A stretch of 64,000 nucleotides of DNA, taken from Ramlibacter rhizophilus. GTDB lineage: Bacteria; Pseudomonadota; Gammaproteobacteria; Burkholderiales; Burkholderiaceae_C. Position 1 is the first letter of the stretch, and each line of letters opens with the position of its first letter. The notes below the pieces were generated by a model, which was given only the letters and a program-made list of their open reading frames with translations, had not been told where the DNA came from and did not search any database. The translations under genes and the position numbers were made by a program. Where the stretch lies: assembly GCF_004681965.1 (NCBI RefSeq), contig NZ_SMLL01000003.1:186001-250000 (forward strand), given 5' to 3'. Below, piece after piece: positions 1-64,000 of this stretch.

Positions 1-110
1 AGCTCACCATGGGCGAGAAGATGCGCCTGCAGTTCGACAACATCGTCTCGGACACGCGCCGGACCGTACGCATGGCCACCGGTTTCGGCGCCAAGCAGCA
101 GCAGAAATGA
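1..110 (+). CDS. 3' end of an upstream gene, possibly a serine/threonine protein kinase (partial)
   Basis: An open frame runs from the left edge to a TGA at 108-110, giving the last 35 residues of a protein that ends in a Gln/Lys-rich tail (GFGAKQQQK). It stops 13 bases before the PP2C phosphatase gene on the same strand. In related Burkholderiales a Ser/Thr protein kinase commonly precedes this phosphatase and rph, so the kinase is the likely identity. That is inferred from context only, because no kinase motif lies inside the visible fragment. Confidence 0.5.
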   Translation, partial: LTMGEKMRLQFDNIVSDTRRTVRMATGFGAKQQQK

Positions 111-123
111 GCAGGGACCGGCT

Positions 124-1026
124 ATGAAGTTTTCCGTCTTCCAGGTGAGCCGCCGGGGCGGCCGCGAGAAAAACGAAGACCGCATGGGCTACTGCTACAC
201 GCGGGAGTCCGGGCTCTTCGTGCTGGCCGACGGCATGGGCGGGCATCCCGAAGGCGAGGTGGCGGCCCAGCTGGCGCTGCAGACCGTCTCGGCCCTGTTC
301 CAGCGCGAGGCGCGCCCGGTCGTGCGCCACAGCGGCGAGTTCCTGGCGGCGGCCCTCATGGCGGCGCACCAGCAGATCATCCGCTATGCGAGCGAGCGCG
401 CCATGCTCGACACGCCCCGCACCACCCTCGTGGCCGCCGTGCTGCAGCAGTCCTCGGCCACCTGGGTGCACTGCGGCGACTCGCGCCTGTACCTGGTGCG
501 CGACGGCCAGCTGCTCACGCGAACGCGCGACCACTCCTACCTGGAGCAGCACGCGGCCGGTGTCATCCGGCTGGAGCAGGTCAACCGCAACATCCTCTTC
601 ACCTGCCTGGGCTCGCCCAGCAAGCCCGTCTACGACGTGACCGGGCCGGTGTCCCTGCAGCAGGGGGACAAGCTGCTCCTGTGCTCGGACGGCCTGTGGG
701 GCAGCCTCTCCGACGCGGACATCGTGCGCCAGCTCGCGGCCAAGCCCGTCGCCGATGCCGTGCCCGACCTGGTCGAGGCGGCGCTGCGCAGCGGGGGCGC
801 CCATTCGGACAACGTGACCGTCGTCGCGCTCGAGTGGGAGACCCCGGACGCTTTCGAGTCCACGCACGGCGTTTCCACCGACAGCATCAGCGACGGCGTG
901 TTCGCCTCCACCATCCAGTCCGGCGTGCTCGACACTCCGGTGGACGACCTGGACGACGCCGCCATCGAGCGCTCCATCGCCGAGATCAACGAAGCCATCC
1001 GCCGTTCGGCCGCCCGCAAGACCTGA
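124..1026 (+). CDS. PP2C-family protein serine/threonine phosphatase
   Basis: This 300-residue soluble protein is a metal-dependent (Mn/Mg) PPM/PP2C phosphatase. It would dephosphorylate Ser/Thr residues, probably reversing the kinase thought to be encoded just upstream. The N-terminal RxxNEDR motif (about residues 14-20), the metal-binding DGMGGH motif (about 36-41) and the late CSDGLWG motif (about 188-194) are all present in family order. The catalytic domain fills about residues 1-240, and the remaining ~60 residues are an acidic low-complexity tail without a recognisable domain. The ATG start lies just after a purine-rich CAGGGA stretch and only 13 bases from the preceding stop, which suggests cotranscription. 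Substrates cannot be read from the sequence. Confidence 0.9.
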   Translation: MKFSVFQVSRRGGREKNEDRMGYCYTRESGLFVLADGMGGHPEGEVAAQLALQTVSALFQREARPVVRHSGEFLAAALMAAHQQIIRYASERAMLDTPRTTLVAAVLQQSSATWVHCGDSRLYLVRDGQLLTRTRDHSYLEQHAAGVIRLEQVNRNILFTCLGSPSKPVYDVTGPVSLQQGDKLLLCSDGLWGSLSDADIVRQLAAKPVADAVPDLVEAALRSGGAHSDNVTVVALEWETPDAFESTHGVSTDSISDGVFASTIQSGVLDTPVDDLDDAAIERSIAEINEAIRRSAARKT

Positions 1027-1188
1027 AGAAGGCGCGAATGAATCGACTGCGCGATCCGATCTGACGCCTGCGCTTCTCGCCGTACCCGTGTACGGCTGCG
1101 ATGCTCCGCGTCACTTCGGGCCGCTCGCTACGATTCCTTCACACCTTCTTCGACGTCAGTCGCGTTCCACTCTTCCCGATTGCCATCC

Positions 1189-1926
1189 ATGCGCCCCCAC
1201 GACCGTTCTCCCGACCAGCTCCGTCCCGTGCGCATCACGCGCGGCTTCACCATCCATGCGGAAGGCTCGGTGCTGATCGAGTTCGGTGACACCCGCGTGC
1301 TGTGCACCGCCTCGGTGGAGGAGAAAGTCCCGCCGCACAAGCGGGGCAGCGGCGAGGGCTGGGTCACGGCCGAATACGGCATGCTTCCGCGCGCCACGCA
1401 CACCCGGGGTGACCGCGAGGCGGCGCGTGGCAAGCAGAGCGGGCGCACGCAGGAGATCCAGCGCCTCATCGGCCGGTCGCTTCGGGCCGTGTTCGACCTC
1501 AAGCGGCTCGGCGAGCGCACCCTCACCATCGACTGCGATGTGCTGCAGGCCGACGGCGGCACCCGCACGGCCGCCATCACCGGCGCCTTCGTCGCCGCGC
1601 AGGACGCGGTCTCCCTGCTCGTGGCCCGCGGCAAGCTCGCGGCTTCCCCGATCACCGGGCCGGTCGCCGCGGTGTCCGTCGGCATCGTCGAGGGCCAGCC
1701 GCTGCTGGACCTGGAATACGTCGAGGACGTGGCCTGCGACACCGACATGAACGTCGTCATGACGGGCGCCGGCCACTACGTGGAAGTGCAGGGCACGGCC
1801 GAGGGCGTGGCCTTCACGCGCGCCGAGATGGACGAGCTCCTGCGCCTGGCCGAGAAAGGCATCGCCGAGCTCGTCGGCCTGCAGCAGCGGGCCCTGGCGC
1901 AGCCGCTCGAGCGCCGCGCGGCGTGA
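1189..1926 (+). CDS. rph: Ribonuclease PH
   Basis: RNase PH is a phosphate-dependent 3'-5' exoribonuclease that trims tRNA 3' ends and acts as a hexamer. The 245-residue product carries the family N-terminus ([11 protein letters not shown], then [14 protein letters not shown]), the central [19 protein letters not shown]-like block seen here as [16 protein letters not shown], and the [19 protein letters not shown] signature, so all parts of the active site are there. The ATG at 1189 gives the usual family start; an in-frame TTG at 1180 is less likely. The stop overlaps the GTG of rdgB by 4 bases, so the two are translationally coupled, as is common in Burkholderiales. Confidence 0.96.
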
Positions 1927-2549
1927 ACGTTTCCGACATGCCCCCGCAGCTCGTCCTGGCCTCCAACAACCGCGGCAAGCTGGCCGAGCTGCAGGCCATG
2001 CTCGCGCCCCTGGGCGTGCGCCTGGTCTGCCAGGCCGAGCTGGGCATCGGCGAGGCCGAGGAGCCGCACCGCACCTTCGTCGAAAACGCGCTGGCCAAGG
2101 CACGCCATGCCGCGCGCGAGAGCGGCCTGCCGGCGCTGGCCGACGACGCGGGCCTGTGCGTGGACGCCTTCGGCGGCCTGCCGGGCGTGGACACCGCCTT
2201 CTATGCCACGCAGTTCGGGCTTCCCAAGGGCGACGATCACAACGTGCAGGCGCTCCTTGAGCAGATGCGCGGCGTCGGGAATCGCCGCGCCGCCCTGGTC
2301 AGCACGCTGGTCGCGATGCGCAGCCCCGAGGACCCGGAGCCCTTGATCGCGGTGGGCCGCGCGGTCGGCGAGATCACGCGCGAGCCGATGGGCGAGCACG
2401 GCTTCGGCTTCGACCCGGTCATGTTCATCCCCGCCTTCGGCAAGACCTTCGCGCAGCTGCCCCCGGAAGTGAAGAACGCGCACAGCCACCGCGGCCAGGC
2501 GGCGCGCCAGATGGTGCAGCTGATGAAGGAACGCTGGGGCGCGGCATGA
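1923..2549 (+). CDS. rdgB: XTP/dITP diphosphohydrolase (RdgB/HAM1)
   Basis: This enzyme hydrolyses non-canonical purine nucleoside triphosphates (dITP, XTP) to monophosphates, keeping them out of DNA and RNA. The product has the substrate-binding [13 protein letters not shown]-terminus (family pattern T/SxNxxK), the [15 protein letters not shown] metal/catalytic block near residues 72-86, and the C-terminal GFGFDPVMF and SHRGQA motifs. Its 208 residues match the family length. The GTG at 1923 overlaps the rph stop (GTGA); an ATG at 1938 would give [11 protein letters not shown] and is an equally reasonable start. The TGA overlaps the ATG of hemW by 4 bases. Confidence 0.95.
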
Positions 2550-3730
2550 GCGATCTCGCGCACCACCTGCGTCCGGGCACGCTGCAGCTGGGCGCGCTGC
2601 CGCCCCTGTCGCTCTACGTGCACCTGCCCTGGTGCATCCGCAAGTGCCCCTACTGCGACTTCAACTCGCACGAAGTCAGATCGGGCGAGCTGCCCGAGCA
2701 GCGCTACCTCGATGCCCTGGTGGCCGACCTGGAGCATTCGCTGCCGCTGGTCTGGGGCCGTGGCGTGCACAGCATCTTCATCGGCGGCGGAACGCCCAGC
2801 CTCTTCTCGCCGCAGGGCATCGACCGCCTGCTGGGCGACATCCGCGCGCGCCTGAAGCTCGAAGCCGATTGCGAGATCACCCTGGAGGCCAACCCCGGCA
2901 CCTTCGAGAAGGAGCGCTTCCGCGCCTTCCGCGACGCCGGGGTGACGCGCCTGTCCGTCGGCGTGCAGAGCTTCGACGACGCGCAGCTCAAGGCCATCGG
3001 CCGCGTGCACGACCGCGCCCAGGCCCTGGCCGCCTGCGAGGAGGCGCAGCTCGCCTTCGACACCTTCAACATCGACCTGATGTACGCCCTTCCGGGCCAG
3101 ACGCTGGCGCAGCTGGAGGAAGACCTCACCCAGGCCCTGGCCCTGCTGCCGCCGCACCTGTCCATCTACCACCTCACGCTGGAGCCCAACACGGCCTTCG
3201 CCAAGTACCCGCCGGTGCTGCCGCCGGAGGACACGGCCTACGCCATGCTGGACCGCATCACCGAGGTCACTGAGGCGGCGGGCCTGGCGCGCTACGAGGT
3301 CTCCGCCTATGCCAGGCCGGGCCATCGCTGCTGGCACAACCTCAACTACTGGCGCTTCGGCGACTACCTGGGCATCGGCGCCGGCGCGCACGGCAAGCTC
3401 AGCTTCCCCCACCGCGTGCTGCGGCAGGTGCGCTATCGCGAGCCGCGCCTGTACATGGACAAGGCCCTGGCGGGCACGCCGGTCACGCAGGAGCACGAAG
3501 TCACGCGGGCCGACCTGCCCTTCGAATTCATGCTCGGCGCCCTGCGCCTGAAGGAGGGCTTCGCGCTGCGCGAGTTCGCCGAGCGCACGGGCCTGCCCCT
3601 GTCGGCCATCGAACCGGCGCTCGCCGAAGCCGAGCGCAAGGGTTTGGTCACGCGCACGCTGGACCACGTGCAGCCGACGGTCAGGGGCTTCGACTTCTTG
3701 AGCGACCTGCAGGGGTTGTTTCTTCCCTAG
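2546..3730 (+). CDS. hemW: Radical SAM heme chaperone HemW
   Basis: HemW is a cytoplasmic radical-SAM-family heme chaperone, formerly annotated as oxygen-independent coproporphyrinogen oxidase. The CIRKCPYCDF motif near residues 31-40 is the CxxxCxxC cluster site with the extra aromatic/Cys spacing typical of HemW. The GGGTPSLF, EANPGTFE and GVQSFDD blocks of the radical-SAM barrel follow, and the C-terminal HemN-like domain holds HNLNYWRFGDYLGIGAGAHGK. The length is 394 residues. It starts on an ATGA overlap with rdgB and ends the housekeeping run rph-rdgB-hemW. HemN proper has extra N-terminal residues and is longer, so HemW is the better call. Confidence 0.94.
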   Translation: MSDLAHHLRPGTLQLGALPPLSLYVHLPWCIRKCPYCDFNSHEVRSGELPEQRYLDALVADLEHSLPLVWGRGVHSIFIGGGTPSLFSPQGIDRLLGDIRARLKLEADCEITLEANPGTFEKERFRAFRDAGVTRLSVGVQSFDDAQLKAIGRVHDRAQALAACEEAQLAFDTFNIDLMYALPGQTLAQLEEDLTQALALLPPHLSIYHLTLEPNTAFAKYPPVLPPEDTAYAMLDRITEVTEAAGLARYEVSAYARPGHRCWHNLNYWRFGDYLGIGAGAHGKLSFPHRVLRQVRYREPRLYMDKALAGTPVTQEHEVTRADLPFEFMLGALRLKEGFALREFAERTGLPLSAIEPALAEAERKGLVTRTLDHVQPTVRGFDFLSDLQGLFLP

Positions 3731-3750
3731 GGCCGATGTGCTCGAAGCCA

Positions 3751-3773
3751 CTCCCTCCCCCTCTGGGGGAGGG
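3751..3773. repeat. Half copy of the GC-rich double-hairpin repeat (family R1)
   Basis: A near-perfect hairpin of CTCCCTCCCCC / TGGGGGAGGG form lies just after hemW. It matches one arm of the ~105-bp repeats found at 26566, 28297, 30322, 34512 and 53640. No T-run follows, so it is not a classic intrinsic terminator, although it could stall polymerase after hemW. Confidence 0.7.
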
Positions 3774-3824
3774 TGGCTGCGCGCGGTATTCGGCCGCGTG
3801 ATTCGGCCCGCTTAGAATCCCCTT

Positions 3825-4030
3825 CGTTGGTGCTCGCGTTCCCGGCCTTGCCGGCTCGCAGTTCAACGGGAAGCAGGAGGGTCCCGTCCACCCGGACCGC
3901 CTAACCTGCGCTGCCCCCGCAACGGTAAGCAGACGAGCCCCGCTCGGTCTTCGGCTCCCAGCCACTGGACGCGACCGCGTCCGGGAAGGCGCCCGAAGGC
4001 AGGTCTGCCAGCCCGGATACCGGCCAACGA
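3825..4030 (+). promoter_or_regulatory. Cobalamin (AdoCbl) riboswitch
   Basis: The leader of btuB shows the conserved blocks of the cobalamin riboswitch in order: a TTGGTGCTCG-type P1/P2 start (3827), AACGGGAAGCAGG (near 3865), CTGCGCTGCCCCCGCAACG with GGTAAGCAG (3905-3931; the B12 box core), GCCACTGG (3961), GGGAAGGC (3982) and AGCCCGGATACCGGCC (4010-4025). By family knowledge, binding of adenosylcobalamin represses expression of the downstream genes. The ~80 bases between the aptamer and the btuB ATG form the expression platform. The stop-free B12 operon 4114-10751 lies directly downstream, so the riboswitch probably controls all of it. Confidence 0.95.
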
Positions 4031-4113
4031 CGTGGCCCGGCGAGAAGCCGGTGCCGTGACGCCCATGCGCTGCCGGGGAAGGTGGCGCCGGCACCTGTCC
4101 CTACCTTCACGTC

Positions 4114-5967
4114 ATGACGTTTTCCTCGCGCACCCGCTGGCTCGGCGCCTCGCTGCCCCTGCTCGCCTCCACGCTGGCCCTGGCCCAGGCCCCGTCCCTC
4201 ACGGCATCGACGACGCCCACCCTGGCACCGGTGGTGGTCACCGCGACCCGCACCGAGCAGCCGCTCACCGACGTGGTGGCCGACGTCACGCTCATCGATC
4301 GCGAGCAGATCGAGCGCAGCGGCGCCACCGGCCTGGCCGACCTGCTCGGGCGCGTGCCGGGCATCGGCTTCGCACGCAACGGCGGCGTCGCCGGCACCAC
4401 CAGCCTCTACCTGCGCGGCGCCGAGACCCGCTTCACGCCGCTCTTCGTCGATGGCGTGCGGGTCGATTCGCAGGCCACCGGCGGCGCGAGCTGGAACGCC
4501 ATCCCGCTGTCGCAGATCGAGCGCATCGAGGTCGTCCGCGGCCCGGCCGCGGCGGTGTACGGCAGTGATGCCATCGCGGGCGTCATCCAGGTGTTCACGC
4601 GGCGCGGGCAGGGCGAGCCCTTCACGCCCTCGGTGACCGTCGGGGCCGGCAGCGACCGCCTGCGCAAGGCCGATGCGAGCCTGCGCGGCAGCCAGGGCGC
4701 CTTCGACTACTCGCTGGGCATCAGCCGCGAGACCAGCGCCGGCTTCAACGCCCAGCCCGCGGCCAACCCCGACCGCGACGGCTACGACAGCACGGCCGGC
4801 TCGGCCAGCCTGGGCTGGCGCCTGCTGCCCGGCCACCGCGTCGAGGCCACCGCGCTGGCCAACGCGCTGGACGCCCGGTACGACGGCTTCGCGTCTTCCT
4901 TCGACGACTGGAGCCGGCAGGACCTGCGCACCCTCGGCCTGGCCTGGAACGCACAATGGACGGACCGCTACAGCACGCGGCTGGCCGCGACCCGCGGCAC
5001 CGAGCGCTATGAGACCGACCCCTCGCCCTACCTCACCGAAACGCGCGTGAACAGTGTCCTGCTCCACAACGAGTGGCGCCAGGGGGCGCATCGCTTCTCG
5101 CTGGACCTGGAGCGGCGCGAGGACCGGCTGGAGAACGCCACCACCGCGCCCACCGACACGCAGCGCACGCAGGACGGCCTCGCCCTGGGCTGGGGATGGC
5201 GGGCGGGGGACCACGCGCTGCAGCTCAACGCGCGCCACGACTACGACAGCGAGTTCGGCGGCCAGAGCACCGGCAGCATCGCCTGGGCCTGGCAGTTCCT
5301 GCCGCGATGGGGCCTCACCGCCTCGGCCGGCACGGCCTACCGCGCGCCCACGCTGTACCAGCGCTTCAGCCTCTACGGCATCCCCACCCTGCGGCCCGAG
5401 GTGGCCAACAACCGCGAGCTGGGGCTGAAGTACCGGGCCGATGGCGCGAGCTTCAGCGTGGTGGGTTACCGCAACCGCGTCGCGGACCTCATCACCTTCC
5501 AGCCCGGCCCCGGCGCCTGTGCGGCGGGCTCCGGACCGTTCGCGGGCTGCTATGCGAATACGGGACGCGCGCGCCTGGCCGGCCTGACCTTCGCGGGCGA
5601 GTGGCGCGCTGCCTGGGCGAGCCTGCGCGGTTCGCTGGACCTGCAGGAGCCCACCGATGCGAGCACCGGCCAGCTCCTGCCGCGCCGCCCGCGCCGCATG
5701 GCCACCCTGGCCGCCGACACGCGCGCGGCCGGCTGGACGCTGGGCACCGAGCTGCAGCTGGTGGACGAGCGCTTCAACGACGCCGCCAACACGCAGCGCC
5801 TGGGCGGCTACGGCCTGGTCAATCTCTGGGCCACGCGCGCCATCGCGCCGCAGTGGAAGCTGCTCGCGCGCATCGACAACCTCGCGGACAAGGACTACCA
5901 GACCGCGCGCGGCTATGCCACGGCAGGCCGGGGTGTCTTCGTCTCGCTGCAGTGGGAGCCTCGCTGA
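4114..5967 (+). CDS. btuB: TonB-dependent vitamin B12 outer-membrane receptor BtuB
   Basis: The product is a 617-residue outer-membrane TonB-dependent transporter for cobalamin. An N-terminal signal peptide (hydrophobic LGASLPLLASTLALAQA, cleaved near residue 24) is followed by a TonB-box-like PVVVTATR near residues 38-45. The plug domain holds the LADLLGRVPGI and VVRGPAAAVYGSDAIAGVI signatures, and a C-terminal beta-barrel ends in GVFVSLQWEPR with no terminal aromatic residue. The B12 riboswitch upstream and the btuFCD genes behind it identify the substrate as a corrinoid. BtuF starts 3 bases after the stop. Confidence 0.94.
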   Translation: MTFSSRTRWLGASLPLLASTLALAQAPSLTASTTPTLAPVVVTATRTEQPLTDVVADVTLIDREQIERSGATGLADLLGRVPGIGFARNGGVAGTTSLYLRGAETRFTPLFVDGVRVDSQATGGASWNAIPLSQIERIEVVRGPAAAVYGSDAIAGVIQVFTRRGQGEPFTPSVTVGAGSDRLRKADASLRGSQGAFDYSLGISRETSAGFNAQPAANPDRDGYDSTAGSASLGWRLLPGHRVEATALANALDARYDGFASSFDDWSRQDLRTLGLAWNAQWTDRYSTRLAATRGTERYETDPSPYLTETRVNSVLLHNEWRQGAHRFSLDLERREDRLENATTAPTDTQRTQDGLALGWGWRAGDHALQLNARHDYDSEFGGQSTGSIAWAWQFLPRWGLTASAGTAYRAPTLYQRFSLYGIPTLRPEVANNRELGLKYRADGASFSVVGYRNRVADLITFQPGPGACAAGSGPFAGCYANTGRARLAGLTFAGEWRAAWASLRGSLDLQEPTDASTGQLLPRRPRRMATLAADTRAAGWTLGTELQLVDERFNDAANTQRLGGYGLVNLWATRAIAPQWKLLARIDNLADKDYQTARGYATAGRGVFVSLQWEPR

Positions 5968-5970
5968 GCG

Positions 5971-6888
5971 ATGGCCTGCAGCGCGTCCGCCGCCGCCCTC
6001 CCAGGGCGCCCGTGCCGGGCGGCCGGGCGCGCGCTGCTGCTCCTGCTCTTCGCCTGCCTCGCGCCCCTGGCGTGGGCCGCGCCGGTGCAGGTCAGCGACG
6101 ACCGCGGCCGCGTGCTGCGCTGGGACGAGCCGCCGCGGCGCATCGTGAGCCTGCTGCCGTCCCTCACGGAATCGCTGTGCGCGCTGGGTGAGTGCGCGCG
6201 GCTGGTGGGCGTGGACCGCTATTCCAACTGGCCGGCCGCGGTGCAGGCCCTGCCGCGCCTGGGAGGCGGCATCGACCCGCAGGTCGAAGCCGTGCTGGCC
6301 CTGCGGCCCGACGCCGTGCTGCTGGCGCAGTCCTCGCAGGCCGTGCAGCGGCTCGAAGCCCTGGGCCTGAAGGTGGTGGTGCTGGAGCCGCGCACCCACG
6401 CCGACGCGCGGCGCGTGCTCGCCACGCTGGCGCAGCTGGCCGGCCGGCCGGTGCAGGATGCCGAGCGCCTCTGGCAGGCCATCGAGTCCGAGGTGGACGC
6501 GGCGGCACGCTCGCTGCCGCCCGGGGCGCGGCGTGCGCGCGTGTACTTCGAGGCCAGTCGCGGTCCGTATGGGGCTGGACCGCCTTCGTTCATCGGCGAG
6601 ACCCTCGCCCGCCTGGGCGTGCGCAACGTGCTGCCGGCCGCGCTCGGGCCTTTCCCGCGCCTGAACCCCGAGTACGTGGTGCGGGCCGATCCGGACGTGA
6701 TCATGATCGGCCGCCGCAATGCCGAGGGCCTGGCCCAGCGCCCGGGCTGGGCGGGCATGCGCGCGCTGCGCGAGCAGCGCCTGTGCGTCTTCGACGACGA
6801 CCAGGCCGACCTGCTGGTGCGCCCCGGGCCGCGCCTGGGCGAAGCCGCGGCCACCATGGCGCGCTGCCTCAGGGACAAGGCGCCGTGA
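5971..6888 (+). CDS. btuF: Periplasmic cobalamin-binding protein BtuF
   Basis: This 305-residue protein has a signal peptide (GRALLLLLFACLAPLAWA) and a type III (helical-backbone) periplasmic binding fold. The hallmark RIVSLLPSLTESLCALG block starts near residue 53 and is followed by a VGVDRYSNWP segment, the typical BtuF/FhuD N-lobe. It would carry cobalamin from BtuB to the BtuCD permease. A helical-backbone siderophore-binding protein would look similar, but the riboswitch and the neighbouring cobQ favour corrinoids. The gene sits 3 bases after btuB and overlaps btuC by 4 bases. Confidence 0.9.
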   Translation: MACSASAAALPGRPCRAAGRALLLLLFACLAPLAWAAPVQVSDDRGRVLRWDEPPRRIVSLLPSLTESLCALGECARLVGVDRYSNWPAAVQALPRLGGGIDPQVEAVLALRPDAVLLAQSSQAVQRLEALGLKVVVLEPRTHADARRVLATLAQLAGRPVQDAERLWQAIESEVDAAARSLPPGARRARVYFEASRGPYGAGPPSFIGETLARLGVRNVLPAALGPFPRLNPEYVVRADPDVIMIGRRNAEGLAQRPGWAGMRALREQRLCVFDDDQADLLVRPGPRLGEAAATMARCLRDKAP

Positions 6889-7883
6889 GCCCCGGCGCAC
6901 GCCCCGGGCCGGCGATCGGCCTGGCCCTCGCGCTGGTCGTGGCGGCAGCGGTCATCGCGGCCCTGAGCCTGGGGGTCGGCAGCACCGGCGTGGAATCCGC
7001 GTGGCACATGCTGGACGACCCGGTGGCCGCGCGCATCGTCTGGGACATCCGCGCGCCGCGCACGCTCGGCGCCTTCGCCGCGGGGGGCCTGCTGGGCCTG
7101 GCGGGCGCGGTGGCCCAGGGGCTGTTCCGCAACCCGCTGGCGGACCCCTTTCTCCTCGGCAGCGCCTCGGGCGCCTCGCTGGGCGTCGCGCTGGCGCTGG
7201 CCGCACTCGGCCTGTCGCCCCTGGCCACCCAATGGGCGGTGCGCCTGGGGCTCACGGGCGCGGCCTTCCTCGGCGCCGTGGCGGCCGTGATGTTCACGCT
7301 GGCCCTGGCGCGCGGCGTGCAGCAGACCCTGCGCCTCCTGCTGGCCGGCGTGGTGGTGGGCGTGGTGCTGGGATCGCTCACCTCGCTGGTCACCCTGGCC
7401 GTGCCGCAGACGCTGCAGGCCATGCAGGGCTTCATGCTGGGCTCCACCGCCTTCGTGGGCTGGGCGGCCTGCGCGCTCATGCTGGCCGTGGGCCTGGGCT
7501 GCCTGCTGCTGGCGCTGGGCCTGTCGCGCGTGCTCGACGGCCTGGCCCTGGGCGAGGCCACGGCCCTCAGCCTGGGCCTGCCGCTCACGCCGCTGCGCGC
7601 GGCGCTGGTGGCGGTGCTGGCGCTGGCCACGGGCACGGCAGTGGCGCAGACTGGCCTCATCGCCTTCGTCGGTCTGGCCGCGCCGCACCTGGTGCGCGGG
7701 CTGGTCAAGACCCGGCATGCGCCGCTGCTGGTCCTGGCCAGCCTCATGGGCGGCGTGCTGCTGATGTTGGCCGACCTGCTCGCCCGCGGCCTGCTCGCGC
7801 CGCAGGAGCTGCCGGTGGGCGTGCTCACGGCCCTCCTCGGGGGCGCCTACCTGCTGTGGCTCATGCGGGGGCGCATGGAATGA
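6885..7883 (+). CDS. btuC: Cobalamin ABC transporter permease BtuC
   Basis: This is a FecCD/BtuC-family inner-membrane permease of about 332 residues with roughly 9-10 hydrophobic segments. The family block LGAFAAGGLLGLAGAVAQGL followed by NPLADPFLLGSASGASLG is present in the first third, and the cytoplasmic coupling region holds FVGLAAPHLVRGL. The GTG at 6885 overlaps the btuF stop (GTGA). A longer upstream reading in this frame exists but would overlap btuF entirely, so it is rejected. The ATP-binding subunit overlaps the 3' end by 4 bases. Confidence 0.93.
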   Translation: MSPGARPGPAIGLALALVVAAAVIAALSLGVGSTGVESAWHMLDDPVAARIVWDIRAPRTLGAFAAGGLLGLAGAVAQGLFRNPLADPFLLGSASGASLGVALALAALGLSPLATQWAVRLGLTGAAFLGAVAAVMFTLALARGVQQTLRLLLAGVVVGVVLGSLTSLVTLAVPQTLQAMQGFMLGSTAFVGWAACALMLAVGLGCLLLALGLSRVLDGLALGEATALSLGLPLTPLRAALVAVLALATGTAVAQTGLIAFVGLAAPHLVRGLVKTRHAPLLVLASLMGGVLLMLADLLARGLLAPQELPVGVLTALLGGAYLLWLMRGRME

Positions 7884-8671
7884 GCGAGGGCCGTTCAGTG
7901 GGCACGGCGGCCTTGCAGGTCAGCGGCCTGCGGGTGTCCCTGGGCGCGCGCGAGGTGCTGCACGGCGTCGACCTCGCCTTCGCCGCCGGACGCTGGACCG
8001 GCGTCGTCGGCCCGAACGGCGCGGGCAAGTCCACCTTGCTCAAGGCCTGTGCCGGTCTGCTGGCCTGCGAGGGCGAGGTCCGCCTGCTGGGCCGGCCGCT
8101 GCGCGAGCTCGCGGGACGCGAGCGTGCGCGCACCCTGGCCTGGCTGGCGCAGGGCGGGGCGGGGCAGGGCGGCGCCGACGACCTCACGGCCTACGACGTG
8201 GTCCTGCTCGGCCGCCTCCCCCACCAGGACTGGCTCGCCGCCCCGAGCGCGCGCGACCACCAGGCCGCGGAAGAAGCGCTGCGCCAGACGCAGGCCTGGG
8301 ACTGGCGCGGCCGCACGCTCGGCTCGCTCTCGGGCGGCGAACGCCAGCGCGTGCTGCTGGCCCGGCTGCTCGCGGTGCAGGCGCCGGTCATGCTCATGGA
8401 CGAGCCGCTCGCCAACCTCGACGCGCCGCACCAGTCCGACTGGCTGGCCCTGGTGCGGGGGCTGGTCGCACAGGGCCGCACGGTGGTGAGCGTGCTGCAC
8501 GAGCTCACGTTCGCGCTGCAGGCGGATGACCTCGTCCTGATCGACGCCGGCCGCGTGCGCCATGCCGGGCTCGCGCAGGAGGCGGCCGCGCACCGCGCCC
8601 TGGAGGACGTCTTCCAGCAGCGCATCAGCATCCGGCGCGTCGAGGCGCAGTGGGTGGCGCTGCCGCGATGA
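7880..8671 (+). CDS. btuD: Cobalamin ABC transporter ATP-binding protein BtuD
   Basis: This ABC ATPase of 263 residues belongs to the iron/B12 (FepC/BtuD) group. It has Walker A GPNGAGKST near residues 44-52, a Q-loop (WLAQGG), the LSGGERQRVLLARLL signature, Walker B VMLMDEPLANLD and a switch His (SVLHELTF). It would power BtuC-mediated cobalamin import. The ATG at 7880 overlaps the btuC stop (ATGA). About 40 bases separate it from cobQ. Confidence 0.93.
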   Translation: MSEGRSVGTAALQVSGLRVSLGAREVLHGVDLAFAAGRWTGVVGPNGAGKSTLLKACAGLLACEGEVRLLGRPLRELAGRERARTLAWLAQGGAGQGGADDLTAYDVVLLGRLPHQDWLAAPSARDHQAAEEALRQTQAWDWRGRTLGSLSGGERQRVLLARLLAVQAPVMLMDEPLANLDAPHQSDWLALVRGLVAQGRTVVSVLHELTFALQADDLVLIDAGRVRHAGLAQEAAAHRALEDVFQQRISIRRVEAQWVALPR

Positions 8672-8711
8672 CGCAAGATGGCGGCATGTCCGAAGCTTGT
8701 GTGAGCCCGTC

Positions 8712-10178
8712 GTGAGCGCCCGCTGCCTGATGGTCCTGGGCACCAGCAGCGGCGCCGGCAAGAGCTGGCTGGCCACCGCCCTGTGCCGCCACTACGCACG
8801 CCGCGGCCTGCGCGTCGCGCCCTTCAAGGCGCAGAACATGAGCAACAACGCGCGCGTGGTCGAGGGCTTGGGCGGCCGCTGGGGCGAGATCGGCAGCGCG
8901 CAGTACTTCCAGGCCCTGGCCGCGCGCGCCGTGCCTTCGGTGCAGATGAATCCCGTGCTGCTCAAGCCCGAGGCCGACACCCGCAGCCAGCTCGTGTTGC
9001 TGGGGCAGGTGGACCCGCGGCTGTCGGCGCTGCCCTGGCGCGAGCGCGGCGCGCAGTGCTGGCCGGCGGTGGCCGAAGCGCTGGACACGCTGCGCGCCAC
9101 CCATGACCTGGTGGTCATCGAGGGCGCCGGCTCGCCGGCCGAGATCAACCTGCAGGCCAGCGACATCGTCAACCTGCGCGTCGCCCAGCACGCGCAGGCG
9201 CGCTGCCTGCTGGTCACCGACATCGACCGCGGCGGCGCCTTCGCGCACCTGTACGGCACCTGGGCCCTGCTGCCACCCGAGGCGCGCGCCCTCCTGCACG
9301 GCTTCGTGCTCAATCGCTTCCGCGGCGACGCGGCCTTGCTCGCGCCGGCGCCGGAGCAGCTGCGCGCGCTCACCGGCGTGCCCACGGTCGCCACGCTGCC
9401 GATGTGGTGGGGCCACGGCCTGCCCGAGGAGGACGGCGTCTTCGACGATCGCACGACGCGCAGCGCCGGCGCACTGCACACCACCGTTGCGGTCATCGCC
9501 TACCCCCGCATCAGCAACCTCGACGAGTTCCAGCCGCTGAAGAACGTGCCCGGACTTCGCCTGGTGTGGGCGCGCACGCCCGCCGACTGCGCCGGCGCCG
9601 ACTGGCTGGTGCTCCCCGGCTCCAAGCACACCAGCGCGGACCTGCAGTGGCTGCGCACGCAGGGCCTGGATCGCGCCATCACCGCGCACGCGGCGCGCGG
9701 CGGCCGCGTGCTGGGCATCTGCGGTGGCCTGCAGATGCTGGGCGAAGCGCTGGTCGATCCCGACGGCATCGACGGCAACGGCCCGGGCCTGGGTCTCCTG
9801 CCGCTGGTGTGCCGCTTCGAGCCGGCCAAGACCGTGCGGCCGGCGCGCGCCCGCTTCGCAGCGGTGCAAGGTCCCTGGTCGGCCCTCGCCGGGCTCGACG
9901 TAGGCGGCTACGAGATCCACCACGGCCAGACCGTGCCGCACCCGGCCATGCTGCGCGCGGGCCGCGAGGCGCGCGAGGTGCTGCCCGGCCTGGGCTGGCA
10001 GGACGAATCGGGCCAGGTGCTGGGGGTGTACCTGCACGGCCTCTTCGAGGACGCCGGCGTGCTGCGCGCGCTTTTCGGCGCCCGGGTGCCCACGCTGGAC
10101 AGCGTCTTCGAGGGCCTGGCCGATTTCATCGAGGCGCACTTCGAGCCGGGCGTGCTCGATGCGCTGGTGCAAGCCTGA
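8712..10178 (+). CDS. cobQ: Cobyric acid synthase CobQ (CbiP)
   Basis: CobQ amidates side chains b, d, e and g of adenosyl-cobyrinic a,c-diamide, using glutamine and ATP. The 488-residue product has an N-terminal dethiobiotin-synthetase-like P-loop domain (MVLGTSSGAGKS, residues about 7-18; APFKAQNMSNNA) and a C-terminal class I glutamine amidotransferase domain with the nucleophile motif GICGGLQMLG (near residues 337-346) and a late catalytic His (VYLHGLF). The GTG at 8712 gives the family N-terminus; the ATG at 8730 would remove the first strand. No other corrin-ring biosynthesis gene lies in the window, so the gene may serve corrinoid salvage or work with genes elsewhere. Confidence 0.93.
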   Translation: MSARCLMVLGTSSGAGKSWLATALCRHYARRGLRVAPFKAQNMSNNARVVEGLGGRWGEIGSAQYFQALAARAVPSVQMNPVLLKPEADTRSQLVLLGQVDPRLSALPWRERGAQCWPAVAEALDTLRATHDLVVIEGAGSPAEINLQASDIVNLRVAQHAQARCLLVTDIDRGGAFAHLYGTWALLPPEARALLHGFVLNRFRGDAALLAPAPEQLRALTGVPTVATLPMWWGHGLPEEDGVFDDRTTRSAGALHTTVAVIAYPRISNLDEFQPLKNVPGLRLVWARTPADCAGADWLVLPGSKHTSADLQWLRTQGLDRAITAHAARGGRVLGICGGLQMLGEALVDPDGIDGNGPGLGLLPLVCRFEPAKTVRPARARFAAVQGPWSALAGLDVGGYEIHHGQTVPHPAMLRAGREAREVLPGLGWQDESGQVLGVYLHGLFEDAGVLRALFGARVPTLDSVFEGLADFIEAHFEPGVLDALVQA

Positions 10179-10187
10179 GAAGTCCGC

Positions 10188-10751
10188 ATGAACACCGCTG
10201 TGTCGCCACCCGCACTGATCGTCTTCTGCGGCCTGCCGGGTGTCGGCAAGACCAGCATCGCGCGCCGGGTCGCATCCGCCGCGGGCGCGGCCTACCTGCG
10301 CATCGACAGCATCGAGCAGGCCCTGGCCCGCTGCACGGGGCAGGCCGTGACCGGGCCCGAGGGCTACGCCATCGCCCAGGCCCTGGCGGCGGAGAACCTG
10401 CGGCTCGGGCGCAGGGTCGTGGCCGATGCGGTCAATGCGGGTGCCGCCGCCCGCGCGGGCTGGGTGCGCGTGGCGCAGGACCTGGGCGCACCGTGCCGCT
10501 TCGTCCACCTCCACTGCTCGCGCGAGGAGGAACACCGCCGCCGGGTGCGTGAGCGGACCACGGACCTGGCAGGGCACGTCCCGCCGAGCTGGAGCCAGAT
10601 CGCCGCCCTGGCCATGGACCCGCCGGAGCCGGACGCACTCGTGCTGGACACGGCCGAGGGGTCGGCCGAGGCCCTGGCCGCGGCGGTCCTGGCGCGGCTC
10701 GGCCTTTCAGGCGTCTCCATGGGCGCTGGAGCATCCGAGTCGCCCAGGTGA
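10188..10751 (+). CDS. AAA-family P-loop ATPase / small-molecule kinase-like protein
   Basis: This 187-residue protein has a Walker A motif (FCGLPGVGKTS, residues about 13-23) and a kinase-like LID region with basic residues (EEEHRRRVRERTTD). That layout resembles the zeta-toxin/adenylylsulfate-kinase/gluconate-kinase branch of P-loop NTPases. It starts 9 bases after cobQ on the same strand and so probably belongs to the B12 operon. The substrate is unknown; a nucleoside or cobinamide-related kinase role would be speculation, because no CobU motifs are visible. Confidence 0.75.
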   Translation: MNTAVSPPALIVFCGLPGVGKTSIARRVASAAGAAYLRIDSIEQALARCTGQAVTGPEGYAIAQALAAENLRLGRRVVADAVNAGAAARAGWVRVAQDLGAPCRFVHLHCSREEEHRRRVRERTTDLAGHVPPSWSQIAALAMDPPEPDALVLDTAEGSAEALAAAVLARLGLSGVSMGAGASESPR

Positions 10752-10869
10752 CATGCGGCCCTGCCCCTGAGGCACGGCGGACGACAGGCAACGCAGAATC
10801 GGCGATTCGAATGCATCCACGCCGTCTCGCATCCGCATCGCCGCCCGGCCTCCAGGGAGGACGCGCGGC

Positions 10870-12516
10870 TTGAGCCGGGCCGCGCTCTGGCAGCGTGTGC
10901 GCGCGGCTGGCGCCAGCCGTGCGGCCCTGGTGCTGGCCGCCTGCCTGCTGCTCACCGCGCTGGCGACCCTGCTGGCGGTGCAGGTGGTACGCGAACGCGC
11001 GGACGCGGTGGCGCAGGCCGCGGTGGACCAGGAAATCGCAGGGCTGGACCGCCGCGTCGCCGCCTACCTGGCGCTGCTGCGGGCCACCCGCGCCTTTGTG
11101 GAGGCGCAGGGCGAGGCCCTAAACGCCGATGAGTTCAAGCGTTTCGTCGCCGGCCTGCGCATCCCGAGCGACTACCCCGGCATCCAGGGCATCGGCTGGA
11201 GCCCGCGCCTGGCGCCCGGCACCGAGCGCTACACCATTCTCTTCCTGGAACCACTGGACGAGCGCAACCGCGCCGCGCTGGGTTTCGACATGCATTCGGA
11301 GCCCGTGCGCGCCGCCGCCATGGACCGTGCCCGCGACCTGGGCGAGGCGGCGATGAGCGGCGTGGTGCTGCTCAAGCAGGAGATCCTGCCGGACCTCTCG
11401 CCGGGCTTTCTCATCTACGAGCCCGTCTATGCCGGTCGGGACGTGCCCGAGAGCGTCTCGCAGCGGCGCGCGCGCCTGCGCGGCTTTGTCTATGCGCCGT
11501 TTCGGGGCACGGACTTCTTCAACGGCCTGTTCCGCTCGCCCGAGGTCGAGCTGCTCGCCATCCACACGGCGACGGCCGAGAGCGACCGGCCGGGCGGCTT
11601 TCTGCGCGGCGACCCGGCCGTGCCCCTTCCCGAGGCGGCCATCCGGCGGCGCGTGAACGTCGCGGGCCAGCCCTGGGTGCTCGTCTTCGAGCGCAGCGTC
11701 GGTCCGCCCCTGGCCGAGCGGGTCATGGTCCTGGCGGTGTTCGTGCTCGGCGTGCTGGTCAGCGGCCTCCTGGCAGCACTCACGCGGCACCAGACGCGCG
11801 CCCGGCACCGGGCCGAGAAGCGCAGCAGCGAGATGCGCCAGCGCCTGCAGTTCTCCGAGCTGCTGGTGGGCATCGTCTCGCACGACCTCCGCAACCCGCT
11901 GAACGTCATCCAGCTCAACACCGCGCTGCTCTCCCAGGCGGAACTGCCCGAAAACTTCGCGCGTTGCGTCAGGCGCATCCAGGCCAGCGGCGAGCAGAGC
12001 CTGCGCATGATCCGCGACCTGCTGGACTTCACCCAGGCGCGCCTGGCCGGCGGCATTCCCGTGGTGCGCGCACCGGGGGACGTGGCCGGCATCGTGCAGC
12101 AGGCGGTGGATCAGGTGCGGGTGGCGCACCCCGGGCGCGAGGTGGCCTTCTCGGCCCAGGGCAGCGGCACCGGCACCTGGGACGCGGACCGCATCGCGCA
12201 GGTGGTCTCCAACCTCGTGAGCAACGCCATCGTCTACGGCGACGCGAACGCGCCCATCCGCGTGGCGGTGGACGGCACCGGCCAGCGGGTGCGCCTGTCG
12301 GTGCACAACCTGGGCGAGCCGATCCGGCCGGAGTTGATGGGGACGCTCTTCGAGCCGCTGCGGCAGGGGTCCAGCGTGGGGGCGCGCGGCCGCAACATCG
12401 GCCTGGGCCTGTACATCGTCCAGCAGATCGCGCGCGCCCACGGCGGCCGCGTGCACTGCAGCTCGTCGCGCGAGGCGGGCACGCTGTTCACGGTGGAATT
12501 GCCGCGCACGAGCTGA
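10870..12516 (+). CDS. CHASE-domain sensor histidine kinase
   Basis: This is a membrane sensor kinase of 548 residues. A first TM helix (about residues 15-37) and a second (about 284-306) flank a periplasmic CHASE domain containing the YPGIQGIGWSPR and FVYAPFRGTDFFNG blocks. A HisKA domain follows with phospho-acceptor His338 (GIVSHDLRNPLN), then an HATPase_c domain with N-box VVSNLVSNAI, and a GLGLYIVQQIARAHGG G-box. The start is a TTG with a strong GGGAGG Shine-Dalgarno about 10 bases upstream. No response regulator is adjacent, so it is an orphan kinase. The CHASE ligand is unknown. Confidence 0.9.
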   Translation: MSRAALWQRVRAAGASRAALVLAACLLLTALATLLAVQVVRERADAVAQAAVDQEIAGLDRRVAAYLALLRATRAFVEAQGEALNADEFKRFVAGLRIPSDYPGIQGIGWSPRLAPGTERYTILFLEPLDERNRAALGFDMHSEPVRAAAMDRARDLGEAAMSGVVLLKQEILPDLSPGFLIYEPVYAGRDVPESVSQRRARLRGFVYAPFRGTDFFNGLFRSPEVELLAIHTATAESDRPGGFLRGDPAVPLPEAAIRRRVNVAGQPWVLVFERSVGPPLAERVMVLAVFVLGVLVSGLLAALTRHQTRARHRAEKRSSEMRQRLQFSELLVGIVSHDLRNPLNVIQLNTALLSQAELPENFARCVRRIQASGEQSLRMIRDLLDFTQARLAGGIPVVRAPGDVAGIVQQAVDQVRVAHPGREVAFSAQGSGTGTWDADRIAQVVSNLVSNAIVYGDANAPIRVAVDGTGQRVRLSVHNLGEPIRPELMGTLFEPLRQGSSVGARGRNIGLGLYIVQQIARAHGGRVHCSSSREAGTLFTVELPRTS

Positions 12517-12599
12517 AGAAGCTCGCCGCAGCAGCGGCGTTGAATGCGAACTGATGCCCGGGTAGGGTGGATGGTTTGCCGTCCACCCACGCAGCCGCC

Positions 12600-13337
12600 A
12601 TGTCCCACGCCGCCACCTTCTGGACCTTCTTCGGCCGCGATGCCGAGCCTCGCCTGGGCATCCGCGCGCCCACCTTCCGCCGCATCTTCGAGCACCTGGA
12701 CGCCTGCGAGCACCCGGTCACCATCGTCGAGACGGGCTGTGCGCGCAGCACCGACAACTGGTGGGGCGACGGCCTGAGCACGGTGCTCTTCGACCGCTAC
12801 GTGACTGCGCGCGGCGACGGCTCGCGCTGCCTCAGCGTGGACATCTGCGCGCACGCCGTGGAGAACGCGCGCAACCTCGTCGGCCCGGGTGTCACGGTGT
12901 CGCAGGAGGACAGCGTGACCTTCCTCGCCCGGCTGGCGCAACGCTGCGGGCAGGACGCCAGCAGCATCGACGTCCTCTACCTGGACTCCTTCGACCTGGA
13001 CAAGCTGTACTGGCAGCCTTCGGCCATCCACCACCTCAAGGAGCTCACCGCCGCCATGCGCTGCCTGCGCGCGGACACGCTGGTGGTGGTGGACGACTGC
13101 CCGTCCATCGCCGAATGCATTCCGGCGCGCGAGGGCGACGGCCTCATGGTGCTCAACCCGCCGGCCGTGGGCGGCAAGGGCCTGCTGGTGGCGCAGTACG
13201 CCCAGGCCGTGGGCGCACGGCTGGAGTTCGCCGAATACCAGGCCGGCTGGACCGGCATGGTGCCGAGCCAGCCCTCGAAGGATCACGATCCGCCAGCACG
13301 GCAGAGCCCCACGCGCGCATCGATCGCCGCACAATGA
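12600..13337 (+). CDS. Putative class I SAM-dependent methyltransferase-like protein
   Basis: The product has 245 residues. A glycine-poor motif I-like strand (TIVETGCARST, near residues 43-53), an acidic strand (RCLSVDICAHAVENAR) where the ribose-binding acidic residue of a Rossmann methyltransferase would sit, and IDVLYLDSFD at the motif IV position suggest a class I fold. The usual GxGxG is replaced by GCARS, so catalytic competence is uncertain. A 26-base inverted repeat (12564-12589, GGGTGGA...TCCACCC) precedes the gene. It lies 83 bases after the kinase gene. The substrate is not predictable. Confidence 0.65.
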   Translation: MSHAATFWTFFGRDAEPRLGIRAPTFRRIFEHLDACEHPVTIVETGCARSTDNWWGDGLSTVLFDRYVTARGDGSRCLSVDICAHAVENARNLVGPGVTVSQEDSVTFLARLAQRCGQDASSIDVLYLDSFDLDKLYWQPSAIHHLKELTAAMRCLRADTLVVVDDCPSIAECIPAREGDGLMVLNPPAVGGKGLLVAQYAQAVGARLEFAEYQAGWTGMVPSQPSKDHDPPARQSPTRASIAAQ

Positions 13338-13387
13338 ACAGCCCTGCCGGCCACCCCGGCCGGCAGCTCGAACCCAAGGAGGAAAGC

Positions 13388-13642
13388 ATGGATTTGCGTC
13401 TGCAGTTTCTCGAATCCTTCACGGCCCAGGGCTCGGACGGGCAGTCCTACAAGGTCTGCGCCTATGACCGCCTGGCATCGACCGGCACGGGCCCGAACGG
13501 CCAGGAGCAGTGGGAGAGCACCGGGCAGGCCGAGTACCGGCTGGAGGACGGCCGGCTGGTGGAGGTGCGGCGGGATGGATCGATGCACATCGCACACAGC
13601 GACGTGGAGTTGAGCGCGGAGAAGGCCCCGGCGGGGACTTGA
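13388..13642 (+). CDS. Small conserved-looking protein of unknown function
   Basis: This is an 84-residue soluble protein with an excellent ribosome-binding site (AAGGAGGAAAGC, 7 bases before the ATG). It has a two-part beta-rich pattern (QSYKVCAYDRL, then EYRLEDGRLVEVRRDG) and no signal peptide or membrane segment. It follows the methyltransferase-like gene by 50 bases and may share its transcript. I do not recognise a named family. The clear RBS and good codon use support it being a real gene. Confidence 0.7.
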   Translation: MDLRLQFLESFTAQGSDGQSYKVCAYDRLASTGTGPNGQEQWESTGQAEYRLEDGRLVEVRRDGSMHIAHSDVELSAEKAPAGT

Positions 13643-14038
13643 AGGGTGGGCTCTGCGGCTTACCCGTGAGCTGCTCCACACACTCCGAGTCGCCCGGCCG
13701 CGAGCACATTCGTATGCGATGACCACTTCGCGCTAGTAATGCTTTTCCATTTCTGGCACATTGCGCTCGGTTCCGGCCAAAGCCGGCTTGAGTCTGCCGC
13801 TTGAGAAATAGCGGCAGCGGCCCGGATAGGCGATCCCAAGCTAGCCCGGGCGTCAGTCAAGCCTCCCGTAGCGGGGGCTTTTTCTTGCATGGCGCTTCCC
13901 TACCATCCAAACGCGGCGAAGTCCTGGTCTGTGATTTCGACACAGGGTTCCGGCCGCCTGAGATGGTGAAAAAGGCGACCCGTCGTAGTGGTCTCAGTGA
14001 AATTGAGCGCAAGTCAAAGAACGGCTGCGCCCAGGTCC
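13643..14038. other. Non-coding stretch between a small gene and tRNA-Ser
   Basis: About 400 bases without a convincing gene. The G+C content is visibly lower than in the flanks, especially 13700-13780 and 13900-14020. It holds a terminator-like hairpin at 13859-13884 on the plus strand and several short inverted repeats (for example CCGGCCAAAGCCGG near 13777). Open frames on the minus strand here are read-through of the tRNA and hairpin and were not accepted. An unannotated small RNA ending at the hairpin is possible. Confidence 0.5.
13859..13884 (+). terminator. Probable rho-independent terminator
   Basis: AAGCCTCC pairs with GGGGGCTT across a short loop, with one G-U pair, and is followed directly by a T-run (13879-13883). 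It would end plus-strand transcripts coming from 12600-13642 or from a small RNA in 13650-13850. Confidence 0.6.
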
Positions 14039-14126
14039 TGGCGGAAGCGGTGAGATTCGAACTCACGGACGGTTGCCCGTCGCCGGTTTTCAAGACCGGT
14101 GCAATCGACCACTCTGCCACGCTTCC
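14039..14126 (-). tRNA. tRNA-Ser (anticodon UGA)
   Basis: Read on the minus strand the 88-base sequence begins GGAAGCG, has a D-arm GGCAGAGTGGTCGATTGC, an anticodon loop CTTGAAA with TGA, a long variable arm (CGACGGGCAACCGTCC) typical of class II tRNAs, a TTCGAAT T-loop, the matching CGCTTCC acceptor strand, discriminator G and an encoded CCA. The long variable arm and anticodon identify serine, reading UCA and related codons. It lies 46 bases downstream of ureG in the same direction. Confidence 0.96.
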
Positions 14127-14171
14127 GGAGCCCGGGATTCTAGTCCTGCGGCGTCCCGAAAGACTGCAGGA

Positions 14172-14819
14172 TCAGGGGACCAGCAAGCCCTTGCGCTCGA
14201 TGAACCCCACGACCTCCTCCACCCCCACCGAGGTCTTGAGGTTGGTCATCACGAAGGGCTTGCCGCGCCGCATGCGCTCGGTGTCGGCCTGCATCACCGA
14301 CAGGTCCGCGCCCACGTGGGGCGCGAGGTCGGTCTTGTTGATGACGAAGAGGTCGCTCTTGGTGATGCCGGGGCCGCCCTTGCGGGGGATCTTTTCGCCG
14401 GCGGCCACGTCGATGACGTAGACGGTGAGGTCGCTCAGCTCGGGGCTGAAGGTGGCCGCGAGGTTGTCGCCGCCGGACTCGACGAAGACGATGTCGGCAT
14501 CCGGGAACTGCTCCAGCATGCGGTCGATGGCTTCGAGGTTGATGGAGGCGTCCTCGCGGATGGCGGTATGCGGGCAGCCGCCGGTCTCCACGCCCATGAT
14601 GCGTTCGGCGGGCAGCGCGCCGCTGACGGTGAGCAGGCGCTGGTCTTCCTTGGTGTAGATGTCGTTGGTGATGGCCACCAGGTCCCAGCGCCCGCGCATG
14701 CGCTTGCACAGCATCTCCAGCAGGGTGGTCTTGCCGGAGCCGACCGGCCCGCCGATGCCCACGCGCAGGGGGGGCAGGCGCTTGGTGCGGCCGGGAATGT
14801 GGTGCAGGAGGGCGCTCAT
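14172..14819 (-). CDS. ureG: Urease accessory GTPase UreG
   Basis: UreG is the SIMIBI GTPase that drives nickel delivery to apo-urease. The 215-residue product has the P-loop [13 protein letters not shown] (near residues 20-32), the CPH metal-binding motif (within [11 protein letters not shown]), [26 protein letters not shown] and the [13 protein letters not shown] guanine-recognition segment. All are characteristic of UreG. The ATG overlaps the ureF stop (ATGA on the minus strand). It is the last gene of the ureA-ureG operon. Confidence 0.97.
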
Positions 14820-15502
14820 GATCGGAACAGGCGTGAGTACTGGTGTTCGTGCCGGGCCGAGAGGATGGCCAGCATGGGGGAAAAAGCCTGGCGGTCCCCG
14901 TCGCCGAGCGCCAGGGCCGTGTCCACGGCCTGCGGGATCTCGCGCGCCAGGCGCGCGAGGATGCGCTGCCCCGCGGCCTGGCCCAAAGGCACGGACTTGA
15001 TGGCCGCCTGCACCATGTTCTCGGCCCAGCCGAAGGCGAAGGCCAGCAGCAGCGGCCGCTCCCCCACGGGCTGGGACGCGGCGGCCACGGCGAAGGCGAC
15101 GGGGTAGGTCAGGGGACCCGGTGGCAGCGCGGGTGCGGCGCCGAGCGACTTGAGCCACTCGATGAGCGAACGGCCCATCTGCTCGCTCTGCTGGCGCAGC
15201 TCCGCGCTCTCGCGCGTGCGCCGCACCCAGGTGTCCAGGGCCTGCAGCCGCTCCAGGTCGCCGCCGCGCCAGGCGCGCAGGGCGGGGGCCAGCACCGCCA
15301 GGTCGGCACGGGCCAGCGTGAGCCGCAGCTGCTGCGACAACCACTCGCCGGCGCTGGCCGCGTCGTGCACCAGCTCCGCCTCCACCGCGGCCTCCAGCCC
15401 TTCGGAGTAGGAGAAGCCCCCCACCGGCAGGGCGGGCGAAGCCAGCCACATCAGCTGCAGCAGGCCGGCGTCGTGCTCGGCCTCAGCGGTGGGGGTGCTC
15501 AT
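14816..15502 (-). CDS. ureF: Urease accessory protein UreF
   Basis: UreF is a GTPase-gating helper in the UreD-UreF-UreG complex for urease metallocentre assembly. It has 228 residues, is all-helical, and has the family N-terminus [21 protein letters not shown] and the C-terminal region with [11 protein letters not shown]. The chosen ATG (15502) gives the normal length; longer frames upstream run through ureE's His-rich tail in another frame. It overlaps ureE by 20 bases and ureG by 4. Confidence 0.95.
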
Positions 15503-16070
15503 GGGGCGGGTGGTCGTGCTCGTGCGGCTCGCCCTCGTTGGCGTGCTCGTGCCAGCCGGTGTGCGAGTGTTCGTGGGCGCTGCCCGGGTCCGGACCGTGG
15601 CGATGCGCGTGGCCGTGTCCGCCGTAGGCGCCGCCTTCGGGCTCGAAGGGCGCATCGGTCGCGCGCACCGTGAGGTGCATGGCGCGCAGCATGTCGGCCA
15701 GCACGTGGTCGGGTTCGATCTTGAGGTGGTCGGGCTGCAGTTCGAGGGCGACGTGCCGGTTGCCCAGGTGGTAGGCCGCGCGGGTGAGGTCGAAGGCGTT
15801 GCCGTGCTCGGCGCAGGCGGTGATCACCAGCACGGGCTGGGGCGCGGCGATGACGCGAACGAGCGAGCCGTCCTCGGCCACCAGCACGTCGCCGCCGCGC
15901 AGCAGGGTGCCGCGCGGAAGGAACACGCCCAGGGTACGGCCCAGCGAGTCGGTGCACTCGAAGCGGCTTTTCTGCCGCCGGTCCCAGTCCAGTTCCACGG
16001 TGGCGGCGCGCCGCAGCAGCGCGGGCGCCAGGCCCTGGCCGCCGGGAAGGCGCTTGTTGGCGATCAGCAT
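15483..16070 (-). CDS. ureE: Urease accessory nickel metallochaperone UreE with a His-rich tail
   Basis: UreE delivers nickel to the urease activation complex. The 195-residue protein has the N-terminal peptide-binding domain ([19 protein letters not shown]), the central metal-binding domain with [13 protein letters not shown] and the conserved [13 protein letters not shown] block, and a C-terminal tail with about 15 histidines in roughly 45 residues, many as HEH or HxH. The tail is longer than in many orthologues and should bind several nickel ions. It begins 7 bases after the ureC stop. Confidence 0.96.
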
Positions 16071-16077
16071 GGAAAGT

Positions 16078-17796
<1,719 letters not shown>

Positions 17797-17797
17797 G

Positions 17798-18103
17798 TCA
17801 GAGCTTCCCTTGCACCAGGCCGCGGAAGCCGCAGGCCACCCGCGCGCCGGCATAGTCGATCAGTTCCACCGTGCGCTGCTGCCCGGGCTCGAAGCGCACG
17901 GCCGTGCCCGAGGCGATGTTCAGTCGCATGCCGCGCGCCGCGTCGCGGTCGAAGTGCAAGGAAGCGTTGGTCTCGGCGAAGTGGTAGTGCGAGCCGACCT
18001 GGATAGGGCGGTCCGCGGTGTTGCGCACGACCACCGTGAGCGTGCGCCGCCCCGGGTTGAGTTCGAGTTCGCCGTCCAGCGGCAGCAGTTCGCCCGGGAT
18101 CAT
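17798..18103 (-). CDS. ureB: Urease subunit beta UreB
   Basis: This structural subunit of urease has 101 residues, with the family start [16 protein letters not shown] and the conserved [17 protein letters not shown] and [10 protein letters not shown] blocks. Its ATG overlaps the stop of a small membrane-protein gene (18100-18282) by 4 bases, so the two are translationally coupled. It ends one base before ureC. Confidence 0.97.
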
Positions 18104-18282
18104 TTCCTGCCGCCGAACCAGTACCAGACCGCCAGCGCACCCAGGCCGCCCACCAGCAGCAGGCCAACCGCGTCGGTCGGATGCCAATGGGCCAGGCCGG
18201 GGAGCCCGTGCCCTTCGTGGGCCGAGGCGGTGGTGGCAAGGAAGGCGAGGGCGGTCGCGGGCAGGCGGTGCAGGGATGGCAT
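18100..18282 (-). CDS. Small secreted/membrane protein encoded between ureA and ureB
   Basis: This 60-residue protein has a signal-peptide-like N-terminus ([15 protein letters not shown]), a short His-rich segment ([14 protein letters not shown]) and one C-terminal TM helix ([18 protein letters not shown]) ending in a basic GGRK. The GAGAGGAG Shine-Dalgarno upstream of its ATG and the ATGA overlap with ureB argue strongly that it is translated. The His cluster just outside the membrane suggests nickel or other metal handling, by analogy with the AHEGHG-type start of HupE/UreJ proteins, but this is inference. I know of no assigned function. Confidence 0.75.
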
Positions 18283-18298
18283 GGGGGCTCCTCTCTGT

Positions 18299-18601
<303 letters not shown>

Positions 18602-18676
18602 GGAGCCGCATTGTTGCAAGCCCTGTGCCCGCGCGCGAGGGGCCATCCCTGGCCCGGAAGTTGCACCCTGCCGGCC

Positions 18677-21600
18677 GTGAGCGAGACCGTGGTCCCCATC
18701 CATCCTGCCCTCGACGACGCGCCCCAGCGCGTGGTCAAGGTCCGCCGCGACTACAACCGGTGGGTGGCCAGCGAGACGCTGGAGGACTATGCCCTGCGCT
18801 ACACCCCCCGGCGCTTTCGCAAGTGGTCCGAGGCCCGGGTGGCCAACACGGCTTTCGGCGCCGCCTCCTTCCTCATCCTGGAGGCCGTGGGCGCGACGCT
18901 GCTGGTGCAGTACGGCTTCGTCAATGCCTTCTGGGCCATCCTCGCGACCGGGCTCATCATCTTCCTGGCGGGGCTGCCGATCAGTATCTATGCCGCGCGC
19001 CATGGGGTGGACATGGACCTGCTCACGCGGGGCGCGGGCTTCGGCTACATCGGATCGACCCTCACCTCCCTCATCTACGCGTCCTTCACCTTCATCTTCT
19101 TCGCGCTCGAAGCGGCGGTGATGGCCTATGCGCTGGAACTGGCCCTGGACATCCCGCCTTCCTGGGGCTACCTCGTGTGCGCGCTGGTGGTCATCCCGCT
19201 GGTGACCCACGGCATTTCGGCCATCAGCCGGCTGCAGGTATGGACGCAGCCGCTCTGGCTCGTGATGCTGGTGGTGCCCTTCGTCTTCGTGTGGCTGCGC
19301 GATCCTGGTGCATTCGTGGGCGTCGTGCACTACGGCGGTGAGAAGGGGCGCCCGGGCGAGTTCGACCTGCACCTGTTTGGTGCCGCCCTGACGGTCGGCA
19401 TCGCCCTCATCACCCAGATGGGGGAGCAGGCCGACTACCTGCGCTTCATGCCGGCGCGTGGCCCGGCCAACCGCGTGCGCTGGTGGGCGGGCGTGCTGGC
19501 CGGCGGCCCGGGCTGGGTGGTGCTGGGCGTGCTGAAGATGCTGGGCGGCGCGCTCCTGGCCTGGCTGGCGATCAGCCACATGGTCCCGGTCGACAGGGCG
19601 GTCGATCCCAACCAGATGTACCTGGCCGCCTACGAGTACGTCTTCCCGCACTACGGCTGGGCGGTCGCGGCCACCGCGCTCTTCGTGGTGGTCTCGCAGC
19701 TGAAGATCAACGTCACCAACGCCTACGCGGGCTCGCTGGCCTGGTCCAACTTCTTCTCGCGCGTGACGCACAGCCACCCGGGCCGCGTGGTCTGGGTGGT
19801 GTTCAACGTGAGCATCGCCTTCCTGCTGATGGAGATGAACGTGTTCCAGGCGCTGGGCGAGGTGCTGGGGCTGTATTCCAACATCGCCATCGCCTGGTTC
19901 ATGGCGGTGGTGGCGGACCTCGTCATCAACAAGCCCCTGGGCCTGTCGCCGCGCGGCATCGAGTTCAAGCGCGCCCACCTGTGGGACGTCAATCCGGTGG
20001 GCGTGGGGGCCATGGGCCTGGCCTCGGCCGCGTCCATCGCTGCCTGGCTCGGCCTCTTCGGCGCCGGGGCGCAGGCCTTCTCCGCGCTCATCGCGCTCGC
20101 GGTGGCCCTGATGGCGTCGCCCCTCATCGCCTGGGGCACGCGCGGGCGCTACTACCTCGCACGGCCGGCGAACGAGGCGGGCGACCAGGCCGCGCTGCGC
20201 CGCTGCGTGGTCTGCGAGCGCGAGTACGAGTCGCCGGACATGGCGCACTGCCCGGCCTACCAGGGCAGCATCTGTTCCCTCTGCTGCACGCTGGACGCGC
20301 GCTGCGGCGATGCCTGCAAGCCGCAGGCGAGCCTGGCGGCGCAGTGGCGCGCCACGCTGCGCTGGCTGCTGCCGCGCCGCGCCTGGCCCTTTCTCGATGC
20401 GGGCCTGGGTCACTTCGTGCTGCTGATGCTGCTGATCGTGCCCTTGCTGGCGGCGGTGTTCGGCCTCCTGTACCGGCAGGAGCTGGCCGCGCTGGAACTG
20501 GCGGGCGAGGCCGCCCCGCTGCTGCAGGCCACGCTGGCGGCCGGCTTCGCCAAGGCCTGGGTGGCTTTGGTGGTGGTGTCCGGCATCGTGGCCTGGTGGG
20601 GCGTGCTCGCGCACAAGACCCGGCAGGTGGCGCAGGAGGAATCCAACCGCCAGACGCACCTGCTCATGCAGGAGATCGAGTCGCACCGCCAGACCGACCA
20701 GGCCCTGCAGCAGGCGCGCCTGGTCGCCGAAGAGGCGCAGCACGCGGCCGAACAGGCCAACCAGGCCAAGAGCCGCTACATCAGCGCCGTGAGCCACGAG
20801 CTGCGCACGCCCCTCAACAGCATCCTGGGCTACGCCCAGCTCATGGGCGAGGACGCGCAGATCCCTGCGCATCGCAAGCAGGCGGTGAACGTGATCCGCC
20901 GCGGCGGCGAGCACCTGCTCTCGCTCATCGAAGGCACGCTGGACATCGCCCGCATCGAGGCCGGCAAGCTGCGGCTGGAGGTGGCGCCCATGCGCTTTGC
21001 CGATTGCGTGCACGAAGTGGCGGGCCTGTTCGAGCTGCAGGCCGCGGGCAAGGGCCTGGCCTTCCGCTTCGTGGCCGAAGGCGAGCTGCCCGAGGTGGTG
21101 CGCGCCGACGAGAAGCGCCTGCGGCAGATCCTCATCAACCTGCTGGGCAACGCGATCAAGTTCACGGCCGAAGGCGGCGTGACCTTCCGCGTGCGCCATT
21201 CGCGCGAGATGGCGCAGATCGAGATCGAGGACAGCGGTCCGGGCATGACGGCCGCGGAGCTGGCCGAAGTCTTCGAGCCTTTCGCGCGGGGCGCCAGCGC
21301 CGCGCCGTCCTCCGGCGCCGGGTTGGGCCTGACCATCGCCAAAATGCTCACCGGCCTCATGGGCGGTGAGCTCACCGCGCGCAGCACGCCGGGGCAGGGC
21401 AGCGTCTTCCGGGTGCGCCTGTTCCTGCCGGCCGTGCATGGCGTGGCACTCCCGGCGGCCGTACCGGAGACGCGGCGTGGCTACGAGGGCCCCTGCCGGC
21501 GCATCCTGGTCGTTGACAACGAGGAGGCCGACCGCGACCTCATCGTCCAGCGACTCGCGCCCCTGGGCTTCGAGCTGCGCAGCGCCGCGAGTGGCCACGA

Positions 21601-22102
21601 CGCGCTGGACCTGCTGGCGGCAGGCTTCGCACCCGATGCCATCTTCCTGGACCTGGCCATGCCCGGCATCGACGGCTGGGAGACCCTGCGGCGGCTGCGG
21701 CGCATGCCGGGTCCGCAGGCGGCCGTGGCCATCGTCTCGGCCAATGCCTTCGACCAGGGCCTGGACAACGGCCTGGGCATCACGGCCGCCGACTTCCTGC
21801 TCAAGCCCGTGCGCCTGCCGCAGCTGCTCGACTGGCTGGAGCAGCGCCTGCACCTGCGCTGGTGCAGCGAGCCGCCCGCGCAGGCCGAGCCGCCCGCGAG
21901 CGAGGCGCCGGTCCCCGACGCGCAGCTGCTGTCCGGCCTGCGCGAGCTGGTGCAACTGGGTTATGTGCGCGGCATCCTCAACCGCCTGCGCGAGATCGAG
22001 GCGGCCCATTCCGCCAGCGCCGCCTGGTGCGCGCAGATGGCCGAGCTGGCGCGGCGCTTCGAGTTCGAGGCCATGGCCCGGCGCCTGGAGCCCTCCGCAT
22101 GA
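18677..22102 (+). CDS. NCS1 transporter-histidine kinase-receiver fusion (putative nucleobase/ureide sensor)
   Basis: This 1141-residue protein begins with a full NCS1 nucleobase-cation-symport domain (about residues 20-490, roughly 12 TM segments, with blocks such as [20 protein letters not shown] and [20 protein letters not shown]). A cysteine-rich insert (about 509-546, eight Cys) and two extra TM helices (about 572-600 and 625-648) follow, then a coiled linker, a HisKA domain with His707 ([13 protein letters not shown]), an HATPase_c domain ([22 protein letters not shown]) and a receiver domain with Asp992 ([12 protein letters not shown]). The layout resembles CbrA-type transporter-kinases, but with an NCS1 rather than an SSS module. 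It diverges from ureA and overlaps the response regulator gene by 4 bases. It probably senses or imports a purine, pyrimidine, hydantoin or ureide. The start is GTG 18677. Confidence 0.88.
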
Positions 22103-23085
22103 ACGCGCCCCCGCCCAGCATCGACCAGGCCCTGGACCGCGACCGCGCCGAGGTGGTCCTCATCGTGGACGACGTGCCCGACAACCTGGCCATGCTGCAC
22201 GACGCGCTGGACGAAAGCGGCTACACCGTGCTGGTCGCCACCAGCGGCGAAGCCGCCCTGCAGCGCGCCGCCCAGGCCCTGCCGGACGTGGTGCTGCTGG
22301 ACGCCATGATGCCGGGCCTGGACGGCTTCGAGGTGGCGCGGCGGCTGAAGGCGCAGCCGTCCACCGCGCACATTCCCATCCTGTTCATGACCGGCCTCAC
22401 CGAGACCGAGCACCTGGTCGCGGCGCTGGCGGCCGGCGGGGTGGACTACGTCACCAAGCCGATCAAGCCCAAGGAGGTACTGGCCCGCATGGCCGTGCAC
22501 CTGCGCGGCGCGCGCCTGGCCCGCCAGACGCGCAACGCGCTGGACGCCTTCGGCTACGCGAGCATCACCGTGCGCGCGAGCGACGGCCGCCTCATGTGGC
22601 AGACCCCGCTGGCGCGCGACCTGCTGCAGGCCTGGTACGGCACGGACATGGCCCGCCGCCCCAACCACGCCCCGCCCGCCGTGGTGGACTGGCTGCGCCG
22701 CGCGCTGCCGGACGCCGCCCGCCAGCTCGAACCCGCGCGCCTCTCGGCCGAAGCCGGCGCCCGGCGCCTCACCTTCCGCCTGCACCGCCAGACCGGCGAC
22801 GACGAGGGCGGCAGCGAGTGGCTGATCGTGATGCGCGAGGAGTCGGACGCGGCCGTGATCGAATCGCTCAGCCTGTCTTTCAAGCTCACCGCGCGCGAGG
22901 CCGAGGTGCTGTACTGGGTGGCCCAGGGCAAGATCAACCGCGACATCGCGGAGGTGGTGGGCGCCAGCCCCGCGACGGTGAAGAAGCACCTGGAGCGGGT
23001 GTACGCCAAGCTGGGGGTGGAGACGCGCACGGCGGCGGCGGCGATGGCGATGGGGAGGATGCGAGGGGGCGCTGCGGCGGCATGA
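22099..23085 (+). CDS. LuxR-family response regulator
   Basis: This 328-residue regulator has an N-terminal receiver domain (IVDDVPDN acidic pocket, phospho-acceptor Asp68 in [17 protein letters not shown] lysine), a middle segment of about 110 residues that looks PAS-like ([20 protein letters not shown]), and a C-terminal LuxR/GerE helix-turn-helix ([20 protein letters not shown], ending [13 protein letters not shown]). It overlaps the NCS1-kinase by ATGA and is its obvious partner. Candidate targets are the adjacent urease and urea-transport operons, but no binding site can be defined from one window. Confidence 0.92.
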
Positions 23086-23180
23086 GCCGGTACGACGCAC
23101 CGTCTCGTCAGCAGAAGGTGAGGAAAGTGTGCGCCGTTTCCCTAGCATGCGAGTCCTTTTGGCTAAGCAGAGGGATTGCC

Positions 23181-25112
23181 ATGTCGTCCACCCCAGCCGG
23201 CTTTTCGCCCCACGCCTCCTCTCTTGAGCGTCAACGGCGCCGGGGCCACCCCTACATCTCACTCACTGAGCGGCGGTACGACCTGCCCGAGCCCGACTCC
23301 AAGCCGAGCTTCGGCGCCAGGGCTGTGGCTATGTTCAGGTCGGGTCCAGAAGCGAGAGCGATCAGAGACCTGAGCCGCAGGTACGAACACGCGCTTCAGG
23401 TGAGCCGCAACGGCCGCGTGCGAGACCTGACCGACCTGCGTGCGACGCTCAGGGCCTTGTATCAGCGCGAGCCCGCAGAAGTCATCGGGCAACTCAAGGG
23501 CGTTCCAGGGACTTCCCGGGCGTGCGAGTTCCTGCGCTTGTCGGATCGCGCCGTGCAGGCGTATCCCAACGCGAAGTTCAGGGACGGCGCTCAGGCCCTG
23601 GACACGGCGCTCGCCCAGCTCTACGCCCTTGATCAGGAGACGCTTCGCAAGCACAGTGAGCGTGCCTCGCTCGAGTTGACGGGCAGCCACGCCCAGATTG
23701 AGAGTCTTGAACGTGGTGCCGTGGTTCGGGCAGCGCTCGGTGCCGCAACTCGGCCACAGCGCTTGGTCGTCACGCCGGAAATGGCGCAGGCCATTCCGAA
23801 GAAGAGGCTGAATTCGCTTTCCGAAATCACGGACGCTGCCGCTGAGGTGGTTCGAACGGGCGGCTTGGCTCCGCGCGAAGGCACGCCAGGTCGCGCGCCC
23901 GTGCGCCCCGACGACCTCAAGGCGCAGTCGGCAGAAGTGGCCGCGTTCAAGGCCCGCGTTCAAGAAGGCCTGGACGGCGCAAGCAACAACCCCAGGTTCG
24001 ACTTCGCTGAATTGCTTTGTCCGGAAGTGGACATGCGACACGAAGCCTCGACGCTCAGTGGTGTGCGCATGTGGCTGTACAGAGTCCGCGCAACCCTGCA
24101 GGCCAGCTTCACGGGGATTCGCTCGGACGAGACCAACACGCTCCAAGCACGATTGCTGGGTAATGGCATGCACGACGAGCGCGTACGAGAACTGCTCGCC
24201 CAGGATCCGGACAAGCTCACGCTGGCGCGGTGTTCGAACTTGAGTCTCTGCGCCAGCTCACTGCAGCCCGTGCTCGATGCGGCCAACGGCGCTGCGGCCA
24301 ATCGTTACGCTGAACTGACCCGGACAGGTGATCCCGTGCCGCTGGCCGATGTAGCCAACTTTGCGCGCGTCCGCCTGGGTCTTGGCTTGAAGGCGGAGGG
24401 CCGGGTGGAACCGGACACATCTGCAGCTGTCACTCTGCGCAAGAGGGCGGCGCTGGCTCTGCATCGTCACCTTGAGAAGCTCAAGTCCGACGCGGAGGGC
24501 GGCATCGCTCAGTCGGCGATCGACGAGTGCGTCGTGAGCTCACTGTCGGAAGTGCTCGGGAATCCGGACCGCTCGGCCGAGGGGCACGCTGGCGCCGCGC
24601 ACGCATCCGCGGGCGAAGGTGGACCGGCATCCGGCAATCACGATGCGGCATCTGATGAACGCAGCGCGGAACCACCCCCGCAAGCCAGCCCGCAAGCTGC
24701 GTCTCCGAATGCCACGCCAGTTGTAGCCACGAAAAGGGTGTCACGTCCACCGAAAGACCTGGGAAACCATCTCGATGCTGCGAGTCGGCTGCTCAGTCCC
24801 CTTGCAGCAGGCTTTGACGTGCCCTCTGAAAACATTGAACCTGCACGCGGTCACTTGGAAAGCGCGGCTGCCCTGATCGACACGTCCTCTCAGGGCGCGC
24901 CGTGGATCTCAGGCGCCAAGCGCAGGCTCGACTATCTTGAAAAGCGCATCGCTGCGGCGGGCTCTCCTGAGCGCGGTCCGTCGGCACAGTCCCGCCGCCT
25001 CGCCGTACAACAGTCACCCTCCTTCGAAGGCCCCCCTGAGGCAGCACCTCAGCCCGCTCAGCACAGCTTCTCTCAAGCCACCGCCGCCCGAGCGGCGTCG
25101 TCCGCCAAATGA
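23181..25112 (+). CDS. Unrecognised 643-residue helical protein, effector-like
   Basis: I do not recognise this protein. It has a Ser/Pro-rich N-terminus without signal peptide or TM helix, a mostly helical body (residues about 60-430), a disordered Pro/Ser/Ala-rich linker (about 475-520) and a short helical end (about 530-580) before a Gln/Ser/Ala tail. Base composition and codon choice are visibly less GC-biased than in the flanking sensor and urt genes, which suggests transfer. It stands alone between the two-component system and urtA. The architecture recalls type III secretion effectors, but no hrp/PIP-type promoter element was found upstream, and no secretion genes are in view. Confidence 0.7.
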   Translation: MSSTPAGFSPHASSLERQRRRGHPYISLTERRYDLPEPDSKPSFGARAVAMFRSGPEARAIRDLSRRYEHALQVSRNGRVRDLTDLRATLRALYQREPAEVIGQLKGVPGTSRACEFLRLSDRAVQAYPNAKFRDGAQALDTALAQLYALDQETLRKHSERASLELTGSHAQIESLERGAVVRAALGAATRPQRLVVTPEMAQAIPKKRLNSLSEITDAAAEVVRTGGLAPREGTPGRAPVRPDDLKAQSAEVAAFKARVQEGLDGASNNPRFDFAELLCPEVDMRHEASTLSGVRMWLYRVRATLQASFTGIRSDETNTLQARLLGNGMHDERVRELLAQDPDKLTLARCSNLSLCASSLQPVLDAANGAAANRYAELTRTGDPVPLADVANFARVRLGLGLKAEGRVEPDTSAAVTLRKRAALALHRHLEKLKSDAEGGIAQSAIDECVVSSLSEVLGNPDRSAEGHAGAAHASAGEGGPASGNHDAASDERSAEPPPQASPQAASPNATPVVATKRVSRPPKDLGNHLDAASRLLSPLAAGFDVPSENIEPARGHLESAAALIDTSSQGAPWISGAKRRLDYLEKRIAAAGSPERGPSAQSRRLAVQQSPSFEGPPEAAPQPAQHSFSQATAARAASSAK

Positions 25113-25156
25113 TCCGGCGCGCGGCTCGCATCCTGCGCTGCCTGCCGCGCCGCCAC

Positions 25157-25187
25157 CCGGCCATACGCCACCCGGCGTATTGGCCGG
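25157..25187. repeat. Inverted repeat upstream of urtA
   Basis: CCGGCCATACGCC and GGCGTATTGGCCGG form a 13-bp stem with one bulged base around a short ACCC loop. It lies about 95 bases before urtA and 45 bases after the preceding stop. No T-run follows, so it may be an operator or an mRNA leader hairpin for urtA rather than a terminator. Confidence 0.5.
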
Positions 25188-25280
25188 CTGACATGGCCTA
25201 CCTAGCATTCCTCCATCGCTGACCCAAGGGCCGTGACCCCGGCCCGGCGATGAACCCCAGACCACCCAGGAGTGCCCCGC

Positions 25281-26558
25281 ATGCAACGTCGTTTCACCCT
25301 CCAGGCGATTGCCGCCGCCGCCGCGCTGTCCGCGCTCGCCTCGCCCGCCGCCTTGGCCCAGTCGGGCAATACCATCAAGGTCGGCATCCTCCACAGCCTC
25401 TCGGGCACCATGGCGATTTCCGAGACCGTGCTCAAGGACACGGCGCTCATGGCCATCGAGGAGATCAACGCCAAGGGCGGCGTGCTGGGCAGGAAGCTCG
25501 AGCCCGTGGTGGTGGACCCGGCGTCCAACTGGCCGCTCTTCGCGGAGAAGACCCGCCAGCTCATGACGCAGGACAAGGTGGCCGCCATCTTCGGCTGCTG
25601 GACCAGCGTGTCGCGCAAGTCCGTGCTGCCGGTGGTGGAGGAACTCAACGGCCTGCTGTTCTACCCCGTGCAGTACGAGGGCGAGGAGCTGTCCAAGAAC
25701 GTGTTCTACACCGGTGCGGCGCCCAACCAGCAGGCCATTCCCGCGGTGGAATACCTCATGTCCAAGGACGGCGGCGGCGCCAAGCGCTTCGTGCTCCTGG
25801 GCACCGACTACGTCTATCCGCGCACCACCAACAAGATCCTGCGCGCCTTCCTGAAAAGCAAGGGCGTGAAGGACTCGGACATCGACGAGAAGTACACCCC
25901 CTTCGGCCACAGCGACTACCAGACCATCGTCGCCGACATCAAGAAGTTCTCGGCCGGCGGCAAGACGGCGGTGATCTCCACCATCAACGGCGACTCCAAC
26001 GTGCCCTTCTACAAGGAGCTTGGCAACGCGGGCCTGAAGGCCAAGGACGTGCCGGTGGTGGCCTTCTCCGTGGGCGAGGAGGAGCTGCGCGGCGTGGACA
26101 CCAAGCCGCTGGTGGGCCACCTGGCCGCCTGGAACTACTTCATGTCGGTGAAGAACCCGGCCAATGACGAGTTCACCAAGAAGTGGGCCGCCTATGCCAA
26201 GGCCAAGAACATCGCCGGCCACAAGGACAAGCCGCTGACCAACGACCCCATGGAGGCCACCTACATCGGCATCTACATGTGGAAGCAGGCGGTGGAGAAG
26301 GCCAAGAGCACGGACGTGGACAAGGTCATCGCGGCCATGGGCGGCCAGACCTTCAAGGCGCCCTCGGGCTTCACGGCCAAGATGGACGAGAAGAACCACC
26401 ACCTGCACAAGCCGGTGTTCATCGGCGAGGTGCGTGCCGACGGGCAGTTCAACGTGGTGTGGAAGACGCCCGGGCCGGTGAAGGCCAAGCCCTGGTCGCC
26501 TTACATCGAGGGCAACGACAAGAAGAAGGACGAGCCGGACGGCAAATCGAAGGTCTGA
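25281..26558 (+). CDS. urtA: Urea ABC transporter substrate-binding protein UrtA
   Basis: This 425-residue periplasmic protein has a signal peptide (AIAAAAALSALASPAALAQ) followed by the type I binding-protein fold of the UrtA/AmiC family. The family blocks KVGILHSLSGTMAISE, FGCWTSVSRKSVLPVVEE, FYPVQYEGEE and SNVPFYKE, together with the gene order urtABCDE, identify urea as the likely ligand (short-chain amides are alternatives). The ATG at 25281 is chosen because AGGAG lies 8 bases upstream; an in-frame GTG at 25272 is less likely. Urt systems are typically nitrogen-regulated, though no NtrC/sigma-54 site is visible here. Confidence 0.96.
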   Translation: MQRRFTLQAIAAAAALSALASPAALAQSGNTIKVGILHSLSGTMAISETVLKDTALMAIEEINAKGGVLGRKLEPVVVDPASNWPLFAEKTRQLMTQDKVAAIFGCWTSVSRKSVLPVVEELNGLLFYPVQYEGEELSKNVFYTGAAPNQQAIPAVEYLMSKDGGGAKRFVLLGTDYVYPRTTNKILRAFLKSKGVKDSDIDEKYTPFGHSDYQTIVADIKKFSAGGKTAVISTINGDSNVPFYKELGNAGLKAKDVPVVAFSVGEEELRGVDTKPLVGHLAAWNYFMSVKNPANDEFTKKWAAYAKAKNIAGHKDKPLTNDPMEATYIGIYMWKQAVEKAKSTDVDKVIAAMGGQTFKAPSGFTAKMDEKNHHLHKPVFIGEVRADGQFNVVWKTPGPVKAKPWSPYIEGNDKKKDEPDGKSKV

Positions 26559-26565
26559 TGTGTGT

Positions 26566-26672
26566 CCCTCCTTCCCCCTCTGGGGGAAGGCCGGGATGGG
26601 GGCTGGCGTGCCGGTGATGTGACCGGCGCACGCGGCCCCCACCCCAACCCTCCCCCAGAGGGGGAGGGGGTT
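26566..26672. repeat. MITE-like double-hairpin repeat (family R1), urtA-urtB gap
   Basis: Two GC-rich hairpins (TTCCCCCTCTGGGGGAA at the left, CTCCCCCAGAGGGGGAG at the right) enclose complementary arms GGGATGGGGGC and GCCCCCACCCC, so the whole ~105-bp unit is one long imperfect palindrome. It fills the urtA-urtB gap. Confidence 0.85.
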
Positions 26673-26686
26673 TCGCGACCTTTCCC

Positions 26687-28264
26687 ATGATCAAGAACCT
26701 TCTTTCCGCGCTGTTCTGCGTCCTGCTCGCGGCCTCGGCCCACGCGCTCACGGCCGATGAAGCCCTCGGCATCGCCACGGGCGACACCGACGCGCGCATC
26801 GAAGCCGTGGGCAAGGCCGTCGCGCAGCCGGATGCAAAGACCGCCGAGTTCCTGCAGGCCCTGGCCGAGGACCGCGTGAAGACCGCCGGCGGCAAGGTCT
26901 TCGTCGTGCAGGGCGAGAAAGCCATCGATCCCGTCACCGGCGCGGCGGCCTCGCTGCCTTCCGATGCCGAGGACGTCATCAGCAACAACCGCATGCGCGG
27001 CGAGATCGACACCGCGCTCGCCGCCATCCGCCTTTTCTCCCCCGACGCTTCGCAGCGCGCGCAGGCCGTGCGGGCGCTGGCCGGCGAGCCCGACGAGGCG
27101 CGCCTGCCGATGATCGAGAAGGCGCTGCAGGCCGAGACCGATGGCGCCATCCGCCAGCAGCTCGAACTCGCGCGTGCCGCCATCCTCCTGGCCAGCGAGG
27201 ACCCCGCCAAGCGCCTGGCCGCCGCGCGCGCGCTCGCCGACAGCCGCAGCCCCGCGACCCGCACCCTGCTGGTGGAGAAACTCGCGAGCGAACCCGACCG
27301 CGCCGTTCAGGCGGCCATGCGCGCGGCGCTGCGCAGCGTGGAGTCGTCCCTCGCCTGGGCCGAGCGCGCGGGGCAGGTCTTTTCCGGCATCAGTCTGGGC
27401 TCCATCCTGCTGCTGGTGGCCCTGGGCCTGGCCATCACCTACGGCCTCATGGGCGTCATCAACATGGCGCACGGCGAGCTGATGATGATCGGCGCCTACG
27501 CCACCTACGTCGTGCAGGGCCTGTTCCAGCGGTACCTGCCCGCGGAGGTCTTCGGCTGGTACCTGGTCGCGGCCGTGCCCGTGGCCTTCGGCGCCTCGGC
27601 GCTGATGGGGGCCATCCTGGAGCGGGGCGTGATCCGCTACCTCTACGGCCGCCCGCTGGAGACCCTGCTGGCCACCTGGGGCATCAGCCTCATGCTGATG
27701 CAGCTGGTGCGCAGCGTGTTCGGCGCGCAGAACGTGGGCGTGGAGAACCCGAGCTGGATGAGTGGCGGCGTGGTGGTGCTGGGCAGCCTGCAGCTGCCGT
27801 GGAACCGCATCGTGATCATCGGCTTCGCCGCCGCGGTGCTGGCAGGCATGGCCTTCCTGATCGCGCGCACGCGGCTGGGCCTCTTCGTGCGCGGCGTGAC
27901 GCAGAACCGCTCCATCGCCTCGTGCATGGGGGTGAACACCGCGCGCACCGACACCCTGGCCTTCGCGCTGGGCTCGGGTATCGCGGGCCTGGCGGGCTGT
28001 GCGCTCAGCCAGGTCGGCAACGTGGGGCCGGACCTGGGGCAGGCCTACATCGTCGATGCCTTCATGGTGGTGGTGCTGGGCGGCGTGGGCCAGCTCGCGG
28101 GCACGGTGTATGCCGCCCTCGGCCTGGGCATCCTCAACAAGTTCCTGGAGGGGTGGGCGGGCGCGGTGCTGGCCAAGATCGCGGTGCTGGTGTTCATCGT
28201 GGTGTTCATCCAGAAGCGGCCGCAGGGTCTGTTCGCGGTCAAGGGCCGGAGTGCGGAGGCATGA
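26687..28264 (+). CDS. urtB: Urea ABC transporter permease UrtB
   Basis: This 525-residue inner-membrane permease is of the branched-chain-amino-acid (LivH) type with the long N-terminal extracytoplasmic region special to UrtB. A signal-like start (LSALFCVLLAASAHA) and a helical repeat domain (about residues 20-220) precede about eight TM segments with AITYGLMGVINMAHGELMM and ARTRLGLFVRGVTQNRSIAS. It starts 15 bases after the repeat element and overlaps urtC by 4 bases. Confidence 0.95.
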   Translation: MIKNLLSALFCVLLAASAHALTADEALGIATGDTDARIEAVGKAVAQPDAKTAEFLQALAEDRVKTAGGKVFVVQGEKAIDPVTGAAASLPSDAEDVISNNRMRGEIDTALAAIRLFSPDASQRAQAVRALAGEPDEARLPMIEKALQAETDGAIRQQLELARAAILLASEDPAKRLAAARALADSRSPATRTLLVEKLASEPDRAVQAAMRAALRSVESSLAWAERAGQVFSGISLGSILLLVALGLAITYGLMGVINMAHGELMMIGAYATYVVQGLFQRYLPAEVFGWYLVAAVPVAFGASALMGAILERGVIRYLYGRPLETLLATWGISLMLMQLVRSVFGAQNVGVENPSWMSGGVVVLGSLQLPWNRIVIIGFAAAVLAGMAFLIARTRLGLFVRGVTQNRSIASCMGVNTARTDTLAFALGSGIAGLAGCALSQVGNVGPDLGQAYIVDAFMVVVLGGVGQLAGTVYAALGLGILNKFLEGWAGAVLAKIAVLVFIVVFIQKRPQGLFAVKGRSAEA

Positions 28265-29472
28265 CGATGAACGCGATCGTGGTGAATGACAACATTCCCT
28301 CCCCCTCTGGGGGAGGGCAGGGTGGGGGCTCGCGCGTGGAGGGGCAGCCGGCGGTTGTAGCGCGCGCGGCCCCCACCCCGACCCTCCCCCAGGGGGGGAG
28401 GGGGCTTCTGTCGCGGACGGGGTGGGCGGGGTTCCTGATCGCGCTGGCGCTCGTCTGCGGCGTCGCACCGCTGCTCAATCTGGTGGTGCCCGAAGGCAGC
28501 GCCTTCCACCTGAGCGACTACGCCGTCTCCCTGGTCGGCAAGATCATGTGCTATGCCATCTGCGCGCTGGCCATGGACCTGATCTGGGGCTACACCGGCA
28601 TCCTGTCCCTCGGCCACGGCCTCTTCTTCGCGCTGGGCGGCTACGTGATGGGCATGTACCTCATGCGCCAGATCGGCCGCGACGGGAATTACCAGAGCGA
28701 GCTGCCCGACTTCATGGTGTTCCTGGACTGGAAGGAGCTGCCCTGGCACTGGGCGCTGAGCGACAGCTTCATCGCCACGCTGGTCCTGGTGGTGGCGGTG
28801 CCGGGGCTGCTGGCCTTCGTGTTCGGCTTCTTCGCCTTCCGCTCGCGCATCAAGGGCGTGTACTTCTCCATCATCACGCAGGCGCTCACCTTCGCCGCCA
28901 TGCTGCTGTTCTTCCGCAACGAGACGGGCTTTGGCGGCAACAACGGCTTCACCGACTTCAAGCGCATCCTGGGTGTCACCATCGCCACGCCGCAGACGCG
29001 CATGGTGCTGTTCGTGCTCACGGGCGTCGTGCTGCTGGCCTTCTTCCTCTTCTCGCGCTGGCTGGTCACGGCCAAGTTCGGGCGCGTGCTGCAGGCGGTG
29101 CGGGACGCGGAGTCGCGCGTCATGTTCTGCGGCTACAACCCGGTGCGCTACAAGCTCACCATCTGGGTCATCTCGGCCATGATGTGCGGCGTGGCCGGCG
29201 CGCTCTACGTGCCGCAGGTGGGCATCATCAACCCCGGCGAGATGAGCCCGGCCAACTCGATCGAGATCGCGGTGTGGACCGCCGTGGGCGGGCGCGCCAC
29301 GCTGGTGGGGCCCATCGTCGGCGCCTTCCTGGTCAACGGGGCCAAGAGCTGGCTCACCGTGACGGCGCCCGAGTTCTGGCTGTACTTCCTCGGCGCGCTC
29401 TTCATCGCGGTGACGCTCTTCATGCCGCAGGGCATCGTGGGCCTGCTGCGCCGCCGCAAGGACGCCCCATGA
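28261..29472 (+). CDS. urtC: Urea ABC transporter permease UrtC with a repeat-encoded N-terminal insertion
   Basis: This 403-residue LivM-type permease carries the blocks YAICALAMDLIWGYTGILSL and FFRNETGFGGNNGFTDFKRI, plus SRVMFCGYNPVRYKL, marking it as UrtC. The first ~48 residues are odd: bases 28297-28404 are a full copy of the R1 repeat (exactly 108 bases) translated in frame as a Gly/Pro-rich segment (IPSPSGGGQGGGS ... PTPTLPQGGRG) just before the first TM helix. The ATG at 28261 overlaps the urtB stop and keeps coupling; a second ATG lies at 28267. No later start with a good RBS is seen, so the insertion is probably translated. Confidence 0.93.
   Translation: MTMNAIVVNDNIPSPSGGGQGGGSRVEGQPAVVARAAPTPTLPQGGRGLLSRTGWAGFLIALALVCGVAPLLNLVVPEGSAFHLSDYAVSLVGKIMCYAICALAMDLIWGYTGILSLGHGLFFALGGYVMGMYLMRQIGRDGNYQSELPDFMVFLDWKELPWHWALSDSFIATLVLVVAVPGLLAFVFGFFAFRSRIKGVYFSIITQALTFAAMLLFFRNETGFGGNNGFTDFKRILGVTIATPQTRMVLFVLTGVVLLAFFLFSRWLVTAKFGRVLQAVRDAESRVMFCGYNPVRYKLTIWVISAMMCGVAGALYVPQVGIINPGEMSPANSIEIAVWTAVGGRATLVGPIVGAFLVNGAKSWLTVTAPEFWLYFLGALFIAVTLFMPQGIVGLLRRRKDAP
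28297..28404. repeat. R1 repeat copy inside the urtC coding region
   Basis: This is the same double-hairpin unit as at 26566 (left hairpin CCCTCCCCCTCTGGGGGAGGG type, right hairpin CCCTCCCCCAGGGGGGGAGGG type, inner arms GGTGGGGGC / GCCCCCACC). Its 108-base length is a multiple of three and contains no stop in the urtC frame. Confidence 0.85.
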
Positions 29473-30320
29473 CCCCGCTGCTGATGGAGCTGGGCGCCGA
29501 GCGCGTGGCCTCGCACACCGAGTCGGGCGGGCGCGCCGCCGGCTGGGGCCGCCCCGCCATCGCCGGCGAGGTGGACCTCACCCACGGGCGCATCCTCTAC
29601 CTGGAAGACGTGAGCGTGAGCTTCGACGGCTTCAAGGCGATCAACAAGCTGTCCCTGGACATCGCGCCCGGCGAGCTGCGCTGCATCATCGGCCCCAATG
29701 GCGCGGGCAAGACCACGATGATGGACATCATCACCGGCAAGACGCGCCCCGACGCCGGCACGGTGTACTTCGGCAGCACCATCGACCTGCTGCGCCACAC
29801 CGAAGCCGAGATCGCGCAGATGGGCATCGGCCGCAAGTTCCAGAAGCCCACGGTCTTCGAGCAGCTCACGGTGTTCGAGAACCTGGAGCTCGCGCTCAAG
29901 ACCGACAAGGGCGTGAAGGCTTCCATGTTCTTTCGCCTGCGCAGCGAGCAGGGCGACCGCCTCGCGCATGTGCTGCACACCATCCACCTCGCCGGCAGCG
30001 AGCACCGGCTGGCCGGCAATCTCAGCCACGGCCAGAAGCAGTGGCTGGAGATCGGCATGCTGCTGATGCAGGACCCCAAGCTGCTGCTGCTGGACGAACC
30101 CGTGGCCGGCATGACGGACGAGGAGACGGTGCGCACCGCCGAACTGTTCCTCACGCTCAAGGGCCAGCATTCGCTGGTGGTGGTGGAGCACGACATGAGC
30201 TTCATCCGCCGCATCTGCGAGGTGGTCACCGTGCTGTGCGACGGCTCCGTGCTGGCGCAGGGAACGCTCGACGAGGTGCAGTCGGACGAGCGGGTGATCG
30301 AGGTGTACCTGGGAAGGTGA
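29469..30320 (+). CDS. urtD: Urea ABC transporter ATP-binding protein UrtD
   Basis: This ABC ATPase of 283 residues is of the LivG type. It has Walker A GPNGAGKTT (near residues 76-84), the urea-transporter-typical signature LSHGQKQWLEIG instead of LSGGQ (near residue 183), Walker B LLLLDEPVAGM and the switch segment VVVEHDMSFI. An N-terminal ~40-residue extension precedes the ATPase fold, as in other UrtD proteins. It overlaps urtC by ATGA. Confidence 0.96.
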   Translation: MTPLLMELGAERVASHTESGGRAAGWGRPAIAGEVDLTHGRILYLEDVSVSFDGFKAINKLSLDIAPGELRCIIGPNGAGKTTMMDIITGKTRPDAGTVYFGSTIDLLRHTEAEIAQMGIGRKFQKPTVFEQLTVFENLELALKTDKGVKASMFFRLRSEQGDRLAHVLHTIHLAGSEHRLAGNLSHGQKQWLEIGMLLMQDPKLLLLDEPVAGMTDEETVRTAELFLTLKGQHSLVVVEHDMSFIRRICEVVTVLCDGSVLAQGTLDEVQSDERVIEVYLGR

Positions 30321-30321
30321 T

Positions 30322-30422
30322 GGCGCGCCGGAAGCCCCCATCCCGGCCTTCCCCCAGAGGGGGAAGGAGCAAGAACCCCCTCCCCCTCTGGGGGAGGGAA
30401 GGGGTGGGGGCCGCGCGCCCAC
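30322..30422. repeat. R1 repeat with its hairpins rearranged, urtD-urtE gap
   Basis: Both R1 hairpins are present, but here the GCCCCCATCCC arm lies outside the left hairpin and the GGGGTGGGGGC arm outside the right one, i.e. the modules are in the opposite order to the copies at 26566 and 53640. It fills the gap between urtD and urtE. Confidence 0.8.
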
Positions 30423-30445
30423 CGCGCTGAAAAGAGAAGAACACC

Positions 30446-31150
30446 ATGCTCACCGTCAAGACCATCGACCAGTACTACGGCGGCTCCCACATCCTGCGCG
30501 GCGTGAGCCTGGACGTGCCGCAAGGCCAGGTCACCGTGCTGCTCGGTCGCAACGGCGTGGGCAAGACCACGCTGCTCAAGACCCTCATGGGCCTGGTGCC
30601 GATCAAGAGCGGCAGCATCGCCTGGCAGGACCGGGAGATCCAGCGCCTGACGCCCTACCAGCGCGCCCGCGCCGGCATCGGCTACGTGCCGCAGGGCCGC
30701 GAGATCTTCGCGCGGCTCACGGTGGCGGAGAACCTGCGCATGGGCCTGGCCAGCCAGCCCGCGTCCACGCCCGTGCCGCCGCAGCTGTTCGAGCTGTTCC
30801 CGGTCCTCAAGCAGATGCTGCACCGGCGCGGCGGCGACCTCTCCGGCGGGCAGCAGCAGCAGCTGGCCATCGCCCGCGCGCTGGCCGCGAAGCCCAGGCT
30901 GCTGATCCTGGACGAACCCACCGAGGGCATCCAGCCCAGCATCATCAAGGACATCGGCCGCGTGATCCGCACACTCGCGAGCGAAGGCCTGGACGGCCAG
31001 CGCATGTCGGTGCTGCTGGTGGAGCAGTACTACGACTTCGCGGAAGAACTGGCCGACCAGTACCTGGTGATGGAGCGCGGCGAGGTGATCGCGCGCGGGC
31101 CGGGCACCGAGATGCAGGCCAAGGGGATCCGGCAGCTGGTGGCGATCTAG
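30446..31150 (+). CDS. urtE: Urea ABC transporter ATP-binding protein UrtE
   Basis: This is the second ABC ATPase of the Urt system, LivF type, 234 residues. Walker A is GRNGVGKTT (near residues 34-42), the signature is LSGGQQQQLAIARAL, Walker B LLILDEPTEGIQPSII, and the switch region VLLVEQYYDFA has Gln in place of His, as is normal for LivF/UrtE. An AAGAGAAGA purine stretch precedes the ATG. The TAG stop overlaps the stop of the convergent cupin gene through a shared CTAG. Confidence 0.96.
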   Translation: MLTVKTIDQYYGGSHILRGVSLDVPQGQVTVLLGRNGVGKTTLLKTLMGLVPIKSGSIAWQDREIQRLTPYQRARAGIGYVPQGREIFARLTVAENLRMGLASQPASTPVPPQLFELFPVLKQMLHRRGGDLSGGQQQQLAIARALAAKPRLLILDEPTEGIQPSIIKDIGRVIRTLASEGLDGQRMSVLLVEQYYDFAEELADQYLVMERGEVIARGPGTEMQAKGIRQLVAI

Positions 31151-31461
31151 ATCGAACCCTGCTTTTCCACCACCAGGATGCGCGCCTCGCCCACCGGGTG
31201 CGCCACGTGCTCGCAGCCCACGCCGGCGCTGAAGACGTCGCCGGGATGCAGCCGCTCCACGAACTCGGCGCCGTTCTCGCGCCAGTGCATGTCCACCGCG
31301 CCATCCAGCACCACGAACACCTCCGCGCCGTCGTTGACGTGCCATTTGTAGGGCGCGTCAGTCCAGTGCAGGCGCACGCTGGCCCCCTCGATCTGCGCGA
31401 TGTCGAGGGCGCCCCAGGCGCGCTCGGCGGTGAAGGACTGGCTGCGGACGATCTTCATCAT
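31147..31461 (-). CDS. Small single-domain cupin protein
   Basis: This 104-residue cytoplasmic cupin shows a first motif around GAEVFVVLDGAVDMHWREN and a second around LHPGDVFSAGVGCEHVAHP, so most of the metal-binding residues (His, Glu, His) can be placed. The start is one of two adjacent ATG codons (31461 or 31458). It is transcribed towards urtE and the two stop codons interlock. Function is unknown; small cupins of this type serve as sugar, thiol or urea-derivative binding or isomerising proteins. Confidence 0.75.
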   Translation of the reverse strand: MMKIVRSQSFTAERAWGALDIAQIEGASVRLHWTDAPYKWHVNDGAEVFVVLDGAVDMHWRENGAEFVERLHPGDVFSAGVGCEHVAHPVGEARILVVEKQGSI

Positions 31462-31616
31462 GGCGGGCGGGTTCCTTGGACTGCGATGGCCGGCATTGTC
31501 GGGCAGGCAGGCTTCAAGTCGGCCGAGGCGGAACTTCAGGCCCCGTCCAGTTCCTACTGCTGAGCTGTCGGTTGGCATCTTGTCAGCCTTTGGCGCCCAG
31601 CAGAAGGAGGTCTCGC

Positions 31617-32693
31617 ATGCACGGTGGATCGTCGTTCAAGCCCCTGTCCAGCGGTCCGGCGGTGACGCGCTATCCCTGTGCGGTCGATCATGCCGGTCAT
31701 GCGCAGCCGCGCCCCACCTTCGAGTCGCTGAGCTTCATCTCGCAGGCGCCGACAGGGCCTGCTGTCACGTCATTCAAGGAGTGGGTGGAGGGGCCGGCCA
31801 AGGGCAAGACGCTGCGAGAGCGCATCACCGGCAAGGCGCCCGAGGCAGCAGCCGCGGCAACCGCGCAGCGCGCTTACCTGGTCGGGCTGCGCAAGCTGCT
31901 CAATGCCGAGGCGACGCCGGAGTTGCTGGAGACGGTCATCGCGAAAGACAAGCACAGGACGCTGATCGCTTTCCTCGATGCGTTCGGCGACCCTGCGGCG
32001 TCGGTGCTGGACTCCAAAGCGGGCCTCGTGGAACTCTCCCTGCAGGCGGGCGATGTGCTGAACAAGCTGCAGACACAGGCGCGACAGGCTTTCGATGACG
32101 CGGTGAAGGCTGGCCGGCACAAAGCCGTCGATCCAAAGCGGCAAGCTTTGGTCATTTACGCTGCCATCAACGTCGCTCTGGACGACTCCACCCGCTTTGC
32201 CGAACGCCACCAGGTCCGCACGGTGTCACCCGCGCCCGAACTCTCTCCCGAGGCCCGCCGCCTGGCCCGGGGGGCCTACGACCAGTCCGTTGCCCAGGCA
32301 CTGAAGCAGGGGCGGGCGCTCACGCCGGCGCTGTTGGAGGAACTCGCGAACGATGCCGTTCGCGAGCTGCAGGCGAGTTTCGAACCGACCGCCGGCGCTG
32401 CGGCGGAGTCGGCCCCCGTCGCCGCGGCCTCCACGACCAACAGCCCGACCCGCTACGCGGCGACGGCCTTCCTCGCGAAAGTGGACGCGTTCGCGCCGCA
32501 GCAGGAAAAAAGAGGGATGACAGAGCAGCGCGAGGACGGCGTCTGGGTGTTCACCGAGGCCTTCAAGCAGCGCCAGCTCGGGGACTTCATGAAGAGCCTC
32601 GCGGACTTCATGCTGGAGGTGGACGCTGGAGCGGGCACCCGGCTGGTGGACGTCCGCCTGGAGGTCTTCTTCGAACAGATGCTCGAGGAGTAG
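31617..32693 (+). CDS. Unrecognised 358-residue helical protein
   Basis: I do not recognise this protein. It has a near-perfect ribosome-binding site (AGAAGGAGG, 6 bases before the ATG). The N-terminal ~60 residues are Ser/Pro-rich and disordered-looking, followed by an alpha-helical body rich in Ala, Arg and Leu. A low-complexity Ala/Thr/Ser segment (about residues 255-280) splits off a C-terminal ~75-residue domain (FTEAFKQRQLGDFMKSLADF). There is no signal peptide or TM helix. Its general look (disordered start, helical modules, somewhat lower GC) resembles the protein at 23181 although I see no clear sequence identity. The two bracket the urt operon. Confidence 0.7.
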   Translation: MHGGSSFKPLSSGPAVTRYPCAVDHAGHAQPRPTFESLSFISQAPTGPAVTSFKEWVEGPAKGKTLRERITGKAPEAAAAATAQRAYLVGLRKLLNAEATPELLETVIAKDKHRTLIAFLDAFGDPAASVLDSKAGLVELSLQAGDVLNKLQTQARQAFDDAVKAGRHKAVDPKRQALVIYAAINVALDDSTRFAERHQVRTVSPAPELSPEARRLARGAYDQSVAQALKQGRALTPALLEELANDAVRELQASFEPTAGAAAESAPVAAASTTNSPTRYAATAFLAKVDAFAPQQEKRGMTEQREDGVWVFTEAFKQRQLGDFMKSLADFMLEVDAGAGTRLVDVRLEVFFEQMLEE

Positions 32694-32696
32694 TTC

Positions 32697-32915
32697 TCAG
32701 GGCTTGCGCTTGACTTCCTCGAGCTGTTCGAGGTTCTCCCCCGAGTGGACGCCGCGATCGCCTTCGCTGTACTCGGCCGCGCCCGGCTCGGGCTCGCGCT
32801 CGCCCTGGTTCGCATAGGGCTGGTGGCCTTGGCCGCCGTCCCAGCTCACCTCGTTGCGATAGCCGTGTTCGGCCTTGTCGGCCGGCTTGTCCTCCGGTCC
32901 GGCGGGACGATTCAT
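32697..32915 (-). CDS. Small hydrophilic protein
   Basis: This 72-residue, highly charged, Gly/Glu/Pro-rich protein has no hydrophobic segment and is probably largely disordered. Its ATG overlaps the stop of the periplasmic-protein gene at 32912 (ATGA on the minus strand), which supports it as the second gene of a two-gene unit. No family is recognised. It ends 3 bases from the convergent 31617 gene. Confidence 0.6.
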   Translation of the reverse strand: MNRPAGPEDKPADKAEHGYRNEVSWDGGQGHQPYANQGEREPEPGAAEYSEGDRGVHSGENLEQLEEVKRKP

Positions 32916-33469
32916 CGCCGCACCCCGGCGCCCTCGGTCATCGGAAAGGCCGGCTCCAGCGGCAAGATGGGCCGCAGCGGCTGCACCGGTTCGGGCGGCC
33001 GCATCTGCGTCCGGGGTTCGGCGGCGCCGGCGCCCATGGCCGAGGACGACGCACCCGCGGGCTGCCCGGCTTCCGAAGCCGCCGGCGCGGGCACGAGGTA
33101 CTCGTACTCGCGCAGCAGCCCGCCGCCGGTCACGCTACCGGTGATCTCGCCCAGGCCCATGACCCGGCCGCGGCAGGCCAGCACGTCCTCCTGTTCGCGG
33201 TAGATGTTGCATCGGGCCAGTGCGTTGGCCGCGTACTGCCCGTAGGTGTCGATGCGGCCCTGGCTGCGTGCAGCCTGCGCCGCCTGCACTTCGGCCATGC
33301 AGCGCTCGCGATCCTGGTAGGTTGCGCCACTGCGGCACGCGGCCATCTGCTCGCGATGCGTCATGGTGCCGCTGCTGGTGACCTGGGCCGTGGCGGCAAC
33401 CGCCAGCAGGGCGGTCGCACCGAAGGCGATGAAGCCGCGATGCTTGGGGGTCAGGCGGAGGCGATTCAT
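32912..33469 (-). CDS. Putative secreted protein of unknown function
   Basis: This 185-residue protein has a signal peptide (AFGATALLAVAATAQ). A compact Cys-containing region follows (MAACRSG, RERCMAEVQ, ARCNIYRE, LACRGRVMG: four Cys that could form two disulfides), and the Pro-rich C-terminus is probably disordered (residues ~140-185). The arrangement suggests a periplasmic or envelope protein. The start at 33469 has GAGGAG on its leader (33470-33476). It is coupled to the small protein gene 32697-32915. Confidence 0.65.
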   Translation of the reverse strand: MNRLRLTPKHRGFIAFGATALLAVAATAQVTSSGTMTHREQMAACRSGATYQDRERCMAEVQAAQAARSQGRIDTYGQYAANALARCNIYREQEDVLACRGRVMGLGEITGSVTGGGLLREYEYLVPAPAASEAGQPAGASSSAMGAGAAEPRTQMRPPEPVQPLRPILPLEPAFPMTEGAGVRR

Positions 33470-33643
33470 AGAGGAGCTCCCGGTTCGTTGCGCGGGCCGC
33501 GACCCGCTCGTCGTCAATGACCAGAGCTTAGGGATGCGCTGCCTGTGCGCTGCGACGGAGAGTGTTGTGGCCGCCCCTGCGAATCGGCCGATGCGCCCGT
33601 AGGACAAGGGCGACCGCTGGTGACAGGGGAGCGGGCCTCGAGG

Positions 33644-34474
33644 TTACAAGGCCCAACCGCGCGGCGGGTTGGCCGGCAGCTCCCAGAGCGATTCGCGCCA
33701 GGCTGCTCGAATGCTGCGCATGAGGTTCATGGCCGGCTCCACCAGTGGCGCGAGGGCGCGCACGACCAGCACGCGCGGCTGCGGCGCGGTCGCGCCGGCC
33801 AGCCCGCGCAGCGCGCTGGCCTCGATGAGCTCGCGGGCGCGGTCCAACGCCAGTTCGCGCCGTTCACGGGGAATGTCGCTGCCGCAGGCGAAGAACAAGG
33901 TGGCCAGGCAGCGGTGGCCCGCCAGGCCCAGCGGCCCGTCCATGAGGAGGCTGTCCTGCGCGTCGATGAGTCCACGCTCCAGCCAGTGGCCCTCCAGCGC
34001 CAGGTGCTGCTGCAGCCGGCCGCTGCGAAAAGGCTGCCCGGCTTCGGGCAGGCCCAGCGCGGCGACGTCCCAGCCGATCAGCTCTGCGCCCGGCGCGAGA
34101 TCCATCACCAGCTGGTTGTGCGCCTGGCATCCGCTGTAGTAGAGGGCTTCCAGGGGCAGCCATTCGAGCCGGGCATCGGCTTCCAGGGCGATCCGCGTGC
34201 GCTGCGCGGCCAGGGCGCCCTCGCTGCGGTAGAAGCGCGTCGCGCCCGGCGTGGTGATGAGGCCGTGGGCGCCGGCGTCCACCCGCACCTGGATGTCCAG
34301 CACGTCGCCGCCCACCAGCCCGCTGGGCGGATGCACCAGCACGTTGTGGCACACGGACTCGCCTTCGGGCCAGAGGCTTTGCAGGATGCGCAAGGGACCT
34401 TCGTGGCGATGGCGCGCGACGGTGCGCGCGGATGCGCGCGAATAGTGCAGGTCGAGTCGGGCGTGCCAGCTCAT
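33644..34474 (-). CDS. ureD: Urease accessory protein UreD
   Basis: UreD (UreH) is the scaffold that binds apo-urease and recruits UreF and UreG. The 276-residue protein shows VCHNVLVHPPSGLVGGD, LITTPGATRFYRS, LEWLPLEALYYSG and the C-terminal LRSIRAAWRESLWELP region, all characteristic. It is encoded about 15 kb away from ureABCEFG, on the same strand, separated by the NCS1-kinase, urtABCDE and other genes. In many Burkholderiales ureD sits next to urt or heads the ureA operon, so this looks like a split operon. Confidence 0.95.
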   Translation of the reverse strand: MSWHARLDLHYSRASARTVARHRHEGPLRILQSLWPEGESVCHNVLVHPPSGLVGGDVLDIQVRVDAGAHGLITTPGATRFYRSEGALAAQRTRIALEADARLEWLPLEALYYSGCQAHNQLVMDLAPGAELIGWDVAALGLPEAGQPFRSGRLQQHLALEGHWLERGLIDAQDSLLMDGPLGLAGHRCLATLFFACGSDIPRERRELALDRARELIEASALRGLAGATAPQPRVLVVRALAPLVEPAMNLMRSIRAAWRESLWELPANPPRGWAL

Positions 34475-34511
34475 GGGGCGTGGATGCGCGGGATTGGTGC
34501 GTTGGGTGTTT

Positions 34512-34615
34512 ACTCCTCCCCCCTCTCAGGGGAGGCAGGGAGGGGGGCTGCGCGCACCGACCAACCATCGGCGCGCGTGGCCCCCACCCCAGCCCTCCCC
34601 CAGTGGGGGAGGGAG
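34512..34615. repeat. R1 double-hairpin repeat, ureD-ABC transporter gap
   Basis: A left hairpin (CTCCCCCCTCTCAGGGGAGG type), arms GGGAGGGGGGC / GCCCCCACCCC, and a right hairpin CCCTCCCCCAGTGGGGGAGGG. A T-run (GGGAGTTTTC) follows the right hairpin on the plus strand, so this copy could terminate plus-strand transcripts. Confidence 0.8.
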
Positions 34616-34625
34616 TTTTCTGCGC

Positions 34626-35405
34626 TCACACGTTCTGCGAACCCCGGTGGGCCCAGCCCGTGGTGTGCTTTTCCACGTAGCTGAAAAGCTCGTACATGGC
34701 CATGGCCATGGCGCCCACCACCACCAGGCCGGCGAAGGCCAGGCCCATCTGCATGGCCGAGCCGGCCGAGATGAGGAGGTAGCCGATGCCCTCGTTGGCG
34801 GCGGTCATCTCCGAGACCGTGGTGCCGACGAAGGCCAGGGTGATCGCCACCTTGAGCGAGCCGAAGAAGTAGGGCATGGACCGGGGCAGGCCCACCTTGA
34901 CCAGCACGTCCCAGCGCTTGGCGCCCAGCACCCGCAGCACGTCCTCCAGCTCGGGCTCCAGCGTGGCCAGGCCGGTGGCGATGTTGACCATGATGGGGAA
35001 GAAGGAGATGAGGAAGGCCGTGAGGATGGCCGGGCCGATGCCGATGCCGAACCACACCACCAGGATCGGCACGAAGGCCGCCTTGGGCAGGGCGTTGAAG
35101 GCGGTCATGAGCGGGTACACCGCCGCATAGGCCAGGCGCGAGCTTCCGATGAGGAAGCCCAGGAGAACGCCCACCACGATCGCGATGCCGAAGCCCGCCA
35201 TGGTCACCCAGTAGGTTCGCCACGCGTGCGCCGCGATGACGCCGCGGAACTCCACCAGCTGGCTCCAGATGCGCGCGGGGCTGGGGAAGATGAACTCCGA
35301 GACGTTCAGGGCGCTGCACAGCACCTGCCAGACGATGATCGTGAGCAGCAGCAGCACCCAGGGCGACCAGCGCTCCAGGTGCCGGCGCGAGGCCGCGGAC
35401 GTCAT
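34626..35405 (-). CDS. ABC transporter permease (nitrate/taurine/NMT1 type)
   Basis: This SsuC/TauC-type inner-membrane permease of 259 residues has six predicted TM segments. The cytoplasmic EAA loop is seen as ATLEPELEDVLRVLGAKRWDVLVKVGLP, broken here as LEPELEDVLRVLGA and KVGLPRSMPYFF. Its ATG overlaps the ATPase stop by 4 bases, and it ends the three-gene operon (binding protein-ATPase-permease). The substrate is not readable from the permease; the neighbouring purine/allantoin genes make a ureide, purine or pyrimidine derivative plausible. Confidence 0.9.
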   Translation of the reverse strand: MTSAASRRHLERWSPWVLLLLTIIVWQVLCSALNVSEFIFPSPARIWSQLVEFRGVIAAHAWRTYWVTMAGFGIAIVVGVLLGFLIGSSRLAYAAVYPLMTAFNALPKAAFVPILVVWFGIGIGPAILTAFLISFFPIMVNIATGLATLEPELEDVLRVLGAKRWDVLVKVGLPRSMPYFFGSLKVAITLAFVGTTVSEMTAANEGIGYLLISAGSAMQMGLAFAGLVVVGAMAMAMYELFSYVEKHTTGWAHRGSQNV

Positions 35406-36253
35406 TGGGCCACCTCCGCGCCCGTGCCGTGCCGCCGCAGGGCGCCGATGTGGCCGCGCAGCTCGTGGACGATGTCGGTGAATTCCTTGGTGTAGGTGAT
35501 CTCCAGCTCGCGCGGCTGCGGCAGGTCGATCTCGCGCCGCACGACGAAGCGGCCCGGGCTCTTGCTCATGACGTAGATGGTGTCGGCCAGGAAGACGGAT
35601 TCACGCAGGTCGTGCGTGACCAGGATGACGTTGAAGCGCTGCTCGGTCCAGAGGTCGCGCAGGATGCACCACAGCTCCTCGCGCGTGAAGGCGTCGAGCG
35701 CGCCGAAGGGCTCGTCCAGCAGCAGCATCTTGGGCTCGTGGATCAGGGCGCGGCAGATGCTGGCGCGCTGCTGCATGCCGCCCGAGAGCTGCCAGGGGAA
35801 CTTGTCCTCGTAGCCGGCCAGGCCCACCTTGCGCAGCAGGGCGCAGGCACGCTCGCGGTACTCGGCCTTCTTCTGCTTGAACTGGCTGCGATAGGGCTCC
35901 ACGATCTCCAGCGGCAGCAGCACGTTGTCAACCGTCGTGCGCCAGGGCAGGAGCGACGGCGCCTGGAACGCCATGCCCGAGATCTTCAGCGGCCCGGCGA
36001 CCGGCTGGCCGTCGATCAGGATGCGTCCGTGCGATGGCATGCGCAGGCCCGTGGCCAGCTTCATGAAGGTGGACTTGCCGCAGCCCGAGGGGCCCACGAT
36101 GGCGATGAACTCGCCCTGGCGCACCTGCAGGTCGATGGCCTCGACCGCGTACTGGCCCTGCTGCAGCAGCTCGTCGTTGTAGGCGAGCCAGACGTCCTTG
36201 AAGTCCACGAAAAGCGGGGGCTCGGCCCCCGCGGCGTCCCGCTCAGGCCTCAT
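35402..36253 (-). CDS. ABC transporter ATP-binding protein (nitrate/taurine type)
   Basis: This ABC ATPase of 283 residues is of the SsuB/TauB group. It has Walker A GPSGCGKST (near residues 52-60), the signature LSGGMQQRASICRAL, Walker B MLLLDEPFGALDA and switch VTHDLRESV. The start at 36253 is chosen because it overlaps the binding-protein stop (ATGA); an extended frame upstream would run into that gene. It couples to the permease gene in the same way. Confidence 0.92.
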   Translation of the reverse strand: MRPERDAAGAEPPLFVDFKDVWLAYNDELLQQGQYAVEAIDLQVRQGEFIAIVGPSGCGKSTFMKLATGLRMPSHGRILIDGQPVAGPLKISGMAFQAPSLLPWRTTVDNVLLPLEIVEPYRSQFKQKKAEYRERACALLRKVGLAGYEDKFPWQLSGGMQQRASICRALIHEPKMLLLDEPFGALDAFTREELWCILRDLWTEQRFNVILVTHDLRESVFLADTIYVMSKSPGRFVVRREIDLPQPRELEITYTKEFTDIVHELRGHIGALRRHGTGAEVAQ

Positions 36254-37287
36254 CGCTTGGCGGGGGGCAGCACGTTGAGTTCGGCCTTGGCGGGCAGGAA
36301 GGAGCCGTTCCACACCACGTCCGGGTTGACGCGGGTCTTGGTGCCGAAGGCATCCGACACCTGCGAGGCCATCAGCGACAGGCGGCCCGGATTGAGCTGG
36401 CCGAAGCCTTCGGCGCGCGCGTCGGGGCTGGCGATGACGGAGTCGATGGCCAGCTTCAGGCGGCGCGTCTCCAGCTCGGTGTTGATGATGCCGTCACGCT
36501 GCTTGACGTACTGGATGGCCGCCTCGGGGTTGGCCATGACGTCCTTGGCGCCCTTGGCGAAGGCCGAGAGGAAGGCTTTGACGGCCTGCGGCTTCTCCTG
36601 CAGGAACTTGGGGTTGGCAATGATGACGTTGCCGTACAGCTTCACGCCGTACTCGGGGTAGGGCAGCACCACCACGTCCTGCGGCTTGACGCCGCGCGCC
36701 TCCAGGTTCAGGAGCGAGGTGAAGGTGAAGCCAGTGATGGCGTCCACGTCGCCACGGGCCAGCATGGTCTCGCGCAGCGGCGGGTCCATGGCGGTCCAGG
36801 TCACGTTGCCGATGTTGTTGGCCTTCTGGAAGATGGGGAACGCGCGGCGGCCGGCGTCGAACACCGGCGCGCCCATCTTCTTGCCGGCCAGGTCGCCCGG
36901 CTTGGTGATGCCGGACTTCTTCAGCGCCATCACGGAGGCGGGCGTGTTGTTGTAGACCACCATGACGGCCACCGGCTTGTTCGGTGCGTCGGGGTTGTTG
37001 GCGTGGAACTCCATCAGCGCGGCCAGGTCCGCGAAGCCCATGTCGTAGGTGCCGGAGGCCACGCGCGTGACGGCGCCGCCCGAGCCGTTGCCGGCGTCCA
37101 CCGTCACGTCCAGGCCGGCATCCTTGAAGTAGCCCTTGGCCACGGGGGTGAGGAACAAGGCCGCGGGACCCTCGAAGCGCCAGTCGAGCTGGAACTTCAC
37201 GGGGGTGAGCGACTGGGCATGGGCCAGGCCCAGCCCGGTGGTGAGGGCCAGGGCGGCGGCGGTCTTGAGGAAGGTCCTCTTGGTCAT
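36250..37287 (-). CDS. ABC transporter substrate-binding protein (NMT1/THI5-like)
   Basis: This 345-residue periplasmic binding protein has a signal peptide (KTAAALALTTGLGLAHAQ). The NMT1/SsuA-like fold is indicated by KFQLDWRFEGPAALFLTP near the mature N-terminus and MGFADLAALMEFHAN. The family binds pyrimidine precursors, sulfonates, riboflavin or aromatic acids; LDWRFEGP resembles the pyrimidine/purine-type members more than taurine binders. The location next to the allantoin operon suggests import of a nitrogen heterocycle or ureide, which is inference. It is the first gene of its operon. Confidence 0.88.
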   Translation of the reverse strand: MTKRTFLKTAAALALTTGLGLAHAQSLTPVKFQLDWRFEGPAALFLTPVAKGYFKDAGLDVTVDAGNGSGGAVTRVASGTYDMGFADLAALMEFHANNPDAPNKPVAVMVVYNNTPASVMALKKSGITKPGDLAGKKMGAPVFDAGRRAFPIFQKANNIGNVTWTAMDPPLRETMLARGDVDAITGFTFTSLLNLEARGVKPQDVVVLPYPEYGVKLYGNVIIANPKFLQEKPQAVKAFLSAFAKGAKDVMANPEAAIQYVKQRDGIINTELETRRLKLAIDSVIASPDARAEGFGQLNPGRLSLMASQVSDAFGTKTRVNPDVVWNGSFLPAKAELNVLPPAKR

Positions 37288-37667
37288 GTAGGGATCTCCA
37301 GGGTGTCCAAAGTTGTACGGGGTGCCGGAAGCAAGATCGGTGCCGCCTGCGCGGCCGTAGAGCGGGCCGGCCGATTCTCGCCGCTGTGCCGCCAGGGCGC
37401 ACCCGAGGAACCCCCGATCCCGTGCGCCGGGTCGGCAGCAGGCCGCTGCGCGCCGCAGCGGGCAGGTCCGCCGCAGAGGTAGGGCCTATCTGACGGTGCC
37501 ACGAGCCAAGCGCGCACGGTGAGCCCTTGCCCCCGACTACGCCCGCGCTTGGACCGCAAAACCATATTGCTTCCACCGGCTGCCGGTTCAGGCGGCGGGG
37601 GGTCGGGGCGCCGGGCCCTGGCAGCTCTCAGCAACGACACGCCATTGGCGTAACAAGGAGTGTGACG
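37288..37667. other. Divergent intergenic region
   Basis: About 380 bases between the ABC binding protein (minus) and the GlsB-like gene (plus). It must hold both promoters. I see GC-rich inverted repeats (GGCCGTAGAGCGGGCCGGCC near 37364 and GGCAGCAGGCCGCTGCGCG near 37431) but no clear -35/-10 pair, operator or gene. A good AAGGAG site precedes the plus-strand gene. Confidence 0.4.
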
Positions 37668-37934
37668 ATGAATTTTCTTATCTGGCTCATCATCGGTGGC
37701 ATCGTGGGTTGGCTCGCCAGCCTCATCATGCGAACGGATGCCAATCAGGGCATCCTGCTGAACGTGGTCGTCGGCATCGTCGGCGCGTTCATCGGCGGCT
37801 TGGTCATCTCGCCGTTGGTGGGCGTGGGCACGATCAACGATGGCATCAGCATCGCCTCGGTGCTCGTGTCGCTGGTTGGCGCCATCATCCTGCTGGCCAT
37901 CGTCAACCTGTTCCGCCGCGGTCGCGTCCGCTAA
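37668..37934 (+). CDS. GlsB/YeaQ/YmgE-family small membrane protein
   Basis: This 88-residue integral membrane protein has three hydrophobic segments with the family GG-containing pattern: FLIWLIIGGIVGWLASLIMR, then NVVVGIVGAFIGG, then ISIASVLVSLVGAIILLAIV, ending in a basic NLFRRGRVR. The family is known as transglycosylase-associated or general-stress membrane proteins of uncertain mechanism. It has an AAGGAG Shine-Dalgarno and stands alone; a strong terminator follows at 38038. Confidence 0.9.
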   Translation: MNFLIWLIIGGIVGWLASLIMRTDANQGILLNVVVGIVGAFIGGLVISPLVGVGTINDGISIASVLVSLVGAIILLAIVNLFRRGRVR

Positions 37935-38037
37935 GACAGCGGACGCACGGCGCCCGCGCGCCGGGTGAGGCACGCGGGTCTGCCACCGCCTGCGCCCTCC
38001 CCCCGGGGCGCGGGCGTTTGCCTTGGTCCCGGTGACA

Positions 38038-38073
38038 CAGGATCGGCGCCCTCGCGGGCGCCGATCCTGTTTT
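38038..38073 (+). terminator. Rho-independent terminator
   Basis: A perfect 14-bp stem (CAGGATCGGCGCCC with GGGCGCCGATCCTG) around a TCGC loop is followed by TTTT. It ends the 37668 transcript and lies 12 bases from the convergent M20 hydrolase gene. There is no T-run on the minus side. Confidence 0.9.
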
Positions 38074-38084
38074 CAGCTTCGATT

Positions 38085-39320
38085 TCAGGAGAGCAGGTCC
38101 CGCAAGGCGCGCGCAATGACCCGGGTCGCGCGCCGCAGGTCGTCGAGTTCGAGCCGCTCGTCGGCGCGCTTGGCGTGCGACTCCAGCACCGTCCGTGGCC
38201 CGGCGCCGTAGATTACGCCGGGAATGCCCGCTTCCCCGTAGAGCCGAACGTCCGTGTAAAGCGGCGTCCCCATGGCGGGGATCGGCTGGCCGAAGACCTG
38301 CTGCCCGTGCCGCTGCAGCGCCTCCACCAGCGGCCGGTTGCCGTCCAGCGGCTTGAGGGCACGCGCCAGCAGCAGGCGCTTGACCTCCACCCGGATGCCC
38401 GCCTGCGCACCAGCGGCATCGTCGATGACGCGGCGGATCTCGGCCTCCACCTGCACCGGGTCCTCCTCGGGGATCATGCGGCGGTCCAGCTTGAACACGA
38501 CCTTGCCCGGCACGACGTTGGTGTTGGTGCCGCCTTCGATGCGGCCCACGTTGAGGTAAGGGTGCTTGATACCCGGCACTTGCGAGAGCACCTGCCGGTA
38601 GCGCACGTTCTGCGCATACAGCGCGTTGAGGATGCCCACGGCGCCCTGCATCGCGTCGATGCCGGTGTCGGGCACCGCCGCGTGCGCCATGCGGCCGTGC
38701 ACCGTCACCTCCATCTGCAGGCAGCCGTTGTGCGCGGTGACCACCTCGTAGCTGAAGCCGGCCGCGATCATCAGGTCGGGTTTCGTGAGGCCCTGGCGCA
38801 GCAGCCAGCCGGGACCGAGCTCGCCACCGAATTCCTCGTCGTAGGTGAAATGCAGTTCCACCCCGCCGCGCAGGGGCGCGCCCAGGGCGTCCAGCGCCCG
38901 CAGCGCGAAGGTGAAGCTGGCGAAGTCGCTCTTGCTCACGGCGGCGGCGCGGCCGTACAGGCGCCCGTCCTCGATGTCGGCGCCGTAGGGGTCGTGCGTC
39001 CAGCCTTCGCCGGGCGGCACCACGTCGCCGTGGGCATTGAGCGCGATGACGGGGCCCTCGCCCCAGCGGCGGCGCACGATCAGGTTGGTGATGGACTCCA
39101 TGCCCGCGGCGCGCACCTCGGCCTCGGGCACGGGGTGCTTCTCGGCCACGAGGCCCATGCCTTCGAGCAGTTGCGCGGTGCGCTCGGCGTGCGGCGCGTT
39201 GTTGCCCGGAGGCGTGTCGGTGGGAACGCGCACCAGCTCCTGCAGGAAGCGCACTTCCTCGTCGAAATGGGCGTCGATCCAGGCGTCCAGGCGCTCGGGG
39301 TCGGGGGTGCTCGGGTTCAC
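38085..39320 (-). CDS. M20-family metallohydrolase (ArgE/DapE-like deacylase)
   Basis: This 411-residue dinuclear zinc hydrolase has the metal-site motifs ALNAHGDVVPPG, FTYDEEFGGELG and the C-terminal SHAKRADE, plus the lid-domain block HGRMAHAAVPDTG. By fold it removes an acyl or carbamoyl group from an amino compound. It starts with GTG overlapping the allC-fusion stop (GTGA) and is the last gene of gntR-puuE-uraD/allC-M20. The operon position suggests a late step in ureide breakdown, such as ureidoglycolate or ureidoglycine hydrolysis, or processing of the compound imported by the neighbouring ABC transporter. The annotation as deacylase is firm, the substrate is not. Confidence 0.88.
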   Translation of the reverse strand: MNPSTPDPERLDAWIDAHFDEEVRFLQELVRVPTDTPPGNNAPHAERTAQLLEGMGLVAEKHPVPEAEVRAAGMESITNLIVRRRWGEGPVIALNAHGDVVPPGEGWTHDPYGADIEDGRLYGRAAAVSKSDFASFTFALRALDALGAPLRGGVELHFTYDEEFGGELGPGWLLRQGLTKPDLMIAAGFSYEVVTAHNGCLQMEVTVHGRMAHAAVPDTGIDAMQGAVGILNALYAQNVRYRQVLSQVPGIKHPYLNVGRIEGGTNTNVVPGKVVFKLDRRMIPEEDPVQVEAEIRRVIDDAAGAQAGIRVEVKRLLLARALKPLDGNRPLVEALQRHGQQVFGQPIPAMGTPLYTDVRLYGEAGIPGVIYGAGPRTVLESHAKRADERLELDDLRRATRVIARALRDLLS

Positions 39321-41107
39321 GCGGCCTTCTCCTCCAGGTGGTCCAGCAAGTGCGCGAAGGCGCGCACCGCCAGTTCGATGTCGTCGCTGGTGGTGCTCTC
39401 CAGCGGGTTGTGGCTGATGCCCGAGTTCTGCCCGCGCACGAAGAGCATGGCCTGCGGCATCACTTCGTGCAGCTTCATCGCGTCGTGCCCGGCCCCGCTG
39501 GGCATGCGGTGCAGCGGCACGCCCAGGGCCTGCACCGCGCGCTCCCAGCGCGCCTGCCAGGCGGGGGCGCTGGGCGCGGCGGCCGCGCGCATGCTTTCCT
39601 CGTGCGTGCAGCGCGTGCCGCGGCGGGCGCAGATGGCGCCGATCTCGGACAGCACGTCGGCCAGCAGCGCGTCGCGCTGCGCGTCCTTCGGCGCGCGCAG
39701 GTCGAGCGAAAAGCTGCAGCGCCCCGGCACCACGTTGATCGAGCCGCCCGGCACCTGCAGCAGGCCCACCGTGCCCACCGAGTCGCCGTCGCGCGCGGCG
39801 CGCCGTTCCACGTAGGTGATGACCTCGGCGACGGCGACGGCCGCGTCCTGGCGCCGGTCCATGGGCGTGGTGCCGGCGTGGCTGGCCATGCCGCGCATCT
39901 CGCACAGGAGCCGCACGCCGCCGTTGATGGAGGTGACCACGCCCAGCGGAACGTCCAGCTCGCTCAGCACCGGGCCCTGCTCGATGTGCACTTCCACGAA
40001 GCCCAGGTAGCGGGCCGGATCGCGCCGCAGCGCGCCGATGGCTTCCAGCGTGGCCGGCAGGCCCGCCGCGCGCATGGCCTCGCGCATGGTGATGCCGTCC
40101 GCGTCCTTCTGGTCCAGCCAGGCGGGGTCGAACTGCCCGATCAGCGAGCCCGAGCCGAGGAAGGTGGCCTTGTAGCGTTGGCCCTCTTCCTCCGCGAAGG
40201 CCACCACCTCGATGCCGTGGCGCAGGCGCCGGCCCGCGCGCGCGAGTTCGCCCACGCAGGCCATGGGCACGAAGATGCCCAGGCGGCCGTCGTAGCGGCC
40301 GCCGTTGCGCACGGTGTCGTAGTGCGAGCCGGTGAGAAGGCGGGGCGCGTCGGCGTCGCTGCCGTGGTAGATGCCCACGACGTTGCCGACCGCATCGATG
40401 CTCACTTCGTCGAAGCCGCAGGCGCGCATCTCGCGCTGGATGAAGGCAGCGGCCTGGCGGTGCGCCTCGGTCAGGTAGGTGACGGTGAGTTGTCCCTGCT
40501 CCTTGAAGCCCGGGTCGCTGAACTGCGCGAGCGCCTCCTGCCAGTCCCACACCCGCTCCCCCAGCGCAGGGGCGACGCCGAACTTGTCGTTCAGCCGGAT
40601 CTCGGCGATGCGGTGGATGTTGCGCAGGCACTCGGCGCGTTCGAAGTCAGGCGGGTTCTCCAGCCGGCGCTCGAAGGCCTCGATGATCTGTGTGCGGGTC
40701 AGGCCCGTGCCGCGCGGGCCGCGCACGGCCAGGATGAAGGGGAAGCCGAACTTCGCGTTGTAGGCGGTGTTCAGCCGCTGCAGCGTGTCGAACTCCTCGG
40801 GCGTGCAGTTCGTCAGGCCCGCGCGGCTCTGTTCGTCGGTCGACTCGGCCGTGAGGCTCTTGCTCACCATCGCCTTGCCGGCCAGTTCCGGGTGGGCGCG
40901 GATCAGTGCCAGTTGCCGGTCCACGTCCGCCTCGGCCACCACCCGGGCGGCCGCGTGCTTGAGCGCGGCCAGCGAAGCGAAGGGCCGCTGCGCCATAGCG
41001 GTCTCCACGATCCAGGGCGAGTGCTCGTAGAGGCCATCGAGCAGGCGGGCCGCCTCCTCGGGCGGGGCGGCGTTGAGTTGCTCCAGGGTCAGGGGCATGG
41101 CGTTCAT
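39317..41107 (-). CDS. OHCU decarboxylase-allantoate amidohydrolase fusion (UraD-AllC)
   Basis: This 596-residue bifunctional enzyme has two domains. Residues about 1-170 are OHCU decarboxylase, with the catalytic LIRAHPELAGKAM (His/Glu) and YNAKFGFPFILAVRG blocks; it forms S-allantoin. Residues about 185-590 are an M20 allantoate amidohydrolase, with GSHYDTVRNGGRYDG, AFAEEEGQRY, FVEVHIEQGP and GAGHDAMKLHEVMP; it hydrolyses allantoate to ureidoglycine, ammonia and CO2. The allantoinase acting between these two steps is the adjacent puuE. The ATG at 41107 overlaps the puuE stop. The fusion is established in several proteobacteria. Confidence 0.93.
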   Translation of the reverse strand: MNAMPLTLEQLNAAPPEEAARLLDGLYEHSPWIVETAMAQRPFASLAALKHAAARVVAEADVDRQLALIRAHPELAGKAMVSKSLTAESTDEQSRAGLTNCTPEEFDTLQRLNTAYNAKFGFPFILAVRGPRGTGLTRTQIIEAFERRLENPPDFERAECLRNIHRIAEIRLNDKFGVAPALGERVWDWQEALAQFSDPGFKEQGQLTVTYLTEAHRQAAAFIQREMRACGFDEVSIDAVGNVVGIYHGSDADAPRLLTGSHYDTVRNGGRYDGRLGIFVPMACVGELARAGRRLRHGIEVVAFAEEEGQRYKATFLGSGSLIGQFDPAWLDQKDADGITMREAMRAAGLPATLEAIGALRRDPARYLGFVEVHIEQGPVLSELDVPLGVVTSINGGVRLLCEMRGMASHAGTTPMDRRQDAAVAVAEVITYVERRAARDGDSVGTVGLLQVPGGSINVVPGRCSFSLDLRAPKDAQRDALLADVLSEIGAICARRGTRCTHEESMRAAAAPSAPAWQARWERAVQALGVPLHRMPSGAGHDAMKLHEVMPQAMLFVRGQNSGISHNPLESTTSDDIELAVRAFAHLLDHLEEKAA

Positions 41108-42039
41108 CCGGTGTAGGGGTGGACTTGCTTCCAGTGGCGCGCGATGTCGATGCGCCGGCACACCCACACGCGGTCGTGGCGAGCGATGTGGTCCAGGAAG
41201 CGCTGCAGCGCGACGATGCGGCCCGGCCGCCCGAGCAGGCGGCAATGCATGCCCACGCTCATCATCTTCGGGGCTTGGTCGCCTTCGGCGTAGAGCGCAT
41301 CGAAGCTGTCGCGCAGGTACTCGAAGAAGGGATCGGCGTGCGAGAAGCCCTGGGGCAGGGAAAAGCGCATGTCGTTGCAGTCGAGCGTGTAGGGCACCAC
41401 CAGGTGGGGCACGACCTGGCCGTCGGTGCGGCGCACCTTCATCCAGAAGGGGAGGTCGTCGCCGTAGTAGTCGCTGTCGTACTCGAAGCCGCCGTGGTCC
41501 ACCACCAGGCGGCGCGTGTTGGGGCTGTCGCGGCCCGTGTACCAGCCCAGCGGCCGCTCGCCGGTGAGCTCCTCGATGATCTGCATGCCGATGCGCAGGT
41601 GCTCGCGCTCGGTGGCCTCGTCCATGTTCTGGTAGTGGATCCAGCGCCAGCCGTGGCAAGCGATCTCGTGGCCGGCTTCCTTGAACGCGGCGCTGAGTTC
41701 GGGATGGCGCTGCAGGGCCATGGACACGCCGAAGACGGTGAGCGGCAGGCCGCGCCGCTCGAACTCGCGCAGCAGGCGCCACACGCCCACGCGCGAGCCG
41801 TACTCGTAGATGCCTTCCATGCTCAGGTGCCGGTCCGGGTAGCTGGCCGGGTTGAACATCTCCGACAGGAACTGCTCGGATCCCGCGTCGCCGTGCAGGA
41901 CGGCGTTCTCGCCGCCTTCCTCGTAATTGAGCACGAACTGGACCGCCACGCGGGCATTGCCGGGCCACTGCGCGTGGGGCGGATTGCGGCCGTAGCCGAC
42001 GAGGTCGCGAGGGTAGGGGGCGGTGCTGTCGTAGGTCAT
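41104..42039 (-). CDS. puuE: Allantoinase PuuE (polysaccharide-deacetylase fold)
   Basis: PuuE opens the hydantoin ring of allantoin to allantoate and is unrelated to AllB. The 311-residue protein has FVLNYEEGGENAVLHGD, the NodB-type HEIACHGWRWIHYQ metal site, GWYTGRDSPNTRRL and FDYDSDYYGDDLP-like EYDSDYYGDDLP, all diagnostic. It lies 4 bases downstream of the gntR gene and overlaps the uraD/allC fusion, forming one operon. Together they cover OHCU to ureidoglycine. Confidence 0.96.
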   Translation of the reverse strand: MTYDSTAPYPRDLVGYGRNPPHAQWPGNARVAVQFVLNYEEGGENAVLHGDAGSEQFLSEMFNPASYPDRHLSMEGIYEYGSRVGVWRLLREFERRGLPLTVFGVSMALQRHPELSAAFKEAGHEIACHGWRWIHYQNMDEATEREHLRIGMQIIEELTGERPLGWYTGRDSPNTRRLVVDHGGFEYDSDYYGDDLPFWMKVRRTDGQVVPHLVVPYTLDCNDMRFSLPQGFSHADPFFEYLRDSFDALYAEGDQAPKMMSVGMHCRLLGRPGRIVALQRFLDHIARHDRVWVCRRIDIARHWKQVHPYTG

Positions 42040-42043
42040 GGTC

Positions 42044-42709
42044 TCAGGCGGCCAGGGCGTGGGCGATGTCGGAGGCGGGCTGGGGACGGTCGAAGTCCAG
42101 GCTGTCTTCCACGTGCCGCAGGTGCTCCACCATCAGGGCGGCGGCGCGCTCCTCGTCGCGCGCGGCCAGCGCACGCACGATCTGCGCGTGTTCCTCCTGG
42201 GAATGCTCGGCGGCGCCGGCGCGCTGGTACATGAGCGAGATGAGCGAGCTGCGCGACGCCAGCTCGCGCAGGATCTGCGCCAGCACCTCGTTGCCGAGCA
42301 ACTCGGCCATGCGCACGTGGAAGTCGCCCAGGAGTTCGTTGCGCCCGGCCAGGTCACCCTCTTCGGCCGCCGCCTTCTCCCGGGCCATGTGCTCGCGCAG
42401 GGCCTTGATGCGCGACGGCGTGGCCTCGCGCGCGAAAGTGCGGGCCAGCTCCCCCTCCAGCATGCGGCGCACCGCGAAGACTTCGCGCGCCTCCTGCACC
42501 GTGGGGGCCGCGACGAAGGCGCCGCGCGCGGGCTCCAGGGTGACCAGCCGGTTCTGCGAGAGCTGGAACAGCGCCTGCCGCACCAGCGTGCGCGAGACGC
42601 CGAAATGGTCCGCCAGCTTCTGCTCGACCAGCTTGGTGCCCGGCAGCAGCCGGTGTGCCGCGATGGCCCGCGTCAGGGCCTGGGCGATCGTGCTGGTGGT
42701 GGACTCCAT
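42044..42709 (-). CDS. GntR/FCD-family transcriptional regulator of purine catabolism
   Basis: This 221-residue regulator has an N-terminal winged helix (LLPGTKLVEQKLADHFG with SRTLVRQALFQL) and a C-terminal FCD ligand domain whose three metal-binding positions (Asp/His in GDFHVRMAELLGN, His in EEHAQIVRAL, His in MVEHLRHVED) are intact. It precedes puuE by 4 bases and diverges from uraH. The perfect palindrome at 42714-42729, 5 bases upstream of its start, is its probable operator, implying autoregulation and control of uraH. A purine-ring intermediate is the likely effector. Confidence 0.92.
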   Translation of the reverse strand: MESTTSTIAQALTRAIAAHRLLPGTKLVEQKLADHFGVSRTLVRQALFQLSQNRLVTLEPARGAFVAAPTVQEAREVFAVRRMLEGELARTFAREATPSRIKALREHMAREKAAAEEGDLAGRNELLGDFHVRMAELLGNEVLAQILRELASRSSLISLMYQRAGAAEHSQEEHAQIVRALAARDEERAAALMVEHLRHVEDSLDFDRPQPASDIAHALAA

Positions 42710-42713
42710 GCAC

Positions 42714-42729
42714 GAAGTGTATACACTTC
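42714..42729. promoter_or_regulatory. Probable GntR operator (perfect 16-bp palindrome)
   Basis: GAAGTGTATACACTTC reads the same on both strands and lies between the divergent gntR and uraH genes, 28 bases from the uraH ATG. Short AT-cored palindromes with a GTATAC centre are the usual form of FadR/FCD-subfamily GntR sites. A related sequence precedes puuD at 44584. Confidence 0.75.
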
Positions 42730-42757
42730 TGTCCACCAAACCACCACGGGAGAAGCC

Positions 42758-43111
42758 ATGGGATTGAGCACGCACGTGCTGGACACGATGCACGGTACGC
42801 CGGCCGCGGGCATGGGCGTGGAACTCTGGGACCTCGGCGGGGCGCAGCCCCGCCAGCTCAAGCGCTTCACCCTCAACATGGACGGACGCAATCCCGACGG
42901 CCCGCTGTTCGACAACGCGAGCCTGCAGCGCGGGACCTACCGGCTGGTCTTCGACGTGGCGGCCTACTTCCGTTCGCGCGGCGTTGAGCTGCCCGATCCG
43001 CCCTTCCTCGACCGGGTCAGCCTGGACTTCGGCGTGGCGGACACCTCGCAGCACTACCACGTTCCGCTCCTGTGCACCCCGTGGAGCTATTCGACGTACC
43101 GGGGCTCTTAG
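42758..43111 (+). CDS. uraH: 5-Hydroxyisourate hydrolase UraH (HIUase)
   Basis: UraH is a transthyretin-like enzyme that hydrolyses 5-hydroxyisourate to OHCU. The 117-residue protein has the N-terminal LSTHVLDTMHGTPAAGM block (catalytic His), FPEV-equivalent RLVFDVAAYF, the HYHVPLLCTPWSYSTYRGS end with the diagnostic C-terminal YRGS, and the active-site HYHVP. A cytoplasmic location is likely since no signal peptide is seen. A GGGAGAAG Shine-Dalgarno precedes the ATG. It diverges from gntR and shares its operator. Confidence 0.96.
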   Translation: MGLSTHVLDTMHGTPAAGMGVELWDLGGAQPRQLKRFTLNMDGRNPDGPLFDNASLQRGTYRLVFDVAAYFRSRGVELPDPPFLDRVSLDFGVADTSQHYHVPLLCTPWSYSTYRGS

Positions 43112-43127
43112 GGACCCCCACCGAACT

Positions 43128-43155
43128 CCGTTCGGGCTGAGCCTGTCGAAGCCCC
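43128..43155. repeat. Dispersed repeat R2, single arm
   Basis: CCGTTCGGGCTGAGCCTGTC followed by GAAGCCCC, just after uraH. The same core occurs as inverted pairs at 50237-50325 (inside iorA) and 57867-57948. This repeat is widespread in Burkholderiales and related genomes. Confidence 0.75.
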
Positions 43156-43167
43156 CGCGCGGTTTCC

Positions 43168-43716
43168 CTAATCCTGTCCCTCCGTCAACGTATCCAGCTG
43201 GAAGCGGCCGCTCTTGTCCCACAACCACGTGTCCGTGTACGTCACCCGCCCCAGCCGCAGCGGCGTGGGGAAGGGCGCGGCCGCGCGCACCATGCGCTCG
43301 ATCTCGGCCACCACTTCGGGTGCGTGGCGTGGCGCGCGCAGCCAGTTCAGGCGCAGCGGCTGTCCGCGGGCATCCAGGTCCACCTCCAGCACGCCCACGG
43401 CATACAGCATGGGCGGCAGGCGGCCCTTGAAGATGCGCTCGGGCTGCAGGCTGTACAGATGCGTCGCCGCATCGCGGCGGTACTCGCGCGGCGTGCGGGC
43501 AACCGAAGGTCCGGGCGGGCCGGGACGCACGGGGGTGCCGGAAGGCGGTCCGACGGGCGCGACCTGGGCCGGGCTCGTCGGTGCCGGCGGGGGCGGGGGC
43601 ACCGGTGTGGCCACGCTGCCACGCTGCACGGCGGGCGGGGCGCAGGCGGCCAGCAGGCTGGCCAGGGCGCTGGCCAGCAGGGTGTGGAGGCGCCTGGGTC
43701 GGCCGGCTTGTTCCAT
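43168..43716 (-). CDS. Proline-rich lipoprotein with a TonB-C-like domain
   Basis: This 182-residue protein has a lipoprotein signal (LLASALASLLAAC, lipidated Cys near residue 25) and a Pro-rich spacer (VPPPPPAPTSPAQ and similar, residues ~35-75). Its C-terminal domain (~residues 85-182) has FKGRLPPMLYAVGVLEVDLDARGQP, here read in parts (GVLEVDLDARGQ, RMVRAAAPFPTPL), which resembles the energy-transducing TonB C-terminal fold. It is probably anchored in the outer or inner membrane facing the periplasm. It lies convergent to uraH and divergent from xdhC. Confidence 0.75.
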   Translation of the reverse strand: MEQAGRPRRLHTLLASALASLLAACAPPAVQRGSVATPVPPPPPAPTSPAQVAPVGPPSGTPVRPGPPGPSVARTPREYRRDAATHLYSLQPERIFKGRLPPMLYAVGVLEVDLDARGQPLRLNWLRAPRHAPEVVAEIERMVRAAAPFPTPLRLGRVTYTDTWLWDKSGRFQLDTLTEGQD

Positions 43717-43761
43717 GATGTCTCCTGTTGGCCGCGAGCATAGCCGCGGCAACGCGTTCGC

Positions 43762-44571
43762 ATGACCCCGCTGCATCTCTCCTTCGTCGCCGAGCGCCTC
43801 GCGCGCGAGCCCGCCGTGCTCGTCACCGTGGAGCGCAGCGAAGGCTCCGTTCCGCGCGAGGCCGGCACGCACATGGTCGTCTTCGCCGGCGAGGTCGTCG
43901 GCACCATCGGCGGCGGGCAGCTCGAATACCAGGCCATCGCGCAGGCGAAAAGCCGGATCGGCGCCGCCGACGCGCAGGTGCTGCGCTATCCGCTCGGCCC
44001 CACCCTGGGGCAATGCTGCGGAGGGGTGGTCTGGCTGCGCTTCGAGCGGCTGGATGCCGTGGCCCTCGGGGCCTTGTCCGCGCAACTGCGGGAGGCGTTG
44101 CAACCCCTGGCGCTCTTCGGCGGCGGCCATGTCGGCCGCGCCCTGGTGGATGCCCTCGCGCCGCTGCCGTACGCCGTCACCTGGATCGACAGCCGCGAGG
44201 CCATCTTCCCCGCCGAGGTGCCGGCGCACGTGGCCTGCGAACACTCCGACCCGGTGCAGGCGGCCGTGCCCCAGCTCGCGCCGGGCTCGCAGGTGCTGGT
44301 CATGAGCTTCAGCCACGCCGAGGACCTGGACATCGTCGCGGCCTGCCTGCGACGCCGGCGCGAACGCGCCGACCTGCCCTTCATCGGCCTGATCGGAAGC
44401 CGCACCAAATGGCAGACCTTCCGCCACCGGCTGGAGCAGCGCGGGTTCACGCCGGCCGAGCTCGCGCAGGTGACCTGCCCGATCGGCATCCTGGGCATCA
44501 CCGGCAAGGAGCCGGCGGTGATCGCGGCCAGCGTGGCCGCGCAGTTGCTGCTGCTGCGGCCTGCGCGCTGA
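43762..44571 (+). CDS. xdhC: Xanthine dehydrogenase accessory protein XdhC
   Basis: XdhC binds and sulfurates/delivers the molybdenum cofactor to xanthine dehydrogenase. The 269-residue protein has the N-terminal RSEGSVPREAGTHMVV and GTIGGGQLEYQAI blocks, the Moco-binding GPTLGQCCGGVVWL motif, and a C-terminal Rossmann domain (LALFGGGHVGRALVDAL, FIGLIGSRTKWQTF, GKEPAVIAASVAAQ). xdhA/xdhB are not in the window, so the dehydrogenase must be encoded elsewhere. It lies upstream of puuD on the same strand and fits urate production from hypoxanthine/xanthine. Confidence 0.95.
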   Translation: MTPLHLSFVAERLAREPAVLVTVERSEGSVPREAGTHMVVFAGEVVGTIGGGQLEYQAIAQAKSRIGAADAQVLRYPLGPTLGQCCGGVVWLRFERLDAVALGALSAQLREALQPLALFGGGHVGRALVDALAPLPYAVTWIDSREAIFPAEVPAHVACEHSDPVQAAVPQLAPGSQVLVMSFSHAEDLDIVAACLRRRRERADLPFIGLIGSRTKWQTFRHRLEQRGFTPAELAQVTCPIGILGITGKEPAVIAASVAAQLLLLRPAR

Positions 44572-44583
44572 GGGCGGGCGCAC

Positions 44584-44599
44584 AACTTGCATACACTTT
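44584..44599. promoter_or_regulatory. Degenerate second copy of the GntR palindrome upstream of puuD
   Basis: AACTTGCATACACTTT agrees at 11 of 16 positions with the perfect palindrome GAAGTGTATACACTTC at 42714, and its right half matches best. It lies about 97 bases upstream of puuD. It supports shared control of uraH and puuD. Confidence 0.5.
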
Positions 44600-44695
44600 C
44601 CTTCGTCGGTCGCAGCGGCGCCTCTTTCGGTTCGCGGCCTTTTCATTCTGCTCAGAGCGCCCGCCGTGGTGAGCAGGCCTGAGATCAGTGCATCC

Positions 44696-45931
44696 ATGGA
44701 AAGCTACTTCCTCGACTGGGCCAACCTGCTGCTGCGGTGGCTGCACGTCATCACCGCCATCGCCTGGATCGGCTCGTCCTTCTACTTCGTCTTCCTGGAT
44801 TCCAGCCTCACCCCGCCCGAGGACGAGGACCTGAAGAAGCAGGGCGTCTCCGGTGAACTCTGGGCCGTCCACGGCGGCGGCTTCTACCACCCGGTGAAGT
44901 TCGCCGTGGCGCCGCCCACGCTGCCCAAGCACCTGCACTGGTTCTACTGGGAGGCCTACACCACCTGGATGTCGGGCTTCGCGCTGCTGGTGGTGCTGTA
45001 CTTCTGGAACGCGCGCGCCTACCTGATCGATCCGTCCCGCATGGACTGGTCACCCGGCGTGGCCATCACCGTGGCCCTGGGCTTCCTTGTGGTGTTCTGG
45101 GTGCTCTACGACCTCATCTGCCGTGTCTTCGAAAGCCACAAGAAGGCCGACACCATCGTCGGCGCGCTGGTGGCCGTGCTGGTGGTCGCGGCCTCGTGGC
45201 TGGCCTGCCAGTGGTTCGCCGGCCGCGCGGCCTTCCTGCTCGTGGGCGCCATGCTGGCCACCGCCATGAGCGCCAATGTGGCGCACTGGATCATCCCGGG
45301 CCAGCGCAAGATGGTCGCGGCCATGAAGGAAGGCAAGCCGGTGGACCCCATCCACGGCAAGCGTGGCAAGCAGCGCAGCGTGCACAACACCTACTTCACG
45401 CTGCCGGTGCTCTTTGCCATGCTGTCCAACCACTACAGCTTCCTCTGGAGCCGCGAGGACAATTGGCTGGTGCTGGTGCTGATGATGGCCGCCGGGGCGG
45501 CGATCCGGCAGTTCTTCGTGCTGCGCCACGGCTGGAAGCTGGGGCGCAACGGCAACCCGGCCCCCTACGCACTGGTGGGCGTGGCGGTGATCGCGGCCAC
45601 GCTGGTGTGGATGCAGCCGGCGCCCCGCGCGCCGCTGGCTTCCACCCCGGCCGGCGCACCGGCCGCGCCTGCAGCAGCAGCTGCCACCGGCGCCGCGCCC
45701 ACGATGGCCGCCGTGCAGCAGGTCATGGCGCAGCGCTGCGTGATGTGCCATGGCGAGCAGATGCAGATGAAGAACATCCGCCTGGATTCGCCCGAGGCGC
45801 TCAAGCAGCACGCGCAGTCGATCTACCAGCAGGCGGTGGTGACGCGGCTCATGCCGATGAACAACGCCACCGGCATGACCGACGAGGAGCGCGGGGTGGT
45901 GAAGGCGTGGTTTGAGGCGGGGGCGAACTGA
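44696..45931 (+). CDS. puuD: Membrane-bound cytochrome c-type urate hydroxylase PuuD
   Basis: PuuD oxidises urate to 5-hydroxyisourate and passes electrons to a C-terminal cytochrome c domain. The 411-residue protein has the N-terminal LDWANLLLRWLHVITAIAWI, the HGGGFYHPVKF and WEAYTTWMSGFALLV blocks, about eight TM segments, an Ala/Pro-rich linker (~residues 310-335) and a CVMCH heme site (near residues 345-349) with a late Met ligand (RLMPMNNATG). The first four functions (PuuD, UraH, UraD, PuuE) are therefore clustered. A longer ATG start (44666) is possible but lacks a good RBS. Confidence 0.95.
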   Translation: MESYFLDWANLLLRWLHVITAIAWIGSSFYFVFLDSSLTPPEDEDLKKQGVSGELWAVHGGGFYHPVKFAVAPPTLPKHLHWFYWEAYTTWMSGFALLVVLYFWNARAYLIDPSRMDWSPGVAITVALGFLVVFWVLYDLICRVFESHKKADTIVGALVAVLVVAASWLACQWFAGRAAFLLVGAMLATAMSANVAHWIIPGQRKMVAAMKEGKPVDPIHGKRGKQRSVHNTYFTLPVLFAMLSNHYSFLWSREDNWLVLVLMMAAGAAIRQFFVLRHGWKLGRNGNPAPYALVGVAVIAATLVWMQPAPRAPLASTPAGAPAAPAAAAATGAAPTMAAVQQVMAQRCVMCHGEQMQMKNIRLDSPEALKQHAQSIYQQAVVTRLMPMNNATGMTDEERGVVKAWFEAGAN

Positions 45932-45971
45932 CCGGCGGCATGACCGCCGGTTCAGATGAGCGAACCCTCGA

Positions 45972-46394
45972 TCACTCGCACAGGCGCCGGATCCGCTCCG
46001 GCACCTCGAAGGCGTACCAGCTGCCGTCTTCGCGGCGGCCGCCGAAGATGCGCACCTCCTCGCATTCCATGATCGGCGTGTCCCCGCGCCGGCAGTGGTA
46101 GCGCTGCACGAAGCTCTTGCGCCGCCACTCGGGCACGTGCACGTCGATCTGCAGCTCGTCGCCGTAGCTTGCGGTCTTCATGAAGCGGGCCTTCGTGTCC
46201 ACGATCGGCGTGCCGACGATCCCCGTTTCCTTCTCGATCTCCCGCCAGGGCGGCACGCCGCACTGGATGAAGAAGTTGCGCGAGGCGGCATCGATCCAGC
46301 GGAAGAAATTGGGAAACCAGACGATGCCGGCCGGGTCGCAGTCGCCGAACTCGACGCGAAGGGAGTAGGTGATGGTCTTGTGGGGGGTGCTCAT
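45972..46394 (-). CDS. 4-Hydroxybenzoyl-CoA-type thioesterase
   Basis: This hotdog-fold acyl-CoA thioesterase of 140 residues has the 4HBT active-site block VEFGDCDPAGIVWFPNFFRW with the catalytic Asp in DPAGIVW. Further blocks are KARFMKTASYGDELQIDVHV and FVQRYHCRRGDTPI. It is the last gene of iorA-iorB-Bug-thioesterase on the minus strand, 25 bases after the Bug gene. In this context it could release an arylacetate from the arylacetyl-CoA made by IorAB. The start at 46394 is preferred over an upstream ATG because it begins at the fold. Confidence 0.9.
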   Translation of the reverse strand: MSTPHKTITYSLRVEFGDCDPAGIVWFPNFFRWIDAASRNFFIQCGVPPWREIEKETGIVGTPIVDTKARFMKTASYGDELQIDVHVPEWRRKSFVQRYHCRRGDTPIMECEEVRIFGGRREDGSWYAFEVPERIRRLCE

Positions 46395-46419
46395 GGGAGA
46401 GTGGCGCGCTGCCGCTGGT

Positions 46420-47412
46420 TCACTCGGCGGCGATCTTGCGCTCGCGGATGATCGCACCGAAGCGCTTGGAGTCCTCGGCCGCGCGCGCGCCGAACTCGGC
46501 GGGGCTGAGCGGCAGGGCCTCGCCGCCCAGGGCCACGATGCGGTCCTGGATGGCCTTGGTGGCCAGGACCTTGTTGATCTCGCGGTTCAGGCGCTCCACC
46601 ACCGCGGGCGGCGTGCCGGCGGGCGCGTAGAAGCCGAAGACGCTGTCGGCGTCGAAGCCCTTGAGGCCCGCTTCATGCAGCGTGGGCACGTCCGGGAACA
46701 GCGGCGAGCGCTTGGGGCTGCCCACGGCCAGGAGCTTCAGGCGGCCCGAGCGCGCGTGCTGCAGGCCGATGCCCGGATCGAAATGGAAGTCGATCTGCCC
46801 GGCCAGCAGGTCCTGCAGCGCGGGGGCCGCGCCCCGATAGGGAACGTGCACGGCGAAGAGGTTGGCCTGGCTCTTCATCATCTCGGCGGCCAGGTGCGGC
46901 GAGCTGCCGTTGCCCGGCGAACCGAAGGACAGCTTGCCAGGGTTGGCCTTGGCGTACTGGATGAATTCCTGCACGTTGCTCGCCGGCAGCTGCGGCTTGG
47001 CCATGAGGTACACCGCCACCCGCGCGGCCGAGGCCACGGGCACCAGGTCCTTGGCCGGGTCGAAGGACATCTTGGCGTACAGGTGCGGGTTGATCGACAC
47101 CATGCCGCCCGAGCTCATGAGGAGGGTGTAGCCGTCGGCCGGCGCGCGCGCGACCGCCTCGCCGCCGATGTTGCCGTTGGCGCCGCCCCGGTTCTCGATC
47201 ACGACCGGCTGGCCCAGCGCCTCCGACAGCGGCTGCCCGATGGCGCGGGCCAGCGTGTCGGCCGCGCCGCCGGCCGGGAAGTTCACGACCACGCGCACCG
47301 GCTTGTTCGGGTAGCCGTCCTGGGCGAAGGCGCCAAGGCTGGCCAGACCCGTGGCGGCCAGCGCGGCGGCCAGCAGGGTGCGGCGGAGAACGGAACGGTT
47401 GTGGGGATTCAT
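46420..47412 (-). CDS. Bug-family tripartite tricarboxylate transporter substrate-binding protein
   Basis: This 330-residue periplasmic binding protein has a signal peptide (LLAAALAATGLASLGAFAQ). The Bug/TctC N-terminus YPNKPVRVVVNFPAGGAADT, VVIENRGGANGNIGG, AVHVPYRGAAPALQDLLAGQ and FGFYAPAGTPPAVV are typical. These proteins are greatly expanded in Burkholderiales, and ligands range from carboxylates to aromatic acids. It is encoded with iorAB and a thioesterase, so its ligand may be an aromatic amino acid derivative. No TctAB membrane partners are adjacent. Confidence 0.92.
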   Translation of the reverse strand: MNPHNRSVLRRTLLAAALAATGLASLGAFAQDGYPNKPVRVVVNFPAGGAADTLARAIGQPLSEALGQPVVIENRGGANGNIGGEAVARAPADGYTLLMSSGGMVSINPHLYAKMSFDPAKDLVPVASAARVAVYLMAKPQLPASNVQEFIQYAKANPGKLSFGSPGNGSSPHLAAEMMKSQANLFAVHVPYRGAAPALQDLLAGQIDFHFDPGIGLQHARSGRLKLLAVGSPKRSPLFPDVPTLHEAGLKGFDADSVFGFYAPAGTPPAVVERLNREINKVLATKAIQDRIVALGGEALPLSPAEFGARAAEDSKRFGAIIRERKIAAE

Positions 47413-47443
47413 GGCGTGGGTCTCCTGGGATGATTTCTTGTCG

Positions 47444-49054
47444 TCAAGCGGCCTGCCCGGCGGCGGCCTTGGGTTTGCGCACGAAGCGGATGGGTTGCTC
47501 CTTGACCGGTCGCGGCGGCGCGCCGTGGCGCACCAGCGCGGCATCGAGCTGCGTGCCCGCTTCGTCCGCCAGCGCGGCCTGGCGCGCCTCGGCGATGGCC
47601 GTGGCGCTCTCCTGCGGCGACGCGCCGCGCGCCAGATGGTCCAGCACGTGCAGCAGGTTTTCCTTGCCGCGCTCGTTGGTCGCGCCGTAGCCCTTGATGA
47701 GGCGGCCGCACAGGGCGATCTCGTGGCCCAGGCGCCAGTCGCGGCGCGTGCCCTCGACCACGCCCTGCAGCCAGCGCTCGATCATCTGCTGCTCCATCGC
47801 GAAGCGGCTGCCGCGCACGCGCAGCCACTTGCAGGAGGCGAGCGCGCGCAGCGACACCATGCCCATGACCGAATGCGTGCCCACCTTCAGCGGCAGCGCC
47901 CAGGGTAGCTTGCCGGCGGCAATGCGCTTGCGGTCCCATTGCGTCAGGCGCTGCGCCAGCGCGGGCGGCAGCAGGGCCGCGAACTCCGGAATGCCCGGCT
48001 TGAAGTGGTCCCACACCTGCAGCAGGTCCTCGTCCGTGGCCTTGACCTCGCCTCGCACGCGCGCCCAGCGGCTCGCGCGGCTCTTGAGGTCGGCCACGCG
48101 CACGATGTCGTCGAAGGCCATCCACAAGGCCAGCCAGCGGGCCATCTCGGTGGTGGTTTCGAAGCCGCGTTCGCCCGAGGGGTCGGCGATCCGCTCGGCT
48201 TCCAGCACCTGCGTCAGGCGGTGCACGTACAACTCGGCGTAGTCGCGGCCCTGGTAGTCCACGAGACGGGCATGGCCCAGCGCGAACATCTCGCGAACCG
48301 GCGCGGGGAAGCGCTGGACCAGTGCGGCGTCGGGCGCGCCGGGCGCGGACGCCTGCGGCCCGTCCCGGACCGGGGCGGGGGGTGACAGCAGCGCGTCCAC
48401 GAACGCGGCCTGCTGCTGCGCCTGCCCCACGATCTCGAAGCCCCGCGCGAAGCCGCGCAGGCTGGCCTTGGCGGTGGCGGCGCCGCCTTCCTGGATGGCG
48501 GCCTCGTAGTCCTCGCGCTTGAACGGGAACAGGCCGCTGCCCGCGATGGCGCCCAGCATCACGGCGCTCACGATCGTGCCGCACTCCTTGGCCACGGCCG
48601 ACATGTCGAACACATGGTGCTCGCGGCTGAAGGACTTCACCAGCGCGAGCAGCTCCTGCGCGTCCACGCGGCCGTCGCCCATCTGCATGCGCTCCATGGT
48701 GGTGAAGGCGCGGCTGGTGCTGGTGATCACGCGCGTGCGACCCGGCGCGGTCATGCCGTTGCCGATCTGGCGCGCCGTCTCCAGCAGTTCGGAGGAGACC
48801 AGCGCGTCCAGCGCCCCGGGCACCGGGTTCAGGCTGAAGATCGGACGGCGGCCGTTCAGCTCCGCGATGGAACGCGGGAACACTTCCAGGTAGTAGGTGG
48901 TCGCGCCGGTGCGCTGCGCGACGCCAGGGATGGACGTGCTCTGCGCCGGGTAGCCGGCGATGCGCGCGGTCTCGACCAGCCATTCGGTGAGCACGCCGCC
49001 GCCTTCGCCGCCTAGGGCGCAGACGAGGAGGGTGATCGCTTTGTCTTGGGGCAT
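47444..49054 (-). CDS. iorB: Indolepyruvate oxidoreductase subunit beta (IorB-like, extended)
   Basis: This is the gamma-domain subunit of indolepyruvate:acceptor oxidoreductase. The 536-residue protein begins with a POR gamma domain (VCALGGEGGGVLTEWLVETA, SIPGVAQRTGATTYYLEV, TSTSRAFTTMERM). It then adds ~330 residues found only in the long proteobacterial IorB type (DUF6537-like, rich in Arg/Leu helices such as RFPAPVREMFALGHARLVDY). It acts with IorA, CoA and TPP to convert arylpyruvates to arylacetyl-CoA. A repeat separates it from iorA. Confidence 0.9.
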   Translation of the reverse strand: MPQDKAITLLVCALGGEGGGVLTEWLVETARIAGYPAQSTSIPGVAQRTGATTYYLEVFPRSIAELNGRRPIFSLNPVPGALDALVSSELLETARQIGNGMTAPGRTRVITSTSRAFTTMERMQMGDGRVDAQELLALVKSFSREHHVFDMSAVAKECGTIVSAVMLGAIAGSGLFPFKREDYEAAIQEGGAATAKASLRGFARGFEIVGQAQQQAAFVDALLSPPAPVRDGPQASAPGAPDAALVQRFPAPVREMFALGHARLVDYQGRDYAELYVHRLTQVLEAERIADPSGERGFETTTEMARWLALWMAFDDIVRVADLKSRASRWARVRGEVKATDEDLLQVWDHFKPGIPEFAALLPPALAQRLTQWDRKRIAAGKLPWALPLKVGTHSVMGMVSLRALASCKWLRVRGSRFAMEQQMIERWLQGVVEGTRRDWRLGHEIALCGRLIKGYGATNERGKENLLHVLDHLARGASPQESATAIAEARQAALADEAGTQLDAALVRHGAPPRPVKEQPIRFVRKPKAAAGQAA

Positions 49055-49122
49055 CTTGTCATCCTTCGGGTTTGTAGTCGGGCTCAGAGGGCGAGGAATG
49101 GGAGCGCCGATGAACAGGCCAG

Positions 49123-49200
49123 GGTCACCGCGGAACCGGCTTTGCCGGGCCGCTGGTGGCGCCCCCTGAGGGGGACGCGCCGAAGGCGCTTCGGGGGGGT
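49123..49200. repeat. Dispersed intergenic repeat R3 between iorA and iorB
   Basis: Three consecutive hairpins (CCGGCTTTGCCGG, GCCCCCTGAGGGGG, GCGCCGAAGGCGC) end in TTCGGGGGGG. It is a common Comamonadaceae intergenic element and may act as an attenuator inside the ior operon. Confidence 0.7.
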
Positions 49201-49203
49201 CAT

Positions 49204-51456
49204 TTACGCCGGCTGGAGTGCGCGGACGATGCCGCTGCGCACGCCGGCCCATAGCCGCTCGTGCCACTTGGGGTTCTGGATCACCTCGGCGCGGTAGAAG
49301 CTCGGGCACAGCGTGGCGGCGTGCGCGTTGGCGCCGCACAGGCCGCAGCCCACGCAGCCGTCGATGACCGTGGCCACCGGGTCGACCTTCAGCGGATCGG
49401 GGTTGTCCTTGAGCGTGAGCGTGGGACAGCCCGAGAGGCGGATGCAGGCGTGGTCGCCGTTGCACACGTCCTCGTCCACGCCGTACTTCACGCGCACCAC
49501 GCGCTTGCCCTTCTTCAGGAGGCTGGAGATCCAGGGCTTGATGCGGCGCTGGCGCTCCAGCTGGCACTCGCCCTCGGCCACGATCACCTTCAGCCCGTCG
49601 AAGGGCGAGGTGAAGGCCTCCTTGAGCGTCTCGCGCATGGTGCTCACCTCGTAGGTGTGCACGGTGCGCAGCCACTGCACGCCCAGGCCCTTGAGCGTGG
49701 ATTCGATGGTCTGGTTGGTGTGCACCAGGCTCTGCCCCTTGTCGGCAGCCGCTGCCCGCGCCTGGTCCTGCGGCGTGGAGATGATCTCCTGCGTGCCGGT
49801 GGCCGATGAGTAGCCGTTCTTGAAGATCAGCAGCACCGCGTCGTCGCCGTTGAAGAGGGCCGACTGCACGCCCGTGAGCAGGCCGTTGTGCCAGAAGCCG
49901 CCGTCGCCCATGATGGCCAGGGTGCGCCGCTGCATCATGGGCGAGACGCCCGCGCGGCTCGCCAGGCTCATGCCGTAGCCGAGGATGGAGTGCCCGGTGT
50001 GGAAAGGCTCGAAGGTGCCCAGCGCGTGGCAACCGATGTCCGCGGCCACGTGGACGGGGCCGATGTCCTGCTGCGCGAGCTTGAGCGCCGCGAACACCGG
50101 GCGCTCGGGGCAGCCGACGCAGAAGCTGGGCGGGCGGGCGGGGAGGGGCTTGTCCAGGGTGGCGGCGACGGTGCTGCGGCGCTGGCCGATGGCGTCGAGC
50201 CATTGGCGGGCCTGGGTGAGGGAGGAGGGTGGGCGGCGCCCTTCGACAGGCTCAGGGTGAACGGAGGGGCTTGGCACAGGGCGAACGGAGTTGATATCCG
50301 TTCGGGCTGAGCCTGTCGAAGCCCCTCCCCCGAGATACTGCTGCGCAAATCCCAGCATCGCTGTCGCCAGCACCTCCACGCTGTACTCCCCGCCCTGCGG
50401 CAGCAGGTCCTTGCCGTGCAGCCGCGTCTGGATGTCCCTGCGCCGAAGCAGCGTGGCGATCTCCTGCTCGATGTACTCCGGCTGGCCTTCCTCCACCACG
50501 ATCACCGCGCGCTTGCCCACGCAGAAGTCCGCCACCTGCTCGGGCACCAGCGGGTAGGTGACGTTGAGCACCAGCAGCGGGATGTCGCTTTCGCCGAAGG
50601 CGTTGGCCAGGCCCAGCTCCTGCAGGCTGCGCAGCAGCGCGTTGTACAGGCCGCCCTGGACGATGATGCCCAGGTCCGCATGCTCACCATCCATCAGCTC
50701 GTTGAGCTGGTTCTCCAGGATGTAGCGCCGCGCGGCGGGGATGCGTTTCTCGTGCTTGAGCTTCTCGTGCGGGAAGGTGACCGGCGGGTGCGCCAGGCGC
50801 ATGTAGTCGAACTTGGCCGGGTTGGCCATGAGCTGGCGCGTGGACACCGCGGGCGGCTGGTTGTCGCGGGTCTTGAAGCTGCCGCGCACGTGGCATGCGC
50901 GGATGCGCAGCTCCAGGATGGCCGGCATGTTGGAGGCCTCCGAGAGGCGGAAGGCGTGCTCCACCATGTCCACCATCACCGGCAGGTCGGGTCGCGGGTC
51001 CAGCAGGCACATGGTGGACTTGAGCGCGAACGCATGCGTGCGCTCCTGGATCACCGAGGCGCCCTCGCCGTAGTCCTCGCCCACCACGATCAGCGCGCCG
51101 CCCACCACGCCGGGCGAGGACAGGTTGGACAGCGCGTCCGAGGCGACGTTGGTGCCGACGATGGACTTCCAGGTCACGGCCCCGCGCAGCGGGTAGTGGA
51201 TGGAGGCGCCCAGCATGGCGGCCGCGGACGCCTCGTTGGAGCAGGCCTCCACGTGCACGCCGAGCTCGTCCATGTAGGGCTTGGCCTGGACCATCACGTC
51301 CAGCAGGTGCGACACCGGCGCGCCCTGGTAGCCGCCCACGTAGGCCACGCCGGACTGCAGCAGCCCTTTGGTGATGGCGAGGATGCCTTCGCCGTGGAAG
51401 GTCTCGCCCTCCCCCTTGCGCAGCGCCTCGATCTCGCGGCTGAATGAAACTTCCAC
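49204..51456 (-). CDS. iorA: Indolepyruvate:ferredoxin oxidoreductase subunit alpha (IorA) with an in-frame repeat insertion
   Basis: This 750-residue catalytic subunit has pyrimidine-binding and TPP-binding halves. The N-terminal half carries GYQGAPVSHLLDVM, VEACSNEASAAAMLGAS and AVTWKSIVGTNVASDALSN. The TPP half has FCVGCPERP, DIGCHALG, IMGDGGFWHNGL and a GDG-NG magnesium site. A degenerate Cys cluster at the end (CVGCGLCGANAHAATLC) would bind an Fe-S centre. About 35 residues between the halves (GGGASTGSARTDIN, then VHPEPVEGRR) are translated R2 repeat and absent from the usual family length of roughly 715. It heads the operon and diverges from the LysR gene at 51544. Confidence 0.92.
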   Translation of the reverse strand: MEVSFSREIEALRKGEGETFHGEGILAITKGLLQSGVAYVGGYQGAPVSHLLDVMVQAKPYMDELGVHVEACSNEASAAAMLGASIHYPLRGAVTWKSIVGTNVASDALSNLSSPGVVGGALIVVGEDYGEGASVIQERTHAFALKSTMCLLDPRPDLPVMVDMVEHAFRLSEASNMPAILELRIRACHVRGSFKTRDNQPPAVSTRQLMANPAKFDYMRLAHPPVTFPHEKLKHEKRIPAARRYILENQLNELMDGEHADLGIIVQGGLYNALLRSLQELGLANAFGESDIPLLVLNVTYPLVPEQVADFCVGKRAVIVVEEGQPEYIEQEIATLLRRRDIQTRLHGKDLLPQGGEYSVEVLATAMLGFAQQYLGGGASTGSARTDINSVRPVPSPSVHPEPVEGRRPPSSLTQARQWLDAIGQRRSTVAATLDKPLPARPPSFCVGCPERPVFAALKLAQQDIGPVHVAADIGCHALGTFEPFHTGHSILGYGMSLASRAGVSPMMQRRTLAIMGDGGFWHNGLLTGVQSALFNGDDAVLLIFKNGYSSATGTQEIISTPQDQARAAAADKGQSLVHTNQTIESTLKGLGVQWLRTVHTYEVSTMRETLKEAFTSPFDGLKVIVAEGECQLERQRRIKPWISSLLKKGKRVVRVKYGVDEDVCNGDHACIRLSGCPTLTLKDNPDPLKVDPVATVIDGCVGCGLCGANAHAATLCPSFYRAEVIQNPKWHERLWAGVRSGIVRALQPA
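50237..50325. repeat. R2 repeat inverted pair inside iorA
   Basis: The arms CTTCGACAGGCTCAGGGTGA (50241) and TCCGTTCGGGCTGAGCCTGT (50297) are inverted copies separated by about 30 bases, so they can form a hairpin. The unit is open in the iorA frame and is read as a Pro/Ser/Arg-rich segment. Confidence 0.8.
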
Positions 51457-51543
51457 GGCTTGTCTCCCGGTCTGAATCGCCGGAGTGTCGGCTGCGCGGC
51501 GTCATCAATCAATAAAATGATCCGACTAAGCGAGATAAGAATC

Positions 51544-52443
51544 GTGCATATCAACGAGATCGACCTCAACCTGCTGCGGCTCTTCGACGCCGTGCACCGT
51601 CACCGCAGCGTCAGCCGCGCCGCCGAGCAGCTCGACCTGACCCAGCCCGCGGCCAGCCAGGGCCTCACGCGCCTGCGCGGCCTGCTGAACGATCCGCTCT
51701 TCATGCGCGCGCCCGGTGGCGTGCAGCCCACACCGCGCGCCGAGCGCCTGGCCGAGCCGGTGCGCCAGGCGCTGGCCACGCTGGAGGGGGCCCTGGCCGA
51801 CTCGCGCGAGTTCGAGCCGCTGCGCTCGCGCCGCACCTTCCAGCTGCACATGAGCGACATCGGCGAAAGCCGCTTCCTGCCCCCGCTGATGGCCGCCCTG
51901 CGCGAGCAGGCGCCCGGCGTGCGGGTGGAGGTGCGGCCCTGGCCGCGCGACGAGATCTCCGACGCCCTGCACGCCGGCCGCATCGACTTCGCTTTCGGCT
52001 TCCTGCCCATGGTCAAGGACAGCCAGCGGCTGGCGCTGCTGGACGACCGCTACGTGCTGGTGCTGCGGCGCGACCATCCCTTCCTGCGCCGCCGCCGCAG
52101 CGCGAAGGCCCAGCTCGCGGCGCTGGGCGAACTGGACTTCGTGGCCGTGCGCACCCACACCGACACGCGCCGCATCCTGCAACTGCTGGAGCTGGAGGAG
52201 CGCCTGCGCCTGGTGACCGAGCACTTCCTGGTGCTGCCGGCCATCGTGCAGTCCAGCGACCTCGCGGCGCTGGTGCCGCGCGACATCGCCGAGGGCTTCG
52301 GCGAGGGCCACGCCATCGTCGAGCCCGAGTTCCCCCTGCGCGACTTCACCGTCTCGCTGCACTGGAGCCGCCGCTTCGAGGCCGAGCCCGGGCACCGGTG
52401 GCTGCGCGAGGTCATCGAGCAGGTTTTCCGGCGCAAACGCTGA
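51544..52443 (+). CDS. LysR-family regulator divergent from iorAB
   Basis: This 299-residue LysR regulator has an N-terminal HTH with INEIDLNLLRLFDAVHRHRS, SRAAEQLDLTQPAASQGL and RLRGLLNDPLFMRAPGG. A periplasmic-binding-protein-like effector domain of the NodD/NahR subgroup follows (LHMSDIGESRFLPPLM). The GTG at 51544 gives the normal LysR start; an in-frame ATG at 51517 adds nine residues. The 87-base gap to iorA is AT-rich for this genome and should hold the regulator's site; it includes ATCAATCAATAAAATGAT at 51503-51520. It probably activates iorAB in response to an aromatic ketoacid. Confidence 0.9.
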   Translation: MHINEIDLNLLRLFDAVHRHRSVSRAAEQLDLTQPAASQGLTRLRGLLNDPLFMRAPGGVQPTPRAERLAEPVRQALATLEGALADSREFEPLRSRRTFQLHMSDIGESRFLPPLMAALREQAPGVRVEVRPWPRDEISDALHAGRIDFAFGFLPMVKDSQRLALLDDRYVLVLRRDHPFLRRRRSAKAQLAALGELDFVAVRTHTDTRRILQLLELEERLRLVTEHFLVLPAIVQSSDLAALVPRDIAEGFGEGHAIVEPEFPLRDFTVSLHWSRRFEAEPGHRWLREVIEQVFRRKR

Positions 52444-52483
52444 CAATCCCCCTTTTTCGACCGCAACCCGGAGGACCCCCGCG

Positions 52484-53632
52484 ATGGCATCGCCCCGCCC
52501 GCTCGAACTCGTCGTCATCGACGTCAAACCCGGCGCCGCCATGGAAAGCCAGTCGGGCCTGGCCCTGCTGCGACCGCGCATCTACGGCGCCTGGATGCAG
52601 CCGGCCGGCCCGAAGAAGGTGGCCGCCATCGTCATGCACCCCACGAGCAACTTCATGGGCCACTACCTCATCGAGCCATTGGCGCGCCGGGGCGTGGCCT
52701 GCATGGGCCTGAACACGCGCTATGCCGGCAACGACACGCTCCTCGTCATGGAGCGCGCCATCCAGGACTTGGGCGCCGGCGTGAAATTCCTGCGCGGGCA
52801 GGGCTACGAGAAGGTGGTGCTGATCGGCAATTCCGGCGGCGCGGCGCTGGCCGCGCTCTACCAGGCGCAGGCCGAGGAACTCACCATCGACACGCTGCTG
52901 GACGGCGACCCGGCCAACCTGGTTGCGGGCGACCTGCCGCCCGTCCAGGGCCTGGCGCTGTGCGGCGCGCACGAGGGCCGCTCACGCCTCATGCGCCGCT
53001 GGATCGATCCGTCCGTCACCGACGAACATGACCCGCTGTCGGTCGACCCCGCGCTGGACATGTACGACCCGGCCAACGGCCCGCCGTACTCGGCGGAGTT
53101 CCTCGCGCGCTTCGACGCGGCGCAGGAAGCGCGGCTCGGACGCATCGACCGCTGGGTGCACGAGCGCCTCGCGCTGCTTCGCAGCCTGAAGGCGCCGGGC
53201 AGCCCGCGCGACCAGACCTTCATCATCCACCGCACGCATGCCGACCCGCGCTGCCTGGATCTCTCGCTCGATGCCAACGACCGCGCGGTCGGAAGCGTCT
53301 GGGGCAGCGGCGCCGCCGGAGCGCGGGCGGTGAACTACGCGGCCAGCCAGATGGGCCGCATCACCTCGCTCACCGCCTTTCTTTCGCAGTGGTCACCGCA
53401 CAGCCGCGCCGACGGCCCGGACAACCTCGCGCGCACGAGCGTTCCGGTGCTGCTGTTCACGTACACCGCGGACCAGTCCACCTTCCCGAGCACGCGCGAG
53501 GCGTGGCTGGAAGCGGGCGGCGCGCGCATCCGCAACGTGGACGTGGTGGGGGGCAACCACTACCTGGCGGGGCAGCCGCAGCTGGTGGAGCAGGTGGCGG
53601 ACGAGATGGCCGGCTGGATGCTGGGCTTGTAG
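52484..53632 (+). CDS. Alpha/beta-hydrolase-fold protein
   Basis: This 382-residue alpha/beta hydrolase has the nucleophile elbow in VVLIGNSGGAALAALYQ (Ser of GNSGG near residue 114), an early oxyanion segment HPTSNFMGHYL and a late catalytic His (VGGNHYLAGQ, near residue 360). An Asp in the TYTADQS region could complete the triad. A predicted insert between strands 6 and 7 (residues ~165-255) forms a lid. It lies 40 bases after the LysR gene on the same strand and next to the Rieske operon. The family often acts on aromatic-ring-derived esters or C-C bonds; the substrate is unknown. Confidence 0.8.
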   Translation: MASPRPLELVVIDVKPGAAMESQSGLALLRPRIYGAWMQPAGPKKVAAIVMHPTSNFMGHYLIEPLARRGVACMGLNTRYAGNDTLLVMERAIQDLGAGVKFLRGQGYEKVVLIGNSGGAALAALYQAQAEELTIDTLLDGDPANLVAGDLPPVQGLALCGAHEGRSRLMRRWIDPSVTDEHDPLSVDPALDMYDPANGPPYSAEFLARFDAAQEARLGRIDRWVHERLALLRSLKAPGSPRDQTFIIHRTHADPRCLDLSLDANDRAVGSVWGSGAAGARAVNYAASQMGRITSLTAFLSQWSPHSRADGPDNLARTSVPVLLFTYTADQSTFPSTREAWLEAGGARIRNVDVVGGNHYLAGQPQLVEQVADEMAGWMLGL

Positions 53633-53639
53633 TGTTCAC

Positions 53640-53741
53640 TCCTTCCCCCTCTGGGGGAAGGCCGGGATGGGGGCCGCGCGGGAAGTGGCGTGGTCGGCGC
53701 GCGCAGCCCCCACCCCGACCCTCCCCCAGAGGGGGAGGGGG
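53640..53741. repeat. R1 double-hairpin repeat, hydrolase-dioxygenase gap
   Basis: The left hairpin CTTCCCCCTCTGGGGGAAGG, inner arms GGATGGGGGC / GCCCCCACCCC and right hairpin CCTCCCCCAGAGGGGGAGG are arranged as at 26566. It fills the gap between two convergent genes and may act as a bidirectional transcription barrier. Confidence 0.85.
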
Positions 53742-53749
53742 CGTCCGCT

Positions 53750-54253
53750 TCAAATGTTGTAGAAGTCCACCAAGGTCGGAATCAGGTCGTTCTGCAGGAT
53801 GGTCTTCTTGCGCGCATACCGCCACGCGTCGCCGGCCTCCTGCACGATCTCGAATTCATAGCGCCCGAACAGCACGTCGTTGCGGCGCAGGCGCGGATGG
53901 TGCTCATGCACGATGAAGGACGCGGCCGCCACGATGCGGCCCGGCTCGGCCGACTCCACCAGCACGTTGCTCGTGCTGTGCGTGGTGCGCGGAAGCGGCA
54001 TGGCCGTGACCGACTTGCGCGAGCGGATGCGCACCACCCGGTCGAGCAGCTCGTCACGCCGCGTATGCCACACCAGCGAGACCTGCCGGCGCACGTCGGT
54101 GGTGAGCGTGTCCTCGTCGATCCAGCCGGGCACCCAGTAAACCGCGTCCTCGCGGTACAGGTCCAGCCAGGCGTCCCAGTCCAGGCGGTCCAGCAGCAGG
54201 CCCTCGCGCGCGAGGTGGTCCTGGGCGATGAAGTGGGCTTCCGTGCGGTTCAT
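53750..54253 (-). CDS. Aromatic-ring-hydroxylating dioxygenase, beta (small) subunit
   Basis: This 167-residue structural subunit of the ring-hydroxylating oxygenase family (SnoaL-like cone fold) has YREDAVYWVPGWID, RRQVSLVWHTRRDELLDRVVRI and the C-terminal YARKKTILQNDLIPTLVDFY, all family blocks. Its ATG overlaps the alpha-subunit stop by 4 bases. It provides the alpha3beta3 assembly rather than catalysis. Confidence 0.93.
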   Translation of the reverse strand: MNRTEAHFIAQDHLAREGLLLDRLDWDAWLDLYREDAVYWVPGWIDEDTLTTDVRRQVSLVWHTRRDELLDRVVRIRSRKSVTAMPLPRTTHSTSNVLVESAEPGRIVAAASFIVHEHHPRLRRNDVLFGRYEFEIVQEAGDAWRYARKKTILQNDLIPTLVDFYNI

Positions 54254-55608
54254 CGCGCGGCTCCCTTCGCCAAACCCCGGTCCATCAGGCGCTTCCACTC
54301 GCGCCAGCCGGCCTGCAGGCAGGTCTCGTCGCCGAAGCTCACCGGGCCGTAGGCCCAGCCATCGGGCTGGATGCGCAGCTCCTGTGCGTACGGATCGCGG
54401 GGCGCCGCGGGCGCCATGCCGCGCAGGTAGCCCTGCGTCTCGCCGGCCGACGTGGCGGCGTAGCCGGCCTGGCAGTACTCGTAGATCACGTTGTCGTCGG
54501 AGCTTCCGAGCCCGGTGGGATTGAAGAAGTCCTCATAGTGGCGGATGCGCATCTCGCGCGCCTCGTCGCTCTCGCCGACGGGCGCCAGGCAGTGCGACTC
54601 CATCTCGGTGAGGTCGGGCGCGAGCGGGCGCCACACGCGCAGCTGCAGCGAGCTGATGTCCACCACCTGCAGGTTGGGGAAGATGGTGAGGTTGCGCTGG
54701 CGCAGCATCCACTTGTAGTCGTCGGGGCCGACCCGCGACTGCACCTCGGCGCGGCTGGCCGGGTCCTCCGCGATGGGGCGCACGTGCACGCGTCCCTGCT
54801 TGCGGATGGCATACATCAGCGCATGCCCGTGCGCGAAGGTGTAGCTGCCCACGGCCTCGGGCGTGGCCTCGTCCTCGTAGGTGCGGGGCACGGGCATCTG
54901 TCCGCTCTTCATGCGGTGGTTCAGCACGTCCACGTAGCCCGCGTGCGTGCTGGCGAAGTGGTAGAAGTCCAGCCCGTTCTCGAACTGGAACTTCCAGTTG
55001 GCGCCGAAGGTGTAGCGCACCTCGCCCGGCACGTACTCCATGCCCTGCGGGCCCTGGTCGGCCACGATGTCCAGCAGCCGCCGCGCGTCGCCCAGGTGCT
55101 CCTGGAGCGTGGGCACGTCGGGCGAGAGGCTGGCGAACACGAAGCCGCGGTAGCTGCCCAGGCGTGCCACCGGCTGCAGGTCGTGCGACATCTGCCCGAA
55201 CTCGGGCCGGTACTGGCCGTCGCGCTCCTGGGACACGGCCACGTTGCGCCCGGCACTGTCATAGGTCCAGCCGTGATAGCGGCACACGTGCAGCTTGCGC
55301 GTGCCGGCGCGCTGCGGCGCCACAATGGCGCCGCGGTGCCGGCAGGAGTTGAAGAAGCAGTGCAGGCTGCCGTCGGCCGCGCGCGAGAGCACCACCGGCT
55401 GGCGGCCGATGTACGTCGTCACATAGTCGTGCGGATTGCGAACCTGGCTTTCCAGGCCGACGAACACCCAGGTGGATTCGAAGACGTGGCGCATCTCCAG
55501 CTCGAAGATCTCGGCGCTGGTGAAGGTTTCGCGGTGGATGCGGAAGACACCCTCCTCGGGGCGGTCGTCGACCCACCGGGCGGCGGGCGATTCGGTGGCA
55601 GCAGGCAT
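54250..55608 (-). CDS. Rieske aromatic-ring-hydroxylating dioxygenase, alpha subunit
   Basis: This 452-residue catalytic subunit has the Rieske [2Fe-2S] ligands C89-x-H91 and C109-x2-H112 in the blocks NSCRHRGAIV and HVCRYHGWTYD. The mononuclear iron site is approached by ENGLDFYHFASTHAGYV, giving the two His ligands and the bridging Asp. The start at 55608 has GAGGAG 6 bases upstream. No ferredoxin or reductase gene is in this operon, so the electron donor is encoded elsewhere. A LysR gene diverges from it. The substrate is an aromatic or heteroaromatic ring, not further predictable. Confidence 0.94.
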   Translation of the reverse strand: MPAATESPAARWVDDRPEEGVFRIHRETFTSAEIFELEMRHVFESTWVFVGLESQVRNPHDYVTTYIGRQPVVLSRAADGSLHCFFNSCRHRGAIVAPQRAGTRKLHVCRYHGWTYDSAGRNVAVSQERDGQYRPEFGQMSHDLQPVARLGSYRGFVFASLSPDVPTLQEHLGDARRLLDIVADQGPQGMEYVPGEVRYTFGANWKFQFENGLDFYHFASTHAGYVDVLNHRMKSGQMPVPRTYEDEATPEAVGSYTFAHGHALMYAIRKQGRVHVRPIAEDPASRAEVQSRVGPDDYKWMLRQRNLTIFPNLQVVDISSLQLRVWRPLAPDLTEMESHCLAPVGESDEAREMRIRHYEDFFNPTGLGSSDDNVIYEYCQAGYAATSAGETQGYLRGMAPAAPRDPYAQELRIQPDGWAYGPVSFGDETCLQAGWREWKRLMDRGLAKGAAR

Positions 55609-55753
55609 GGGACTCCTCGGCTGGGCGTGAACCGCCAAGTCTCGTCCCGCGGCCCCGGCGGCACAATCCCCACCGTCGCGCGGATGGCTTTCGCGAACCG
55701 AGAAAGGCCGGCCTTGCGCCGGCTTTCAGGACACCAGCGCCAGATCCTTCACC

Positions 55754-56650
55754 ATGGACACCCTCGACAACCTCCGCGCCTTCGCGCTCACCGCCCGCGC
55801 CGGCAGCTTCTCGGCCGCCGCCCGCCAGCTCGACGTGGCCACGTCGGTGGTGACCAAGCGCATCGGCCAGCTCGAGCACCGCGTGAAGGCGCGGCTCTTC
55901 AACCGTTCCACCCGCGGCCTGCAGCTCACCGAGGAAGGCCGGCAGCACCTGGCCGCCGTCGAGCGCCTGCTGGGCGAGGCCGAGGGCCTGCTCTCGGCCA
56001 TGGGGCAGGCGCCGGCACGGCTGCAGGGGCGGCTGCGGATCAAGGTGCCCTCCACCTTCTCGGCGCTGGTGCTCGGCGACCTGCTGCTGCGCTTCCAGAA
56101 GAAGCACCCGGAACTGGCCCTGGAGGTCGCCGCCTTCGACCGCCCCGTCAATCCGCTGGAGGAGGGCTACGACCTTGCGCTCACCATGTCGCCGCTGAGC
56201 TATGCCGCCGTGGCCGAGCATCCGCTGGCCGCGCTGGAGCGCGTGATAGTCGCCGCGCCGCGGTACCTCCGAAAGCGCGGCACGCCACGCCACCCGCGCG
56301 ACCTGCTGGGCCACGACATCCTCAACTACCAGCCCATGGGCAATGCCTGGTCCTTCGAAGGCCCGGAGGGCACTGTGTCGGTGGAGCTCTCGCCGCGCCT
56401 GGCCAGCAACGACGGCCAGCTGCTGCTGCGCGGCGCGATCGAAGGCCTGGGCATCACCGCCCTGTCCGGATTCCTGCCCGCCAGCGCGACGGCCGAGGGG
56501 CTGCTGCAGCCGCTGCTGCCGGCCTGGCGCGCGCCGGTGTTCACGCTCAAGGCGCTGGTGCCGCAGACCCGGGCCGACAGCCGCGCCGTGGCCGCGCTGG
56601 TGAGCTGGCTGCGCAGCGAACTGCCGGTCCGGCTGACGCAGGGCGCGTGA
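55754..56650 (+). CDS. LysR-family regulator divergent from the Rieske operon
   Basis: This 298-residue LysR protein has an HTH region of LRAFALTARAGSFSAAARQL, TSVVTKRIGQLEHRVKARLF and NRSTRGLQLTEEG, and a type 2 periplasmic-binding effector domain (LRIKVPSTFSALVLG). The 145-base gap to the dioxygenase alpha gene carries both promoters; no clear T-N11-A motif stood out. It probably controls the Rieske genes and the downstream Bug protein. Confidence 0.92.
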   Translation: MDTLDNLRAFALTARAGSFSAAARQLDVATSVVTKRIGQLEHRVKARLFNRSTRGLQLTEEGRQHLAAVERLLGEAEGLLSAMGQAPARLQGRLRIKVPSTFSALVLGDLLLRFQKKHPELALEVAAFDRPVNPLEEGYDLALTMSPLSYAAVAEHPLAALERVIVAAPRYLRKRGTPRHPRDLLGHDILNYQPMGNAWSFEGPEGTVSVELSPRLASNDGQLLLRGAIEGLGITALSGFLPASATAEGLLQPLLPAWRAPVFTLKALVPQTRADSRAVAALVSWLRSELPVRLTQGA

Positions 56651-56795
56651 GCACTTTTGCCTGATCGAGAAAGCTGGCTGGGCACTTCCCCGGGTGTCCG
56701 GCGCGCGGGGGGCTGGTAGGCTCGGTGCTTCCGTGAGCGGTCCGGCTCCCTGCCGGCACGCTTCGAGCATCACCCGCATTCCAGGAGACTTCTTC

Positions 56796-57797
56796 ATGCG
56801 CCAAGCCCAAGGATTCACCCGCCGCGCCACGCTCGCTGCCATCGCCTGCCTGTCGGCGGTCGCGCTGCCGGCCCTTGCCCAGCAAGGCGAAGGCAGCGGC
56901 TGGCCGCGCCAAGTGGTGAAGCTGATCGTCGGCTACCCGGCCGGCACCTCGCCCGACCTGGTCGCGCGCGCCATCTCCGATCCGCTGTCACAGCGCCTGG
57001 GCCAGCCGGTCATCATCGAGAACCGGCCGGGCGCCGGCGGCAACATCGGCGTGGACCTGGTCGCCAAGGCCCGCGACAACCACACCTTCGGCATCACCAC
57101 CAACGGGCCGCTCACCACCGCGCCCAAGCTGTATCCCAACCTGCCGTACGACGTGAAGAAGGACATCCAGCCCTTGTCGCTCACGGCCACCAGCCCGCTG
57201 GTGCTGGTCACCGGCACGCAGGTGCCGGCGGACAACCTCAAGGACTTCATCGCCATGGCCAAGGCCAAGCCGGGGTCCGTCACCTACGGCTCCATCGGCG
57301 TGGGCTCGGGCTCGCACCTGACCATGGAGCTGTTCGCCAACCGCGCCGGCATCGAGGCGCTGCACGTGCCCTACCAGGGCTTCCCGGCGGTGACCAGCGC
57401 GATCCTGGGTGGGCAGATCCAGTCCGGCTTCATGGCCCCTTCCGGCGCCCTGGCGCAGGCCCGCGCCGGCAAGGTAAAGCTGCTGGGCATCACCTCGCCC
57501 TCGCGCTCCACGCTCGCGCCCGAGGTGCCGTCCATCGCCGAGGCCGGCAACATGCCCGGCTTCAGCGCCGAGCTGTGGACCGCCGCCATCGCCCCGGCCA
57601 GCATGCCGCGCCCGATCGCGCAGCGCCTGTCGCGCGAGATCACCGAGATCCTGCGCCTGCCCGAGGTGCGCCAGCGCCTCTTCGAGCAGGGCTGGCAACC
57701 GGTGGGCACGGCGCCCGAGGGCCTCACCAACCGCATCGCGGCCGACACCAAGGTCTGGAACGACGTCATCACCAAGGCCAACGTGAAGGTGAACTGA
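56796..57797 (+). CDS. Bug-family tripartite tricarboxylate transporter substrate-binding protein
   Basis: This 333-residue periplasmic binding protein has a signal peptide (ATLAAIACLSAVALPALAQ). The N-terminal WPRQVVKLIVGYPAGTSPD, VIIENRPGAGGNIGVDLV and HVPYQGFPAVTSAILGGQ blocks are typical. CCAGGAGACTTCTTC before the ATG supports the start at 56796. It lies 146 bases after the LysR gene and probably delivers the aromatic or carboxylate substrate of the adjacent Rieske oxygenase. It differs clearly in sequence from the Bug protein at 46420. Confidence 0.92.
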   Translation: MRQAQGFTRRATLAAIACLSAVALPALAQQGEGSGWPRQVVKLIVGYPAGTSPDLVARAISDPLSQRLGQPVIIENRPGAGGNIGVDLVAKARDNHTFGITTNGPLTTAPKLYPNLPYDVKKDIQPLSLTATSPLVLVTGTQVPADNLKDFIAMAKAKPGSVTYGSIGVGSGSHLTMELFANRAGIEALHVPYQGFPAVTSAILGGQIQSGFMAPSGALAQARAGKVKLLGITSPSRSTLAPEVPSIAEAGNMPGFSAELWTAAIAPASMPRPIAQRLSREITEILRLPEVRQRLFEQGWQPVGTAPEGLTNRIAADTKVWNDVITKANVKVN

Positions 57798-57866
57798 GCC
57801 TGGCAATCGGCACGCTTCTCCTTGCCGCGGCCAAGGCCTCGATGAACGGCATGCCGATCAAACACA

Positions 57867-57948
57867 TCCGTTCGCCCTGAGCCTGTCGAAGGGCTCGCGT
57901 GGTGAGTCTCGCGCGATGGGCTTCGACAAGCTCAGCCCGAACGGTGGG
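57867..57948. repeat. R2 repeat, inverted pair after the Bug gene
   Basis: The arms TCCGTTCGCCCTGAGCCTGT (57867) and GGGCTTCGACAAGCTCAGCC (57918) form an inverted pair about 24 bases apart, followed by CGAACGGTGGG. A further fragment (AGCCCGAACGGTTGGGG) lies at 57989. The pair lies in the 250-base gap before the HTH gene and may terminate or stabilise the Bug mRNA. Confidence 0.8.
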
Positions 57949-58049
57949 ACCCGACGGAGTCCGTGGATTCGCTGTTTGTTTGTTGAGAGCCCGAACGGTT
58001 GGGGCCCGCATGTCATGCCGTGCGATCGGCCACCGCTAAGCTCGCGCGC

Positions 58050-59303
58050 ATGGACTCCCTCATCGTCGCCGCAGCGCGTGCCCTTGCGGGTGGCGACACC
58101 CTCGGTGCTCTCAAGCGCGTGGCGCTGCGCGGCGATCCGCCGGCGCTCGCGCTGCGGGGTGTTGCCATGGCGCGGCTCGGCGAGCATGGTCGCGCGCGCG
58201 AACTCCTGCGCGAGGCGGCGCGGGGCTTCGGGCGGCACGAGGCCCTGGCCTGTGCGCGCTGCGTGGTGGCCGAGGCCGAGATTGCGCTGGCGCAGCGCGA
58301 ACTCGCACCGTCTACTGAGCTGGCAGCGGCAGGCGCCACGCTGCAGGCGGCGGGTGACAAGGTCAATGCGCTCCAGGCGCGGCTGATCGCGTTGCGGCGG
58401 CTCTTGCTGCTTGGCCGACTGGACGAGGCCGAAGCGGCCCTTGGCACGCTCGACACCGGCGGCGCCGCGGCCGACGCCTCCGCCCCATCCGACCTGCACG
58501 TCCCTCCTGCGCTCGCGGCCGTCGCGGCGCTCGGCGCCGCCGAGCTGGCCCTGCGCCGCCTGCGCATCGGCGCCGCGCAGGAGGCGATCGCCCGCGCGCA
58601 AGCGGCGGCCGAAGCGTCCCGGCTGCCGGAGCTCATCGCGGAGGTCGCGCAGGCACGCAGCGCCCTGGACGACCCCGCCGCGCGCTGCCTGCGCGAGGGG
58701 GACGAGCACGCGCTTCGCCTGGGCGAGGTCGCCGCGCTCCTGGAGTCGGGCGCCGTGGTCCTGGATGCCTGCCGGCGCGGACTGCGCGCCGGAGCTGCGT
58801 GGGTGCCGCTGGCGAGGCGACCCGTGCTGTTCGCCCTGGCGCTTGTGCTCGCGCGATCCTGGCCGCAGGAGGCGGGCCGCCGGGAGTTGATCGAGGTGGC
58901 CTTTCGCACCCGGCACCCGGACGAGACGCACCGCGCACGGCTGCGCGTCGAGATCGGCCGCCTGCGGCTGCTGGTGGCTGGCCTCGTCGGCATCGAGGCG
59001 ACGTCCGCTGGGTTCACGCTGCGGCCCCGTGGCGGCCAGCAGATCGCGGTGCTGCTGCCGCCGGTGGAGGGCGACCCCGACGCGCTGCTCGCACTGCTGT
59101 CCGACGGTGCGGCCTGGTCCACCTCGTCGCTGGCGCTGGCACTGGGCGCGAGCCAGCGCAGCGTGCAACGGGCGCTGGCGGACCTCGAAGCCGCCGGCCG
59201 CGTGCGTTCACTGGGCCGGGCCCGCGCCCAGCGCTGGCTGGCGCCGCCGCTGGCGGGTTTCACGACGATCTTGTTACTCCCCGCTTCGCTGCCGCCTGCG
59301 TAG
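58050..59303 (+). CDS. Helix-turn-helix regulator-like protein with repeats
   Basis: This 417-residue protein starts with an Ala/Leu-rich helical repeat region (residues ~1-220, TPR-like: GGDTLGALKRVALRGDPPAL, LRGVAMARLGEHGRARELL). A middle domain (residues ~255-345) contains ARLRVEIGRLRLLVAGL, resembling an OmpR/BTAD-like winged helix. A C-terminal HTH (SLALALGASQRSVQRALADL, then GRVRSLGRAR) follows. A transcription-regulator role is likely. It precedes a beta-propeller-like protein gene by 48 bases on the same strand, a recurrent pair. The start at 58050 avoids the repeat-derived upstream frame. Confidence 0.7.
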   Translation: MDSLIVAAARALAGGDTLGALKRVALRGDPPALALRGVAMARLGEHGRARELLREAARGFGRHEALACARCVVAEAEIALAQRELAPSTELAAAGATLQAAGDKVNALQARLIALRRLLLLGRLDEAEAALGTLDTGGAAADASAPSDLHVPPALAAVAALGAAELALRRLRIGAAQEAIARAQAAAEASRLPELIAEVAQARSALDDPAARCLREGDEHALRLGEVAALLESGAVVLDACRRGLRAGAAWVPLARRPVLFALALVLARSWPQEAGRRELIEVAFRTRHPDETHRARLRVEIGRLRLLVAGLVGIEATSAGFTLRPRGGQQIAVLLPPVEGDPDALLALLSDGAAWSTSSLALALGASQRSVQRALADLEAAGRVRSLGRARAQRWLAPPLAGFTTILLLPASLPPA

Positions 59304-59351
59304 AAAGGCGACTGCGGCGCCGCTGTGGCGCCCCCAATCCAAGGAGCCAGC

Positions 59352-60035
59352 ATGACACTCGCCAGCGCAGACACCCCCGCCGCACCCGCCGTCACGGCGG
59401 CGCAGGTGGTCCAGGAATGGGGTCCTTTCGAGGGCGCCGAACGCATCCACGGCATCACGCACGACGGCCGGCAGGTCTGGGCCGCCACGGGCGAGAGGCT
59501 GATCGCCATCGACCCGGCCACCGGGCGGCCCACGGGTGAACTCCCGTGTGCCTGCGACGCCGGTACGGCTTTCGACGGGCGCTACCTCTATCAGATCGCC
59601 GAGGCGCGCATCGACCGGATCGAACCGTCCACCGGCCGCGTGGTGGCCTCGATCCCCGCACCGGGCAAGGGGGGCGACTCCGGCCTGGCCTGGGCCGAGG
59701 GCAGTCTGTGGGTCGGCCAGTACCGCGACCGCCGCATCCACCAGGTGGATCCCGACACCGGCGCCGTCCTGCGCACCATCGAGTCGGATCGTTTCGTCAC
59801 CGGCGTCACCTGGGTGGACGGTTCGCTCTGGCACGGCACCTGGGAAGGCGAGGACAGCGAGATCCGCCAGCTCGATCCGCGGGACGGCGCCGTGCTGCAG
59901 CGCCTGGCCATGCCGGCCGGCACCGGCGTGAGTGGCCTGGAGTCGGACGGGGAGGGCCTGTTCTATTGCGGAGGTGGCGCGAGCGGCAAGGTGCGGGTGG
60001 TGAGAAAGCCCCCGTCCGCACGCAAACACCCGTAA
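59352..60035 (+). CDS. YncE/NHL-like beta-propeller protein
   Basis: This 227-residue cytoplasmic protein is made of repeats of ~40 residues with the pattern VWAATGERLIAIDPATGRPTG, YLYQIAEARIDRIEPSTG, LWVGQYRDRRIHQVDPDTG and LWHGTWEGEDSEIRQLDPRDG. These are characteristic of glutamine-cyclotransferase/YncE-type propellers. With only four to five blades it is short for a closed propeller. AAGGAGCC precedes the ATG at 59352. It probably belongs with the preceding HTH protein, which may sense a ligand or control it; function unknown. Confidence 0.75.
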   Translation: MTLASADTPAAPAVTAAQVVQEWGPFEGAERIHGITHDGRQVWAATGERLIAIDPATGRPTGELPCACDAGTAFDGRYLYQIAEARIDRIEPSTGRVVASIPAPGKGGDSGLAWAEGSLWVGQYRDRRIHQVDPDTGAVLRTIESDRFVTGVTWVDGSLWHGTWEGEDSEIRQLDPRDGAVLQRLAMPAGTGVSGLESDGEGLFYCGGGASGKVRVVRKPPSARKHP

Positions 60036-60100
60036 CACCCCGCCCCGCGCGGCGCCGCGCCGGGGCAGACTGGGCCCGTCGGTTCCGCCCTGCACGCCCC

Positions 60101-61324
60101 ATGGGAGACCCCCTTCGCCACACCCGCATCGCGCAGCTTGCCGGCTCGCCGCGCCGGCGCTACTACACCGGCGCGGACCTGCGCCGGGCGGTGGCCGTGG
60201 AGGACCTGCGGGCCATGGCGCACCGTCGCATGCCGCGCTTCGTCCTCGAGTACCTGGAGGGCGGTGCCGAGGAGGAGGCCAGCCTCGCGCGGGACCGCCT
60301 GGCCTTCGGCGACTGGCGATTCATGCCGCGCCAGCTGGTGGACGTGTCCGCGCGCAGCCTCGCGTGCGAGCTGCTGGGACGGCGCAGCGCGCTGCCGCTG
60401 GTCATCGCGCCCACGGGGCTGAACGGGCTTTTCCGCGAAGGCGGCGACCTGATGCTGGCGCGGGCCGCCGCCGCGGCCGGCGTCCCCTACGTGCAGAGCA
60501 CCATGTCCAACGACCGCATGGAAGACGTGGCCCGCACGCCGGGCCTGCGCCACTGGTGGCAGCTGTACGTCTTCGGGGGCGAGGAGGTCTGGCAGTCGCT
60601 GGTGCAGCGCGCCGACGCCTGCGGCTGCGAAGCCCTGGTGCTCACCACCAATGCGCAGATCTTCGGCAACCGCGAATGGTCCCGGCGTACCCGCGCGGGC
60701 CCTGCGCGGCCCAGCGCCGCCACCGTGCTGGACGCCGCCCTGCATCCACGCTGGATCGCCGCGACGCTGCTGCGCAAGCGGGGCCTTCCGGTGTTCCGCA
60801 ACGTGATCGACTTCGTGCCGCGCGAGCGCCGGGGCTTCTTCGAGACCGCGCACTGGATCCGCGAGCAGCAGCCCGAGTCGCTGGACTGGCGTTTGGTCGA
60901 GCGCATCCGCCTGCGCTGGCCACGCCCCTTTCTGCTCAAGGGCCTGCTGCATCCCGAGGACGTGCGCCGCGCCGTCGATGCGGGGGTGGACGGCATCGTC
61001 CTGAGCAGCCATGGCGGCAGGCAGCTCGACCAGACCATCGCGCCGCTGGACCTCCTTGCCGAGGCGGTCGGGATCGCGCGCGGCCGCGTGCCGATCCACC
61101 TCGCCGGCGGGGTGCGGCGCGGCACCGACCTGCTCAAGGCCCTGGCCCTGGGCGCCACCTCCGCCTGGGTTGCCCGAGCCCCGCTCTACGGCCTGTGCGC
61201 GGGCGGTGAAGCGGGCGTGCAGCGGGCGCTGGAGATCCTCGGCCAGGAGGCCTTCGACGCCATGGGGCTGTTGGGGGCGGCTTCGCTGGATGAGCTGGGG
61301 CCGGGATTGATCAGGCGGGTTTGA
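60101..61324 (+). CDS. FMN-dependent alpha-hydroxy-acid dehydrogenase (LldD/MdlB family)
   Basis: This 407-residue protein is of the FMN-dependent alpha-hydroxy-acid oxidase/dehydrogenase family (L-lactate, mandelate and related). Blocks include RRMPRFVLEYLEGGAEEEAS, LPLVIAPTGLNGLFREGGD, the substrate-binding MSNDRMEDVA region, FLLKGLLHPEDVRRAVDAG and the diagnostic LSSHGGRQLDQTIAPLDLL (active-site His) and GGVRRGTDLLKALALGA. It could oxidise an aromatic or aliphatic 2-hydroxy acid to the 2-keto acid, which would suit the neighbouring aromatic genes. It starts 65 bases after the propeller gene. Confidence 0.9.
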   Translation: MGDPLRHTRIAQLAGSPRRRYYTGADLRRAVAVEDLRAMAHRRMPRFVLEYLEGGAEEEASLARDRLAFGDWRFMPRQLVDVSARSLACELLGRRSALPLVIAPTGLNGLFREGGDLMLARAAAAAGVPYVQSTMSNDRMEDVARTPGLRHWWQLYVFGGEEVWQSLVQRADACGCEALVLTTNAQIFGNREWSRRTRAGPARPSAATVLDAALHPRWIAATLLRKRGLPVFRNVIDFVPRERRGFFETAHWIREQQPESLDWRLVERIRLRWPRPFLLKGLLHPEDVRRAVDAGVDGIVLSSHGGRQLDQTIAPLDLLAEAVGIARGRVPIHLAGGVRRGTDLLKALALGATSAWVARAPLYGLCAGGEAGVQRALEILGQEAFDAMGLLGAASLDELGPGLIRRV

Positions 61325-61358
61325 TGGAGCCATTCGAACGAAACCCACCTTGTGCAGC

Positions 61359-61375
61359 GTATAGGTACGCTATAC
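61359..61375. promoter_or_regulatory. Palindromic operator/promoter of higBA
   Basis: GTATAGGTACGCTATAC (with AGCGTA...TACGCT overlapping) is a near-perfect palindrome 9 bases before the higB GTG, and its right half TATACA can serve as a -10 element. Autorepression by HigA/HigBA is the family norm. Confidence 0.6.
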
Positions 61376-61384
61376 ACTTCGGGC

Positions 61385-61666
61385 GTGCCGATCAAATCCT
61401 TCAGACACAAAGGGCTGGAAACGTTCTTCCACACCGGTTCGAAGGCGGGCATCCAGGCGGCGCACGCGAGCAAGCTGAGTCGACTTCTGGCGCGCCTGAA
61501 TGCGTCCTCAAGGGCCGAGGACATGAACCTGCCCGGCTTTGGCCTCCACGGTCTGAAGGGCGACCAGGCGGGGCGTTTTTCGGTTTCCGTCAACGGGAAC
61601 TGGCGCCTGACCTTCACGTTCGAAGGAGCCGACGCGATCCTGCTCGATTACGAGGACTACCACTGA
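61385..61666 (+). CDS. higB: HigB-family mRNA interferase toxin
   Basis: This RelE-superfamily toxin of 93 residues has IKSFRHKGLETFFHTGSKAG, ASKLSRLLARLN, GLHGLKGDQAGRFSVSVNGN and WRLTFTFEGADAILLDYEDY, matching HigB. It would cleave mRNA on the ribosome. The GTG at 61385 gives the family start (VPIKSFRHKG). The antitoxin follows 19 bases downstream, the reversed toxin-first order typical of higBA. The region is somewhat less GC-rich than its surroundings. Confidence 0.93.
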   Translation: MPIKSFRHKGLETFFHTGSKAGIQAAHASKLSRLLARLNASSRAEDMNLPGFGLHGLKGDQAGRFSVSVNGNWRLTFTFEGADAILLDYEDYH

Positions 61667-61685
61667 GGCATTCCGGAGTTTCACC

Positions 61686-62018
61686 ATGTCTATGCAGTTC
61701 AACCCCCCGCATCCCGGCGAAACCTTGCGCGATGACGTGCTGCCTGCGCTTGGCCTCAGTGTGACCGCCGCGGCTGAGGCGCTTCAGGTCACCCGTGCGG
61801 CGCTGTCTCGCGTCCTGAACGGGCGCGCCGCGATCTCACCCGAAATGGCCCTGCGCCTGGAGCAATGGCTCGGAACGGAGCGCGGCGGATCCGCGGCTGC
61901 CTGGCTCGCCCAGCAGGCCGCCTTCGACTTGTCGGCCGCCCGGAAGGAAGCGGCTCCGCGGATCAGGAAGATCAAGCGCCTGCCCATGTTCGAGGCCGGA
62001 CACGGGCAGGCCGTGTGA
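61686..62018 (+). CDS. higA: HigA-family antitoxin
   Basis: This XRE-type DNA-binding antitoxin of 110 residues has the start FNPPHPGETLRDDVLPALGL and an HTH in VTAAAEALQVTRAALSRVLN with the family ending GRAAISPEMALRLEQWLG. The C-terminal ~40 residues are positively charged and contact HigB. It binds the palindrome upstream of higB, so the pair is autoregulated. Confidence 0.94.
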   Translation: MSMQFNPPHPGETLRDDVLPALGLSVTAAAEALQVTRAALSRVLNGRAAISPEMALRLEQWLGTERGGSAAAWLAQQAAFDLSAARKEAAPRIRKIKRLPMFEAGHGQAV

Positions 62019-62139
62019 CTCGACCTTGGCGGGGTACCATCCGGGCATGAGGTTTATTGCATGTGTTCCGCTGCCACGGCGGGGCGTGGGTCTGGCAAAG
62101 AGACCTATTCCCCAGTAGGACTTCCGGGAACTGCCCCGC

Positions 62140-62172
62140 TTGCCCGATCCCGGTCGCCTGCACTATGATGCA
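62140..62172 (+). promoter_or_regulatory. Promoter with a BzdR/BoxR-type operator before boxB
   Basis: A -35 TTGCCC (62140-62145), an 18-base spacer and a -10 TATGAT (62164-62169) form a plausible sigma-70 promoter. A direct repeat TGCA-N6-TGCA (62159-62172) overlaps the -10. By established work in Azoarcus, TGCA-N6-TGCA is the recognition motif of the benzoyl-CoA-responsive repressor BzdR, and BoxR is its paralogue for the aerobic box genes. The overlap fits repression relieved by benzoyl-CoA. A further TGCA occurs near 62188. Confidence 0.6.
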
Positions 62173-62216
62173 TGCCACTCACCCTGTGCATGCGATTTAA
62201 TTCAGGAGACGCCGCG

Positions 62217-63647
62217 ATGTCCTCGTCCATCAACTACAGCGAGAAGATCCCCAACAACGTGAACCTGAGCGAGGACCGCACCCTGCAGCGCGCCCTCGAG
62301 CAGTGGCAGCCGAACTACCTGCAGTGGTGGCAGGACGTGGGCCCCGAGGGTTCGCAGAATTTCGACGTGTACCTGCGCACCGCCGTGAGCGTGGACCCGC
62401 AGGGCTGGGCGCAATTCGATTACGTGAAGATGCCCGACTACCGCTGGGGCATTTTCCTGAACCCGGGCGACGCCGAGCGCAAGATCCACTTCGGCGACCA
62501 CCTGGGCGAGAAGGCCTGGCAGGACGTGCCCGGCGAATACCGCGCCAACCTGCGCCGCATCATCGTCACCCAGGGGGATACCGAGCCCGCCTCGGTGGAG
62601 CAGCAGCGCCACCTGGGCCTCACGGCGCCCAGCCAGTACGATCTGCGCAACCTGTTCCAGGTCAACGTGGAAGAGGGGCGCCACCTCTGGGCCATGGTCT
62701 ACCTGCTGCACAAGTACTTCGGCCGCGACGGCCGCGAGGAAGGCGAGGCGTTGCTGGAGCGGCGCAGCGGCCAGGCGGACAACCCGCGCATCCTCGAGGC
62801 CTTCAACGAGCCCACGCCGGACTGGCTGTCCTTCTTCATGTTCACCTACTTCACGGACCGCGACGGCAAGTTCCAGCTGTCCGCGCTGGCCGAGAGCGCC
62901 TTCGATCCGCTCGCGCGCACCACCAAGTTCATGCTGACCGAGGAAGCGCACCACATGTTCGTGGGCGAAAGCGGGATCAGCCGGATCATCCAGCGCACCT
63001 GCCAGGTGATGAACGAGCTCAAGACCGACGACCCGAAGAAGCTGCGCGAGGCCGGCGTGATCGACCTGCCCACCATGCAGCGCTACCTCAACTTCCACTT
63101 CAGCGTCACCATCGACCTCTTCGGCGCCGACGAGTCGAGCAACGCCGCGCTGTTCTATTCCTCGGGCCTCAAGGGCCGCTTCGACGAAGGCAAGCGCAAC
63201 GACGACCACCAGCTCAAGGGCCAGACCTACCGCGTGCTGCAGGCCCGGGACGGCCAGCTCGTCGAGCGCGACGTGCCCATGCTCAACGCGCTCAACGAAG
63301 TGCTGCGCGACGACTACATCAAGGACAGCGTCGGCGGCGTCGAGCGCTGGAACAAGGTCATCGAAAAGGCCGGCATCCCCTTCCGCCTGAAGGTCCCGCA
63401 CAAGGCCTTCCACCGCAACATCGGCGGCCTCGCGGGCCTGAAGGTCTCGCCCGAGGGCCGCGTGGTGAGCGAGGCCGAGTGGAACGCCAAGGTCGGCGAG
63501 TGGTTGCCCACCGACGAGGACCGCGCTTTCGTCGGCAGCCTCATGGGCCGCGTGGTGGAGCCGGGCAAGTTCGCCAACTGGATTTCCCCGCCGGCCATGG
63601 GCATCAACCGGCAGCCGGTGAATTTCGAATACGTGCGTTTCGGCTGA
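62217..63647 (+). CDS. boxB: Benzoyl-CoA 2,3-epoxidase, subunit BoxB
   Basis: BoxB is the diiron oxygenase component that epoxidises benzoyl-CoA, using electrons from BoxA. The 476-residue protein has the family start [35 protein letters not shown], a ferritin-like helical core with [15 protein letters not shown] and [14 protein letters not shown] (ExxH motifs for the diiron site), and the ending [34 protein letters not shown] before the ATG at 62217 fixes the start. It lies 5 bases from boxA. No boxC is visible upstream, so it must be downstream of the window or elsewhere. Confidence 0.96.
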
Positions 63648-63652
63648 CAAGC

Positions 63653-64000
63653 ATGGACCAGTCCGAGATCACGCTGCTCAAGCAGCACCTGATCGACCCG
63701 GAGATCTGCATCCGCTGCAACACCTGCGAGGCCACGTGCCCCGTGGGTGCGATCACGCACGATTCGCGCAACTACGTGGTCGATCCGGACAAGTGCAACT
63801 ACTGCATGGCCTGCGTGCCGCCCTGTCCCACGGGCAGCATCGACAACTGGCGCAACGTGCCGCGGGTGCAGGCCTACTCGCTGGAGGCGCAGCTCGGCTG
63901 GGACGAGCTGCCGCCCGAGCTGAGCGAGGCCGAACTGGCCGCCGCCGGTGCCTCGGCGGCCGACGTCGCCCTGGCCGAGCCGCAGGAGATGCCGCTGTCC
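63653..64000 (+). CDS. boxA: Benzoyl-CoA epoxidase reductase component BoxA (5' part, truncated by the window)
   Basis: This is the first 116 residues of BoxA, the FAD/2x[4Fe-4S] protein that transfers electrons from NADPH to BoxB. Two ferredoxin-like clusters are visible, [15 protein letters not shown] (near residues 19-33) and [14 protein letters not shown] (near 48-61). The N-terminus [20 protein letters not shown] is typical. The flavin/NADPH domain lies past the right edge. It starts 5 bases after boxB and shares its promoter. Confidence 0.93.

Follow-up and report, generated by a model that had tools for sequence, protein, structure and literature searches.

The stretch of Ramlibacter rhizophilus DNA analysed here (64,000 nucleotides, called the window) carries a hybrid histidine kinase gene (HK) and a response regulator gene (RR), with urease genes upstream on the other strand and urtABCDE downstream:

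14172..18103, minus strand: ureB, ureC, ureE, ureF and ureG
18299..18601, minus strand: ureA, divergent from HK
18615..18630, minus strand: sigma-54-like -24/-12 site toward ureA, GGGCACAGGGCTTGCA
18650..18665, plus strand: sigma-54-like -24/-12 site toward HK, TGGCCCGGAAGTTGCA
18677..22102, plus strand: HK, N-terminus NCS1-like, 1141 aa from a GTG start (start assignment uncertain)
18839..20146, plus strand: NCS1-like membrane domain, about residues 55-490
20204..20317, plus strand: 8-Cys domain, residues 510-547 (C510, C513, C525, C533, C536, C537, C543, C547)
20381..20620, plus strand: two extra TM helices, about residues 569-648, from hydropathy
20765..20965, plus strand: HisKA, residues 697-763 (Pfam)
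21107..21427, plus strand: HATPase_c, residues 811-917 (Pfam)
21503..21832, plus strand: receiver domain of HK (Response_reg), residues 943-1052 (Pfam)
22099..23085, plus strand: RR, REC and LuxR/GerE HTH, 328 aa
25164..25179, plus strand: candidate RR operator, TACGCCACCCGGCGTA, 101 bp 5' of the urtA start codon (ATG at 25281)
25281..31150, plus strand: urtABCDE, predicted target of RR

An earlier note had described an NCS1-HisKA-HATPase-receiver fusion that overlaps a LuxR-type regulator between the ure and urt genes, and this description holds. HK is a single open frame of 1141 aa whose kinase-side domains were recognized by Pfam and whose NCS1 part was recognized by profile-profile comparison. 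The HisKA, HATPase and receiver domains have the conserved H, N, G and D residues of a hybrid histidine kinase: the phospho-acceptor H707, the HATPase_c residues N821, N825, D852, G854, G880, G882 and G884, and D992 and K1043 of the receiver are unchanged in 42/42 aligned relatives. Hpt was not among the Pfam domains detected in HK of the window, a point against the main reading given below. The ATG of RR at 22099 overlaps the HK stop by 4 bp (as ATGA), and the protein combines a receiver (Response_reg, 96.3 bits) with a LuxR-type HTH (GerE, 59.9 bits), i.e. it is of the NarL/FixJ type. RR lies immediately 3' of HK in 119 of the 122 loci with a full-length HK; one of the other three leaves too little room and two are without RR.

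The affiliation of the membrane domain, whose hydrophobic stretches fit about 12 TM helices, depended on the method used. PF02133 was not matched in HK in a Pfam search even at E<=5, nor across the whole genome at E<=0.001, and the NCBIfam CodB cytosine permease model matched residues 69-217 at E=8.8e-7 with 28 bits, where the cut-off is 326. In profile-profile comparison, the HK N-terminus scored 97.4% over 349 columns against six PF02133 proteins and 3.0% against 30 SSS proteins, in line with the proposal of an NCS1-type rather than an SSS sensor module; with subsets of the six NCS1 proteins the value was 93.6% (four proteins) and 11.8% (the two strongest alone). Judged by remote homology, the label 'NCS1-like' is thus right, though the domain stays under the curated cut-offs of Pfam and NCBIfam, which was likewise counted against the main reading. 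The earlier note had named a domain search without any NCS1 match to the N-terminal half as refuting its reading; taken strictly, Pfam gave this outcome, but profile-profile comparison did not. The NCS1 and SSS profiles scored 76.5% against each other, indicating that the two families are distant kin. Membership of HK in the SSS/CbrA group was ruled out by the profile comparison; the Pfam search gave no SSF match and no linker family among its matches in HK, the Pfam set possibly not including a STAC model. A PDB sequence search returned no useful match for the fold of the NCS1-like domain, and the best PDB profile match, a splicing factor (E=0.57), was set aside as chance. Three free-standing remote relatives share about 25-27% identity; two match PF02133, and the third, L157, matches nothing in Pfam. 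A stand-alone permease of Acinetobacter, 44% identical, adjoins urease genes and has a shortened Cys tail.

The 8-Cys domain was overlooked in the earlier note. Its eight cysteines are unchanged in 42/42 aligned relatives, and it matches no Pfam family, which ruled it out as a known family. A 60-aa query covering it gave 20 strong matches (E<=6.7e-16) in 41 genomes, all within open frames of at least 510 aa, besides weaker matches with E>=0.004.

A survey of the fusions' neighbours bore out the suggested tie to urea genes, both by conserved neighbourhoods and by an operator, located upstream of urtA, whose presence follows that of the system. The second refuting outcome named in the earlier note, fusions that never co-occur with urea or purine genes, did not arise. 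Among 150 genomes of the family, a divergent ureC lies upstream at a distance of up to 8 kb at 63/73 places of clade A, to which the window belongs (two genomes count twice: G123, with the gene split over contigs, and G089, with a full copy and a copy cut by a contig end), and urease is present in 71/71 clade-A genomes vs 41/79 others (second pieces and rows below 30 bits left out, 115 to 112 genomes). The sister clade B occurs in 34/34 genomes with strong fmdA (rows of at least 290 bits, 41 to 34 genomes) vs 1/116 others; formamidase lies within 12 kb at 33 of its 35 places, and 34 of the 35 are without urease within 8 kb. One clade-B gene, in G049, carries internal stop codons. The kinase table underlying these counts excludes additional fragments of a gene already listed, as well as three weak matches; since two of these three are stand-alone permeases, 83 of the 85 matching genomes have a kinase-type match. 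In another collection, ureA is upstream on the opposite strand in 73/80 loci. Of ten annotated kinase loci on plasmids of alpha-, beta- and gammaproteobacteria, eight are preceded by divergently oriented ure, urt or fmd genes, one has such genes downstream and one has none. In Sinorhizobium meliloti strain ml28, HK-RR and urtA are close to each other on pSymB. The ure and fmd labels cluster on a tree (0/500 shuffles as low, for each), a quick one of 79 rows, with long rows and 31 open branches, that was used for label clustering alone. Two observations count against the main reading: the kinase of Azospirillum lipoferum has no urea or formamide genes nearby, and neither have 13/79 tree rows, an upper bound given the short flanks. 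The NCS1 domain is strongly conserved among relatives, and a single transporter-domain position, 276 (G to A), passed as clade-specific when 13 urea-type rows (assigned by clade, some without urease in the locus) were compared with 23 formamide-type rows (two placed in clade A by the tree).

The palindrome TACGYC-N4-GRCGTA is the candidate operator of RR, and it tracks the presence of the system. It was found upstream of urtA in 25/27 HK-bearing vs 2/28 HK-less genomes, both groups being hand-picked and the statistics ignoring kinship. The former group comprised 30 of 71 clade-A genomes, of which 27 had urtA; the latter drew 40 from the 65 genomes lacking a match, mostly picked for urease, of which 29 had urtA and 28 enough upstream DNA. 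One operator-bearing HK-less genome carries a 50%-identical regulator beside ureA, and G027, an HK-less genome with the operator, was counted against the main reading. The operator is kept in 7/8 genomes in which urtA is 2.5 Mb distant or on a separate contig. Scores of at least 11/12 were reached upstream of urtA in 29/31 loci (three near-identical S. meliloti records included, the window left out) vs 0.19% of shuffles, and the palindrome search in clade B yielded TACGTCAATTGACGTA. In the interval between ureA and HK the operator is weaker (32/102 intervals at >=11/12 and none at 12, with the window present three times and some genomes twice), so that operator control of urease itself is not supported there. 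The site at 25164-25179 is the only one in the window with at most one mismatch, but the pattern also occurred in 14/100 shuffles of the window, i.e. window sites alone are no better than chance, and the weight therefore rests on position and conservation.

A strong 'motif' between ureA and HK turned out to be a sigma-54-like site read from the opposite strand. For the analysis of these sites, 78 of the 102 ureA intervals were kept after removal of similar ones; in the window itself, six sites were found vs 9.2 expected, which is no better than chance. Divergent sites of this kind suggest that general nitrogen limitation, acting through NtrC, would determine how much sensor and urease is made. 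A LuxR-type regulator would not by itself be expected to drive a sigma-54 promoter, which also counts against the main reading.

Taken together, HK and RR probably form a two-component system for urea and short amides that controls urtABCDE, or fmd in clade B. It most likely turns on the uptake of urea and small amides, the NCS1 domain being its probable sensor and perhaps a transporter as well. The domains, the conserved neighbourhoods, the operator with its dependence on the system, and the promoter-like sites come from computation; ligand, transport, sign of regulation, phosphotransfer and the part of NtrC we infer as follows. Urea or a small amide would be bound, and possibly also carried, by the NCS1-like domain, whose movement would reach the kinase core by way of the 8-Cys domain and the two additional helices. 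The core would phosphorylate the LuxR-type regulator, which would then bind TACGYC-N4-GRCGTA and activate urtABCDE in clade A; in clade B, its target would be the fmd/urt-like operon. HK-RR and ureA would be transcribed from the divergent sigma-54-like promoters, such that nitrogen limitation would govern the levels of sensor and urease, and the ligand would govern uptake.

The purine, hydantoin or allantoin signal proposed in the earlier note was not supported. Sensing of a nucleobase-like compound by the NCS1 domain, with ureide and urea breakdown coupled to it, would agree with the family assigned by profile, with the HyuA/HyuB-like proteins (named by eye) beside L157 and with the purine-catabolism genes of the window, among them urate oxidase and OHCU decarboxylase, which lie at about 38-46 kb and at least 16 kb from HK. 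Five proteins of this purine cluster, however, had no match in 80 clade-A and 60 further loci with flanks of up to 10 kb, the operator is placed before urtA or fmdC, and the sister clade tracks formamidase (34/34), pointing to formamide and short amides instead of purines; we regard this alternative as very unlikely.

It is similarly improbable that the NCS1-like domain is a scaffold and that the 8-Cys domain reads the real input, a metal or redox state such as nickel or iron status for urease. The invariant cysteines speak for this, as does the nickel requirement of urease, whereas the near absence of urease around clade-B kinases, the strong conservation of the NCS1 domain and its occurrence as a free-standing protein next to urease, with the Cys tail shortened, speak against it. 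Least credible is a plain uptake permease whose kinase reads nitrogen or membrane state while substrate-specific sensing takes place elsewhere: the sigma-54-like promoters do suggest nitrogen control, but the operator co-varies with the presence of the system, and in Ks-Amt5 a fused transporter is described as the sensor (PMC5764959).

Several known systems resemble this urea/amide two-component system in part. According to the portions of the sources consulted, the SLC5-STAC histidine kinases CbrA and CrbS also have a transporter domain fused to the kinase (PMC13022988, PMC5715377), and the LuxR regulator partnered with CrbS requires an inverted repeat to activate (PMC5715377); they combine an SLC5/SSS transporter with a STAC linker, whereas HK has an NCS1-like domain, an 8-Cys domain and two TM helices. 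Ks-Amt5, an ammonium transporter-histidine kinase fusion said to bind but not translocate ammonium, is likewise a nutrient transporter turned nitrogen-source sensor in the part of the account available (PMC5764959), but its transporter is of the Amt type. EupR of Chromohalobacter is, as far as the text seen describes it, of the LuxR/NarL type and paired with a putative kinase that has a transporter domain, as in HK-RR; that domain is of the SSF type and accompanied by PAS, and the system serves ectoine uptake, not urea (PMC2964678). The fmdCABDEF genes of Methylophilus methylotrophus (amide/urea transport and formamidase) are induced by formamide and urea, and the sections of the paper seen mention no kinase with them (PMC10781810). 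On a Klebsiella plasmid, the kinase gene is divergent to genes for formamidase and urtA-E; we compare this cluster with the Klebsiella 'UTS' cluster (UrtABC/AmiF) without equating the two, and the terms 'histidine kinase' and 'two-component' are absent from the main text of the partly seen UTS source (PMC13060141).

If the main reading is true, it provides a dedicated sensor for urea/amide uptake, no such known system having been found in the literature searched, names the sensor, the regulator, a 16-bp operator and the target operon, and extends the transporter families turned into kinase inputs, SLC5 and Amt so far, by another one. More tentatively, a new class of urea/short-amide transceptors can be envisaged, in which free-standing members of a distinct NCS1 branch (Acinetobacter type) might transport urea. 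Members fused to a kinase through a metal- or redox-binding 8-Cys gate might report urea or amide flux to their own regulator and operator, in Proteobacteria at large and on mobile plasmids too; HK would then fill the place of the urea sensor that urtABCDE has lacked. Either way, a role would be given to generically named proteins: in the records examined, such kinases bear generic names only, e.g. 'ATP-binding protein'.

The kinase, an NCS1-like hybrid histidine kinase, and its LuxR-type regulator are encoded by two overlapping genes:

18677-22102, + strand: hybrid histidine kinase, open frame of 1141 aa
22099-23085, + strand: response regulator, its start overlapping the kinase stop as ATGA

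Pfam assigned HisKA, HATPase_c and Response_reg to the kinase and Response_reg plus GerE to the regulator; together with the ATGA overlap, this confirms the signaling modules and the overlapping LuxR-type gene described in the earlier note. Hydropathy indicated stretches fitting about 12 TM helices at residues 55-490 of the kinase and two extra TM helices at about 569-648, separated by an eight-cysteine stretch that matched no Pfam family. In an alignment of 42 kinase rows (members 45-77% identical to the window protein), all eight cysteines were invariant in 42/42 rows. The same held for H707, the N and G boxes, D992 and K1043, and kinase and receiver should therefore both be active. The regulator gene lies immediately 3' of the full-length kinase in 119 of 122 loci; in the other three there was too little room (one) or no regulator (two). 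Another histidine kinase, which carries a CHASE domain, is encoded at 10870-12516, 6 kb from this pair.

The membrane domain had been described as a full NCS1 symporter module. PF02133 (NCS1) had no match in the kinase protein and none across the genome; the CodB model matched residues 69-217 with E=8.8e-7 (28 bits versus a cut-off of 326). Two free-standing relatives, L166 and L167, matched PF02133 at 38.8 and 35.3 bits, and a third, L157, matched no Pfam family. A profile of the kinase-family N-terminus scored 99.5% with these three relatives and 97.4% with a set of six PF02133 proteins (E 1.3e-11 as a single comparison). Four members of that set gave 93.6%, but its two strongest NCS1 proteins by themselves gave only 11.8%; 30 SSS proteins gave 3.0%. 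We assign the domain to NCS1 by remote homology, below curated cut-offs: the assignment holds by CodB and profile comparison and fails at the curated PF02133 threshold.

The module also occurs without a kinase. A 535-aa Acinetobacter johnsonii plasmid protein shares 44% identity over 521 residues with the N-terminus of the window kinase, the aligned part reaching into the start of the cysteine-rich stretch, and its gene directly precedes ureEFG and ureDABC, which suggests that the NCS1-like module can act as a permease for a urease substrate. Two more short frames from the class search (617 aa in G677, 562 aa in G693) may be of the same free-standing kind.

Searches with kinase residues 1-640 matched 46 of 250 genomes in the order and 85 of 150 in the family, two of the latter only weakly via a stand-alone permease. 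In the class, a whole-protein kinase profile matched 32 of 369 genomes at E<=1e-100, 17 with a row starting within the first 20 profile positions and the others mainly over the kinase part. Relatives were found in 542 plasmid records (342 from Klebsiella). Within the family there are two main kinase clades. Clade A, which includes the window's kinase (62% identity or more to it), occupies 73 places in 71 genomes; ureC lies within 8 kb at 63 of the 73, always divergent and upstream, and in the ten exceptions it is on a different contig (seven) or more distant on the same contig (three). Urease is present in 71/71 clade-A genomes versus 41/79 others. A second collection had ureA upstream on the opposite strand in 73 of the best 80 loci, so that the proposed association with urea genes is borne out. 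Clade B (51-60% identity, 35 places) has formamidase within 12 kb at 33/35, and was found in 34/34 genomes with a strong fmdA versus 1/116 others. Its neighbors encode a Peripla_BP_5 protein, Urt-like ABC components, FmdA, an FmdB-type zinc ribbon and CN_hydrolase, at some loci also an AmiS_UreI protein (one representative of each type domain-scanned, ABC genes by tblastn only).

Fourteen plasmid-record regions comprised three without annotation, one stand-alone permease and ten annotated kinase loci. Eight of the ten, those from Mitsuaria, Burkholderia, Rhizobium, Methylobacterium, Methylovirgula, Klebsiella, Methylosinus and Sinorhizobium, have divergent ure, urt or fmd genes upstream of the kinase, with two or three small genes intervening in Methylosinus and Sinorhizobium. 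Thioclava has urt genes downstream of the regulator, and the Azospirillum lipoferum locus has no ure, urt or fmd genes nearby. Among the records listed, the kinase is labeled 'ATP-binding protein', a generic kinase/regulator, or has no annotated feature.

A third kinase group (L137, L138, L169-L171; about 40% identical) adjoins formamidase, with an AmiS/UreI-type neighbor in 4/5 loci and a regulator from another family, which in L137, the one tested, carries an EAL domain replacing LuxR. The relative L168 in G049 has internal stop codons and is apparently decaying. In one inspected Klebsiella plasmid (L240) the kinase is divergent to urtA-E plus formamidase. In this part of the window (18103-18601), no ureD was seen between kinase and ureA in the stretch read, and ureA and ureB are separated by a small frame that looks HupE/UreJ-like by eye.

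When symmetry was imposed, motif searching in the clade-B intervals between kinase and divergent operon returned the palindrome TACGTCAATTGACGTA. Scored as TACGYC-N4-GRCGTA (maximum 12), this putative operator reached 11/12 in 19/29 clade-B intervals versus 0/580 shuffles, and before urtA in 29 of 31 loci (clade A plus some from outside it) versus 0.19% of shuffles. The window has one match at up to one mismatch:

25164-25179: candidate operator, exact match, 101 bp before the urtA ATG

Since 14/100 shuffled windows also contain such a match, its weight rests on position and conservation. The operator precedes urtA in 25/27 kinase-bearing versus 2/28 kinase-less genomes (Fisher 3.8e-11), even though UrtA is similar in both groups (79-90% and 71-89% identity to the window's, respectively). 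Eight of the 27 have urtA on a separate contig or 2.5 Mb away from the kinase, and seven of these score at least 11. One kinase-less genome with the operator, G062, carries a regulator of 50% identity that diverges from ureA and is a natural test tying operator to regulator; in the other, G027, urtA is at a contig end.

Sites resembling the sigma-54 -24/-12 elements, scored against the usual consensus, face both directions in the ureA-kinase intervals. After similar intervals were dropped, 58/78 scored 7/8 or better toward the kinase (0.5% of shuffles) and 65/78 toward ureA (0.3%). Among 29 clade-B/urt intervals, 13 had a site at 6/8 on the kinase side (2.9% of shuffles) and one on the fmd side. 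In the window alone such sites are no commoner than chance (6 found, 9.2 expected). We claim no clean sigma-54/operator split, because operator-like sites (at least 11/12, none at 12) occur in 32/102 ureA-kinase intervals, repeats included, and the sigma-54 scan covered the ureA-kinase and clade-B/urt intervals.

In the most likely mechanism, nitrogen limitation would raise the levels of kinase, regulator and urease; kinase activity would be set by urea or a short amide that the NCS1-like domain binds or carries, and the regulator would switch on urtABCDE or fmd. One conserved transporter-domain position differs between urea-type and formamide-type kinases, and this near-identity fits a ligand class common to both, for example urea and formamide. 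In M. methylotrophus the fmd genes respond to both compounds (PMC10781810), and a fused transporter described as binding without translocating has a precedent in Ks-Amt5 (PMC5764959). Transporter-kinase fusions are already known (SLC5-STAC, Amt). Among the top-ranked papers listed from the open-licence literature, with subscription papers mostly outside it, none dealt with an NCS1-type kinase or a like urea-sensing kinase; in Ectopseudomonas, a hybrid kinase and LuxR regulator adjoin urtABCDE and fmdA, with no function given in the available part of the paper (PMC13296017).

The urt operon is flanked by genes for proteins of 643 and 405 aa (23181-25112 and 31476-32693), which match no Pfam family above cut-off and lack meaningful mutual similarity. 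A purine-breakdown cluster at 38085-45931 includes an M20 amidohydrolase, OHCU decarboxylase, a GntR regulator, a polysaccharide-deacetylase (PuuE-like, named from position) and a urate oxidase whose C-terminal part weakly matches cytochrome c. At 47444-51456, POR, DUF6537 and TPP-enzyme domains are spread across adjacent frames, resembling an indolepyruvate ferredoxin oxidoreductase.
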